Shown here piece by piece: positions 1-64,000 of a stretch of DNA of 64,000 bases (its first letter is position 1; each line of letters begins with the position of its first letter). This DNA comes from Rhododendron vialii (taxonomy: Eukaryota; Streptophyta; Magnoliopsida; Ericales; Ericaceae). The stretch spans positions 1,306,001-1,370,000 of the forward strand of contig NC_080561.1 in NCBI RefSeq assembly GCF_030253575.1, given 5' to 3'. The notes under the pieces are model-generated. The model searched no databases. It was not told where the DNA came from and saw nothing but the letters and a program-made list of their open reading frames with translations. A program made the position numbers and the translations under genes.

Positions 1-936
1 ACAAAAGTTAATATCCCTTCAAAGTAGGACCACTCTGAATTCCTCTGTAGGTTAAATCTTAATATTTTTTCATTTGATCCTCGAACTTAAAATATTGTAA
101 AATATAGAATTAGCGTAGTGATCCTTTGATCAACCGATAAACCCATCCGATCTAAGAATGTTTAGACTTAAGTCATAGCTGATCTAGTCGGGAAAGAAAT
201 TTTGATCTGTCACCAAGATTAAATTGAAGCCCCCTTTCTCAACTATCTACTCCCAAATATTGAATTCAAAATTGGTGAGAAAGGAACAACATTGTGTTAG
301 TTGATCCAATCACTTGAAATACCAAGGAGGTATATCATTTACTCAATTAACATAGAGAGAGTAATCCCCACCTAAAGATTGATAAGGTCAGGTAGACTTG
401 GTCTCTCCTAAAGATTAGAGGAATATTTCTCAGCCTTAACAAACTGACATTACTTTCCTAGTCCCATATATATACATTCTATATACCTAAGCGGGTAAGG
501 GTATACCTGTTTATGGATCTGGATCCTCTATAAGGGTTTCTCCTGTGAGGATTTTGTGAGGCCCAATAAAATCCAAATCCTCTACGAAGATTTCTGATCT
601 TGAAATGTTATACGCCTAACCACAACCCCCTCTTCCTTCGATGAGTACATAGATTCTAGTAGAAAAGATGTTGATGTTTTCTTGTTCCATTCTATGATTA
701 AAGATTGATTTTCATGGATTATTTTGAGTGTTGGAAATTTCAAGTTGTCCTATCTTGGTGAAGGAATACCATGGAATACCATGCAGGAAGGAATACATCA
801 TGCTAAGGAGATTGTGGTTTTGCATGCTTTGATCACCCCTGCAGACTTTTCTAATCCTTTCTCGATTGATCTAATTTGTTGGATTTTGACTGATGAATAT
901 TATTTGAAATTATTGGTCTATTAGATATTCCATTCC

Positions 937-1061
937 AGAAAATGATATTGGCACTCTAAAAATTGATGCAAGCACTCCAAAATCAGTGTAATTTCAAAGT
1001 CATTTTTCTTTATTTTTTTGGAGTGTCTGCATCAATTTTTGAAGTGCCAATATCATTTTTC
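937..1061. repeat. Small foldback (MITE-like) inverted repeat
   Basis: The left arm, beginning aaaatgatattggcactc near 939, is repeated as its reverse complement near 1020-1060 (gaagtgccaatatcattttt). Each arm is about 45 bases and the spacer is about 35 bases. The motif cattcc or attcc flanks both sides and could be a short target duplication. No coding capacity. The family is not identified. Confidence 0.6.
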
Positions 1062-1477
1062 ATTCCTATATTGCATAAAAAATTTCTCCAACAGTACCTT
1101 ATCTATATATCGAAATTTCTTTTTTTAATTTTTTTAATCTCAACGAAAGTCATTTGTGTAAATAAAGAGGCTTAGGGGTGGAAAATAAACAGCAACCTCA
1201 AATCCAAATAAACGGCTAAAACTATTGAAGAAACAGAGGCAGCGCTGGTGATCGACCAGAAAATGAAATTTTTTGCTCGGATTGTAAAATTTTAACCAAA
1301 CAGAGGCAGCTGGTATTTTTGATGTATTTTATTCAAATTGTAAAATTTTAACCAAACATCGGATATGTATCCCTGTTGAAGACGTAGCGCCATGGTGCTT
1401 ATAATAATGTATTACGAATTTTCTAAAATGTCATATTCAGTCTCTACGTAATTTTGCTCTGATTTTGGTTGGGACCC

Positions 1478-1545
1478 GCGCATTTGAGTGGTGGAATCGG
1501 TATTTCAAGATTAGTCGAGATATGCGTAATCTGTCTCGGACATCT
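1478..1545 (+). repeat. SINE-like 3' tail (Au-type motif)
   Basis: The order of motifs (gattagtcgagatatgcgt, then ctcggacatctaacttat) resembles the 3' part of the widespread angiosperm Au-type SINE, whose copies read roughly gattagtcgaggtgcgc, then ggcccggacacc, then ttat. A better copy lies at 5780-5895. Only the tail region is recognisable. The family name is from memory and was not checked against a library. Confidence 0.35.
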
Positions 1546-1709
1546 AACTTATCGAGAAAATAAAGAAAGAAAAAAAAACTGTTGGTGCATAGTACTTAAA
1601 TAGGCTTTTGTTTTTTCAACATCCATTAGCCATTGACTAAAACAAAATTCTCCCTAAATTGATTATTGTGATTAGCACTAATCCTTTATCCGGGCTGCAA
1701 CAAGCTCAG

Positions 1710-1716
1710 TATATAA
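1710..1716 (+). promoter_or_regulatory. TATA box of the Alfin-like gene
   Basis: The sequence tatataa lies 95 bases before the start codon at 1811. That leaves a 5' leader of about 65 bases made largely of a pyrimidine tract, which is a usual layout for plant genes. The transcription start is inferred, not seen. Confidence 0.55.
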
Positions 1717-1775
1717 GCCCCTGCAGAAGTTTTCCGACTACTTTTCTGCCGACTATAATCCTTCCTTCCTTGTCT

Positions 1776-1780
<5 letters not shown>

Positions 1781-1810
<30 letters not shown>
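1781..1810 (+). repeat. (CT)15 microsatellite directly before the start codon
   Basis: A perfect CT tract of 30 bases ends immediately before ATG 1811 and so lies in the 5' leader of the Alfin-like gene. CT/GA tracts in plant 5' leaders can bind BBR/BPC (GAGA-binding) factors. Similar tracts sit beside the starts of two other genes in this window. Confidence 0.9.
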
Positions 1811-1812
<2 letters not shown>

Positions 1813-4800
1813 GGAAAACCCTCGGACGGTGGAGGAAGTTTTCAGGGATTTCAAGGGCCGCCGGGCCGCCGTGATCAAAGCCCTCACCGCTGGTATGTAC
1901 ATACATGCGTATCACATTCCTAGCCATTCGCATACCTCTATACAATTGATGACTACGATACGCCTGTTCTCTTCAAAGTTCGAGTTTTCGGATTTTGTTT
2001 AGTTCTGTAATTTTTTTTTTTTTTTGCACATTTCTGATTTGTGTTCTATTCGTTTCGTCATTTTTGCGCAGACGTCGAAGAATTTTATCAGCAGTGCGAT
2101 CCTGGTTAGTTAGGGTTTGCTAGCTCTGCTTCTTCCTGTCTATTTGCGTTAATGTGTGTTTATTTGTGTGTTGATTTTGTGTTGCAATGTGGTGACTTGG
2201 TTAGAAAAATCTATCTCATCTTTGCTATTGTGGAATTCGCGATTTTGAGTAAAGGATGCTTATTGTAGCTTTAATGACGTGGCTTGGCTCACTTCATTTC
2301 TAATTATTTGTCTTTGTCCAAGCCTTGTGTTTGAAATTCTACACGTATTCAGGAACTTTCGAGTCCTACTGGGATACGTAGCTTGCATTTGAACTCGTCT
2401 CTTGCATTGCGATGGGGGTGGATACTTGGAGGTAGTGTTTGGCTTTGCAGAATGATTTGGGAAGGAATAGAATCGTCATTCTTTGGCCTCCCAATAGAAT
2501 GCCCCTTCACTGAATTGGTGAATGATAATTCCGATTTAATGACCATTCTGACATTTTCATAGGAAAATCAGATCGTTACTTATCGTTGCAATCCATTTAT
2601 TTGACTTCATCATATTCCTGAGACATACACTCTACACAAGGAGATGGTATTCTAGACTGTTTCATGGATGAGTTGCTTTTCTGGCCATGACCCAAGAAAA
2701 GTATAGTGGGGACTGGGGAATGAGCAAAAGGATTTGGAACTTGGAAGGAATTAAGAATCACAAGTTGCAAGGCAGACCTGTGCAAGGTCATGTATATGGG
2801 AGTCTTCTGTGGCTGTTTTAACTGGTTTCTATGAAGTTTGAGCAAATCAATTATTTGTTATTCACTCATCTTGGGAGTCTTCCGTGGCTGTTCAAATTGA
2901 CTTACTTGCTTAGTGATAATGTTCTAGTTCCCTCTCATCGCATTATGGTAAGAGTTGATTTGGGAAGTGTTCTACCTACTGGCTACTACGGGTTTATTTC
3001 AACTTAAAAATGACTCCATCTGTTGTGGCTCCATTAGGTTGGCTAATTGGCTTTTTCAGATTGGACTTGTCAATTCTGGAGGAGCGATTCCTCCGACTAC
3101 CATGGCCCAATCCCATACCCTCGCTATCTAATATTTTCTTGTCTCCAAGTTCTTCGTCGCTCCCTGATTTTAATTTTATGGATTGTTGTTTGCTTTTTAT
3201 TTGTTTTGTACTTCTTCATAGTTGGTGATGACATTCGAATCTAGTATAGCAGCTCTGGGCTCAAGGTTCTTAAGAAAGAAAGGTTTAGAGGGCCTCAGAG
3301 ACACCGGGGTTGGTGTCTTCAACGACTCCCTGACGATCTAGTCACTAACGGTAGGAGAATTAGGGTTTCTAGAAAGGAGGAAGAAGAAGTTACCTGTGCT
3401 GCACTGTTTGTTGGCCATAGATACCAGAGCTCACATCATCGGACTCACCCATGGTCTCCAACCTCCACGTGTCCTTCCCACGACACAAATTGAATTTAGA
3501 ACATCGATTAGTGGCTAATTCTCCTACTATTAAATCATCGGAGGGTCCTTGAAGACACCAACCCCAGTGCCTTTGTGGCCTTTTAAGCCCTTTCTTTTGC
3601 AGGAACCTTGAGCCGGATTGACCCTTCCGAAAAGGTAATTTGGATGACTGATCCTCAGTTAAAGAACATATTCTTGTCCTTTTGCTTTGCTTGAGGGTGT
3701 AAACTTCTTCTACTTGTCTCACTTGGAGCACATTACTTTTGTAATTGTGTGCATTTTTGTTTTTGTTCCCAAAGGTGGATGTGATTCCGTAGCGATTTTG
3801 TGTATAAAGCTTTTGCAATATTCGTATTTATGGTCTTTGACCAACTGATTTACCTTGTAGAGAAAGAAAACCTTTGCCTGTATGGGTTCCCTAGTGAGCA
3901 ATGGGAAGTAAATTTACCTGCTGAAGAAGTGCCCCCAGAGCTCCCGGAGCCTGCATTAGGCATCAATTTTGCCAGGGATGGGATGCAAGAGAATGACTGG
4001 TTGGCTCTTGTCGCTGTCCACAGTGATGCATGGTTACTTTCCGTGGCCTTCTATTTTGGTGCTAGATTCGGTTTCGATAAAGCTGACAGGTGTTCCTTCT
4101 TCTCTCTATCCATTTTGTGGTGCATTCGACAATTCAAGTTTTTACTTTGTTGGAATACTTGAACACTGTCTTGTTTTTCCCTTTCACGTCACGTTAGATA
4201 ATGTACTGACCCTCTATATGATTGCTTCCGATCCAAGCTGGTCATTTGACTACATTAGAGTTGAGACCAATCAAAATTGTTATCACAGGATTTTTTGTGT
4301 ACGCAAAATAAGCCAAAATGAAAAATGCATTCATTATGGCATGCATTTAGATTACTTTTATAGTGTTTCTAGGTACTCTTGGCCAAGTGTATGATTCATT
4401 TGACCACTGGTCTCAAAGTGATGTCCTTGCTCTAATCTATTTGAAACATTTCACCAAACTGAATCTTAAGTGAATTGTATCAATACTATTACGATGCAAT
4501 GTATTTAGACTGACTCAATTAATTTGTTATGTGATTTAAACCATTTATCTTACCTTGGTTTTGATCTTGTAAGAATTTACTTGCTCAGTTTGAATCATTT
4601 GCACTATAATTCTCAAACCACTGCGCTTTTTGACCATTAGTGGACAAGAAAAACTGATTTGGTGCAATTATGAAGTGTTCGTCAGATGCCTCGTGAAACA
4701 TGTTTTAGGAAATTGATAGTGTGCGATTGGCCATGTCAAGAGATGTTCCAAGAATATAATTGCAGTTACAGTTTCTGTTTTCTGAAATCTTTTGAATTTA

Positions 4801-5541
4801 CCGGATATTTGTAGAAGAGAATGTAGATCAACATTTTCCTGTGTCCCTATCCATAGAATTTCATGGCAAATTTACAGTGAAATGTTCTGGAATCTGTGAG
4901 GCAGGAAGCGTCTTTTCAACATGGTAAATGATCTGCCAACAGTATTTGAGGCTGTGACCGGGGCTGCAAAGAAACAAGCGAAGGACAAGACATCGGTCTC
5001 AAATCACAGCAACAACAAATCCAAGACGAACCAGAAATCGGTAAGACATCCTTCCTTATGCTTCTCTGATCCATAGTGATACATCTACCATGATTTATCC
5101 ATTTTCTGTGCTAGATTCCAATTTTCCAGCTTTCGCCTGTTATCATTCTATTTGTTAAGACTTTTTATACCACCGTACAACATCAAAGCTACCCTGGCTA
5201 TAGTGGCCACAAATTGCATTATGCACTTCTCTTGTTTCTCCTCCCTAGTAATTCTGCCTTATTCGAATCGAAAACAGCAAGGTTCTGAAACCCAGCTCAA
5301 ACCTCCAAAGGCAAAGAAGGAAGAGGAAGAGGAGGGGTTGGATGAAGAAGAAGAGGACGAGCATGGAGATACACTGTGCGGAGCCTGTGGAGGAAACTAT
5401 GCTTCCGACGAGTTTTGGATTTGTTGCGACATATGCGAGAAGTGGTTCCACGGCAAGTGTGTGAAGATCACTCCAGCCAGAGCTGAGCACATAAAGCAGT
5501 ACAAGTGCCCGTCGTGCAGCAACAAGAGAGCTCGGCCTTGA
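1811..5541 (+). CDS. Alfin-like PHD-finger protein (H3K4me3 reader)
   Basis: Nuclear chromatin reader of the plant Alfin-like family, whose PHD finger binds trimethylated H3K4. Joined exons 1811-1892, 2072-2104, 3861-4089, 4905-5040 and 5278-5541 give 744 coding bases and 247 aa, the usual family length (about 240-260 aa), with all splice phases consistent. The N-terminal Alfin (DUF3594) domain starts [18 protein letters not shown] and contains [19 protein letters not shown] and the block [18 protein letters not shown]. An acidic linker rich in Glu follows. The C-terminal PHD finger has the C4HC3 pattern: CGAC, then ICCDIC, then WFHGKC, ending in CPSC. Tyr in GGNY and Trp in EFWICC and EKWFHG can form the aromatic cage. 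Intron 2 (1.76 kb) holds a foldback element at 3248-3625. A TATA box and a CT tract precede the start. Plants carry several Alfin-like paralogues and I cannot assign a number. Confidence 0.95.
3248..3625. repeat. Foldback element inside intron 2 of the Alfin-like gene
   Basis: Bases 3248-3362 (gctcaaggttcttaagaaag through the ggggttggtgtcttcaa motif to gtaggagaatt) recur as a diverged reverse complement at about 3510-3625. Arms are about 110 bases and the spacer about 150 bases. A - strand open frame across 3390-3818 is a by-product of the arms. It is most likely a MITE or foldback transposon. Target duplications were not resolved. Confidence 0.65.
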
Positions 5542-5779
5542 TACCTGCTCATGACGGTTACGTTAGATGTTCGGATCTCTCTGTGTATTCGAGTACCATG
5601 GTGGCATGATAATTAGTTTTGTTTCTTCTGGTGTATCAATTGTGGCTCTGAAACGTGTCTTCAATTTGCTTCTGATTAGGAATGATATCCAGTTTCACTA
5701 TTGTAGAAAACTAGCTTCCTAGTGATTGATTTAGGAAACTCTTGAATTCACTGATTTAGTCAATTGCTGGAGCCTTTTC

Positions 5780-5895
5780 ACTGATTTTAGTCAATTGCTG
5801 GAGCCTGTAAGGTTTCCACTTCAGTGGATGGTGGGTTTGGTCCCGGAATTAGTCGAAGTGCGCGTAAGCTGGCCCGGACACCTCGTTATAAAAAT
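5780..5895 (+). repeat. SINE-like 3' segment (Au-type)
   Basis: Contains ggtcccggaattagtcgaag, then gcgcgtaagctggcccggac, then acctcgttataaaaa. This is the typical 3' portion of Au-type SINEs as I know them. Just before it, a 30-base stretch (ttttcactgattttagtcaa and ttgctggagcct) is imperfectly duplicated at 5760-5805. The 5' tRNA-like half is not recognisable, so this is probably a truncated copy. Confidence 0.45.
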
Positions 5896-6149
5896 AGAGT
5901 TCATTACTAACATCAAACTCCAAAAAATGTGTCTCTATATGTGTGCAATTAATCAATGTCTATTCAAGAATGGCAGGTCTGTTCGCAAATGTTTTTGTTT
6001 TGTGTCCAGAAATTTTGATGTATTTTTTAAAGCACGTTGCACAATTGGTTTTGTTTTGTGAAAAAATGTCAGTATTCTCAATTAACACGTTGATCAAAAT
6101 GAATTATCAATTGCCCAATTTGAGTAACTAAATATAAATGTCATGAAAC

Positions 6150-6305
6150 TAAGGACATGTTTGGCCGCTTCAATTTTGGACTTTGAATTATGCATTTTCG
6201 GATTAAAGGTGCTTGGCCGCAGATTATATGCTTGAGAAATAAAATGGAGAATGCAGAATTTAAAATATATTATGCACATTATCCAAACATACTTTTACAG
6301 ATTTT
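6150..6305. repeat. Small MITE-like element
   Basis: Begins near acatgtttggccgctt and ends near tatccaaacatac, so the ends are imperfect inverted repeats of a (a/t)catgtttgg type. Length is about 150 bases with no coding capacity. A second internal cttggccgcagatt resembles the left end. The family is uncertain (Tourist-like ends are one option). Confidence 0.4.
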
Positions 6306-6539
6306 GATTACAGTCTGAAAATCTATAATCTACAACTCGCTCGCTAATCATAAGTTTTCATTCCCTTCCACTTCTCCCTCTTACCTCTTGCCTGCCACAA
6401 GACATCCCTTTAATTGTTTTCAAACCAAGTTCTTAGAAACATGTGTGACTTACATGTCTTTTGCTGTTCACAAAAATTAATTGAAACATATGGTACAAAA
6501 AAAACTGGTAAACTGAACAAAACCCGACTTGGTAGTAAA

Positions 6540-7310
6540 TATGAATCCGACAAGAGATGGAACTACGAGATATCTCCGGTTTTGACCGGCTTGTCTCCGG
6601 CAGTTTCCCCCGTCCAGATCTGTTTCCAGTTTGGGTTTCCCCCAGATTCGGCGAGTGAATAATCCACTGATTTTTGTTCCGGCGTGTTGGTGGTGCGGAG
6701 GATAAAGGCCGGGGCATGGCCCTGGAGCCTTTTTTCAGCCTCAAAGAGTTGAAGACACAGAGGAGGGTTGCAGCAGACGGCGCCGTGGTGTGTGGGAGCG
6801 GAGGCTTTGCCTAGAGTGGATTTCTACTCAATTCCTGTGCCCAGAGCCTGCTCATGCCAACGGGGGCTCACCGGAGATGCTTATCAACTCCGCTTGTGGC
6901 CAAGTCCCATCAGCGTTTCTGGATGCAGTGCCTGGCGGATTTCTTTCGGCCGGAGTTTGGCCGGCGTGCTAGTGGATTTGTCCATGTTTGGTGTAATTCC
7001 TGTTTTGTTTGTGTTCTCTCTTGTTTCCTTCGGTTTTGGTTGCCTGTCTTTGATTTGGTTGGTTGAGCCTTCCAGAGGCAGGTGGATGATAGGTTGCTAA
7101 CTCCTCATGAACGACCCTTAGAGGAGGTGAGAAGTGGGCTTTGGCCGATGCTTAGGACCTAGACTCTAGCGTCTCTTTGTCTCCCTTTTTGCTTGTTTTT
7201 CCTTTGAGATTGGTTGGTTTAGTTTTTCCTTATCTTTGTATTCGGAAGGAATTGCTATTTTGTTGCCTTATTGGCTATAATGAAATTTGCTTCGGATCAA
7301 AAAATAAAAA
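6540..7310 (+). mobile_element. Possible degenerate non-LTR (LINE) derived segment
   Basis: The segment is more GC-rich than its flanks and ends in the motif ggctataatgaaatttgctt followed by cggatcaaaaaataaaaat. That resembles the 3' ends of plant LINEs, where coding or UTR sequence runs into an A-rich tail. It carries a 110-codon open frame (6768-7100) with no recognisable domain. Boundaries and target duplications are unclear. It could instead be an unrelated expressed pseudogene. Confidence 0.3.
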
Positions 7311-7765
7311 TAAACTTGCGCATATCTCGACTAAATTTGAATGATCAATCCCACCGTTCCTACCGGTCCTGATTTGGGCCTAGAGAAACAAAAGCATCGG
7401 GGTCATCTTATCTGGCTTTGAATATTGACAAATAGGGGAAGGTGGGTGGTATAGAAAAGTCATGAGAGTGGCTTGGCAAGTTGGCAACAAACAAAAAGGA
7501 GGAATAAATGCATTAATTTTCTTGCTTCATATTCACGACAATTTGTGACAGCCCAATAGCCCATGCCATTACTTTAGTTTACCCACAAAGACTTTTGAGA
7601 CCAAAAAAAAAAAAGTTGACCCAACCCTGGTTTGAGACATTATACCTAAAGAAGCTTCTAGTCTTTGACCTCCCACCTATTTTGACTGTTTAATCACCAT
7701 ATTTAACGGTTTTATTTTGAAAGTTTCTTTATTCTTTGGATTCTGTCAATGCATGACTACTACTT

Positions 7766-8093
7766 AAGGTGGTTTATTTTTTGTTCTTATTCAAATTTTT
7801 TTCGTATTTATTAGTTTTTCGTCAATTTTTTAAGGATTATTGTTTCGTCATGACGAGAGAAATCTAAAAATTAAAAAATTACGATCGAAATCTAATTTTT
7901 TTTGAATAAAGACAAAAAATTGGCTTATTGGCTTACTTTCGTCTTTATTAAAAAATTAAATTTTGATCGTAATTTTTTACTTTTTAGATTCCTCTCGTCA
8001 TGACAAGGCAATAATCCTCAAAAAATCGACAAAAAACTAATAAATGCGGAAAAAAATTGAGTAAGGACAAAAAAATAAGCCACCTTGGCTTAT
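7766..8093. mobile_element. Long-arm inverted-repeat MITE
   Basis: The whole element is a near-perfect palindrome. The left arm runs from aaggtggtttattttttgtt through cgtcatgacgagagaaatct. The right arm is its reverse complement, ending ggacaaaaaaataagccacc then tt. Each arm is about 160 bases with almost no spacer. There is no coding capacity beyond a spurious frame. The RNA would fold into a long hairpin. The superfamily is not identified. Confidence 0.8.
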
Positions 8094-8608
8094 TTAGCCG
8101 AAATAAGAGTAACCCTAAATCTTTTTTTTGTTTTTCGAGCAACCCTAAATCTATTTGAAGAAAAATGATTTCAGTCAAAATAGTTTATTTTCCTTTAAGT
8201 ATGTAAACTGTTAGGTATGAGTATTTAGTACTACTATACTATTAGAATGCATATAAGGATTTGTAGTTGGAACATAGTAGCATTAATAATGGAGATCGAA
8301 GAAATGATAGCTTGTAATCCTAACTATTGGTAAAGGTTTTGAAGGAAATTTTTTTGAATAAAGAGATAGATAAAAAGAAGTTGATAGCGAAGAAAAACTT
8401 ATTGAAAATCGTGTAGAAAGAGAAAGAGAAATATTCTGAGAACACAAGAGAACGAAGCCAATAAGCTTGTGTCTTAAATCTTACCTCATCGCAAATCTTT
8501 AGCCTCTTGCGTAATTTCTGTATCTCAAACTTAGATACCCCTTCATACTAGTGAGGGGGAAAAAAGAGGTTCTAAAATGCTATCAACTGCTCTGGTAAAG
8601 CGTGTATC

Positions 8609-8903
8609 AAAGTACTTCCCACAACCACCGATGGTAATAGCTTGGATGGCAAAAGCCTAATTCATGTTCATGCAAGACTTAGGTTTGAGTCTTGTCAGCG
8701 GCAAGGGAATGTGGGATTTGTTCCCTTGTTATCATGTACCTAGGTGGTGCTATGCCTGTCCTCACGGACATTAGCTATGACTCGAACCGGACATTCCACA
8801 GAGGGTAGAGAACCCCTATGGTCACGCCCAAGGAGAGTTGCTTCGCTGATTGTCCCCTCCCATCTTTTTCTTGATTTAAAAAAAAAAAAAGTACTTCCCA
8901 CAA
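8609..8903 (+). mobile_element. Complete tRNA-derived SINE with 16-bp target duplication
   Basis: The 16-base direct repeat aaagtacttcccacaa occurs at 8609-8624 and again at 8888-8903. The body between them (about 263 bases) starts with a tRNA-like region: tagcttggatggcaaaagc resembles a polymerase III A box and ggtttgagtcttg resembles a B box. It ends in a run of As. Target duplication, pol III-like head and A tail together are diagnostic of a SINE inserted on the + strand. The near-exact duplications suggest a fairly young insertion. Confidence 0.85.
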
Positions 8904-9776
8904 TTTTTCAAATTTTAAGACTAGTTTCTGATTTTTATAAATTTCCTCTTACCTATTGATAGAACTTTTGTTTAAATTTGTGCATATATGAACTTTACTC
9001 TCTACAATATTTTTCCTCCTATGAGAAATTGAAACAAAAGTGCATCCCCCCATCCCCATGTCAATTCCGGGTGGAGGAAAAATGGGTTTTTCCTCCAAAC
9101 CAATACCCTTCTGCCACATCAGCATACAGTATAAAACCAAGGGGAAAATCACGTGTTGTGCTTGGACTCTAACTTGGGTTAAAATTAAACTTGATTACGA
9201 GAGTTTTAGAGATAAAAATTAATCATGATCATTTTATGATAAAATAATTAAAAAATTAATATTTTTTTACTAATTCAAACGAATTGAAAATTTGGAACAC
9301 TTAATTTTTAATCATATTTTTTAATATATAAATAGTCTAAAAAACTTAACATTATAATAATAGAGAGAATGTAAAATAGAGTGTATTAGTGTGGGGTTAA
9401 AGTAGGTAAAATTGAAAAAGTGTATTGTTGATCAATAGCAATTTTGGCTCAAAATGATGCTAACTTGCTGTAAGAGGAAAATGGTAGAGATGCACGTAAA
9501 TTGATCCGGACATTCACATATGTGACCATGTAAAAAAAAGGGGGTTTTGTACAGTTGTACTGTTTTATGGCGTGTAGGAGCCTTATAATTTTAACCCAAG
9601 TTGGAGTCCAAGCACAACACAGCATGTGATTTTTCCCTTGGTTTTGTACTGTATGCTTTGGTTTTGTACTATTGGCTGATATGGCAGAAGTTATTGGTTC
9701 GGAGGAAAAGCCCATTTTTCCTATCCTGGCGGAGAGAATTTATTAGTAAAATAGAGAGAGAGTGAGGGAGAGAATT

Positions 9777-9778
<2 letters not shown>

Positions 9779-9813
<35 letters not shown>
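9779..9813 (+). repeat. (GA)n microsatellite in the 5' leader of the ankyrin gene
   Basis: A pure GA tract of about 35 bases ends four bases before the start codon at 9818. A looser gagaga-rich stretch precedes it from 9750. It is probably transcribed in the 5' leader. No clear TATA box is visible upstream. Confidence 0.9.
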
Positions 9814-9817
<4 letters not shown>

Positions 9818-12485
9818 ATGACAGAGGAAATGGAGAGAAGGCTTTCAGAGGCAGCAATGAAAGGAAGTGTAGAGTCACTGATCAATCTACTCCAACACGA
9901 CCCACTAATTATTGACAAAGCCATAGCCTCATGCATCTCCCAATCCCCTCTCCACCTATCCTCCCTCCTCGGCCACCTAGACTTCACCACCGAGTTACTG
10001 ACCCGAAAGCCCGAGTTCGCAGCCGAGTTGGACTCGGAAGGCAGCTCGCCCCTCCACCTGGCAGCAGCAAAGGGCCACCTGGAAATTGTAAAAAGGCTGC
10101 TACTGGCAGCTCCGGAGATGGGTATGGTGCGGAATTCCGACGGGCGGACGCCGCTGCACGTGGCGGCGATGAAGGGAAGAGTTGAGGTGGTGGCTGAGTT
10201 GGTCCGAGTTGTGCCCGAGTCGACTCGGATGGTGACGGACCGCGGCGAGACGGGTTTGCACCTGTCCGTGAGGCATAATAGGGTGGAGGCGTTGAGGGTT
10301 TTGGTTGAGGTTATGAGGAGAGACGGGGAGTTGGTGAATTGGAGAGATTGTGATGGGAATACCATTTTGCATATTGCTGTGGCCAAGAAGCATATTGAGG
10401 TATTTCTGCTCTCTTTCTGTATTGTTTTTCGCAATCGGACCCTCCCCGGTCCAAGTTTTAAAAGGAGGAAATAGTCCAAATCTCGACCATACATTGGGAC
10501 AATCAATCTATGAGTAAATTCAAACTATTTATTATAGCAGTGGACATTCCAGATTTGGACGGTTTCCTCAAGTTCAAAACTTGGACCGGAGAGGATCCAA
10601 TTCCTTGTTTTTAACTGCTTCTGGCAAAATCATGTTGCTGAATCTTTGGTTACGGCTTTTTCCAAAACAAAGAACGAAATATTTCTAGAGCAATTGTTAT
10701 GTTGAGAAATTTCAATGAGAGAGGATGGATCATGGATGTACTGAAACAGGATTGCTTGGAAGTAGGGCCGTTAAACGATCCAAGCAACTTGAGCCCTGCT
10801 CGTGTTCTAGTCGTTAAAAGTTCGTTCACGATTAGCTTGTTACATAAGCAAACCAAGTGCGAGGAGAAGGATAGGTTTTTCAATTGCTATGTTGAGAAAT
10901 TTTGAGTGAGAGGAGATGGAAGTATTGACACAGGGTTGCTTGGAAGTAGAGCCGTTAAAACGATCCAAGCGACTTGAGCCCTACTCGTGTTTTGGTCGTT
11001 AAAAGTTCGTTCAAGATTAACTTTTTACAAGAACCATTCAAGTGGGAGAAGTAGGTTAAGTTTTTCAATTGAGTTAAAGTACATATTATTTGGCTCGATA
11101 AGCTTATGCAGGGCCGGCCTTGAGTTTTTGAAGGCCTAAAGCGATAGATAATTCGAACTGGATAGGAACAATAATCAATTTTAGCTCGAATAGTTTGTAG
11201 GGGAACCCGGCCCTTTCTGATCCATTCGACACGTGCAATGTCTTTTCCACCGAGCCGACTTGCAATTTGTACTCGAATTCCATCTTTTCTTTTTTCACTT
11301 TTGCAATAGCATATAATGGGACAAGCTCTTATACTGTATTTATTTTCTGATATTTTGTGTAAACTACTTTCTACAAAAGCCTAAGCTACTCGAACTGGGC
11401 TTGTGATCAGCTCCACTAACTTGTAAACAAATCAAGCTTGAATATAATTGCGAAGCTCGGTTGCGTTTGAATTGGAGTTGGCATGGCCAAATTCTTTTAC
11501 CTCTAATGCAATTTTGGTCTCAATCAGTAGCTATAAAGTTCTAGCAATTGCTTCAAACTCTATTCGTTAATAGCTTATTGTTAAAATTTGCTTGTTTCAT
11601 GGATTTCCGTTTTTAACAATATTTTGTATCCACATTGTGCAGATCATAAAGTTTTTACTTACTAATGGTTCTGTAGAAGTAAATGCATTGAATAGAAATG
11701 GTTCAACATCTTTAGACATCCTAAAACAAAGTCCCAGAGACTTGAGAGATTCAGAAATCGAGGATTCACTTCGACATGCTGGAGGCTTAAGTGCGAAGGA
11801 CTTGCATTTGATCACGGATGAATGGGTGCCTACAAAAGGTCCTCAGATCGCCAAACGCCTCTCCTCGCACCAAAAAAGTTCGAAAAAGCCTATACCAAAG
11901 CATAAGCATACAGATTGGCTCGGTAGGAAGCGAAGCGCGTTAATGGTGGTGGCATCCCTAATTGCCACTGTGGCATTTCAAGCCGGACTAACCCCACCAG
12001 GTGGTGTTTGGCAAGACGATTATCAACTAGACTCCAATGGGAACCCCGTGGATGACCCTCACACCGTTGGAACTGCTGTAATGGCGTACAAAGACCATAT
12101 TCAGTACAGTCTATTCATGATCTTCAATACAATTGCTTTTCTAGCATCGCTTAGCATAATTCTTCTACTCGTCAGCGGATTACCTCTAAAGAGGCGTAGG
12201 TGGATGTGGGTTCAAATGGTGATAATGTGGATCTCAATTACTGCTCAAGTACTGACTTATTTCCTTGCCCTAAGGAATATGTCGCCGAAGAGTGTCAGTG
12301 CACAAAGCATGTTGCGCGAAGTGACTGAGATATCGGTGTTGACTTGGTTGTGTCTGATGATGGTTGTCTTCATTGGAAACATTGTTCGGATGAACTTGTG
12401 GATTCTTAGAAAGTATGGGTATATAAAAGAGAAAGAGAGAAAACAAGAAGATATTGATGATGAAGGAGAAGGAGAAGAAGAATGA
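9818..12485 (+). CDS. Ankyrin-repeat protein with C-terminal PGG membrane domain (BDA1/ACD6-like)
   Basis: Exons 9818-10399 and 11643-12485 join in phase 0 to encode 474 aa. The N-terminus has at least five ankyrin repeats (about residues 38-205), seen from the motifs [63 protein letters not shown] and [13 protein letters not shown], the last continuing across the intron into IIKFLL. A PGG domain follows (about 288-400), with [19 protein letters not shown] and the signature GLTPPGGVW. Four hydrophobic segments lie near residues 291-306, 349-371, 383-403 and 425-442, and the tail is acidic. This layout is that of BDA1 and ACD6-type plasma-membrane proteins linked to salicylate immunity and cell death; the immune role here is inference from the family. 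The start is the first ATG after a GA tract. The intron carries a 190-base tandem duplication. Confidence 0.93.
10691..11065 (+). repeat. Two-copy 190-base tandem duplication in the ankyrin-gene intron
   Basis: Copy 1 starts caattgttatgttgagaaat at 10691 and copy 2 starts caattgctatgttgagaaat at 10881. Both run through cttggaagtag, gccgttaaa, cgatccaagc, cttgagccct and cgttaaaagttcgttca. They differ by scattered substitutions and small indels, so the duplication is not very recent. It lies wholly within the intron. Confidence 0.85.
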
Positions 12486-15400
12486 GGTTGAGATTAACAT
12501 AAAGAAGGTACCGGTCCTCAGTTATTAGAGATTGCCCACCATGTTTTTGTTCTTACAGGTTTGTCTATATTACTTGTGTTCAACTTCATATTATTTTTTA
12601 GCACGTGATATGTAATCCAGATACTGATTTAGGCCGATAGGATTGTAGATTACTGCGAGCGTATGATAGATGTGCTACGATTTTTTTTGTGAACCGAGAT
12701 CCTGTTGATACCAAAATTATCATCTTTTTTGTATCAGAAGCTATGATTTATGAAGAAATTAGAAGTGAAGGCCTAAAACCACCTATGGCCTTTTCCATTT
12801 TCGTATTCATCGGTGCTTTGGTGCATGTTTGAGTTACTGGAATCTACCTCTCAACTAAAAAGCGAGCACAATATATATTGTAAGCGGAAGTTTTGTGCGC
12901 TGGACGGTTACTTGTATCTACCTCTCCGCCGAAAAGTAGCACGGATTACCTATTTAAGCAGATGCATTTTTTGATGACTCGGGCGTTAGGGGCTAGCTTA
13001 CACCCAGCTCGACTAATCTTGGAGTTAAGCAGATGCCTTTGTGCACTGAACAGTCATCTAATTTGTTTTGGTCCCATGGTTAGAATGAATCAAGTGGAGT
13101 AGTTTGCGGAGTTTCCACAACCAGTTAGAAGTCAGATGGTTCTATCCTCATGGCCTAGTCAAAGTCCATATTCCACAAATCAAATGGGAAAGGGAAAATG
13201 GGATTGTGGGGCAGCTGTGCTTCTAGAAACAGGATGTATATAATTGTACATTGGAAGTTGGGCTATTCATACTATAGGGGTCAATTTGAGGAATGGGGAT
13301 GCTGTCGAGCACTCCCGCCTTATACCGTGTATAGAGCGGTTGATCTAGCCGTTCATCTCGGTACGGACAGCTCGAATGCAATATGAGCGCATACAATTCT
13401 GAATCATTCATTGTTCGGTTAAGATTCAAACCGTTGATTGTCAAGATAAATGACCGGATCGACCACTTAATACGCTCTCTAGTACGCTCTCTACGTGGAG
13501 ATGCTCAGCAGCATCCCCATTTCCAATTTTTACTTGGAAGTTGGATCTAAACATCCGATTGAGATATTTTATCTGGTAGTAAATGGGAATCTTTAGATCC
13601 CAGAAAAATAATCACACTTTTCAGTCAATTCTGACTGCTGCTGGGAAATAAAGAATGGTTCTTTTTTCTTTTTTTTATTGGTACAACGGAATTCAGAAGA
13701 ATGGTTTCTTAGATTTTTTTTTGAAACTGAGGAATATATATATATATATATATATTGATAAAAACCAGTTTACAAGAGTTTAAGAATCAACAACAAGAAG
13801 AGCTACAAATATGGAAAATTAACCCTGGCTCTACTACAAAAGTGTTGAACTCCTGCATCTAGGGGACGAACGAAAGACATTAGAGCCTGCTTCGCTAGAC
13901 GGTGGACCTGATGGACATCCTTGCGCTCCACTTTTGATATCCTGCAGAAAGATAATTTTTTGCTCTCTTTTCCAATTTTGCGAATCAAAGTATAGTGACA
14001 ATGTGGCTCCTTAGATTGAAGTGAACAAATACTATTCCTAATTCAGGTGTCTATGCCAACTTATGCGCCCGATTAAACGTAATATATGAAAGTTGGGTGT
14101 CATACATGGCCATGAGCCCCTTCGGTACTATAATCACTATTAACGCATCGGATTAGGTACTCAATAATCCTATGAACGAATTTCCACCCCAATATTTTAC
14201 AATCGTGTTAGGTTAAACGGATCAGCGAAAGTTTAACATTCTTTCTCGTTTTGTCCACCTAAATTCTTACTTGATTGGATGTATGCTTCAGAGTAATTAT
14301 TCGGTGCTCCTATGCTACGTGATGCCTCATCCCTTTTAACAACCACACGTGTCAAATTCATTTACTTAATTGTGGGTCTACATGAATGTGAGATAGTGAA
14401 GAGAATCGGGGAGTTCCCCATAGTTTTTGGTTTGCTCCAAGCACGAGGGTACAAGCAGTTCTGCCGAAAAGAAGAGGGTGTGGAGTTTTGGCAAGCCACA
14501 AAACACAGTTGGTACAAAAGCTTATACCATGTGCTCAAGCTTCCCGCTTCCAACAGGTTTCGGAAAGATAGAAAATAAATCGTCACTGTGCCAACAAATT
14601 TCGACATGCCAACGAATTGACTGTTGGAGAGAAGTAGAAGAATTTGTTGACACGTTCGAACTTATGAAACCAGGAACGAGAACCTGTAGAAGCAGACAGC
14701 AGTAGGGCATCACAGGCTGTTCAAGGGGCTTTGTATGCTTTTCCATTAAGGGCTTGGAAAGGAAAATGAAACATGAGAGCTAAAAAAAGAAGACACGACA
14801 CAAGAGAAGCGAAGGGTTTCAAGGCAGAAACCAAGTTCCCAAGACATCCGTGATCCACCAAGTGATGATTAGAAGCAACATTCTGATAGAAATACCTGGG
14901 AAATCCAGATTACAGAAATCTGCTGGGAGCTTGGTCGTACAGTCCGTGTTGCCATGGTTGCACAACTTTCTGTACACATATTTTAAGTATAGCTTATAAC
15001 TGAAAAGAATGTCAAAAATACTGCAGAAAGCAAGCAAAACAGGAACCAAAGGCAAGGCATAGGTAGAAATGGATAACCTACTTTCGTCACATAGATCAAG
15101 AAACCTTGTAAATAGAAATATACCTGGGAAATCAATAGCACGTTGTGTGAAAACAAAACAAGCTCTATTTCATGTAACCGAACCAATGTTTACAATGTCC
15201 AAACAAATGATTCTCCCGTGCATGCTAACAAAACATATGCATTTACATTGAGCAAAACCATGCGTCATTTTCATTTACTGCACAAGAAGACATTTGTCTG
15301 ACCATGTTTGAGGCAAATACAAGCTAAATCTCCACAGGCAGGACTCGCATACCGAGCCCTCTAGAACGATCCTGTGTCCATTCCACTCAGAACCAATCTT

Positions 15401-15520
15401 CAAGTAGGTGTATCCAGTCTGGCTGAGTTCCGAACTAATTACAATGCTGTAACCACAATTCACAAGCAAACAGCAATCACTTCCCAGAAACCCACCATTT
15501 CGAATGGATCAAAAGGAGTG
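12486..15520. other. Intergenic DNA between convergent ankyrin and PMI1-related genes
   Basis: Holds the 3' UTRs of two convergent genes. A SINE-like motif in reverse orientation lies near 12990-13035 (agcttacacccagctcgact). An (AT)n tract lies near 13735-13755, with a LINE 3' fragment at about 13706-13985. Two similar gt-containing motifs (minus-strand tttcccag then gtat) at about 14895 and 15120 could be splice donors of a spliced PMI1-related 3' UTR. No further gene is supported. Confidence 0.55.
13706..13985 (-). mobile_element. 5'-truncated LINE 3' end (RNase H tail)
   Basis: Read on the - strand, a 61-codon frame (13803-13988) contains KDVHQVHRLAKQAL. This matches the end of the RNase H-like domain of plant LINEs, where a histidine-Arg-Leu-Ala-Lys motif is typical. 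On the + strand the segment begins with a T run near 13711, equal to an A tail in LINE orientation. An (AT) microsatellite lies next to the tail. It is a dead, truncated copy. Confidence 0.5.
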
Positions 15521-18500
15521 TTATTTCAATCTTATAGTTTCATTTGGGAAAATCACATTTGGGTTCCTAATATGGGGATTAAGCTTAGCCAATTCCTTCC
15601 ATTTAGCCCCTGTACCATGAACCCGTGAAGAGATGCTCCACAACGTCTCGCCAGGTTGGACGGTCGTTGTTGTCGCCGGGGGAGCTGATTTGCCAGCAAC
15701 TTTTGATTTCATAAATGGATGCTTGTTGTTCTTTCCCATTCCATTAGCCACCAACCAACGGGACCCAGACTGTTGTTGAGTAGCGGAACCCCAAATCTTC
15801 TTTTTCCCTGGCTCGGGTTGCAAACCGGCAACATGAACTTCGGTGATTTTGTATTGAGGAATTCTTTCCTCTTCTACAATTTCCTCTTCTTTGGGAGCCT
15901 CCTTCATTACCTCCTTTTTTACAAATTCAGCGTCATCATCCTCTTCATTATTCTCCCTCACCAATGGTACGGTGCTATATATTTTGGGTTTCGGAGGGAC
16001 AAACACTCTCTCCACTTGAATAAGAGCAAGCATCGGTGTACCAACTGGTTCATAATTTCTTAAGGGATCGCGAAGTTGCACCATAAGTGCAACCGTAAAG
16101 TTGTTCCCCAACAAACCACACTTCCTACCTTTGCCCCGTTTTTTATCACCTTTTGACCTTCCACGAAACATATCCGTACTGGTGGCATGATGGGCTGCAA
16201 GAATTTTGGAAGTTCGCTCGCTAATTTGATCTTCATCGTCGATTTCACCAGAATCCAACCTCATCCACTCATCAAGTGTTAGCGATAAACCCATTAACCC
16301 ATCAACATCGTCGCTGCTTTCTTTAATATCCAACAGTTGCAATCCACCAGCTCCCTCCAAACCCAAGGACCCACCAATGTGTACCCTCTTCCCTTGAAGG
16401 GCCGAGATTTCGCCAACCGATTGTGGGCTTATGTTTGAAGGTGCATCCTCATCTGACATTCCAGACTGTATTCTCAACCCCTCGATGGAGAGGGCTTCAA
16501 TCTTATCCATTGCCAAAGGAGCAAGATCTTCCAGTGATACATATTCTGAGTCCATTTCCTTGCCAACTGAACTAGAGTCAACCTTTTTTGACCCGTGTCC
16601 AGATGATTTTCCTTTGACCCTCTTTTGCCCACCATCCATATTTAGTCCAGCCTCCAATTCATGCTGCAGCAGCACTTGCCTGCAAGAAGAGATAAAACAA
16701 TTACCACCTGCATGGTTATTAGAATCGTAGAATTCACGATTGGAATTTTCGATTTGATTCGAGGTACAACCAATTCAATGGAAATCTTGCTGCTGAATCA
16801 GAATTAAGGGGATCTTGCACTCCAATTTATGATTCATTTGGATTTACTACGTCCGTGCAGTTCAGCATGGCCTAGTTCCGTTCCTATTTTTTATTTGCAT
16901 AATGTTAAAGTGAAAACGATGTAGTTTTAAGTTTTAACCTTTTGATTGCAAAAAAAAGTAAGAAACGATTAGTTATCAATTTTATCACATGATCTGTACA
17001 TAAGTGGTACTGATATTAGTTGCATTTAAAATACTGTCCTTTTATGAGGTTATACATATATGAAACCAAGAGAATATCATAAAAAGTGAATCATAAGGCT
17101 AAGATTTGTGAACTATCTCATCAGAATGTCACGATTCAATTTGCGATTTGACAAGAATGACCACCTTTGCAAGTGGAGAGTGCTAGAGATAAGGAAATTA
17201 TAGAGCTTCAAGCACTTACAACCAACAACTAAATTGAGAAACAAACCTTTCGGGTGCCTCCAGACTGGGTGCAGCTTCCCATGCTATTTGTTGCATTGTC
17301 TTCCCAGTAATATCTTCCAAAGGCATTAACTTATTTGCCTGCATGGAGAGCTTCTCAATTCCAACCGAAGCCAAGTGTTGTAATATCCCCATTACACCAG
17401 ATCCCATCTCCGCAGGCACCACGACTGGACTAGAAACTTGCATAACCAAATTACCACCACTTTTAGCGTTGCTGAAAAGTGTAGGATTCATAGACCGCAA
17501 AAACCCTCCATTTTTGGTCTGAATGAAAGGGCCCAAGCCTTCTCCAAGAGAAGGCAACTGGGGAGGCTCTTCAGGAGAAAGATCAATGGGACTCCCAAAC
17601 CCACCAGAGCTATTTGGTGGAGAATGTTGAAAAGACTTCTCATTTAAGCCCCACTCACGCATTAAAGCTTCAGTTTCCAAGTCTTCCAGCATTGAGGCCC
17701 TAGTTTTACTCCTCTCTTCTTGAGTTTCTAGTTTAAGCTTTTCAGAAAGCTTCTCAGAAAGCTTAAGCTTCACATTCGAAGCTTGAGCAAATGGATATGG
17801 ATCCAAGTCCTCATTAAAGGTTTCCCATACAGACGTTGGAGCTTCATTACCGAGTTCAACCTCATCATCAATGCAAAAATCAAATAAGGAGGACCCCGTT
17901 GCTAGGCTATCCTTCTCGAATTGTCTCAACAGACGCTCTCTTGGCGACTCAGGCTCACTTTCAGAACTCAAGCCAAATGGACTATGCTCTATCCCAAGCA
18001 TGTCCAAGAACTCACTAGCTACAGAGTTGGTAACATTGTCCAAACTGAGTGACTTGCCTTTGCGACTTGCTTTATAGCTTGATTTATCTTCCGCGTAATT
18101 TTTTCCGATATCGGGAATTTGGAACTCACTTTCTGGGGTATCCACCCATGTTGCCACGTCTGACTCAACATGCAAGGCTGAATCAAGATCTTTCATGAGT
18201 AATTCTTTATAGGTTGATTTATCTTCCTCGTAATCTTTTCCAATATTGGGAATTTGGAAATCACCTTCTGGGGTATCCACCCATGTTGCCACGTCTGAAT
18301 CAACATGCAAGGCTAAATCGAGATCTTTCATGAGTAATTCTTTGGTGCACGAATCATTCTCTTTGGAAATTAAATCACCCACAACAAACTCGTCTCTGGG
18401 ACAGTCGAATTCTTCAACCTGGGGATGAAGCTTGCTGTCCTCTTCAAGGGATGTCACCATATCTATGTTAATTTTTGGAAGGTCAGAAATTTCAATTTCA

Positions 18501-19690
18501 GTATCATTACCAGCCTTTAAGATACCTTCCTCTGACTGTACCCGTTCCTTTGACGACAGTTCTATCCCATGCTCCACAAAAGAAAACTCACCATCTTCGC
18601 GCTCGTTTTCGGCATTCTCCTTGCCAGCATCTGACAAGTACGAGTTTGATTTGAGGGGCTCAAACGGTTCAGAAGAATCATCAACCTCAACCGTAGGATT
18701 CAACTTCTCTTCATCAAATTTCTGATACAATATACTTACTGAATCAGAAAGTTCTGAACTTGATATTGGCAAAACCTCATGAAGATCCTTTATGTCTTCT
18801 ACCGAACGAGATGAAGTATAAGACCTAATAGGAAGGCTTCCAGCACGCTGTATTGTACTCTTATAACCACTTTGGTCATTTTTTGTCAGCGGTTTGCCCA
18901 TACTCGCGTTATTCCGCTTCAAACTAAAGACCTCCGGAGCATCCCTGTTAGAGGTAGGAGCGATAGAATTATTCCCAACTACCAAATAACCAAAACTGAC
19001 ATTCATAGTTGCTCCTTTAGCCATGCCTGATAGCTTGAAACTCGTTGTCCACTTTCCAGAGCTCTTCTCCTCCTCTAGCTCCTCCAAAGTAAGAGGAAGC
19101 AACCTAGTGAGATCAACACGATGTTTTCCCAAATCAAGCTCAGGAGCACCAACTAATGCTGCATACAACAAGAAATGCTTCGCTTCATACTTTGCTGAAT
19201 GGTGGGGTCCATTTCTACTGCCATAAACCGAGCATGTGAGTTCCAAGTGTTCTTCAACATCGGCTACTCCTTGAAAAACACTAACAGGATGAGTCACCAA
19301 CCCACTGTCCCGCCTCTTCCAATGCACAGAGATACTAAGGTTGTCAAAATGAGAGGGCAACCCTTCAATAGAATGGACTTCCAGTGAGAAACAGCAATTG
19401 AACCTACGATTTCTGACATGAGTTAAGGCCTTTAAGGCCTTCCAACTCCAAATGGACTTCTTATCCTTATTTAACGACTCTTCCTTAACATCCTTAAGCT
19501 TTGGTTTGGGTTCCGGCAGACGGGCTTTTCCGGCAGATTTTGATCGATTATTCAGGGTCGAAGACGAGGAGCTCTTTGAACGCGCTTTATCCAAGTATAG
19601 GGCTTTACTTATGGCTTCAATATCATGTAACAACTTCCCATTACCAGAATCATCACCAGTTTTCTTTCTAGAATCAACTCTCGACAACAT
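15521..19690 (-). CDS. PLASTID MOVEMENT IMPAIRED 1-RELATED (PMIR) protein
   Basis: Two coding exons, 19690-17247 and 16679-15521 (complement), join through a split Arg codon to encode 1200 aa; Arabidopsis PMIR1 is of similar size. The N-terminus has the NT-C2 (EEIG1/EHBP1-type) domain at about residues 97-240, with RRFNCCFSLEVHSIEGLP, then ISVHWKRRDSG, and LDLGKHRVDLTRLLPL near its end. A long acidic middle region follows. A conserved helical block (MREWGLNEKSFQHSPP, then LMPLEDITGKTMQQIAWEA) spans the intron. The very C-terminus is LysM-like (GETLWSISSRVHG, then WKELAKLNPHI and NPNVIFPNETIRL). PMI1-family proteins act in chloroplast and organelle movement through actin and endomembranes; function here is by homology. 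A non-coding first exon and a 5' UTR intron of about 1 kb precede it. Residues 450-539 are a recent tandem duplication. Confidence 0.92.
18074..18343 (-). repeat. In-frame 135-base tandem duplication within the PMI1-related coding region
   Basis: Residues 450-494 and 495-539 are two copies of a 45-aa unit starting KELLMKDLD, continuing ALHV(D/E)SDVATWVDTPE and ending near (S/T)Y. Unit 1 lies at 18209-18343 and unit 2 at 18074-18208. The DNA copies are highly similar, so the event is relatively recent, and it keeps frame. It lies in the disordered acidic region. Confidence 0.93.
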
Positions 19691-20369
19691 CTTCTTGCAA
19701 AACCAAAAAAAAGGTAAAAAAATTTAAGCACCACAATCAGATTCCACACTGTTATGAATATGCAGAACCCCAGCACAGGATCTAGGCAGTACGAATGAAG
19801 AGAATAAAAGAATCAAAGGCACAAACACACAAGAACCACAATGTATCTAGTTCACCCATTATGGGCTATCTCAACTTTTGACTGCGGTTGTTTTGCAAAT
19901 GATGAATAATACAATGTATGCAATGGTGTTCCCCAGCGCTATGGAAAAAAATGGATCATTTGTCTGGCTATTGTTGTTCCCTCAGAGTTAGGAAGCAAGA
20001 CATCGATTTTTCAATAAGATCAATTCTTTTGATTGCATGATGGACTTTATTTATAATCATGAGAATAAATCCTACTCCTTCTAGTCCTGGGGCTTCTATG
20101 CTTGAAAAAAAAAACCTGGAGGCTGGGGCATATCGTTCAAATCATTGGAACGGTCCTACATGCAGTCTTTCTACCAAGCAATATGCCTAATATTTATAAC
20201 GCTCTTTTAGTTACAGGTTGAGATATTGTCAGTCAACACGCAAAATTGACCTTAGGCAAAATAACAAAACAAATGCACATGGCTAAGTGAACAATCCCAT
20301 CAAGCTCAATACTATTTAGTACACAACCAATATACCGAATATGAATCCAATCACTCCATGTTAACCAAT

Positions 20370-20513
20370 GTTCTAAAAATTGCTAGGTGCTAGTCAGGCG
20401 AAAAAGGGGCGCTTAGCACCTAGGCCGACTAGTCGGCTGCCTAATCTAGGCATTGGACCACCACCTAGTGCATAGGCGGGGACTAGTCGGCCTAGGCGGC
20501 TGACTTTTAGAAC
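20370..20513. repeat. Foldback element with GTTCTAAAA ends
   Basis: The element starts gttctaaaaattgctaggtg and ends cggctgacttttagaac, giving 9-base perfect terminal inverted repeats (gttctaaaa). The interior is GC-rich and built from short repeated ctaggcg, gactagtcgg and gcctagg units that are themselves palindromic. It is 144 bases and lies in the 5' UTR intron of the PMI1-related gene. I have met similar elements widely in eudicot genomes, but no superfamily is assigned. Confidence 0.6.
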
Positions 20514-20683
20514 ACTGATGTTGTTAACTACTCAATTTCAATCATGTAGTACAAACATTTTATGGTGCATATCTCTATTGTAGTGAAATTACATAACCTA
20601 ACTGGCCAAAATATGTATGAACCTAAAGGCTAAAACCACCAATCAAACCCTAATAGAAGAAAAATTGACAGGTTTGGGCTTAC

Positions 20684-20785
20684 CTGGATTCAAATCTGTC
20701 GTGACCCAGATAAAGAAAACCGTCGATTACTTCATCGTTTCAGCCTCTGCAACAATTCCGTTTGTCAATTTACTGCACATATATA
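20684..20785 (-). other. Probable non-coding first exon of the PMI1-related gene
   Basis: On the - strand a good splice donor (ttgaatccag then gtaagcc) lies at 20684/20683. A TATA box lies about 30 bases above the proposed start. An acceptor (ggttttgcaag) sits just before the start codon at 19690. This predicts a short leader exon and a 5' UTR intron of nearly 1 kb. The cap site is approximate. Confidence 0.5.
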
Positions 20786-20810
20786 TACACACAACACAAT
20801 CGTATGAGCG

Positions 20811-20820
20811 TTATATATAG
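20811..20820 (-). promoter_or_regulatory. TATA box of the PMI1-related gene
   Basis: The - strand reads ctatatataa here, about 30 bases before the proposed cap site near 20785 and about 130 bases before the leader-exon donor. A long CT/GA tract lies about 80 bases further upstream. Confidence 0.5.
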
Positions 20821-20896
20821 CTGAATAGTACAAACAAGGTGAAGAAGAGACGGAGTATGACGGGCGACGATGCTTAGGCCGGGGATTTCTCCCCAG

Positions 20897-20898
<2 letters not shown>

Positions 20899-20939
<41 letters not shown>
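20899..20939. repeat. (CT)n/(GA)n microsatellite in the PMI1-related promoter
   Basis: A pure tract of about 41 bases, GA on the transcribed-gene strand, lies about 80 bases upstream of the TATA box. GAGA-type factors bind such tracts in plant promoters. Confidence 0.9.
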
Positions 20940-20940
<1 letters not shown>

Positions 20941-21489
20941 AAACTCTCTTCCTATCTCTCCTCTCTATTTGGCTAAACCATATGTCACATTCAAAGTTCA
21001 AACCAAAACTAGCGTAGAAAATATGGAGTGATATTTACAGTGGAGCCCCTGTGTATTTGGAGAATAGTATATTTATCACCTATACCATTGTTTGTTTGCG
21101 TAATTTACCCTGGATTCTCTGGTTCTTTCTGATATATCCTCGCCTACGTTTTCTTTTTTCATTTTCCTTTATATCTGTTAATTATCTATTTTTCACTTTT
21201 CAGAATAAGTAAGACGGCTTGTTTCATTTGAAATGTTCAGGGTGACCAATTGAGCTAATCTACATCATAGGGATCTTTTTTTAGTTTGATTGTAGGAAGA
21301 TTTGAGACCTTGTTTTGTTACTAGTATTTTTCCCGACTTAATTCTATGTATTCAAGAGATATGTTATGGTGGTTTGGTTTGTACGTTCTTCTTTGGAAAT
21401 GACTTTATTCAAAATAAATAAATAAATGAAGAACACGACTGCACTATAAAGTGTAGTTTTTTTTCTCCTTGTTTACCAAAAAAAAAAAA

Positions 21490-21811
21490 GGGCGCTGCTA
21501 TTCGCAGCCCTTTATTTTCTCTCATAGCCCACTACATTTCGGTAAATGGTTGTTGAAAATTATACATAACATTTTGGTAAATAGCTGTTGAAAACAAGAT
21601 TATATTTCGGTAACTACATGTCGAAAATATGTTCAACTTTTGGTAAACAACTGCCGAACATATATTTTCGGTAAATAGCTGTTGAAAAAATATTATATTT
21701 TGGTAATTAGATGCTGAAAATATATCTCAATTTCGGTAACTAACTGTCGAGTATAATTGAAAATTTTTAACGGGCTATGGGAGAAAATAAAAGGCTACGA
21801 ATAGCAGCGTC
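21490..21811. mobile_element. MITE copy 1 with GGGCGCTGCTATTCG ends
   Basis: The element is 322 bases. The left end gggcgctgctattcgcagcc matches the reverse complement of the right end (ggctacgaatagcagcg then tc). Runs of nine As flank both sides (21481-21489 and 21812-21820) and fit an 8- or 9-base target duplication. Inside are about six diverged units of the form ttcggtaa, five to six bases, tg(t/c)(t/c)gaaaa, spaced 35-45 bases apart. There is no coding capacity. A sister copy lies at 22020-22343. Confidence 0.85.
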
Positions 21812-22019
21812 AAAAAAAAAGTAAGTTAAGATTCATCAATTCAATGATTTTTATTGTATAACTATTTGACAAGCTTTTGAATTTTATCTAGTTATGTTTT
21901 TCTTTTAGAGAGAAAAGGTAGGGTACCCTAACTTACGCTTTGTCAGCGATAATGATTAGTTTGGTGTATAAAGTTTGTTTAATTTCCTTAGTCAAGCACG
22001 CAGTTTAATGATATTTTAT

Positions 22020-22343
22020 GGACGCTGTTATTCGCATCCTTCTATTTTCTCCTATAGCCCACTACATTTCGGTAAATGGTTGTTGAAAATCATACATAAC
22101 ATTTCGGTAAATAGCTGTTGAAAACAAAATTATATTTCGGTAACTACATGTCGAAAATATGTTCAACTTTCGGTAAACAACTGCCGAACATACATTTTCG
22201 GTAAATATCTATTGAAAAAAATATTATATTTCGGTACTTAAATGCTGAAAATATATCTCAATTTCAGTAACTAACTGTCGAGTATAATTGGAAATTTTTA
22301 ACGGGTTACGGGAGAAAATAAAAGGCTACGAATAGCAGCGCCC
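22020..22343. mobile_element. MITE copy 2, sister of the element at 21490
   Basis: The element is 324 bases with the same ends and the same internal cggtaa/tgaaaa units in the same order and orientation as copy 1. It is flanked by exact 8-base duplications tattttat at 22012-22019 and 22344-22351. The 8-base duplication points to hAT or, allowing one mismatch for 9 bases, to a MULE. Its own duplication shows that it inserted independently and is not a tandem copy of the first. Confidence 0.87.
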
Positions 22344-25300
22344 TATTTTATCCTGTGACTATGGCTAGTCAACACTATTGAAAGAGATTAAATTCTTTAC
22401 ACCACCGGTGTAAACATTTGTTTTCTCCAAATTAATTATATTGCGCCACGTCGCTATGTTCTACTGATTGAGATCACTTTTTTGCAACGTGACGCGATGT
22501 AATTGATTTGGAGAAAACAAATATTTATACCGGCAATATAAAGAATTTATTCTCCTATTGAAAATGGGGAGAAGTCTAGAATTCAAAGATGAAAATGGCA
22601 GCTCAATAAAAGGAGGTGATAGTAATAGTTTACAAACACTTGGGGAGATAGAGTAGTGAGATCAAAGATGTAGGATCTATTGAAACAACACAAAAATATA
22701 TGTTTTGTCTTGCGTAAGAAACGCTAATCAATTGGATGAGAAACGTGGGAGTCTTAGCTGTCCCATTAGGCACTGAAAATTGAAAATACACTTTGCTTGC
22801 CTGTAACACATGGTTAATGTACATGAAGTACTCAATTCTCAAAACAAACTCTTTGTATCGAAAAATTAATTAGTGCTCCTGGAGCACCGTCACATATGAC
22901 CGCAGCTCACGGACCCTATCTTTTAAATTTTAGATCATTGATTATAGAGACCGACGGTCTGGATGGTGCACAGCACCGCCCCCGGGTTGCCCTACCTCCA
23001 TTGTAAATTGATGCAGACTTAAGCCCCACATCAATGTAGAATCTGGAGCATCTAGAGCAGTGAATAATTTTTCCTTTGCACCCAAGTCTCTCACCTAGAA
23101 ATTCCTTTTCCATTTCCATTGTCAGATACGCTCCTAGGGCCCAAATAAATTGCCTTAAAAAAAATGGGTGTTTTTTTGGGGTTGATGAGAAACCAATGCG
23201 ACAGGCATTGGTATATCTATGCACACAAGTGTCTAAAACGATCTAATATATTAAATGACTCTAATCAGAATACATGTATGAATTTGTGTCCAAACATCTG
23301 TATTCCGATTGGCCAACTCTTTATTGTTTTTGAAAAATTTGTCCATTTAAGTTCCCCACCTACCATTTTGAAAATCTTTTGGGAGGATATTCCCTCCCTC
23401 GGGAATCACGAAAATCTTCTCAATTCAATCCTAAACTTCTCCCCACTTGGAGCGTGCATTGGGCTGCATTCTAGCTTTTTGTATTCTATCCGATCCGCGT
23501 CTTTTAGGCTCGATATGGCCCATTGCAACGCGCCGAGATTGTGGGTCAATCAAGTTCAGGCCAGCCTGTTTATTCCAGATACTCCTAAAAAATATTTGAA
23601 AAAATGACGGCTAATGACGTGTTTTAATAATTAATATCCATCAATGACATGTTAAGAATATTTATTAATGCTAAAAATATCTTTATTGGGTATTAATTAT
23701 CAAAACACTTCCTGAGCCATTATTTTCCCAAAATATTACGGGCCATTTGTTGACTGGATTAGCTTCTGGTGGATATAATATGAAGAAAGATACGAGGTAA
23801 ATGATTTATTTGAGTAATTTATAGAAGAACGGATATGTATATGCTTGATATTTTTATTCATATATTTTATTAATGGATTCTGGAATCTAAAATATTTTTA
23901 TTAATGAACTCTACATATTACAGAAGCTTAGGCTGGATTAAAGCTCATATGGGGTTGTTTCATTTGGATTTTAGACTAATGTGCTGATTTTGTTTTGGGG
24001 TGAATATGTGTAAGTGAATATGGAATTAAAAGAGGACAATGGCATTTTTTTAAGAGAGCAGATATAATAACACAACCTCTCTCCCCATCCTTATTATATA
24101 CACGCCTGTGGGCGAACATAATGTACGGAGATATTATACCCGCAGTCGATGTCTGGGTGGCGAACGGCGGATATAACACTTCAGATATACTATACAGGGA
24201 ACATCATATTCGCCCCTTACATCCCGTTGCCAAACAGGCCGTCACTGTACTGATTATTCTTGCTTGTATGGCCTAATATTTAGGACTTTTTGCATGGTCT
24301 TTTGGATTGTTTTCGCTTACTCTTTACAAGATTCGGATCAAAGTTTTACATAATATTGGCCGTCTCGAGGAAAGGAATTGAAAAAGCATAGAAACATACT
24401 CCTACCAAAGTTTTAAAAAGAAGTTAATATAAGACGACAAAAAAGATCTAAAAAAAAAATTTACCTTGAAAAAACACTTTTGCACGGCTCGAATGAACAT
24501 TGCATTTCTATAGTGCGCCCAAGACCCCGGTTCCTTAAATTAAGTAGTAGAAGTGCAGAACTATTTATTATCTACCTTATTGTTTTGTGTGATTACATTT
24601 TCATAGGATAAGAGTAATAAATGTGAGCTTCAAATTCTCATTGGTTTTGTCAAGAAGAGGAAAGGGCCATATCCTCCTACTATACCATTTTAGCAGCTAC
24701 TGTATATAGATAGAAGATAAATGGCAGAAGTCCATCCTTGGAAAGCGGGCACATAACCCATCTAGAAGGTTCTCAGAGTTCTCCCTCTCATGTCACAATT
24801 CACAAATGAATTTTTTCTTGGAATTTTCAAGCCTCTCTTTTTTGATTGAGAAAAACTTGTTTCCGGCACCACTCAATCGTGCCCGTCCAAAAGTGTTCTA
24901 AACGGTCCGGATGTTAATAAATTCCTCGGAAAAATTTCATTAAAATCATAACCATTCATAACACTTTTAGACGACTGTAATTGGTTGGTGTTGTAAACAA
25001 CAGCCGGAAACAAGACAATCTCGTAATTTTCTCCCAGTGAAAAATGGAGTGAATTGATTAATTAGATGCTCTGTTATAAATCCAACAAGGAACCGGAATG
25101 TAATGGGTTGTGGAGACGTAACGATCAAATCATTGAACAAAATTATGTGGGGCGAAGTTCATATTATATTTTTTTTAGATCGAGATGTCCGAGCCAGCTT
25201 ACCTGACTAATCTTTGGAAGAGACTAGTACAACAATCTACCGTCATGACATCCCCACTTAAATCATGATTTGTTTATGGGGAAATTAAACTCTGCCAAAT

Positions 25301-25482
25301 TGCAGGCGTAGGTTTGCCCTTATCACTGGGACAATCCATGAATGGGTGGGCGAAATTCATATTTGAACAATGTGGTGCACATCTCATGGGTAGCTTTCTA
25401 AACTGTTTTCCTTTTTCAATTTTCCATCGGATGAGTGTTTTCTCAACGATATTTACAAATCATACTTTCAGATTTTTAATGG

Positions 25483-25652
25483 GGCAAAAGTACATAAGCA
25501 CCCCTTAATTATCACTTTTTTTACAGAGATCCCCTCACATTTAAAATCACCAATACAGACCCCCAACTAATCTCCGTTGCCTAAGTGACACACTTCCGTC
25601 TCAAAACTGTTTTGTCTCACTCTGGCAACCTTCTTTTCTCTCTCCTCCAATA

Positions 25653-25718
<66 letters not shown>

Positions 25719-26299
25719 AACACTAACAAGTTACAAAAAATGAGATGGAAAAAGCAAAGCGCCGCCATGCCCGCCGCCGGCTGCCACCACCATTCTTCCA
25801 CTTCTCTTCTCCCACGCCTCTCTCCTTTCCCTCATCTTCTTCCTTTCTCATTTTTTCTCAGCAAAAGAACCACCGTGACACATGCTGCCGTCGCACCATA
25901 AATTTTGCGCTATTTTTGGTGAAATCTGATATTTTATGGATGAAATAAGTGAAGATGCAATTTTAGAGTTACATACAAAAGGTTTTCTTTAAAATGATTG
26001 ACGTAAGGAAAAAAAGAAATTGTATAAAACGAATAAAACGATTGGAACAACGACTGATAGAATAATGGTATAATATAAATGTTAGGGGGTCTCCATGGAA
26101 CAAAGTGATAGTTGATGGGGGTGTTTATGTACTTTTGCCTTTAAAAAAAGGGTATTTTAGTCATTTCTTTTATTCCGTTAACGGAGTTAGCATTTTTTTC
26201 GTTTCTAGTAGTTGAGGGGGTTTGTATGCGCGATTTTAAATGCGAGGAGTTCTCCGTAGAAAAAAGTGATAGTTGAGAAAGTATTTATGTACTTTCGTC
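25483..26299. mobile_element. MULE-like element with ~90-base inverted repeats and 9-bp target duplication
   Basis: The left end (ggcaaaagtacataagcacc, through tatcactttttttac and catttaaaatca) matches the reverse complement of the right end (ending atttatgtactttcgtc) over about 90 bases. Flanks are the exact 9-base repeat ttttaatgg at 25474-25482 and 26300-26308. A second copy of the right end lies inside at about 26075-26140, suggesting a nested or rearranged element. The interior carries a (CT)n tract and a GC-rich stretch (25740-25880) with Arg/Pro-rich coding potential, which could be captured host DNA. No transposase is present. Confidence 0.82.
25651..25715. repeat. (CT)n microsatellite inside the MULE-like element
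   Basis: A pure CT tract of about 60 bases, the longest microsatellite in the window. It lies inside the inverted-repeat element and is not next to a recognised gene. Confidence 0.9.
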
Positions 26300-27855
26300 T
26301 TTTAATGGAAATATATGTATAGGAATTAATTGTTGCGGCTTAATCAGTATAAATGATAGAAAATATGTATATCTTGTGATTGTGATTGTAGATCTTGCGA
26401 TTGATGTAAAGTGCCCGTTGGTTTCCATCGACTCTCAGTCGGTCGGTACCCATTGTCGGGTCCATAGTGGAAATGCTCCGTTCAACTTTAGTGTGTGTGA
26501 CTGTGTGTCTTGAACCCAACCCTTCAAATTCTTTAATAGCATATTTTTGTCGGACCTATTGTCGGGCCGGTTTTGGTTTAGGAAAATGATGATTTTAATC
26601 TGTTCTTTCATTCCCAATGATTGACTATTTTTTATTTTTTTATACTTCGTCAATTCTAATTCATTCTATCCTAGGGGATTTGGCAAGGGAAATAAGTACT
26701 TACGAGAATCGAATCTTGTTCATGTGCATGAAAGTACAAGAGAGGCGCCAATTACACTCCAACACATTAAAACCCGCATATCTTTTAGACGATTTTGGAA
26801 ACTTTGTCCATAATTATCGTTGAATTCTTTTGATTTGGGAACAAGATTCCACAAACTTGTAAAATAAATTATTTGGTTATCCATAATTATAGCGCATGAA
26901 AATCGAAATCAGATCATGGCAGCAAGATATTCTCAAATATTCAGTAATGGAAAAGTTAAAAAGATGATTCAAGATGACCATAATATCTAGGGCAATTATT
27001 CATTGACTCGCCTCCCAAATTCTGAAAATTATTAGTAATTGATCCTTTAGCACCCCACGTGGTGCTCCAGAGACTATCTTCACCATGTATTAGTGTGAGC
27101 TCCATCACTAATTATCTGATTTCTATATCAATGTGTGATGAAAAATAATGGTGCTCTAGGAACATTGAATAATCACCCCAACACATTTTCTTGGCTACGA
27201 CTCATGTCTTTGCGAGGTTAATACAACTGAGTTTTTTCATTTTTAATCCGAATGCAACGGAATTTGGCACATTTCTTTCGTTGTTTTCTCTTAATTTTTA
27301 CGTACAAAATTTGAGTAAAATTTTTTGCTTCATATTTTTTGTCTCCACAGAAGGCATAAAAAAAGTATAAAAATATAGAGCAAAGTTTTTAAAAGATTAT
27401 ATATCAGACAAACAAAAAGATCCTAATATTTTGACCAAAATCTCGTAAAGATTAGAAAACAAACAACTAAAACCGTAAAAAAAAATTCCCCTACAAAGTT
27501 TGTCCAAAAAGACCCTAAACTCGGGGAGTATAATTTTCCTAATCTCTCTCTTTTGAACATCACGCGGATTCACACTGCACCGCTCCACAGGTCAAAAACT
27601 CCAGAAAATCGTAAATAATCAATTAAGAGATTAAATTGTTTTCATCGGCGGTAGAAATTTTATTTTTTTACTATCAAATTTTTCGATCATACCGTGCGAA
27701 CCGTTCATTTTGTAAACCCCACATAATAGTGTATCCATGTAAAAAATAATTTTTGATTGGATATCAATAGAAGTATCAAAAAATAAATTATTAGTATTAC
27801 ATTAACTTAAAATTAGTAGGAGTATTATTATTAGTAACTTAAACAAAATCCCACG

Positions 27856-27862
27856 TATATAT
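27856..27862 (+). promoter_or_regulatory. TATA box of the GPCAT gene
   Basis: The sequence tatatat lies 94 bases before the start codon at 27950, leaving a 5' leader of about 60 bases. The placement is typical but the cap site is inferred. Confidence 0.45.
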
Positions 27863-27949
27863 TCTAAGAGTCGCGCCATCACCTCCCTTATCGGTTCTTC
27901 TCTCAATCCATCGAATTTCTCTCTCAAGAATCGTGCACAGGTCAAGAAC

Positions 27950-30900
27950 ATGTCGAGCGACGAAGAGATTATGGACGATTTCAACGGGACCTCGTGTGAC
28001 GTGAAAAATGGCCTCAAAGACCGATCAAAGGTGCGACAAATCTGAACTGCAGGGTTTTAGTTTTCTGGGTTCTGTTGGAAGTTTGATTTTTTTGGCTGTT
28101 TTGACAAGTTTTTCGATTTGGGTTGTTTCTGATTTTCGCAGAAAGTGGCTCAAACGAAAGAGATGTTGTCGAAACAAGCTGTTAAATCCAAGGAGATTTT
28201 GTCCAAACAAGCCGTTAAGATCGCCAAACGGGCCGAAGAACATGAACAATTCATCGAAAAGGTTTGTTACCTATAAAACCATATGCATTTCCCATATGTT
28301 TCTGTGTTTAAGCGGAGAGGACTTGTTGGCCATTAGTTTTCTTTGTCCAAAAACAGCTTTAAAAACTGATTTTGAGGAGAATTAATCTTGATGCTCTTAG
28401 GTTTATGGTATTTCTCAAAGTATAGACGGTATATGCTTGAGCAGTGGCGGATATCAGGGCCCCTGATTACATGTATTTCTACGTTCATAACAAAAAAAAG
28501 AAAAGAATCCACAGTATGTATTGCTACTGGCTAGTTATGAGAAAGAGACAAGATTTTGTGTATACACTTAACCGCCGTGTGGTATGGTTAACTGTACCTA
28601 CAACCCAAAAATGGTAGATAACTTGGGGGTTTTTCTTCCAATACACATAGAAGCTTTATGAACTTTTTTTTCCTCAAAAGACTTGCAGGGGCCGATCTTA
28701 TAAAACATTTCCAAATTAACCTCAAAAACTGTGCAGGGTCCTGCCACCCCCTTGTTTCCGCCCCTGTGCTTGATCAGATTGGGTGGCTGTTGTTGTATAT
28801 CATAGTTCCATTTATTTCCTCAGTAATGAAATTGGAATGAAAAGTGGTCTATTGTATTGATGTTGTTTACAGGTGACTCATTTCTGTGGTGTTCTGGGTT
28901 TTGGAGCATTCTGCTTTCTTTTGGGTGCAAGTGAGTATAATCCCCTTTTTGATAGAATCAGTTAGTTAAGATTCTATTATGAGTTCTTGCTTACAGGTGG
29001 TTTATTTGTTGCTTGGTTAATTTGATCACTCAGGACCACAAGATATTCCCTACACATACTGTTTGTTCTACGTCATCTTCGTTCCTCTTCGGTGGATTTA
29101 CTACCGGTATAAGAAATGGCATTATTTTCTTTTGGTAAGCTCTACCACATCTTCATACGAACATATATATGACTAAGGCGTATAGCGGTCCAACAAATTT
29201 CTTATTTTTGGCGGATTTTTATTTCATGAGCAGCATTTGAGTTTCTTGTAACTCTTTTCAGATGAGCATGCAGTACTAGCAAAGATGAAATCAAAGTAGT
29301 GAATCGCGTAAATGATTGGAAAAAGTTGTTCAATAGGGCTAGCAATATTTCTAACTGAAAGTTTAGTTAGTGAGCATATTTGTAGGCAAAAAACTAGATT
29401 CATTGCTTCCAATATATCCAAGTGCATGTTCCACGGGAATGAAAACATCAATATTTCGTTTTGCAGGATTTTTGCTACTATGCCAATGCTATCTTTTTGG
29501 TCACGCTACTGTTTTATCCGAGAAATGAAAAGCTTTTCATGGTTTGTTTCTCATTTGCCGAGGTAAGAAATGCTTCCTGGTTATATTTGGGCCATCTCAA
29601 TTGCTTTATATATTACTCTCTTAATACTTAATGGAGGTTTTGAATATGGCTGCAGGGGCCATTAGCATGGGCTTTGATTGTTTGGCGCTGTAGCTTAGTT
29701 TTTAATTCTGCTGACAAACTTGTAAGCGTCCTTATCCATCTTTTGCCCGGTGAGTTGATGCTCTCTTTTTGCTTGATGTTAGGCTGTCAATTACATCTCA
29801 TCTTCTTACTGAGAAAAGTTTGTTGTTTCGATGGAAAAACATTGTTTACCCAACTTAACATACACTTTACCTCTAGCAGATTTGCTCAATTAATGGAGTA
29901 ATTGCAAGCACTAGTTACTACTGCTGTTCAGTTATCAGGACTCAGTTTTTTTTTCTTTTCTTTTCTTTTCATTCAATCCGTTGTATAGAACTGTTCTTGC
30001 ATTTACAAATGCTAATCTGATAAGAGGGTAAAATTTACGTGTTCTCTTGCTTAATTCTGTAACTTACAAAATGGTGTAGACAAGGGTTGGCCATCGTAAG
30101 TTTTAACTTAAGACTTTTGGTGCCTATAGGCCCTTGTGGATTTAGGAAGGCAGAATAAATCTCTTCATCAACGCTAACATGAGATTACAATCATTCTGCG
30201 GAAAAGAGTGCAAAATTGGATGCTTTTGAACGGTAATGGTCAAAGAATCAACGTGTGGGGCTCACTGTAATAGCTAAATGTAGTTTTTAAATTTGTATAC
30301 ATCCCTCTATCGCAGTTTCCTCACTGAAATTAGGCTATGAACTCGTACTCGTATAACATAGGCTAATATCAGTTGAAAACAGAGACCTTCAACTCCTAAT
30401 TCTGATTTGGTTGGCTTAAAACTCTTTTGCTTCTGATAAGAAAAGAATCTTCAGCGGCTAATTATCTACCTAATCACAATGATTTTCCTGTCTAACTTAC
30501 TGAATGCATCCAATTTGTTTCTGAATTCTGCTGATTTTTTTCTGCATGGCATTCATACTCTAGTAACAATATCCAATCAGTTATCAACTGAAAATAACAC
30601 AGAGGTGTTTTTTTTTCTTTAGGGATTGTTTTCTTCACAATTCGATGGTGGGATCTGGTATTCTTTGAAGCCATGCATCCTGAAGGAACTGCTCCAAGAG
30701 CTTCATGGCCTTATGTAGAGAGTAAATCATACCTGTGGACATGGCTATTTCTAGTACCCTTGGCTGCTTACAGCCTCTGGCAGCTTCTATATTTCCTCAT
30801 AGTAGATGTCCTGCGTCGCCAAAGGATGTTAAGAGATCCTGAAGTCATGACTTCTTACAGGTTTCTAATTTCTCTTGCTGATATATCTCATAAAATGTAT

Positions 30901-31559
30901 ACTCCATCCATCCCTTTTTGGAAGTACATTTTGGGACTTTTAAGTTAATTTATGTTCCCCTTAAAAGTGAGGTTTGATTTCTTATATTGCCCCCCAATTC
31001 TCCACTTTTAAAACTACTTTTATTGAAGTTTTGAGGTTAGTTTTGCAAACCTACACACTTTTTCTGTGGAATTTTTTTAGAGGACTAATGTTTGGGGGCA
31101 TTCAAAACAGAACCCAGTACTAGCAATAAGGGACCGAGGGAGTAAACCATTTCCTTTGGCTGTTGGCATTGATTCTTTGGCTGATTGAATTGTCTATTTG
31201 TATGGTTGTTGGAAAATTTCTTGTGCACTAGGGAACTGTCAAAAAAAGCGCAGAAAGCTAATAACATGTGGTGGAGATTAAGTGGTTTGCTCGGGGAACA
31301 GAATCGTCTTTTCATGTATATTCTGCTTCAAGCATTGTTCACTGTAGCAACCATGGCGCTTACAGTCCCCATATTCCTTTCGTATCGATTACACGTGATT
31401 TTCCAAATACTCAAGGTTTCTGCGACGATATGGTACGGAGGAAGCTTTTTACTTGAAGTGATGCCGAAGCAGGTGATCCTTAAGGAGAAGAGAAAAACAG
31501 AAACTCAGCCTGGACAAACCCAGCATGATCATTCCTCAGTTGTGCAAGAAGTTCAATGA
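27950..31559 (+). CDS. GPCAT1: Glycerophosphocholine acyltransferase (GPCAT, DUF2838 family)
   Basis: Transfers an acyl group from acyl-CoA to glycerophosphocholine to form lysophosphatidylcholine; an ER membrane enzyme of phosphatidylcholine turnover. Exons 27950-28030, 28142-28261, 28873-28930, 29034-29134, 29467-29562, 29656-29749, 30623-30860 and 31232-31559 give 1116 coding bases and 371 aa, close to the Arabidopsis protein, and all phases close. The N-terminus is hydrophilic and helical, with two [10 protein letters not shown]-like repeats. About eight hydrophobic segments follow, with family motifs [60 protein letters not shown] and [14 protein letters not shown]. The tail after the last segment is basic then polar ([18 protein letters not shown]). 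Assignment rests on recognising the DUF2838/GPC1 family; no classical HxxxxD acyltransferase motif is expected in it. Two small tandem duplications follow the stop codon. Confidence 0.9.
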
Positions 31560-32340
31560 ACACGATCAGAGGCATGAATCTCACTAGTTGTACACGATAA
31601 TTTTGATAGTTTGATTTGTATGCAATTTTGATAGTTTGATTTGTATGCAATCGGACGAAACCTTGTTATGGAGTGTTGGTTGTTTAAACCTTGTTATGGA
31701 GTGTTGGTTGTTTAGGGTCTTAACTTGTAGTTTTAGTGGTAGATTTGGAAAGTGGAACTGTATTATTTTCACATTCAACATGTTTTTGAACTCAAACTGG
31801 ATGTTGGAAGACTGGGAATTTGCATTTCGATTCAGATAGTAACGATGGACAATTGGAGGATTGGATGGTTTGGAGCTGATAAGGATTATTCAGTGACACT
31901 TTAGTTCTTTGCATGAAATGGATGGTTATGCTCAAAGATGGATCTGGACAGTTTATATGAATCAATTGCTTCACTTTGGGAACTGCTCCATTGGTGTGAC
32001 TATAATTAATTATCCAATTGAGCAAAATCCAAATTAGCTCCATGACAATTCATTTATCCACAGAATTCATCTTCACCGGACTAATTGGATTGTGCTCAAT
32101 AGTCTTTATTTGATTGTAATACGCATAGTGGTATGAATCCTATATAGAACAGACCCTGTAGAAGACTTCGCGATGCTGACCGTATTCTTGTAGTTACCTC
32201 ATAAAGTTTTATCATTGAATAGCTTTTTCATCTAAGCGCATGACTGCTAGTTTCACCTTCCGTGCATCCTCAATTTGATCGTACTCAAAAAAAATCGTTC
32301 ACACTTATAGATCCATCCCGTTGGACCTCACCAGTGAAAT
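31560..32340. other. 3' flank of the GPCAT gene
   Basis: The first few hundred bases are probably GPCAT 3' UTR and include two short tandem duplications (31601-31713). Beyond that I see only AT-rich DNA with no coding region or clear repeat until the retroelement remnant near 32340. Confidence 0.5.
31601..31713 (+). repeat. Two adjacent small tandem duplications in the GPCAT 3' flank
   Basis: A 25-base unit starting ttttgatagtttgatttgta is present at 31601-31625 and 31626-31650, identical. Seven bases later a different 28-base unit starting aaaccttgttatggagtgtt is present at 31658-31685 and 31686-31713, also identical. Two independent, exact and recent slippage events lie next to each other, probably within the 3' UTR. 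Confidence 0.93.
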
Positions 32341-32770
32341 GGGGGAAAACGATCTTGGTATACCTGGTTTGGACAGAATTAGAGTTTAGGAGGGGTGGTT
32401 TTTGTTCAGCGTTGGATGATTCTACCAATTCTGACTTCGGGAGGTACGTTTTTGGAAGCGATTTGACCGCATTTCAGGCTCAGGGATGTGATCAGTTCCT
32501 CGAGTTGATTGATAGAGTTCGCCAGGAGCTCGTCCTTCTCCTTGAGCTGACGAGTTGATTCCTCAGTCCTTTTTCTGTTCTTGAGCTCGTGTTTCCGCCA
32601 TAGCTGTGTCCGAGGACGGATAGCTCTAGTACCAGTGATAAGGGATGGATGAATTACGAAGAAACTGGAAGAGAGAAGAAGAAGATGGCGATGAATCTTA
32701 TTGAATCTTATTGATAGAGGAGGGAAACAGTTAAGCTCCAAGCTCAGAAGAAGCTAGTACTATTAATTAA
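32340..32770 (-). mobile_element. LTR-retrotransposon remnant (probable Ty3 type): LTR end, primer site and gag start
   Basis: On the - strand a sequence ending cttatca is followed by c and tggtactagagc. The last differs by two bases from the tggtatcagagc primer-binding site (initiator Met tRNA) common in plant LTR elements. About 20 bases on, an ATG opens a gag-like start: MAETRAQEQKK in one frame, continuing in another as EESTRQLKEKDELLANSINQ and LEELITSLSLKCGQIA. Frames are broken. No gag core, polymerase or second LTR is present. The LTR side stops where PPR homology begins (about 32775). Confidence 0.5.
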
Positions 32771-32779
32771 GGACTTCGG

Positions 32780-33110
32780 CATCCTCTTTTGCCTCACTTC
32801 CATGTCCTAGTTGAGTATACCCCGAAAACTAAAGCACTCCAAGAAATCACGTCTGGTTCACATTGCATCGAGTAGTTTAGGGGCATTCTTTAATAGACTG
32901 CATTTGACATATATAAACCAAGGGCGACTGAAACAAAGGGATCTGAATTGATCCCAGATATGACGCAAAACCATGAACCTGTCAGCTTTGACGTTGGAGG
33001 GTAAAGAAATCGGAGGAAAAGCCTTGATATAAATATATCAAAATAAACTGAGGACTTGTATGAAATTACCCCTAAATGGAGTATTGAGTTTTGAGCAAGC
33101 ACATATCAGA
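32780..33110 (-). pseudogene. PPR protein 5' fragment, module copy A
   Basis: Translating the - strand gives fragments matching copies B and C: GSWFCVISGINSDPF, a membrane-distal stretch ending SNAVY, then CEPDVISWSALVFGVYS. The motif EPDVxSWSAL is typical of PLS-class pentatricopeptide repeats. An in-frame stop follows SNAVY, another occurs after RTWK, and the gene is cut off by the retroelement remnant. It is a dead fragment. Intact PPR genes of this class encode organelle RNA-binding proteins of about 600-800 aa. Confidence 0.7.
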
Positions 33111-33389
33111 GAGTGAAATCAGAGGTGATTGACGTAGAGTGAGAGAAAAATCTTGAAAAAAAAACTATCAAATAAAGACAGTGTCCCGCAAACGTGAGTT
33201 CCATATTGGCTTAAGATCGCGTCTAGACTCTTTTAGCATACGAATTGTATTGTGATGAAATAGTGTTTAGGAAAAACGAAACGCTTTTAGGAAAAATTAA
33301 ACATGCCAGAGAAACAAGTAACGCGGACACACAGGGAACGTGAGTCTAGGGACAGACTTCGCTGGTTGAACTTGCGAAGTAACAAGAAT

Positions 33390-33815
33390 CCTTTTTTTTG
33401 GCAATTTTCAAACTTGTTTTGGAATTAATTTGATGATCGGATTCGTCCTTATTTTATAAATTGTCGATTAAAATGTTTATGTGAAGTATAAACTCAATCG
33501 AGTACCAAATGATTATTAATCGGAGAAGAAGAATTCCAAAAAAAATGAAAAAAAGTTAGCCGGGTACAATTGATTACAACCCTGGTTAAAAAAGAAGACT
33601 TCTCCTCCGTTTTTGGAAAATTTCGACCTTAATTTGGAATTATTTTTATGATCCGATTTGTCCACATTGTAGAAATTGTAATTTGGAATGATTTTGAAAA
33701 ATATCAAGTCACTCGTAAACTTCTTGGTATTTAATCGGAGAAGATATATATCGAAAAAACTTGAGAAAAAGTGAGCAAGAACACTTGATTACAACTTCAA
33801 AAGACTTTTTTACTC
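33390..33815. repeat. Diverged tandem repeat in the module A spacer
   Basis: Two units of about 200 bases (about 33399-33603 and 33604-33810) share, in order: caattttcaa/aaatttcgac, tttggaatta, tgat(c)cgattt/cg, cc(a)cattgt or ccttatt, (aa)ttgt, tatttaatcggagaag, (a)aaaaatg/ttgagaaaaag, and ttgattacaac. The same pair is present in copies B (37370-37790) and C (46140-46565), so this duplication predates the triplication of the module. Confidence 0.7.
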
Positions 33816-33825
33816 CCTCCTCCTC

Positions 33826-33920
33826 GTCGTGTTATAACATCGTCGCCTGTCCGAGTCGACCTTCACCGTCGCCGTTCCGACCACTGAATCAGCCGGCAGA
33901 GTTGTGTTCGCGACTCGAGA
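33826..33920 (+). pseudogene. SET-domain (ATXR4-like) first-exon fragment, module copy A
   Basis: Carries the segment also seen in B and C: STFTVAVPTTESAGRVVFATR, where the family has ESAGRGVFATR, the start of a SET domain. Homology to the other copies stops at about 33918 (cgactcga) and is replaced by unrelated sequence. Only about 30 codons remain. Confidence 0.6.
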
Positions 33921-35324
33921 ATTTTCTTCCATAGTTGGGGGTATGGGCGGGGGAAGATTGGAGATAGAACTAACCTTTTGGCCATATGCACAGAGTGACT
34001 GCTCTCAGAAAACTACTGAAACAGTGGCCCCCTATATTTGTTTTGCTGCAGAACCATGCCCTCAAATCAAAGTCAAATGGCATCAGAAAGGGCAGGCTAA
34101 GAGACCTAATTCAATTTCTGTGCATGTTACCATAGTTCCTTCATTGATAGTCCAGAGCATCGGTATGCATAAAGGTTAGGTCTGACGGACCGACGCTTAG
34201 ACCTACACCCACACTGGGGACACGTGATGTAACAAGTGGAAGCTGATGTCCCGAAAATTTCATAATGATGGACATTACGCAACTTCCCTGACCCTAATCT
34301 GAAGTGGAAATGCCCGCAATTGTGTCTGGTCACAGTACCAAGGACAGTTGACTAAAAAGTCCACATTTATACGAAATCTCGACAGGGTAGAAATTCTATT
34401 GGAAAATAGCTGGGAGTTGACCTTCATTATGGTTTATGCTCTTGTTTCAAACTTAAAAGGCACCATATTACACTTGGATTGTACTGCCATAAAAGAAACT
34501 TCTAATCTGAATTTGGCAATGACAATGTGCTACTTTTGATCATGTATATTTAGCAAGTTCCACTCATACTGTGTTTCAGGTACTCACAATATCTCAATCT
34601 TAATTCCACTTGCTGAAGGTATATCTAGAAAATGTAAATCAAGATATGATACCAGGGACTTTACTCTTCAGCTTCTCCCTTAGGACACTTGAAAGGGTTA
34701 ATCTTTCCATGACATTCTTTATGGCAGAGTCCATGTGTTTCATGCACGAGTGTCTAGAAACCTGCCTCGTTAAATTCTCTTGAGAAGCTGATGACTACAC
34801 ATAACACAGAACACAAAGGCAGATACCGGTTCTTCGTAGGTGAGCTCGTCAGTGGCATTGATCACAATCAATAGCAATTTCTTGTCATTTAAACCCCATC
34901 TGAACCAAAGAAAGAAAGAAAGTAAACCAACCAAAAAATAAAAAAAACAAGTTCATAACTGTCGGTGCAGTTCATAATTGGCTCTTTTCTACCACAAATG
35001 AATATCATTGATGCTTCACTTGTAGCGGTAAGAATCATAGTTCTGCATCATTAGTCGATAATCTCCCCAAAAGTCCAAATTTAAAATGAGTGACTTTAAA
35101 ACATGCACTGTAGTGATTCCCAATTTTTGCTGAAACATAAATTGAGAGAGAATCATATGGCATCAACAGTTTCTCTTAAGCTAAAGCATCCCACTGAAAA
35201 ACAGAAAGTTATGTATCCAAGAGCAGAAAGAATATGCTTGTCACAGAACCACTTGGAGTTGAAAACATAACAGAAGAATTAAGTTGTGTAACACATCACA
35301 AATTTGAGCTAGCCATACTTATCG
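33921..35324. other. Unassigned DNA between module A and the ETO1-like pseudogene
   Basis: I recognise no gene. A 91-codon + frame at 33904-34179 starts in the module A SET remnant and runs into unknown sequence. On the - strand around 34810-34900 there is a splice-bounded-looking open segment (RWGLNDKKLLLIVINATDEL) that could be an exon fragment, but I cannot place it in a family. Confidence 0.4.
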
Positions 35325-36240
35325 TAATAGGCGGAGATACTGACGGAGGCGTACGAGGCTTTTCCCCTGATCTTTTGCTAACACGTGGTGCACAACAGCT
35401 AGAGAACCAATATCATCAACGCAGGACCACCGATCATAAAGCTGCATCCAGCAATCAGCTTGACTCCACTGCTAAACATGGTGGCGGAGGAACTCTACCA
35501 AGTGGTCCCCATGCAACTTTCCATGGAACATCATGTAATTAGGCTCGAAGGTCAGAATTGCCTGGACATCTATCAAGGCACATTCATAATCCCCCTTTGA
35601 AATAGAAAACCAAGCACATAGTTCAAGACAATCAGGAGAGACCCTATAACCAATTATTCTGTTGATCTCTTGGATGCCGGCATCAACATTACTTTCCTCC
35701 ATCATCAAAACAGCCCTACACTTATACGGGTAAGGAAGAGTGGGGTCCAATTCAGTTGCCGTATCCAAGTCCATCATCTTCTCTTTCCCACTACAGTATA
35801 GAGATCGCTCTTGATACATCCATCCAGCTGGTGAATAATCAGAAACGAGTGAGTTCATCATTTTGTAAGCTTCATATTTATGACCACGCTCATACTTAGT
35901 CCTTGCAACCCCTACTAATGAATAAACATGACCGGCCTCAACTGCTTCTTCAAACCACTTTTTGGGCATCCTTGTATTCCTGCCTTTCAAGCATTACACA
36001 ACCCAACTGGTGAAATGCAAGTTGTTTTTGCCAGCTTTCAGATGCACACTCTCCCAACCTCTCAAATAGCATAACAGTCATATTCAATTGCATATCCTCG
36101 TCCATAGCAATTTGGCTTAAAAAGTAGTTCAATGAAAATGAAGCATGCCCAGCTAAAGCTAATCTTTCCCTAGCCTCTGCACTACAAAAGAATCTCATCA
36201 CATTTGGGTTATGTACTGAACTTGTCAAAAAAGGATGAGA
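35325..36240 (-). pseudogene. ETO1/EOL-like (ethylene overproducer) pseudogene fragment
   Basis: The translated - strand follows the ETO1 family closely over about 300 residues: SVHNPNVMRFFCSAEARERL, GHASFSLNYFLSQIAM, SWQKQLAFHQLGCVMLER, then after a frameshift (around 35985) FEEAVEAGHVYSLVGVARTK, GWMYQERSLYCSGKEKMMDL and DLDTATELDPTLPYPYKCRA. A stop (TAG at 35472-35474) interrupts HGDHLVEFLRHHV, after which QWSQADCWMQLYDRWSCVDD and IGSLAVVHHVLAKD continue in the same frame. ETO1 is a BTB/TPR adaptor that targets type-2 ACC synthases for degradation. This copy lacks the BTB region and the C-terminal TPRs and has one frameshift and one stop. It is fused at its 5' side to PPR sequence. Confidence 0.88.
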
Positions 36241-37036
36241 CATTTCGATCCTCCCACATTTAGCGTACATGTCAACCAATGCACTGCCCACGTACACATC
36301 ACCAGAGATCCCACTTCTGATAGAAAAACCATGAGTTGCCTTCCCATGCATCAATGTTGCAGTGTGGTAAAATACAAGGGATTACCCCAGCAATCTGCAT
36401 CTCTCTGAATAGGTCCAAAAGCCTCCATGTCTTTGCCATTTTGACAACAAGGAGAGATCACTGACGTACAAGACATGACATTCAAATCTATCCCTTTGTC
36501 CTTGAGTTGCCTAAAACCATCAGTGCCTCATCCACACAGCATTTTCTCTAAAGCACTAGTGTACTACAAGCGCCTATATGTAACAAGTCCACTTCATGAA
36601 ACACTTGTGGCATCTGTGAACTACCACTGCACTTCCCATACATATCAATAAGGGCACTAACAATGCATTTGTCCGATTTCATTCCCATCTTGATCACAAA
36701 CCCATGGATTTGACTGCCCAAAATCGACTCAGTTTTGTTCGATCCCTTTATTCACCATGTCCTCAAAGACCTCTTTTGCCACACTCCCATGTCCAAGTTG
36801 AGCACACTCCGAAAACTATAAGCACTCCAAGAAACCACGTCTGGTTCAGACATTACATCGAGCAGTTTACGAGCATCCTTTAATAGAATGCATTCGACGT
36901 ATATATAAACAAACCAAGGACGACTGGACAGAGGGATCTGAATCGATCCCGGATACCGACGCAAAATCATGAACCTGTCATCCAAGCGTTTACGTTGGAG
37001 GATAAAGGCATCGGAGGAAAGGCCTTGATAAAGCAT
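36228..37036 (-). pseudogene. PPR protein fragment, module copy B
   Basis: On the - strand, in order: RLDDRFMILRRYPGSIQIPL, LLKDARKLLDVMSEPDVVSW, then in broken frames GSQIHGFVIKMGMKSDKCIV with SALIDMYGKCSGSSQMPQVF, and finally GKATHGFSIRSGISGDVYVG with SALVDMYAKCGRIEMS. Repeated (S)ALxDMYxKCG blocks mark PLS-class PPR repeats. The order resembles Arabidopsis PCMP-H21-type proteins (At1g20230), in which an IHGFVIK block precedes a THGF block. Several frameshifts and internal deletions are present. The last block runs in frame into the ETO1-like pseudogene near 36228-36240. Confidence 0.82.
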
Positions 37037-37369
37037 TCATGAAAATAAATTGAGGACTTAGTATGAGTGAATTGAGGAGGAGGTTGTTTTGCATCAGTGA
37101 AATCAGAGGTGATCGACGTAGAGCGAGAGGAAAATCTTGAGAAACAAAATAAAACTATCAGGTATTGATAAATGTTCTATTGAAAAGCGTAATCGCGAGT
37201 TCCGTATTGGCCTAAGCACGATGTGTATTGTGAAGAAATCGTGTTCAGGAAACACGCTTTGTGGAAGAATAAAACAAGTCCGGGATATAAGTAAGCGGGC
37301 TTAAGAAACGCGAGTTTGGTTGTACACATACTTCGCATATTCAACCTGAGAAGTATGAAGAAGAAGGCT

Positions 37370-37790
37370 TCTCCCCTTTTTTGGCAATTTTCAACCTTGT
37401 TTTGGAATTTATTTGATGATCCAATTCGTCCTTATTGTATAACTTGTCGATTATAATGTTTATGAAAAGTATGAGTTCAATCAAGTAACAAATGGTTATT
37501 AATCGAAGAAGAAAAATCCCTGAAAAAAATGAAAAAAAGTTAGCTGTGTACACTTGATTACAACCCTTATAAAAGAAGAAGGCTTCTCCTCAGTTTTTGA
37601 AATTTTCGACCATATTTTGGAATCAGTTTTACGATCTGATTTGTCCACATTATAGAAATTGTCAATTAAAATGAATTCGTCAGATTTCAAGTCAATCGGA
37701 TACTTCTTGGTATCTAATCGGAGAAGATATATGTCAAAAAAAATTAGAAAAAAATGAGCCGGTAACACTTGATTACAACCTTAAAAAGAC
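37370..37790. repeat. Diverged tandem repeat in the module B spacer
   Basis: The same two ~200-base units as in copy A, here about 37381-37580 and 37581-37790, sharing attaatcgaagaagaaaaat / ctaatcggagaagatatatg and ttgattacaaccctta / ttgattacaaccttaa. It lies between the divergent PPR and SET fragments and so occupies the ancestral shared promoter region. Confidence 0.7.
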
Positions 37791-37825
37791 TTTTTTCCTC
37801 CCACCTTCGTCCGTTATAACATCGT

Positions 37826-38044
37826 CGCCCGTCCAAGTCGACCTTGTCGCCGTTCCGACCACTGAGTCAGCCGGCAGAGATGTGTTCGCGACTTGGGCGA
37901 TCGGAGCTGATGAACTCATCCACGCGGCCACACCCATCGTCTCTTTCTCTCTCTACAACAACGGGTGCATGTTTGCTATTTGTGGCTCAGAAGACTCAGA
38001 AACAGAACCACTTCTGCAGCCAAGAATGTGAGGATCAATCTAAG
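37826..38044 (+). pseudogene. SET-domain (ATXR4-like) first exon, module copy B
   Basis: Encodes TTESAGRDVFATWAIGADEL and IHAATPIVSFSLYN, then, in a different frame, KQNHFCSQECEDQSK before a splice donor (tctaag then gtacaa). The SAGRGVFAT motif followed by a CxxC and a CSxEC zinc motif matches the N-terminus of ATXR4/SDG38-type SET proteins. The frame changes near 37970, and the conserved Gly of AGRGVFATR is Asp. No later SET exons (NHS or GEEL motifs) are found downstream. Confidence 0.65.
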
Positions 38045-39445
38045 GTACAATAAGCGGTTGTTGCGTCTAATTCAATTTCTATTGGCGCACATTCTATAAT
38101 AGCTTTTCGGGTTTTGATTTTATATGGCTTACGACATTAGAAATCGATACTACGGTATATGCCTCCCACGTGTTTGACATTTGGCTTCTGAAGAAGTCCT
38201 TTTCCAGCCTATGGTTTTTGTGAAGTCTTTTGATTCAATATTGTTACTTAGAAAAGCATTGAAAGATGTGTTGGACAGATGTGGATAGCACAAGATGCCT
38301 CTTATAAACTTGAACTCCATTTCTAAATTCATAGCTTTTGCGGTTGGTTGTGCGTGGTAAGGCTTCTACTATAACCTCGTATTCGAAATGTGAGGTTAGA
38401 CCAATCTTTATGTCGTATAAATCTACCGGACTCATTGTAAACTTAGCTCTATATAGCTTCAGATCATTTATTGGTTGCTTGTAATGGTTTCGAGTATTGC
38501 AATGCTTCAGAAAGACATTTCACTACAAAGAGGAAGAAGATGGCTTCACTTTGACAGGGTTGGCAACAAGCCTAGTTAAACAAAGTAGCGGGTTATTCAC
38601 ATAATTTTGGGACTCCGCATGGGCGCAGGGTAGGTTGCAGTTGCACATGAGTCAGGGTGTTGGATAGCATTTAGTCTGAATACCTGGTGCAAGAGTCTGT
38701 ATTTCTGAAAATGGGAGATTTTATTTCTCTAGATGTTGGTTCAATTCTGTTTTCTAGCTTTGGCTCTCCAACTATTACTTAATTACTTGGTTCGAGTCCT
38801 GCACGTACACCACAGGCTTCTTACAAGTATGCTATACCAAGAGAGAAGTGGACTGTATTTTCCCATCTAAACGTATGGAAGAGGAAGGCTAGTGTGAGTG
38901 TTGAAGGTCTTATGGTCCTTGCAAGGGCCACCTTACTAGAATTTTGGGGGTGGGTAGTTTCTTTACCTTGGAGGATTAAGAAGCCTGGAAATTTGTAGAG
39001 GCCATGGGCCATTTCACTTGCCCCTCGGCCCCTGATCCTTTGGAGTCTAGTTTTATAGGTAAAAGAATAATGTGCTGAAGCATGGTCATGAAAATACTAA
39101 CCGTTTGGAAGTTATGGAACAGTATTTAGTGAAGAAACTTTGGTTTTCCTATGTCGAAGTAGTTTTAACGCTAATAGTCAGATGAAAATGATGATTTCTG
39201 CCTAATTAGAATGCAGACTTCCTTGGCTATGTGGTTGATGGGTTTGGTTCAGAGATCTGGTGATTAAAATTCTTGGGTAGTGGTTGGCTGGTTGCAATAA
39301 CTAACCAACCAATCATGATTCTCAAGCCACTATACATTGCAGAGCTTCTAGATTACCTATTTTCCTTTTCCAAATCATTTTTTTGAATAATTTGCTAATT
39401 TTTTGAATTAATTCCTGTGCTGAATTGGATGGTACTTCTCCATGA
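38045..39445. repeat. Downstream flank of module B, duplicated in module C
   Basis: This stretch matches 46823-49597 plus 53084-53150 and 54087-54183 once later insertions in C are removed. Shared landmarks are cttttcgggttttgatttta, gtgtttgacatttggcttct, gttggacagatgtgga, gtcctgcacgtacaccacag and gaattaattcctgtgctgaa. A 63-codon frame in C (46949-47140, DIWLLKEVLSRPMIFVKSFD) has its counterpart in B interrupted, so any exon here is not functional in B. Its family is not recognised. Confidence 0.85.
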
Positions 39446-41040
39446 GATTAGTACTGTCCAGACTGGAACTTTTCCGGAAGTAGCACGCAATAAAAGATTG
39501 TTCATCTGCAGCAATGTTACTTGGCCGATGAATTCCGAGTGAACTTAATTGACAAAAAACTGTTAAGTTGGGCTTGCTTCTACTGACCTCGTGTTAGTTG
39601 TTTGGCTGGAAGCTGAAAGCTTGAAACCTGTACGATAATGGGAACCTCGCGAGGAATATATAAATAAGGGTACATCCACTTATTTCCTTGCTTAAATGAC
39701 CTAACCACTATGCCAATTAAGAATATGAGACGCCTGCAGTTTTTTTGCTTGCTTTTTTACCCAATTAAGTGTTCAGGTAATTGGTTATGATTCAGTGATT
39801 ATCTATTCGAAGAACCTCATGGACACTCATCTCTGTAGGGAAAGGAACTTATCCAGTGGCAAGAGCGAGGAATCTCTAACAGTGTGGGTCAATATTTAGA
39901 AAAGCTAGTTGCCATATCTAGTAGCATTTGATCTTCTTATTTTCTAGTCGAATTTGTATTACTACTATTAACTTGTTAGTGATTGATTGCCCTTAGGGGA
40001 GCAATATTATGCAAAAAATATTTCGATATTCATGAATTATGCATGGAAGTTTGCAAATGTGTATTCTTAATAGAGAAATGTGTATCGAAAGTAGCTTTTT
40101 AGGATGGAATGAATATTATCTACTCTTATGGCTGATGGTTAGTGAAATTCTAGTGTTAAAAAGAGGGTTAAGTCATAGCTTCAGGGGGATTGCTTCATAC
40201 TTTAGGCTTAGGCAATTTCATTTATGTTATGGGGTCGAATTTGCAAAATGTCGCAAAATTCTAAAGTTCATGGAGAAATGTACAAGTCAGTGGGGTCTCT
40301 AGATCCCACTTGACCCGTGGTAGCTCCGCCCTTAAGCTTAACTTTATTTTGTAGTTCTGTAAGGAGCTCATGGAAAATGTATTTGAAGTTCTCTCTTATT
40401 TTTCATAACCATCAGACACGGGCTTGTGGATTTTCTTATATTGATTTTCTGTATTTGCTTGTAAGACCTTTTTTCCCTTTTGGTTTTTTTCCTGTTTGAG
40501 TTAACATACTGGAGACAGATCTTATGCTGGTATACTCATTTTCTGTCATGAAGCTGCTTTTCACATGCATGCACTCTTGTGCCCAAGCGTTGTGTTGTCA
40601 CTTAATTATTGCCAGATTTGGTTACTTTTTCTGTATTACTTAACTATATTTTTTGGGCTCATGTAGGAGTTGGAAGGAAGAGTTGGCAACATTCCCTACT
40701 AGCTCATCTGCTGGTGCATTAGCTTTATCGTTGCAACTTGCAACATTTAAGGATTGCGAAATTGCTGGCGAAGATATGGCCGCACATTATCTCCCAAGAA
40801 AGCTTTGCCCTTACAGAATGGGCGAGTTGGGTCTTTTACTGGGAAGCTGGACACTACTGTTGTGAAAGAGTGAGTGGCGACTGTGTTGCTTGAGTAAACA
40901 GTGTCATGGTAGATGCCTGCTACGCAATAGCAACCAGCTCCCCCCGTCCAAAACGTCCATCGCCACTATCCTAGCCAAAGCCTTTAAGTGGGAGTTCATT
41001 GTGCAGCCAACCCCTACTGCAATCCGTACCCAGCCCAGCC
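39446..41040. other. Unassigned DNA downstream of module B
   Basis: No recognised gene. Near 40665-40865 an open segment after a splice-acceptor-like atgtag reads SWKEELATFPTSSSAGALAL and ends AGEDMAAHYLPRKLCPYRMG. It looks protein-like but I cannot place it. The rest is AT-rich. Confidence 0.4.
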
Positions 41041-41525
41041 ATGCCCTTCTCGGATGGAACTCAATGTTGATGGGAGTGGTAGCGCTACAGATTCAGAGGC
41101 AAGCGCTGGAGGCTTAGCTAGGGATTGGAAAGGAAATTGGATCACCAGGTTTTCGTGCAAACTGGGCTCTGTCCCGGGTCTCTCATATGAGCTTTGGGCT
41201 ATTTATCATGGACTCAAAACATTTCAAACAGGAATACATATCCTTGGTGGAAATCGAATTAGATGCCGCTAGTGCTATCAATGTAATCAATTTATTACAA
41301 GCAATCACCAACTTCACATCATCACTGTTTGCAGGCCCCTTCTCCAAGAGCTGGGCAATCCTCCGGTTAAGCATGTAATGCAGGAATGCAACAAGTGCGC
41401 TAGCCCAAGAAGCGAAAGTGCACCGTTTTCCTTTTTTAGTTTATCTTGCAATTCTGTATATCTATTAAATTCCAAATGTTGGAGGACCAGAGAGGTGCTT
41501 CTGAACCATGTACTCTTATTTCTTT
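41040..41525 (+). mobile_element. LINE 3' end with RNase H-like domain
   Basis: The + strand reads MELNVDGSGSATDSEASAGG then GLARDWKGNWITRFSCKLGS and YELWAIYHGLKTF, then after a frameshift VEIELDAASAINVINLLQ, and in another frame CRPLLQELGNPPVKHVMQEC then NKCA. These are the successive motifs (DGS, GG, E-LWA, ELDA, H-x-N-x-CAD) of the RNase H domain at the end of plant LINE ORF2. Frames are broken. The 3' part is repeated at 42405-42650. Confidence 0.7.
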
Positions 41526-41529
41526 TCTT

Positions 41530-42412
41530 TTCTTTTTTCTTGATTAATTAGTGTTTGCTAATTCTCTTAGAGCATTTCATACATCATATAGGAGTTTCAC
41601 ACATAGCTCACGGTAAATCCGAATGTGAATATATGCTTGCTAGGTGAATGTTCCACTAAATATGTTGGATACAGAGTCCATATCCTTGTCCGAGTGTTGA
41701 GTGTTTTAGTTATTTGGAAACGTAGGTCATGCCCATGCTTCTTATCGTTATCATTGTGAAGTAGAGAACTAGATCATACTCATGATGTCAGAAATCTCTG
41801 CAGCTGGTTCTTTTTTCTCTCTGGTAAGTTGAACTTTTATGCATATGGTCTTGCCACCCACATTTGGTTTGAGCTGTTCAACCCTTGTGGGTGTGTTGAT
41901 GATGAGGAACCTCTTGCCCCCTTATGGGAGACTATCTGCACTTTGGAGTGTATTCCAAAAGAATCTCAAACCTGTCATTCTCTAGTCTAGCTAACCTTGT
42001 ATGTTTTTGCCATGTGCAAAACCTTCAACATGTGAGATATGCAAAAGAAAATATTTGACAATAAAGTAAGTCCAACGACCTTGTTTACCTTTTTTGTTGA
42101 TGGATTTTTGAAGCAATCCTTAGCAGTAATGAGGAGTCCAAGCTGGTGCCATTTTATTTATTTCTATCACTCGGTGTTAGAGTAGGTTTTCTAGTCATTT
42201 TGTCAACTTTATCACTTTGATTTCCTCCAGACATCACATCCCTAGTTCTCTCTATGCAGCCGGAACACTAGACTATGTATATAAGGTTCATCGCTTTCTT
42301 TAAGCACTCTATCTTTCATTTTACATAGCATGATATTTTGTTTGGAAGATAAGCTAGTATGGAGTTGTATCGACATTAAAAGGAATATTTGATCTTAGAT
42401 ATGCTTGCTTTT
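41530..42412 (+). repeat. Left arm of an ~880-base inverted repeat
   Basis: Starts near cttgattaattagtgtttgc and ends near gatatgcttgcttt. Its reverse complement lies at 43104-43985. Arms look about 96-97% identical over sampled stretches. The arm includes a protein-like segment, NFYAYGLATHIWFELFNPCG, whose intact-looking orientation is in the right arm on the - strand; the family is not recognised. Confidence 0.93.
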
Positions 42413-42650
42413 ATTACAAGCAATCACCAACTTCACATCATCACTGTTTGCAGGCCCCTTCTCCAAGAGTTGGGCAATCCTCCGGTTAAGCATGTAATGC
42501 ACGAATGCAACAAGTGCGCTAGCCCAAGAAGCGAAAGTGCACCGTTTTCCTTTTTTAGTTTATCTTGCAATTTTGTATATCTATTAAATTCCAAATGTTG
42601 GAGGACCAGAGGGGGTGCTTCTTATTCCCGAACCATGTACTCTTAATTTT
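42405..42650 (+). mobile_element. Second copy of the LINE 3' end (in the inverted-repeat spacer)
   Basis: Matches 41293-41510 almost base for base, from ttattacaagcaatcaccaa through ttccaaatgttggaggacca. It begins within the RNase H region and continues to an A-rich tail near 42680. It directly abuts the inner end of the left inverted-repeat arm, so the LINE end flanks that arm on both sides. Confidence 0.85.
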
Positions 42651-43103
42651 ATTTATGCTAAGTTTATGTTTAACCCAAAAAAACAGTGTCACGATGAAAA
42701 AAATAACCATCTGTTTTTCATGTTAAAAACCTCTGGGCCAGGTGGTCAGCCTATTGGCAAATGACAAGAAGCTGAGTTCTTGATTATGTTGAGCCATATT
42801 CCCCAATACCTGCTAAATGCTGACTTCCAACACTTCCATCTCTTAAAATAATGGGCAATATATCAGTTTCAAATTTCAGAAAATGGCAATTCCATTTTCT
42901 CCTACGAAGCTTTCAGTTTCCTGGGAGACAATAAAAACATGTCCAAATGAGATCGCACGAGATATTGTTATGTCCACGTATCAGACAATGTCTGTTTGAA
43001 CTAATGCCAAACCAAATAAATTCCTCCTTAAACCTATAAAACATATCTTCTCTAAGTGGGGTTACTGAGACTTTTCCTGAATTGTCTCCCACAACAGTCA
43101 TCA

Positions 43104-43985
43104 AAGCAAGCATATCTGAGGTCAAATATTACTTTTAATGTCGATACAACTCCATATTAGCTTATCTTCCAAACAAAATATCATGCTATGTAAAATGAAA
43201 GATAGAGTGCTTAAAGGAAGCGATGAACCTTATATACATAGTCTAGTGTTCCGGCTGCATAGAGAAAACTAGGGATGTGATGTCCCGAGGAAATCAAAGT
43301 GATAAAGTTGGCAAAATGACTAGAAAACCTACTCTAACACCGGGTGATAGAAATAAATAAAATGGCACCAGCTTGGACTCCTCATTACTGCTAAGGATTG
43401 CTTCAAAAATCCATCAACAAAAAAGGTAAACAAGGTCATTGGACTTACTTTATTGTCAAATATTTTCTTTTGCATAACTCACATGTTGAAGGTTTTGCAC
43501 ATGGCAAAAACATACAAGGTTAGCTAGACCAGAGAATGACAGGTTTGAGATTCTTTTTGGAATACAACCCAAAGTACAGACAGTCTCCCATAAGGGGGAA
43601 AGAGGTTCCTCATCATCAACATACCCACAAGGATTGAACAGCTCAAACCAGATGTGGGTGGCAAGACCATATGCATAAAAGTTCAACTTACCAGAGAGAA
43701 AAAAGAACCAGCTGCAGAGATTTCTGCAATCATGAGTATGATCTAGGTCTCTACTTCACAACGATAACGATAAGGAGCATGGGCATGACCTACGTTTCCA
43801 AATAACTAAAACACTCAACACTCAGACAAGGATATGGACTCTGTATCCAACATATTTAGTGGAACATTCACCTAGCAAGCATATATTCACATTCGAATTT
43901 ACCATGAACTATGTGTGAAACTCCTATGTGATGTATGAAATGCCCTAAGAGAATTAGCAAACACTAATTAATCGAGGAAAAAAGA
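43104..43985 (-). repeat. Right arm of the ~880-base inverted repeat
   Basis: Reverse complement of 41530-42412. On the - strand a 76-codon frame (43456-43686) reads NFYAYGLATHIWFELFNPCG, VDDEEPLSPLWETVCTLG and so on. In the left arm the same reading is interrupted, so this arm may be nearer the source. The protein family is not recognised. Confidence 0.93.
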
Positions 43986-45226
43986 AGAAGAAATATGCTA
44001 CCAAATCTGAACTTTTGGCCTTATTCCCATCTACTTAAGACAGAAATTAACTGAAACCGATACTTAGACACATACTCGAACTCGACACTTGTACCCAAGT
44101 CCATGACATTAGGAAGTTATAAACTGGTTAACAGAGATTGCCAATGCTAATTATGACCATCCTCCACAGAGGACCAAACTCCTATTGCAAAGCCGAACCA
44201 GACATGACGGACACTTAACCTTCGCACCAAACTAGTCCTTTGTAAAGGTAGTGTGAATTTGAAAGGATAAAAAGGAGGAGACATGACTTCCCTTGGACAA
44301 GAATTGATTAAATATGACCCAGTGCAACTTTCTAACGAGTGTAGTAAGTGATAAGTGACAATATCTCCTCAAACCAATGAAACAACAAACCATAAGTCAG
44401 CAAGCAAAGGTAATACCTAGACGGGCCAGACCTAAAGCATGAACCCTGAGTATACAACATCACGACCATTCTCTTTCACAAGATTAATACAGTATTTAGA
44501 AGTTGTACCCATTCCATCTGAAGTTAGAGCCCTGTGGAAGGGAAAAATAACAAAAAGCGAAGAAGAAAGAGTCAGCACCATAAGAAATTGAAGGAGATAA
44601 CTGTGGGCATTCTGTAATAGAGAGGGCATAATATAAATTCTTTCTAAGGGTAAAAGAAAACCATAGATGCTGAAATCTTAAGAAGTAGAGATACCAACGA
44701 AAGCACCATCCATTGTTCTGAACAATAAGGGCTTATTTACATTATCTGGGACTGGTGTAAAGCATGTAGACACTGTGTATATTGTTGACTTTGATGGGCC
44801 CAAACAAGCAGGAAGAACGCAATGAGAAACACGAGTGTGTAACGCATTCTCAGGGATAGTTAAAAGCCATGATATAGCTTGCCTTGGTGTCATAGAACTT
44901 CAAAAAGAATCGTGACTTCGGAACAGACAACTTGGTTTCAAGTATCGCGGAAATTGCAGCAATAAGGTTCTTAATTCACATCTGGAGTGAGGCTCCCAAT
45001 GGAAACCAACTAGCTGCTGGCTGCTCAGTTCCACCAAAAGCCATGGGTACTGAACCCTTCAACACAATCATCACATACTTTAAATAAAGAAACAAAACCT
45101 TCCTTTTTAAACCAGGTTGTGGGAAAAAGTGGAGTTCCAAAACACGTCCGACAAATAAGTAATGCGGTTGTACAAAACGCGAGTTCGGTAGTGAATAGAC
45201 TTGGCATCTTCCGTGTGCATAACTGA
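43986..45226. other. Unassigned DNA with possible exon fragments on the - strand
   Basis: Two - strand open segments look protein-like: 44893-44680 (RQAISWLLTIPENALHTRVS, then PDNVNKPLLFRTMDGAFVG, followed by a gt donor) and 44629-44440 (RALTSDGMGTTSKYCINLVK). They are in the same orientation as the protein-like segment in the right inverted-repeat arm and may be parts of one broken gene. I cannot name the family. A short copy of module spacer sequence (acgcgagttcggtagtgaat) lies near 45177-45196. Confidence 0.35.
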
Positions 45227-45575
45227 CTATGTCAATGTTATTCTGCCTCTAAATGATGAGACTTTCTTCCTCGAAGATGTTAAGTCTTTTCTGAATTTCT
45301 CCAGCCTTGGGTTAGCTCCTAGTGGCAGTCCCAAATAATTAGGGAGTGGTTTAACTTTGCACCTCATCAACACTGCAGCAAAATCTCTTGTAGACACCTC
45401 ATTTACCCCCACACCACTGACCATACCTTTATGATAATTAATTTTTAACCCAGACATTATCTCAAAACTCCTTAGTAGCCCCTTGATAGCAGTAATTTCT
45501 TCGATATTTGCATTTCCGAATAGTACGGTATCATCAGCAAATTGTGGATAAGTTAATGGCATCTCCCCATTGCCC
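45227..45575 (-). mobile_element. LINE reverse-transcriptase fragment inserted in PPR copy C
   Basis: The - strand reads PQFADDTVLFGNANIEEITA, then LRSFEIMSGLKINYHKG, then LPNYLGLPLGANPR. The FADD box (catalytic Asp pair), the SGLKINYxKS-like block and the YLGLPLG block are successive motifs of plant non-LTR reverse transcriptase. Both ends of the RT domain are missing. It runs in one open frame with the PPR fragment (whole frame 45227-45757). Confidence 0.85.
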
Positions 45576-45812
45576 AAAATTGAGCATATCCCGTAAACTA
45601 AAGCACTCCAAGAAACCACGTCTGGTTCAGATATTGCATCGAGCAGTTTATGGGCATCTTTTAAAAGACTGCATTTGACACATACATAAACCAAGGACGA
45701 CTGGATAAAGGGATCTGAATCGATCCCAATACCGACGCAAAGCCATGAACCTATCATCCATGACGTTGGAGGATAAAGGCATCAGGGGAAAGGCCTTGAG
45801 TTTTGAGCGCAA
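45576..45812 (-). pseudogene. PPR protein 5' fragment, module copy C
   Basis: On the - strand, GSWLCVGIGIDSDPFIQSSL, then CVKCSLLKDAHKLLDAISEP and PDVVSWSALVYGICS. It is the same PLS-class PPR segment as copies A and B, with no stop in this stretch. Just after the last Ser it changes to LINE reverse-transcriptase sequence. Upstream sequence shows the start of the gene (SFSSNVMDDRFMALRRY) only in another frame. Confidence 0.78.
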
Positions 45813-46139
45813 GCATAGATTAGAGAGTGAATCAAGAAGGAGGAGGAGGTTGGTTGGATCAGTGAAATCAGAGGTGATCGACGTAGAGTGAGAGGAAAAT
45901 CTTGAAAAACAAAATAAAACTATCAAGTATTGATATATGTTCTATTGAAAACCGAGTTCCGTATTGGCATAAGCTCGCGACTGGAACAAGCAATGTGTAT
46001 TGTAACGAAATCGTGTTCAGGAAACACGCTTTATGGAAGAATAAAACACGTCCGAGAAACAAGAAAAAGCGGGCTTGAGAAACGCGAGTTCGGTAGTAAA
46101 CATACTTCTCATCTTAACTTGCGAAGTGTCAAGAAGAAG

Positions 46140-46565
46140 GATTCTCCCCTTTTTTGGCAATTTTCAAACCTGTTTTGGAATTAATTAGATGATCCAATTC
46201 GTTCTTATTGTATAACTTGTGGATTATAATGTTTATGTAAATTATGAATTCAATCGAGTAACAAATGGTTATTAATCGAAGAATAAAAATATAAAAAAAA
46301 AATGAAAAAAAGTTAGCTGAGTACACTTGATTATAACCCTTATTAAAGAAGAAGGCTTCTCCTCCGTATTTTGAAAATTTCGACCTTATTTTGGAATTAT
46401 TTTTATGATCCGATTTGTCCACATTGCAGAACTTGTCAATTAAAATGATTTTGTTTGATTTCAAGTCAATCAGATACTTATTGGTATTTAATCGGAGAAG
46501 AAACATGTCAAAAAAATTTGGAAAAAAGTGAACCGGGAACACTTGATTACAACCTTAGAAGACTT
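46140..46565. repeat. Diverged tandem repeat in the module C spacer
   Basis: Same two-unit structure as in A and B, here about 46150-46345 and 46346-46560. Shared landmarks include ttattaatcgaagaataaaa / tatttaatcggagaagaaac and ttgattataaccctta / ttgattacaaccttag. It sits between the divergent PPR and SET fragments. Confidence 0.7.
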
Positions 46566-46605
46566 TTTTCCTCCCGCCTTCTAGTCGTAGTCCTTTATAA
46601 CATCG

Positions 46606-46822
46606 TCGCGTCCAAGTCGACCTTCACCGTCACCGTTCCGACCACTGAGTCAGCCGGCAGAGGTGTGTTCGCGACTCGGGCGATCGGAGCTGGTGAACTC
46701 ATCCACGCGGCCACACCCATCGTATCTTTCTCTCTCTACAACAACGAGTGTTTGCTGTTTGTGCCTCAAAAGTCTCAGAAACATAACCACATCTGCAGCC
46801 AAGACTGTGAGGAAAAATCTAA
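46606..46822 (+). pseudogene. SET-domain (ATXR4-like) first exon, module copy C
   Basis: The best preserved of the three: STFTVTVPTTESAGRGVFAT, then RAIGAGELIHAATPIVSFSL, then KHNHICSQDCEEKSK before the donor (tctaag then gtacaa). Between the two parts the CxxC motif is readable only in another frame (VCCLCLKSL near 46745-46770), so small indels have broken it. The SET core exons are not found downstream. It could still be transcribed, because the spacer and donor are intact. Confidence 0.65.
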
Positions 46823-47185
46823 GGTACAATGAGTGGTTGTTGCATCTAATTCAATTTCAATTGGCGCACATTCTATAATAGCTTTTCGGGTTTTGATTTT
46901 ATATGGCTTACGGCATTAGAAATCGATGCTAAGGTATATGCCTCCCACGTGTTTGACATTTGGCTTCTGAAGGAAGTCCTTTCCCGGCCTATGATTTTTG
47001 TGAAGTCTTTTGATTCAATATTGTTACTTAGAAAAGGATTGAAAGATGTGTTGGACAGATGTGGAAAGCACAAGATGCCTCTTATAAACTTGAACTCCAT
47101 TTCTGAATTCATAGCTTTCGCGGTTGGTTGTGCATGGTAAGGCTTCTACTAGAACCTCGTATTCGAAATGTGAGGTTAGACCAAT

Positions 47186-47616
47186 CAGGCCTGGCCCTGT
47201 GATTTTCGAGGCCCTAGGTAGGGTTTCGAAAATGGGGCCTCTCATTTGTTAGTATAAAAATTTGTTGTTCACTATTAGGAACAAACCAGCTCTGTAGCTT
47301 GGTGGTAAAGTGGTTGTACCACTTACATTGGTACCTTAGGTCGCAAGTTTGAGCCAAGACAGCTGCATTTTGAAACCTTTTTTAGTACGGGTAACAAAAA
47401 TGGCCTTCAAAATTAAAGTTGCCAAGGATCGAACTTGTGATCCCTTGTTCAAAACAAGCACGCCTCTACCACCGTGCTACATCAACCTATTTGTAAAATA
47501 ATTTGCATACATAATATTTAATACGTACATCCAACTATTTTGGGGCCCTATTATTGGGCCCAAAACGGGAGGCCCTAGGCGGTCGCCTGGTGGGCTTATG
47601 CCCAAGGCCGGCCCTG
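47186..47616. mobile_element. hAT-type MITE with 8-bp target duplication
   Basis: The 431-base element begins CAGGCCTGGCCCTG and ends GGCCGGCCCTG, imperfect inverted repeats of the hAT CAGGGCC type. It is flanked by agaccaat at 47178-47185 and 47617-47624. The empty site is visible in the B paralogue near 38395 (ttagaccaatctttatg). Inside are two tRNA-like stretches: a forward one at about 47285-47360 (tagcttggtggtaaagtgg, then ggtcgcaagtttgagcc) and a reverse one at about 47425-47495, whose complement has gtagcacggtggtagaggc and agttcgatcc. Confidence 0.93.
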
Positions 47617-48475
47617 AGACCAATCTTTATGTCATATAAGTCTACCAGACTCATTGTAGACTTAGCTCTATATAGCTTCGGATCATTTATTGGTTGCTTG
47701 TAATGGTTTCGAGTATTGCAATGCTTGAGAAAGACATTTCACTACTGAGAGGAAGCAGATGACTTCACTTTGACAGGGTTGGGAACAAGCCTAGTTAAAC
47801 CAAGTAGTGGGTTTATTCACATAATTTTGGGACTTCGCATATCCACGTGCTGCAGTTGCACATGAGTCAGGGTGTTGGATAGCATTTAGTCTGAATACCT
47901 AGTGCAAGAGTCTGTATTTCTGAAAATGGGAGATTTTATTTCTCTAGGTGTTGGTTCAATTCTGTTGATTATTTCTAGCTTTGGCTCTCCAACTATTACT
48001 TAATTACTTGGTTTGAGTCCTGCACGTACACCACAGGCTTCTTACAAGTATGCCATAGCAAGAGAGAAGTGGACTGTATTTTCCTATCTAAACGTATGGA
48101 AGAGGAAGGCTAGTGTGAGTGTTGAAGGTCTTATGGTCCTTGCAAGGGCCACCTTACTAGATTTTGGGGGCGGGTAGTTTCTTTACCTTGGGGGATTAAG
48201 AAGTAAAATCTTGCGCACCTGTGCTATTTACGGGAAATTTATAGAGGCCATGGGCCATTTCACTCGCCCCTCGGCCCCTGATCCATTGGAGTCTCTTTTC
48301 TCCTAGTTTATAGGTAAAAGAATAATGTGCTGAAGCATGGTCATGTAAATACTAACTGTTTGGAAGTTATGGAACAGTATTTAGTGAAGAAACTTTGGTT
48401 TTCCTACGTCAAAGTAGTTTTAACGCTAATAGTCAGATGAAAATGATGATTTCTGCCTAATTAGAACGCAGACTT

Positions 48476-49514
48476 TTTTTTCTTTTTTTTTTGGGTAAGT
48501 TAAGATTTTATTACCAAACGTAGGAGCTATCCCCTGAACACAACATACAGACAAGGAAAGAGAAAAGGGTTAGGAACAAGCTCCCTCCCCTAACAACATA
48601 TGAACTAGAACAGCTCTAGACTAGAAAACACCCTACTAACAAAAACAATCAACAGAGAACGGCACATGAAATGTTCCAAATCAGACATAAATGTTGGTGA
48701 GCAGCTGATCGCTTCATCCGCCACAAGCTCAAACAACTTCTCAGATCAGCAATTACTCTCTGAAGGACCTCATCTGGATTTGCCCGTTTCCCTTGAAACA
48801 CCCTGAAATTTCGTTTCCGCCATAAGTGGTACAAGGTGGCTGCAAGGGGGAGTTTGAAAAGAGCATGAAAAATACCCTCACCCCTTTGTTGGATACTGCC
48901 CAATCCATCTCCGGATCAAGGCTACCTGGAACTCTATCCACATTATTTTTGGCCATACACTGTTTCCAAACATAAGAGGAAAAAGAACAGGCGAAAAAAA
49001 GATGATGATGGCTCTCAAATTCTGCTTCACACAAAACACACGAATTTTCAGAGATAACCCCCCAGGATTGAAGCCTAGCTTTGGTAGACAACCTTCCCCA
49101 CGCAGCTATCCACTCAATAATAGCCCATCTAGGCACATGTCTTTTAAACCAAATAGCTTTCCACCACCGAATTTCAGGCGGAGGAATACGGAACTCCTGC
49201 CAAGCTGATTTGACTGTAAAGTTGCCACTTGGGTGCAATGTCCACACCACAGAATCCCGCTGAGCAGGATTAGGGAGCCAGGAATTTGGGATACCTTCTC
49301 TTATCCCATTAAACACCCTATTCCTACTGTGTGGCCAGAACCAGGTGCCATTCCGAATAATTGAGGCCACTCTAGAGATAATACTTCTCAGTAAATTCTC
49401 GTCCATTCTACCAGCAAATCTGTCTTTAAGAATTCCTAAAGGATGCCAATTATCAAGCCACAGAAAAGTGTCATGACCATCCCTAATGATGGATTTAATC
49501 CAAGGCTGAACATC
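48476..49514 (-). mobile_element. 5'-truncated LINE with zf-RVT domain
   Basis: Inserted on the - strand: a T run at 48476-48492 is the A tail, and cagactt flanks both ends (48469-48475 and 49515-49521). The B paralogue shows the empty site near 39215. The remaining coding part reads WTLHPSGNFTVKSAWQEFR, then WWKAIWFKRHVPRWAIIEW, RLSTKARLQSWG, and CVLCEAEFESHHHLFFACSF with WKQC. This is the zf-RVT (zinc-binding in reverse transcriptase) domain at the end of plant LINE ORF2. One frameshift (near 48890) separates it from AATLYHLWRKRNFRVFQGK. The A tail is preserved, so the insertion looks young. Confidence 0.92.
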
Positions 49515-49597
49515 CAGACTTCCATTGTTATGTGGTTGATGGGTTTGGTTCAGAGATCAGGTGATTAAAATTCTTGGGCAGTGGTTGGCTGGTTGCC

Positions 49598-51650
49598 ATT
49601 TGGTTCAGTCTTGATGGTACAAAGCGATGGTTTACATGCTTTTGTGTCTCAAGTTGTTTGGCAAGAACATTCCTGAAATCTAGATGTTATAAGAGGGACA
49701 TGGAACATCTCCGCTTCACGTCATGTCTGCACTATTGTTCACGGATTTACTGAACAAGCTTTCCGATCAAAAAATAATCCCAGTTGGCACTCCTGCTTAT
49801 GGAAAGCTAAAAGGGCTGCACACGAGCATATGTTTCTGTATCTTGACACTTTATGTAGGATTAGGAGAGAGAGCACTGGGGGCGGGGCCTAGCATGTAGT
49901 TAGTGTTCCTTGTAAATTTTTTACTCAACAGGTAATTTATGAAGAGGAGAACATTAGGGCTTTCCTTTTTATTTATAGCCTAAGGTCAACTTTTGGTCTT
50001 CATTTGGGAGGGCAAATGCTCATTGACATAAGTTTTTGCAAACTACGCACGTATGGCACATGAACTGTTAAAATGGATGGAGATCTATAAACCAAGTTGG
50101 GGTTATGTGGTCAAGTTTAAACCTCAGGGGTAAAGTGCCGGTAAAGTGGACCTTTCCCAAATTCATACGTATCGTGGTCTAGTACTTTTGCACCAGTACA
50201 TTTTTTGTGCATCATTCGCTGGTTGCTTTTAATTCAGCCTACTTGTTTCATTTTTCTTCTTTGATATGCTTCATGGCGAACTACCACGACCTATAAATCT
50301 TGATTCGGGTGTATTTTAGGTTTACATCATCCTGAATTACTGTCCAATTGGCGAAATTGGTGAGAAAAGGAAAGAGGCTAGTAGGGAAACAAAAACAAGC
50401 CTAAGGGTGAAGTTTGGGATAAAAAAAGAAAAAAAGAAAGAGAAACAGAAAACAAAATTGATAATGGCATGGCTTCTTTCCATCTTGTTTGGATAGTTCA
50501 TGAGGAAAAGAAGAGCAAGACGTGTTATTCTCTCCCTTGCTTGGAAAAGATAAACGATGAATGAGAGACAGTAGATAGTTTTATCTTGTGCTTATTAGGG
50601 AAAGGAATATGGTTTGTTCCCATTTCTCTCCTCGAAAGCTATCTAAACTGGTGATTATGCAGGAGAGAGTCCATTCTGTTTTCTTTCCTATAAAGTTACT
50701 CCATCTTTACTTTCTCTCTACTCTCATCAGCACCACAACTGCAGTGAATTTGTTCCTCTTCTTCGGTGGTTCAATCTAGCCGAGTTTGCAATATAGTCGA
50801 TCTTATGATGTCTGATGAAAAAACAATCGTGGTCAAAGCAACTATCGAGTTATTGTGTACATAAATTTTGGGAAAGCAAATATGAGAGGGCTGTGGACAT
50901 TCGATGGAAATTACGCTTAAGCGAAAGGGATTGTGGAAGCTGATCACCACATGCATAGACAAAAAGTATTGCTGTTTTTCTCATTTACAATGGAGAGTGC
51001 TAACCTTTCAGTTTGAATTTCAAAACACCACCCCATTACATTTTGATGACCACACCCCATTACATTATTTCCCCACTTGAAACCCACCTCACCCTTTGTA
51101 GAACATTCGATGGAAATTACGCTTAAGCGAAAGGGATTGTGGAAGCTGATCACCACATACATAGACAAAAAGTATTGCTATTTTTCTCATTTACAATGGA
51201 GAGTGCTAATCTTTCGGTTTGAATTTCAAAACACCACCCCATTACATTTTGATGACCACACCCCATTACATTATTTCCCCACTTGAAACCCACCTCACCC
51301 TTTGTAGAATAACTATTTGGTGGTCTTGGGGCACCGCCACATGGTGCCCCAATACTTCTAAACTCTACACATTTTTGAGGAGTCCACCGCTAAGTGTATG
51401 GACTCCACAAAAACGTGTGGAGTGAGGAGTGTTGGGACACCACTTGGCAAAACCCCGTCGAATGCAATTGTAGAAGTTCTTTAGGTTTTTTTTTTTTAAT
51501 TTTAAACTGACAATAAGATTATAAGTACATAACCTTTTGATATCTTTTATCTTTTAGTTGAAAAGCTTGTTGAGCTTTTGACGTGTTTTTTGTTGAACAA
51601 GGTTATCAATTGTCATTCCTATTGATTTTTTTTTTATAATTGGTAAGAGA
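49598..51650. other. Unassigned inserted DNA in the module C flank
   Basis: This stretch is absent from the B paralogue. I see no recognisable gene. It contains a 206-base tandem duplication (50897-51308) and, after it, a small sequence with repeated ggcaccgcc/atggtgcccc motifs near 51320-51445 that may be a short MITE. The rest is AT-rich and of unknown origin. Confidence 0.45.
50897..51308 (+). repeat. Two-copy 206-base tandem duplication
   Basis: Copies at 50897-51102 and 51103-51308, both starting acattcgatggaaattacgc and ending cctcaccctttgtagaa. I count about four substitutions (for example acatgcatag/acatacatag and ctaaccttt/ctaatcttt), so identity is about 98% and the duplication is recent. 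Within each unit the phrase accccattaca is itself repeated twice. Confidence 0.95.
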
Positions 51651-53080
51651 ATTTATGCTTATGAATGACCCTACGTTTCCAAAATCCTAGAGTCGCCACT
51701 AGTGTCAGACAATCTGTAATCCGATAGAGATTTATGAGTACTAACCTGTAGTTTTCTTCGCTCCACCTTTTTCTTTTTGAGTAAGCCCCGCTCCCCAAGG
51801 GGTCCCTCTCTGGTACAATGGCTTAAAAAAATTTCCTTAGTTCTTTTTCCATTTGTTGTCTCCCACTTATGGAGAATCTTGCTTTTCGAACTATTTTCAG
51901 GAAACATTTTTTTAGATCCTTTGTTCGATGCCCAATTATAAAGGTAAGAAAGCCATCGACGGAACCTTTGGCAGCAAAAGCGGAACCCGGTGGTCCCTGG
52001 ATTCAAGCTGTTCTTCCCCCTTCACCGGGACCAATGGGAGCTAATGATCTCTATTCGATCTCCGAAGCCAATATTGAAGCTCCAAGCTCAGAAGGAGCTA
52101 TTAAGGACTTTAGCTTCCTGTTATCATATCCAAATGCTTACTCATACAATCCATCGTTTTTGTGACTTTTTCTATTACTTATATCTATCTTTTGTGCTTG
52201 CTTCTGACCCGATTCTGCCTTCGACTTGTACCAACAGCTACCTAGCCCCGTCTCTGACTAGTGCCATTTAACTGACCTACTCGCTGTGTTTTCAATGGAC
52301 GAATGCAGATTATCATGGAGAAAGAAAGGCCTGGTTCACATATGGGCTCGGAGTAAGCCCTGGACGCCGATGGTGACACTGCGGTGAAATACAAAGGGAT
52401 GTTTTTCAAAGTAAACCTTTGAAACGGATTTCAAGAGCAATTAGCGATTATGAGCTCTCTCTTTCCAAGGGGTCCTCATAACACTCAGTTGCGGAATTTG
52501 AATCTATCAGCAGCAGTATTCTCTGCCGGGTAGCAAGAACTCACTTCAGGAGTAGCAACCCCACCCTAAGGGAGAGGGACTCATCGACAAGATCTAATAC
52601 AGAGTAGGGGCCTTTCTTTTTAGCATTTCTATTCTGGGGCCTGTGTTAATTCCCTGGAACAGCCCTGAACCTAATCCAAACATACCTCCCCAATCACAAG
52701 AATACAATGGTTTTACATAAACCCAGATGTGTACTTGTAACTACGGTTAGCTCCCGAAGATAAAATGCGAAGAGACGAATGGAATACAGAGTGAAAGGAT
52801 GCATAAAGTCGCTCCCGCAAAAACTTCAATTATGTTCTTAAAATGTGGAAGAGACGTATGCTGTTCTTGTGATAGTTTTGTCTCATGGTGGAGCCCGTAT
52901 TTTGACCCAAGAGGGCCCGGCTTAATAGACCATAGCTCTGCCCTTGCTTATCCTTAACCTGAATTAACTTCCTTTGAAGGAATGGAACCAGATAGTGATT
53001 TGGTTGCATTCACCTATGAATCTTTGGTCTCTTTCACCGAGGGATTCAGCCCAGATACCCAAAAAACAACTACGTCAATG
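51650..53080. other. Probable mitochondrial DNA insert (NUMT)
   Basis: Composition and style change abruptly: more balanced GC, few long A/T runs, and phrases typical of plant mitochondrial intergenic or intron DNA (gagtaagccccgctccccaa, ctctctttccaaggggtcct, gccgggtagcaagaactcac, gagggattcagcccagatac). A 98-codon + frame at 51869-52165 and an overlapping - frame look like mitochondrial open frames of unknown function; no standard mitochondrial gene is recognised. The block is missing from the B paralogue, consistent with insertion. The source assignment is from memory of style and not from alignment. Confidence 0.45.
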
Positions 53081-53150
53081 AGTCATAATTAACCAATCAC
53101 GATTCACAAGCCACTATACATTACAGGTTCTACAAAGCTTTTAGATTAAC

Positions 53151-54086
53151 TAAAGGTGGCAAATGGGCGGGTTGAAACGGATCACGGGTCGAATATGGAT
53201 AGATTGTAAGCGGGTTGAAACGGGTTGGGTCGAATATGGGTTAAGTCAAACCCAAACCTGACTTGACCCAACCCGGGTTTTTTTATTTTTTTAAAACCCT
53301 TCCCCGCTTCCTTCTTTTCCTTCTCAAAAAAGTTAAAGTATAAGATGAACACTTTGTCAAAAAAGTTATAGTCGATCAAATTTTGCTAAAAATGGTCCAG
53401 TTATTTTTATTAAAAGAAAAAATATGTTAATATCATTTTCCACAATAACAATATTTAAACCGGTGGATAGCAAATTCAAGACACAAAAATAAGAGCATAA
53501 AATATATAAGGACTGGGAATGTGAGTGCGATGAGACTTAGGAGTGAGCTCTCACCATAAGCTAGTAAAAAAAGATGCGAGTGCACTCTTGACTGAGATTC
53601 AGAAGCTTGCTCGAAAAAAAAATGATGCAAGTGCAATTTTGTTCAAATATGTTATATGGACCAAAAATTTTAAAAAGAGTTAAGATAAAAATCACTGATA
53701 CCAAAGATTTCGAACCTTTTTCTTTTATAATAAAAAAAATGTTTATATAAGCACCCCCAATTTATTCTCACTGAGTCTATTTATATTGTTGTAGTTACTA
53801 TCAATTGTAAAGCACTGAATCATTTTTCCAGCCCTAGCTCTCACACATGGTCCATACAACTGTACAAGGGGCCTGTAAAAGGGGGAATTGGATTGTAGCG
53901 AGAGACGGGAGAATGGATGGGTTTTTAAAGTTGAACCCATTTTCAATCCATCTAAACCCATAAAATCAGTATGTTTATTAAGTTGGCTCAATTAGAACTC
54001 ATATTTAAATATGAGTAAATTTGGGCTAATTATAAATAGGTGAATTTAGGTGAAACCACATTACTGAACCCAAATTGCCACCTCTA
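53151..54086. mobile_element. hAT-like element with TA(A/G)AGGTGGCAA ends
   Basis: The 936-base element begins taaaggtggcaaatgggcgg and ends aacccaaattgccacctcta, so the ends are inverted repeats of the form ta(a/g)aggtggcaa. Flanks are agattaac (53143-53150) and agattacc (54087-54094), an 8-base duplication with one mismatch. The B paralogue has a single agattacc near 39350. The subterminal region has repeats of gggtt, gaaacgg and gtcgaatatgg. No transposase is seen, so it is a non-autonomous copy. Confidence 0.85.
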
Positions 54087-54186
54087 AGATTACCCATTTT
54101 CCTTTTCCAATTCTTTTTTTTTTTTTTTTGAATAATTTGCTAAATTTTTTGAATTAATTCCTGTGCTGAACCGGACGGTACTTTCC

Positions 54187-54900
54187 AGAATAGAGTTAAT
54201 CTGGATTGAAATCCATCATTGACAAGAAAGGAGAAACATGAATTCATCTCCAGGAATTCAGACCAACAAAGAGAGAAGGAGCTCAAATCCTCTATACCCA
54301 TTTTCGCTATTAGAGATGTTCTGATGCATTTCTTGCGTGATCCAATGAGCGAAAAAGCACCGAAAACTAAATCAAAGAAACCCAATAAAAGGGAAAAACT
54401 TTAAACCAAAGAAACTGATTTACAATGCTGCGATAACAATTAGAGAATAGCTGGGTGCATCGTATTGGAAATATTACATCAATGGATAACTTTTGCTTAC
54501 ACATTACGACAAATACTGACCTAAAATTTGCAGGTGCTGCCATTAATAAGACCAACTAAAGCTCTAATGAGATGAAAACCCGACTACGCAATGTAAAAGA
54601 AGCTCCTTAATGAAGAGACAAGTTACGAGAAACCAACTGCATGTTCCTATGTTCCTGTACCTGCATATGGTCATGCTAATGAAAAACACAGCTTCCTAAA
54701 GAATTTATCCCAAGTGGAAAAGCGAGGAGGATAAACGGCAAAAAAAAAAAAAAAAATTGAAAAAAAATGGGCATGGACTAAAAAATATAGGTCCCTTGCC
54801 CGGGCAAAAGGAAAACATATGGTACAGAAGGTTCCGGTGAAAGAATGTGCCAAAGTGTTTAAGGGTGATGGGGATTCAAGTGTCAGACACCATGTTTTCT
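54187..54900. other. Region downstream of the myosin gene
   Basis: Contains the 3' UTR of the - strand myosin gene at its right side. A 61-codon + frame (54219-54404) has no recognisable domain. Bases 54090-54183 still match the B flank; after that the paralogy ends. An A run lies near 54740-54757. Confidence 0.5.
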
Positions 54901-57900
54901 TCAATCTGGGCGTTGATGCAAAAATGCAAACCCTGAGTTGTCACGAATCAATGGCGGAGGATCGATTTCCACCATCTCTACTTGTTGTGTTGAATTGGAG
55001 ATGTCGTCAACAGAGAAAGGAATGCTGCATAGTTATTTAATTGAAAGATGAATGGGAAAGTTAATCACTGAATCTTATAATAAGCTAGTAAGCATCACAA
55101 AACAGGGTGTCTCAGTGACTAATATTGTTACCTCGAATCATCGTCCAACAAAAACGAACTGCTTACAGCATTGTTCGAGTCCTCTGTCATCATTACTCTC
55201 ATACTTGCAATAACCTGTGCCCAATGGAGAAGATATCCAAAATGAATTTGGTATAAATACTAACTCCAAAAAATGAATTCTTCTTAACCAGAGTTAACAA
55301 GATTTGTTGTCAAAAACAAACCAAGGGTAGAACATAACTTACCTCTGAAGACACGCTGTGTGTGCCATACTTGTCATCCCAGTACATCGTACTTACACGG
55401 TATAATTGTTGTATGCTGAGGACCTGAAGAAGCATCATACAATTGCTATAGAATGGAAGCTAACCCAATAAATACAAAAGAAGGAAACTAAGAGATGACA
55501 AAAGATAACCAACCAAATTTTTTTTTTTGGAAAACGAAAGATCAGTTAAAAGGATAGGTTTCACTCACGGGGCAAAGTTCATTGGTTATTTCCTTCAAGG
55601 TCTTTTTGGGCTTTTGATGTATAACCTGAGTCGCAAGGAAAAGAAATAGAAGTGCTTGAGCAATATGTGTAATCGTAACAGCAATCAAATTAGCTACAAG
55701 GCACAAAACCATGTCATACCAGGAACCCTACTGCCTGTCTAATATGCTTCAGTTCGTCCCAAGCTGAGCCTGAATACTGATCACCAAGGGACGTGTGATA
55801 AGTAAACAATTAATCAGATAATAAAGGTAACACTGTTGCATACTGCTTACCTCTTCTGTTGAATCCTGACACCACTGCTCCAATTCAGCTAATCCCGCTT
55901 TTACAAACTCCCCATTACTGAATGAGCAACATTCGCGACGCAAAAGAAGACTGCGAAGATAAATAGAAAAAAATTACAAATTAATAAGAAAGTCAATAAT
56001 TAATCGGACCATATATGGTATGGAAATCATTTACCTGTTAAACAACTGAACATTGATAAACGTGAATATCTGAGTACACACTTTGCGTACTAAAAAGGGG
56101 GGAACCTGTGGAGCAACAGAAAGCATAAGAAACTGATGCTATTCCTCAAAAAGTAATCTCTGTGCTTGCCATACTGCGTAAACTGAATAACTTACGTAGT
56201 TTGCTTTCATCATATTCAAGTAGTTGTTTAGGGTTTTGACAATGCTTTGCCAATGAGCAATCAGAGCTTGTTGAGCGACAGCATGAGCTTGAGCACGTCC
56301 CTTCACTAAACTCGCTCGAGATGTTCTAGGTGCCTGCATGGATCCAATACAATCACTTTGGATGTAGAGCAAGAGTTTGAAATGTATCCTACTTGGTTTC
56401 TAGCCCTCGGACGAGTTGCGCTGCATCATATGGCTTAGCCAACTTATTTGAGGGGTTTTCTAAAATTACATCTTATCCACAGAAACTAAGCAAAGTTGCG
56501 GACACTTATGAGTGCTAAAAGAACATTTGTTTAAGGTCCTCAAGAACAGGAATAATGTACTTTTAATACCTTTTAAAATTAAGTCTTAGCTGATAGTCAG
56601 GAGTCTACTCCGTGTATATTTCCTTGTTTTACTATCTCAGCTGAGAGTTCAGACTTTTCAACTACGTTAAGCTACATCTGTCTGTACCAAAATATGAGTT
56701 CCGAGCAATGGGCAATAATGCATGGAGCATATGAGGCAAACCTCGGAGAGACAGGGTTACGTGTTAGGAATAAACGGATTGTGAGATGGTAGAGGTGGCA
56801 CCTAATGAAGACGCATGAGTAAAAAATTGGTTAAGAATCTTAAGATGGTCCGATCATGAACAAGAGCTAGCACTTAATGAAGATAAATGAGTGAAAATTT
56901 TTAAATTGGTTACAACGGTTTAGTCAAGTCAAGTACTGTGAAGACTAATAAAGTGCCCCAAGTAGGGTGCAGGGCACGGTTCGCATTGAGTATAATCCCA
57001 ATGGGCAAGGGCAGAGCAAACTAATTGAGATGGGTTGAGTTGGATTGGGCAATAAGAAAAGGAGGATTGGTTCTACTCCTGAGTTGAAAGATATAACAAG
57101 CAAACTTTCGTGTTTCCAGTTATTTGATTATGAGAACCACCTTCAAAACCAGCATGTATGGCTTGGACTTTGGGCAAATGAAACCAAACATATCATGTAG
57201 GTATTTACCAAAAAAAACATATCATGTAGGCTTGAGATACCTGGATACAAAAACCAAGTAACGGGGAAATCTCTTTCTTTAGATTGTCTCTTATCATTCC
57301 ATATATTTTCTCTAAGAAGGCAGTAAGCTGCTGTTTAAACAGCAAAGCTGGATACTTGGCCTCAACTTGCCGCAAGTCGTCCAGTTTACCAAGCATTCGA
57401 CCATTAAGAAATGAGAGCCCAGCACTTTGTGGAGATGCTCTTAATCCCTGGAATAAACAGTTTACACAATATAAGAAAGAGAAGACAATTATGACTAGCT
57501 GCAAGAAGACTGTAACAAGGTAGGTTTTGTTCATACTTGAGACATCCTCCCAAAAAGAGAAGCTGAAGTTGTTCTTCGCCGCTGGGGAGTCAAGCTAGCT
57601 GCTCCACTTGCTTTGAGCGTGTGTTGGAGCAGCAATAACAAAGTGGATGTATTAGACAACCAGTAGGCTAGTACATCGTTACTATCTTGCACCTTCAATA
57701 AATTACAAATTCTTAATGTTAGCAACAGGTGGTGATCTAGCTCACATCTTAGGAGAAAGAATACTATCAAAGCCAACTTCATATTCATTACAACATACTC
57801 GGAAAGAGATGGGCACAGGACGATGCAAATAAAAACGATGTTTGCACTTTGAAATAGATCAAATATATCAAGATACCTACCTCTATCGCTGAAGCTATTG

Positions 57901-60900
57901 TTTGAATTATACGGTCGAATACAGTAGTTCTTTCAACTTCAAATGACCTCCACTGAAGGAGGCATTTGTAAATGAGACAAGCCGCAACAGGCTTGCCCCG
58001 AGAAAATCCCAAGTCTTGGGTAACACACTTGATTAGCAGGTCCTGGTTCTCCTGTACCAGTACAGCAGTTTGCAAAAAGCAAAATAGAAAATAAACATGA
58101 ACCTTGTCAAACCAAGATCAAAGTGGTAAACCAAGTAGACTTTAGTCATGCATCATGGGTCCAAATTGCTCTATGTACGCAAATGGCTGCTTACTTGCTG
58201 CTTCTCATTAAGAAACTTCTGCGGCGTTTCCTCAAATACAGGCTCCCGAGGATTTGATACTGCAAGCGTCATGTCCTGAGATGAATAGCATCTTGTAAGC
58301 ATCACAAATTTCTTGATATGGTCCACCTCACCAAATTTTGCTCAATTCTGAATATGGTGAAAGTAATGATATCTGGTTACCGATAAAATCTTTGTCTCTC
58401 CATTGGGAACATTGCCATTCTGGGGAGTTCTCTGGAAGTAAGTAAAGGAACACTCAGAACGGATCTACATGCACAAATACCATAAAAATACAGTACTCCG
58501 TCACTACCTGAATAATTGTTGTCCTTGGCCGTGCAGATAAACTATTCCCATTGGGTGAGATGGTCAATGCTTGCTGACGAAGTACTTGATTCTCTGATTC
58601 CATGTTGGTAAGTTTCTCCTCAAGCCTGATTCAGAAAAAGTAGAGAAGCTTCACACATAATTCAGAACTGAAAAGTCAAAACAATAAGTGAAGTATAAAG
58701 CGTGTGTGTTTCTGAATGCATAACAAAACATGGTAACGACAAACTAAAGATGCAGTAACAGGCTGAACTTAAGGTAAAGAATCTTCACATTCATGGGAAA
58801 CAAGGTTAATGCAATCACCTTCAAGAAGCCACTAGAACGGTAGAACTTCTATTGCTAGTTCATACATTAATGCCTTTATGCTGTGTTTGGTTTGGGTTTT
58901 GAAAAGTTTTTTGAAAAATAGTAGGGGTAATAAGTGGAGAGAGATAGAGAGAGAAATGTTGGAAGTAGGGGGAATCTAGAGAGAATCTAGGGGGTATTTT
59001 TTGAAAAATTCTTTTTGAAAACTGAAAAGAACTCAGTTGGTGATTTGAAAATTTTTGGGTTTGGTTTTTGGGGTAATGAGTGGAGAGAGAAACTAGGGTA
59101 ATAATTAGAGATAGGGGTAATGAGGGGGGAGAGAAAAATGAGAGTAATAATCTGAGATGGAGTAATGAGTGGAGAGAGAAATGATTGGAAGTAGGGATAA
59201 TGAGTGTTTTTGGAGTTTGAATTTTTTTTTTTCAAATTAGGAACCGAACAAAGCATAAGTTTCCTCAGATAAGATACTAGCTTCCAAAAGTTTCTTATTT
59301 TGTATTGAATTTGCGGACCTCTGTGCAGAATTTTGAAGCTGGTCCACTTTTCGCTCCGCATCTTCAAGTTTATTAACCAGCTCTGTGTTTCTGACCTCAG
59401 CATATGTACAAGCCTTCCTAGCTTCTTCAGCAGCCTGTCCCCCCGACAACAGCAAAGCCTGTAAAGCATTCCTCCAAGTCAGTGAACTCCACAACTTTCG
59501 TGTAGCTTGAGAATCAATGTAACTAATAAGGCTTTTGTTCGGATGAAACTGATCTGATATGGCTAATATGGGTGACATGAATTGCTTAAATGGTGATTGG
59601 AATGTTGCATCGGTTCTGTTCATTATTATTTTATTTCAATTCCATGGAGGCGAAAAATGAGATGATAAGTAATTTAGCAAAACAAACCTAACAAATATAA
59701 AACCATAGCTAAACAAAAAGATCCACCATTCTTTAGCTGTCTAACCAGATTGAAGTGGTAGTAATAGTCTACTTTGAGGCAACATAACCCGAGAAATAGC
59801 AACATAAAGATCCACCATTCGTTAGCTGCCTAATGACTCTAATCTACAGATAGCATCGTTTCACATTGTGTATATTTTGTTGCCGTAAATATTGGTAAGA
59901 GTTCAAGTCAGAGAGTGTACCTTCAAACTCTCTACTTCAGCTGTTAAAGAATCAATCTTTGCTGTGTCTTGAACTATGATTGGGGTCTCCTTAACTACAG
60001 GAGGTGCTTCTTTAATAGCTTTGCGTGCCGCCTCTTGTTCCTTGATAACTCTGGCATTTGCCTCTTCTACTTGTATTTGCATTGCATGCAAAGCAACCTG
60101 TAACTTGGCAATTTCTTGGGCCTTTGCCTCTTCCAGATCAGTCTGTTTTTTGAGGAAACAACAATATGGTGCAAATCAGGTTTGGTCACTACCATATCAT
60201 CCAGAGACAAGTCGTAACTAAATAAAAAAATACCCTTAATCGCTTCTCGAGCTGCAACCGCCACGTAAGTTCCTCCACACGCTTTTCTAGCTTGTCTTTT
60301 GCTTCTTTGAGGGCCCCTGTTTCTCTTGCAGCCTGGAAGAATTTGCATGAACAGTTAGAACTAGAAAGTTATTCACCATCGACACCGCATTAAGCATTAA
60401 ACTTTCAACAAGAGAGGAAAAAACACTAAGCAATGAGAGCAAACCATTTTGAGCATCCTGAGCTCTTTCCGAGCAACTCTTCGCCTCCAACCACATTGAG
60501 AAACAATTACAGCCTTTTGAATGCTTCTATAATAAGAGTATGCTCTGTGACGACGCAAATGAGCCTGCAAGCCAAAATCATTTGCTTAATATTCAGTCAC
60601 TTGGAAACCAAATGAAGCGGGATTGATAGATACTATATGGCGATAGGACCTGGATAGTGATTGCAGCCTTAGTTTGCTTTCTGAATCTGAATTCAGTGGA
60701 AGCACTCATTGCCCTTAAGCCTGTCTGCAATGTGATTGCAGAGGATCGCACTGTTATGTAGGATTTCCGGGCAACATAACGTCGGAAATGCTTCTGGATC
60801 TTCAGAGCTGCTGCTTCCTGTCGCAATTGCTCATAGAGCTTGCACGCCAGCATACCTGATTAAATAAACACACAAAGGGCAGGAAAAAAGGAAATGGAAA

Positions 60901-63900
60901 ATGTTAACATATGCATCAGAATATCAAGCAAGATGAAGCAGGCAATGGAACAGCACAAGTCTACATTTAAGTGCTTGCTTCTGTGAAAATTAAATTGCCG
61001 ATTAAGACTTCAATTTCAGCAGTACTACCAGAACCATGCATGAGCCAACTGCACAAACTTGAACCAGATAGTTCCAGTGAGCTTAGTTGCTGAAATTTAT
61101 TTGTACAAGAGACCTAGGATAAAATCTCGCCTTCATCCGGGTTGAGAGGTTTCTATGCCAAGGCAAAGGGTTAATCCTCTGGTGTTACTCATTGCCATTG
61201 GTCAACCAATCGTCCACCTTCTCCCCCGACATTACGGACCATTACCAACATATATACGGCGGACGTTATTAGATTATATATCTTACTTGTCAACCCCTAG
61301 ACAGTAGACACCAAGACACCACAAGTATATGCACCCATGGAGACCACTGGTTATGTTATTCAAAACTTGACCCAATAACTTTGAGGATATGGAATCCAAC
61401 CTGAGCGCATGTAATGCCAAAGTTTAGGTTTGTGCCCAACCAACCCTCCCAGAACCCCGTGTACGGAGACTAAACTGGGCATAGTTCTGAAGCACACTCA
61501 CCGCTTCCAATTTCCAATATTACAAGACTCCACCAGTCCTATGGTCATCTTCCAAGCAGGAGTTCCCAATTAGTCAGTCCCACGCCTACAGAAATGTCTG
61601 AGCACTTCTACAGAAACTTAAAAAGTCTACATTCTTCCAGGCTAACATCCATGCAATACCTATAGCAAACTCAAAAAGGCATGATGTAAAAGTGGCAAAG
61701 CGGTACCTCTCCAACATGATTGCAGCTGGATAGCAGCTTTGCGTAACAAAATGAACTCCTTGTGAGCAATGTATGTACGAATTTGCCTTTGGATCTTTTT
61801 AGCAGCATTTCCCAGAACCTCTGCTCTTTTCGCATCCAGCTCAGCCATCTGCCCGGCTCGCAGGAAGACCTTTGTCTTGCCTATCTGCCAAACCAACCTC
61901 ATTGAATAACATATGGAAATATGAGTTCTCAGACCCACGGGAAAATTCCCATGGGTAAATTGTATCAGATGAAAGTGGTTGTACAGAGACAGTTAGCAGC
62001 AAAACTCAAGAACAAAAAAACTAAAAAATATTACAGCCCTCAAAAATGCAAGACGGAAATAGAAACATATTAGGCACGATTCAAAACATTTGGCAACTAC
62101 CCTGGAGGTAGCAGAATTTGGAAGCCACTGTGGGCATCAAGTCTACAAGTAGCATGATCAGGAAAATAAGTTGGAGGAAATATCACGATTACCTCATATC
62201 CTTTCAACCCCATCTTATCCAGAATCATCACACATGCGACTTTGTCATCATAGCTGCACAGAAAGTAATTGCTGTTGAAGAAAAACAACAAAACAAAGGA
62301 CAGGAGACAAAATAGGAAGAAGACATCCAACAAATGGCATTCTGCATTTAGTTGAGTTATACAATACATAACCGAACAACTTTGAAATGTGTAACAATCC
62401 TGATCGTTCAATTAAAAACTAGAAATAAGAAAAGGAGTGCGAGTAAACCTACTTTCCATCCAAAACTTCTGGAGCAAGAACACCAAAACGGACAAGAAAT
62501 TCATAGAAGGATCGTCTAGTGGGGTATCCTGCACAGCTAATCCTGATTGCCTCAAGAACACCCTGCAGCACAACAGAATGACCAACCATTCAACATTTAG
62601 TTAATGGGCAAACTATGAAATCCGAAATTAGATAAGCAGGCTAGAAGATATGAACTAAGAATGCAAGGAACAATTGAGGTATTGGGAATTGGCTTCGATA
62701 TACTTACACCACAACGTAACTGCTGGATTATGTTGAGGTTCTCTAAAATAGCAGGCTTGAGTACATTGTTTGGCTTCACACATCTGATATAGTGAGGTTC
62801 CGTTGAACTTAAGATCTCCATTAATGAATGGAGTTGTAGCTGCAATGTCAAAATGTACCTTATCCATTAGCATATACCCTGCATCCACACTTATGACTAC
62901 ATATAGTTGTATTTTGACAATTCAATTAGTAGCACGTGCACTAGATAGAGCCCATCAAGTAAAGAAAAATACAGTTATGCCTGATCAGAAATTGCCGAAG
63001 GAATGAGAGAGACAGAATTCTGGCAACTCGGGATCAGCAAGAGAGCAACCAATTTAACACACTTCACCAAAACTTTAGAGAAGCCATGACACTGTTTTTA
63101 GTCATTGCAAGTAATTGTATTATAGATGCTGAGTTGCATTTTGCAATTACAACTCCAGACATTCCAAATAAATGACAACCCGTCTTCTGGATGAAATACT
63201 ATTTCAATGGAGTTGTAACAAAAAAAAAAGGCCGGTCATAACAAATCCAACCATTGCTAGACATTATTTATCTTGTTGCAGTATTCCTGTAGAGCGTTCT
63301 AAAATTCAGCAAAGACGTTAGTTTTCCAAAGTCAGAAGCGGTGCATGTCTTCCATACAAGGGAAGCTGAAGAACCCAAGTTTATAATACCTTAAAGCCTG
63401 AGCCGATGGAGGAAAATTTGGAAGACTTTGATGATTCCTCTGGAAGTCGAGGGAACAATCCAGCCACAAAGGGGCACTTGGATGCAGTTAACAGATCCTG
63501 ATGTTCTGCCACCACATAATCTTTGTTTTTTTCCAGAAACAGATCAGCCTGATAAGTAACCTGAAAAACATGGGGAATACTGAATCAAAATAAAGGCAAA
63601 GTGAGATAAAAATAGTAACCTAAATAGATGTACACCAATAGCTTACCTCTCCTGCATAATGCGATATGGCAAAACTAGTTCGAGAAAGCTTAGGTTTAGT
63701 GAAACGCTTGTTTTTTGCAAATATTTGGTACATCTTCTGAGCAAATGTTTCATGAGTAGACTTAGGAAACATGCTGCATCCAGAAATTAGACAAGTATCG
63801 GTGTAAGCAATAAATCCTTAGTAATCATCAAGAATTCAAGAACTAGGATAACTGGTATGTCAAGCAAGAATGGAAAACATGCTAACCAGGCTTCATCGAG

Positions 63901-63924
63901 AAGTGCTATGATTCCTCCAGGTTT
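54901..63924 (-). CDS. Class XI myosin heavy chain, C-terminal two thirds (5' end outside window)
   Basis: Actin motor driving organelle movement and cytoplasmic streaming. Twenty-six exons are visible on the - strand, from [13 protein letters not shown] (63924-63887) to the stop at 54901; they sum to 3099 bases, 1032 aa, and every phase closes. The distal motor includes SHYAGEV, the actin-binding [12 protein letters not shown] and HYIRCVKPN region, and [19 protein letters not shown]. Six IQ motifs follow ([83 protein letters not shown]) as light-chain sites. Next come coiled-coil segments (about 61.7-58.5 kb exons) and the globular DIL tail ([92 protein letters not shown]). About 485 motor residues lie beyond 64000. 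The tail most resembles the XI-1/XI-2 (MYA1/MYA2) group, but I do not assign a paralogue. The long introns 56334-57240 and 60856-61706 look ordinary. Confidence 0.97.
58876..59258. mobile_element. MITE-like element in a myosin intron
   Basis: The ends ttatgctgtgtttggttt and aggaaccgaacaaagcataa are imperfect inverted repeats (ttatgct(g/t)tgtt(t/c)ggtt). The interior holds repeats of gggtaatgagtggagagaga and ttttgaaaa units. It is about 380 bases and lies in the intron between exons 58508-58625 and 59319-59458. The right end is about 60 bases from the exon at 59319. A target duplication is not clear. Confidence 0.7.
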
Positions 63925-64000
63925 CTGCAAAAGCTTAAATTTGTCAGCTTTCACTATCGAAAATGACGCATCACACAAGTTAATGTTGTGTTAAACTGAA

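Follow-up and report, generated by a model that had tools for sequence, protein, structure and literature searches.

The locus considered here, a 64,000-nucleotide stretch of Rhododendron vialii DNA (NC_080561.1, positions 1,306,001 to 1,370,000; hereafter the window), raises the question of why the start of a PPR gene and the start of a SET-domain gene should face away from one another, across a spacer, three times in one neighborhood. The original prediction was that a bidirectional promoter, flanked left and right by the start of a gene, is what is being copied, and that the copies, A, B and C, could still be transcribed both ways. We consider it likely instead that A, B and C belong, as local members, to a family of dead gene-start fragments dispersed through the genome. 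The parts of the window are listed below, where L-numbers denote fetched genomic loci.

32783-33117, minus strand: copy A, PPR 5' fragment (the L013 match, 32783-33117, sets its right limit)
33118-33829, unstranded: copy A, spacer, read as old ATXR4 promoter (tandem units 33395-33580 and 33610-33795)
33830-33917, plus strand: copy A, SET exon 1, ending after FATR
35322-36186, minus strand: ETO1-like fragment adjoining the PPR fragment of B (tblastn, 76-95%)
36187-37094, minus strand: copy B, internally deleted PPR fragment that keeps, at 37094-37092, an ATG aligning with that of the PPR gene
37095-37815, unstranded: copy B, spacer (tandem units 37358-37576 and 37573-37789)
37816-38044, plus strand: copy B, SET exon 1, frameshifted and lacking the start codon (GT splice donor at 38045)
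38045-39298, plus strand: copy B, intron-side sequence common to C
45139-45211, plus strand: isolated 73-bp spacer piece, separate from A, B and C (86% to the family consensus)
45577-45877, minus strand: copy C, PPR 5' fragment, matching the PPR gene on contig C3
45878-46594, unstranded: copy C, spacer (tandem units 46131-46338 and 46346-46554)
46595-46823, plus strand: copy C, SET exon 1, lacking the start codon (GT splice donor at 46824)
46824-49599, plus strand: copy C, intron-side sequence, interrupted by the next two features
47187-47616: hAT-like MITE
48476-49511: LINE piece (zf-RVT)
49941-50760, plus strand: further segment, which in whole or in part comes after the SET core in L009, L013, L015, L021 and L027 too

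Self-BLAST of the window aligns the three copies in direct orientation and straight across the spacer: A 32783-33915 with B 36770-37893 at 76.7% identity, A 32811-33917 with C 45580-46678 at 77.3%, and B 36795-38406 with C 45577-47186 at 87.0%. The predicted head-to-head layout is thus common to all three, as is the predicted truncation, which extends to the family cores described below, and the SET splice donor is kept in B and C as proposed. Each spacer contains two tandem units of about 215 bp. B and C have 1.2 kb more in common on the SET side, split in C by the MITE and the LINE piece, and they diverge by 13.1% to the left of 37766 and by 5.2% to the right, a contrast reached in 0 of 500 permutations; the two copies may have exchanged, or may share, a younger right half. 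In the left part of B, the PPR sequence is fused to the ETO1-like fragment, and this association recurs in L013 (2553-3542 against window 35455-36418, 90.8%). To the left of the PPR fragment of C, a putative LINE reverse transcriptase was seen by eye, without Pfam support. The other segments travelling with the family received no Pfam name above the cut-off.

The SET side resembles ATXR4 (SDG38), a SET-domain gene of Arabidopsis. When the window was searched by tblastn with ATXR4 and ETO1 protein sequences, ATXR4 residues of about 13-103 were found in A, B and C. A later SET exon was sought in the same way, and the remaining matches (E >= 0.21) are chance-like, so that this search brought up no later exon from which an intact SET gene could be assembled within the window. 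Pfam gives a SET match in C that falls below the cut-off (E = 0.02), none in A or B, and none over the cut-off for the PPR pieces. Since Pfam is weak here, both assignments rest on matches within the same genome, the SET part having 81% DNA identity to ATXR4-like genes and the PPR part 81-83% to a PPR gene. For instance, A 32783-32998 matches C3:319354-319576 at 83%, and the PPR sequence of C matches C3:319384-319576 at 82% and C3:319680-319758 at 77%.

An intact head-to-head pair had been suggested as something to look for, and an apparently intact divergent pair was found on C3. Its PPR gene lies on the minus strand, with an ATG at C3:319741 and a 582-codon open stretch at C3:318533-319732, and its ATXR4-like gene begins with an ATG at C3:324056, 4.3 kb from the other start codon. 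There are two ATXR4-like relatives in this genome (C3:324182-329588 and C1:40971153-40976505), each with five exon-wise matches to ATXR4 and an exon 1 that is open from the ATG. Some exon matches of both contain one TAA, which was taken for intron sequence; these are exon matches rather than gene models. The C3 gene also bears on an apparent loss of about 100 N-terminal residues from the PPR copies, suggested by comparison with Arabidopsis and grape proteins. This reading was rejected because the C3 gene has its ATG at the same place, which means that B and C do contain the region of the PPR start. The family consensus spacer matches sequence upstream of both ATXR4-like genes (68% on C1, 66.5% on C3), and the tandem repeat is found there too, which identifies the spacer as old ATXR4 promoter. 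The K2P distance between the C1 and C3 genes is 0.18, against a median of 0.37 from these genes to the family, so that the C3 gene is a sister of the family rather than its direct parent.

How far does the family extend? A query made of spacer and SET exon, with 40 of 80 candidates scored, gave at least 47 matching stretches, some of them pieces of one copy, and these form 29 clusters on 10 contigs; the unit has indeed been copied repeatedly, as had been claimed. Several clusters contain more than one copy, and local arrays such as A-B-C would have grown by tandem duplication within the genome-wide family. Most copies occupy distal chromosome regions, and the copies are free of coding constraint. 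Twenty-eight of the 29 clusters are no farther than 6.2 Mb from the end of their contig, versus 34 of 79 PPR-hit clusters and 10 of 25 SET-hit clusters. The 6.2-Mb limit was set after the positions were seen, and a rank test, which is independent of it, gives p = 2.9e-6 against the PPR-hit and 7.3e-5 against the SET-hit clusters. After merging within 1 Mb, 19 of 20 are distal versus 28 of 63 (p = 4e-4). The controls comprised 27 of 32 SET hits and 82 PPR hits, the latter from the best 91 of 1234 candidates scored, with hits on C13 and repeat hits to the same PPR genes left out.

Across the family, the same parts are lost. The ATXR4 ATG region is an alignment gap in 26 of 26 sequences (25 cores and an older relative, L045), and about 22 bp of SET exon 1 is missing, shifting the frame, in each of the 20 cores where this can be assessed. 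The 20 fetched loci L009-L028 gave no SET residues past about 105, and SET exons after the first were not found within the fetched flanks of the 25 aligned cores. Neither A, B and C nor the fetched cores show the start codon, open frame and SET core exons of a functional ATXR4; unlike the C1 and C3 relatives, the family copies have exon 1 only and no start, as far as the fetched flanks reach. On the PPR side, a 32-bp deletion and a CGA-to-TGA change (Arg to stop) are present in all five aligned family copies with a PPR start (A, B, C, L013 and L027), and both lesions are absent from the C3 PPR gene and from L045. With the loss of the ATXR4 start, these common lesions make it very likely that the founder was already dead on both sides before it spread. 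PPR sequence itself is kept in about 8 of 25 cores, three of them with short pieces only, a count biased by the use of a spacer-SET query to find the copies. The segment common to the whole family is the SET side.

The tree of the copies suggests a spread in one burst. With outgroups included and copy A left out, family terminal branches are 0.05-0.19 and internal branches below 0.03; another tree with a similar branch pattern includes A, although the sequence of A past its cut-off is unrelated. The family is not uniform, since L028 retains the counterpart of a 5-bp stretch absent from most other copies and groups with L045 outside the remaining family (support 0.89). The SET exon evolves neutrally across copies: over 33 SET codons compared among 22 copies (A and the short L022 and L027 left out), 155 substitutions were counted, of which 29.7% are synonymous versus 30.5% expected without constraint, and including A (208 changes, 30.8%) leads to the same conclusion.

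With these results in hand, the original reading can be weighed. A divergent PPR/ATXR4 unit does exist, on C3, and the idea of a copied promoter draws on the ATXR4 origin of the spacer, the ATG in B aligned to the PPR start, the splice donors of B and C, and other genes that face the core in L009 (TBCD-like) and L012 (Sft2-like). The putative first-exon open stretches of these two genes lie 85 and 108 bp from the core and their first in-frame ATGs about 270 and 235 bp from it, with Pfam matches to later exons only. The idea that the copied unit is such a promoter with a gene start at either end, however, finds no support. The SET start codon region is absent in 25 of 25 cores, the PPR start very likely carried disabling lesions in the founder, and most sampled copies have no PPR sequence. 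Nor is conservation higher in the spacer than in exon or intron. For plant bidirectional pairs, PMC2648788 works with start sites separated by no more than 1000 bp; the C3 genes are adjacent and divergent like such pairs, but their start codons are 4.3 kb apart, and the family copies have lost the SET start codon. That a two-sided promoter is the copied unit and that its copies still fire both ways, giving antisense or chimeric RNA, is improbable. Slightly more doubtful again is the proposal that the ATXR4 promoter plus exon 1 is favored, either because it lands or is kept just upstream of genes (the TBCD-like gene of L009, the Sft2-like gene of L012, the PPR sequence of the window) as a divergent promoter, or because its numerous copies, prone to antisense transcription, supply small RNAs that act on the intact ATXR4 and PPR genes. 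Judged by its sequence, the multiplied segment appears to be a dead ATXR4 promoter plus exon 1, with PPR optional, and a live bidirectional promoter is not supported. The sequences show that the family descends from a PPR gene and an ATXR4-like SET gene whose 5' portions faced each other, with the lesions probably in place ahead of dispersal, and the window copies most likely have no function.

What carried the copies is a separate matter, and two answers are compatible with a dead family. Sequence past the SET exon-1 donor is kept in many copies and partly matches the intron of the ATXR4-like genes; the copies thus do not show the absence of introns that marks processed pseudogenes, and the retained intron sequence indicates that the family spread as DNA. 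A non-autonomous transposon of Pack-MULE, CACTA or Helitron type, with ends that escape recognition, would account for this, as well as for copies on 10 contigs, the star-like tree, the joining of several gene fragments (PPR, ETO1, SET) and two copies upstream of genes; we hold it tentatively, at somewhat less than an even chance. Pack-type DNA transposons and Helitrons likewise disperse joined, mostly non-functional host gene fragments with their introns (transduplication), and according to PMC13317346, captured fragments are usually non-functional pseudogenes. Against this, a scan with an exact 12-base seed, which diverged repeats or elements longer than the fetched flanks can escape, gave 0 hits for terminal inverted repeats accompanied by 8-11-bp target-site duplications when about 4 kb in either direction was covered around 17 cores (controls 0, 0, 0, 0, 1, 0). 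Helitrons are marked by 5'-TC and 3'-CTRR ends, a hairpin and insertion between A and T. The left and right ends of the family differ from copy to copy, with none in common, and such variable ends leave a single mobile unit undefined. Three candidate boundaries were rejected: inverted spacer beside the core as a terminal repeat occurs only in L010 and L018 among L009-L028, where two cores face apart; the sharp L018/L019 break, which resembled the end of an element, is one edge of a 13.47-kb tandem duplication; and L013 shows that L009 is more likely a deleted form than L015 a nested insertion.

Alternatively, and to our minds with equal plausibility, no transposon was involved, and repeated segmental duplication, together with exchange between the ends of chromosomes, dispersed the segment and cut it down. 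The distal position of nearly all clusters relative to the PPR-hit and SET-hit controls, the multi-copy clusters, the 13.47-kb tandem duplication at C7:1.905 Mb, the joint movement of several unrelated segments and the variable ends all speak for such a process, yet the common unit is often only about 1 kb, which is small for such duplication, and a burst is not expected from it.

By either route, a local curiosity becomes a datable family in which a promoter and first exon were copied dozens of times, apparently after gene death. If the copies are silent, they are ordinary genome debris. The family also offers a way to ask how gene fragments travel from one distal chromosome region to another, and to test cleanly whether orphaned promoters remain active, silence the intact genes related to them, or simply decay.

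Self-comparison of the window, which spans C5:1306001-1370000 in a genome of 532.6 Mb and 13 contigs, bears out the recurrence of a PPR 5' fragment (- strand), a spacer and a SET first exon (+ strand) as three copies that align through all three parts:

32783-33917, copy A, direct orientation
36770-39298, copy B, direct orientation
45577 onward, copy C, direct orientation
45139-45211, stray spacer piece, 73 bp
47187-47616, hAT-like MITE in copy C, 8-bp target duplication AGACCAAT (read by eye from the alignment)

Over the PPR, spacer and SET parts, identity is ~77% for A against either B or C and 87% between B and C. The spacers of all three hold two tandem units of ~215 bp each, so these units predate the copying. 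Beyond the SET exon, another 1.2 kb is common to B and C; its counterpart in C is split by LINE sequence and by the MITE, the empty site of which is visible in B. B and C diverge by 13.1% left of 37766 and by 5.2% right of it (199 differences over 2387 sites), a contrast reached in none of 500 permutations; the step points to exchange, or to parts of different age, inside the local array. The end of B (39302-39442) resumes at 53086-54187, split by a 0.9-kb insertion that is hAT-like by eye. An H/ACA snoRNA of family snoR100 (34039-34146, - strand; 75.5 bits, gathering score 50) lies immediately right of A, and a chimeric open frame of 143 codons (35953-36381, - strand) runs from PPR into ETO1-like sequence. 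Between B and C stands an inverted repeat (41524-42417 and 43097-43993) of 0.9 kb, 96% complementary with a 0.7-kb loop, which could give a long hairpin RNA; parts of it also lie beside SET cores (spacer plus SET exon 1) at four other loci, L009, L011, L015 and L020.

The first assignments were made with protein probes, an At1g20230-like PPR matching the minus-strand part and the first exon of an ATXR4-like SET gene the plus-strand part. Pfam alone gave SET at E = 0.02 in C, no SET in A or B, and no PPR match over the cut-off. The identities are settled because relatives occur in the same genome, on contigs C1 and C3:

C3:324182-329588, ATXR4-like gene, five exon-wise matches
C1:40971153-40976505, ATXR4-like gene, five exon-wise matches
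C3:318533-319732, - strand, PPR gene, open stretch of 582 codons, ATG at C3:319741

Exon 1 of both ATXR4-like genes opens with an ATG and continues to the splice donor, and we call them intact in the sense of exon matches plus an open first exon, not of whole gene models; a TAA inside one C3 and two C1 exon matches is taken for intron sequence. On C3 the PPR and ATXR4-like genes are divergent neighbours with 4.3 kb between start codons. The head-to-head pair sought elsewhere in the genome exists, and its facing ends were indeed copied. The spacer consensus, tandem units included, matches the region upstream of ATXR4 at 68% on C1 and 66.5% on C3, where, compared with C1, an additional 1.7 kb separates this region from the gene. 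The ~5 kb examined upstream of the C1 gene (L049 and L042) yielded no PPR.

At least 47 stretches of the genome match the B spacer and SET exon, a lower bound with 40 of 80 candidates scored, and some are pieces of one copy. Merged when within 50 kb, they form 29 clusters on 10 contigs, 28 of them at most 6.2 Mb from a contig end; the median distance is 3.2 Mb, against 7.1 Mb for PPR-hit and 6.9 Mb for SET-hit clusters. Twenty stretches covering 19 clusters were fetched, and their 22 cores with A, B and C make 25. Flanks were ~4 kb for most cores (down to 0.1 kb right of one L010 core), and SET residues beyond ~105 were not found in these 20 stretches. The common core runs from ~37260 to 38220 in B, more weakly up to ~38500. 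PPR sequence clearly adjoins the spacer in A, B, C, L013 and L027, and short PPR pieces do so in L017, L021 and L023; the remaining left flanks are unlike one another. A gene on the opposite strand, divergent to SET, faces the core in L009 (TBCD-like) and L012 (Sft2-like). The facing open stretches start 85 and 108 bp away, with the first in-frame ATG at ~270 and ~235 bp, respectively, and are taken for first exons; the Pfam matches hit later exons. Among the listed titles and abstract starts on ATXR4/SDG38, bidirectional promoters, Pack-MULEs, and Rhododendron gene fragments or Helitrons, none describes the family.

As introns are kept, the family did not spread via processed RNA. The carrier may have been a transposon or segmental duplication, with the chances about even. 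A scan around 17 cores with exact 12-base seeds did not reveal terminal inverted repeats flanked by target duplications of 8-11 bp, and copy ends vary across the family. Window segments 34187-35464, 41524-44286 and 49941-50760 and the ETO1-like fragment accompany the core in several loci, and contig C7 shows local tandem duplication directly. This duplication has a 13.47-kb offset at 96-98.5%, with an edge at the centre of an inverted pair of cores that point away from each other (L018, L019; C7:1.905-1.927 Mb).

The original prediction, in its stronger form of a working bidirectional promoter with a gene start on each side that keeps being copied, is not supported. Most cores lack PPR sequence (sampling used spacer and exon as the query and so is biased towards that part), and conservation of the spacer does not exceed that of exon or intron. 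None of the cores examined has the SET start: in stretches aligned from 37770 of B onward, the start codon region is a gap relative to the ATXR4-like genes in 26 of 26 (the 25 cores and L045, an older relative), L021 having an unaligned ATG there. SET exon 1 lacks some 22 bp in all 20 cores open to judgement (A, L011, L017, L026 and L027 cannot be judged). A 5-bp stretch is absent in most copies, several not being alignable with certainty, and its counterpart is present in L028 and L045. On the PPR side, where the short pieces were left out, a 32-bp deletion and an adjacent CGA-to-TGA change are common to all five aligned copies (A, B, C, L013, L027) and absent from the C3 PPR gene and L045; B and L013 also have in common a second deletion and the adjoining ETO1-like fragment.

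In the core trees, terminal branches are long and internal ones very short, the pattern expected from a burst; with A left out, terminal branches within the family measure 0.05-0.19 and internal branches stay below 0.03, except that L028 pairs with L045 outside the rest. The median K2P distance inside the family is 0.22. The C1 and C3 ATXR4-like genes are 0.18 apart but each ~0.37 from the family, which therefore departed before they split. The C3 gene is the nearest intact sister, not a proven parent. Exon substitutions are 29.7% synonymous against 30.5% expected (155 changes, 33 codons, 22 copies), and the SET exon copies show no sign of constraint. Judging from the lesions held in common, the founder of the family was very likely already dead.
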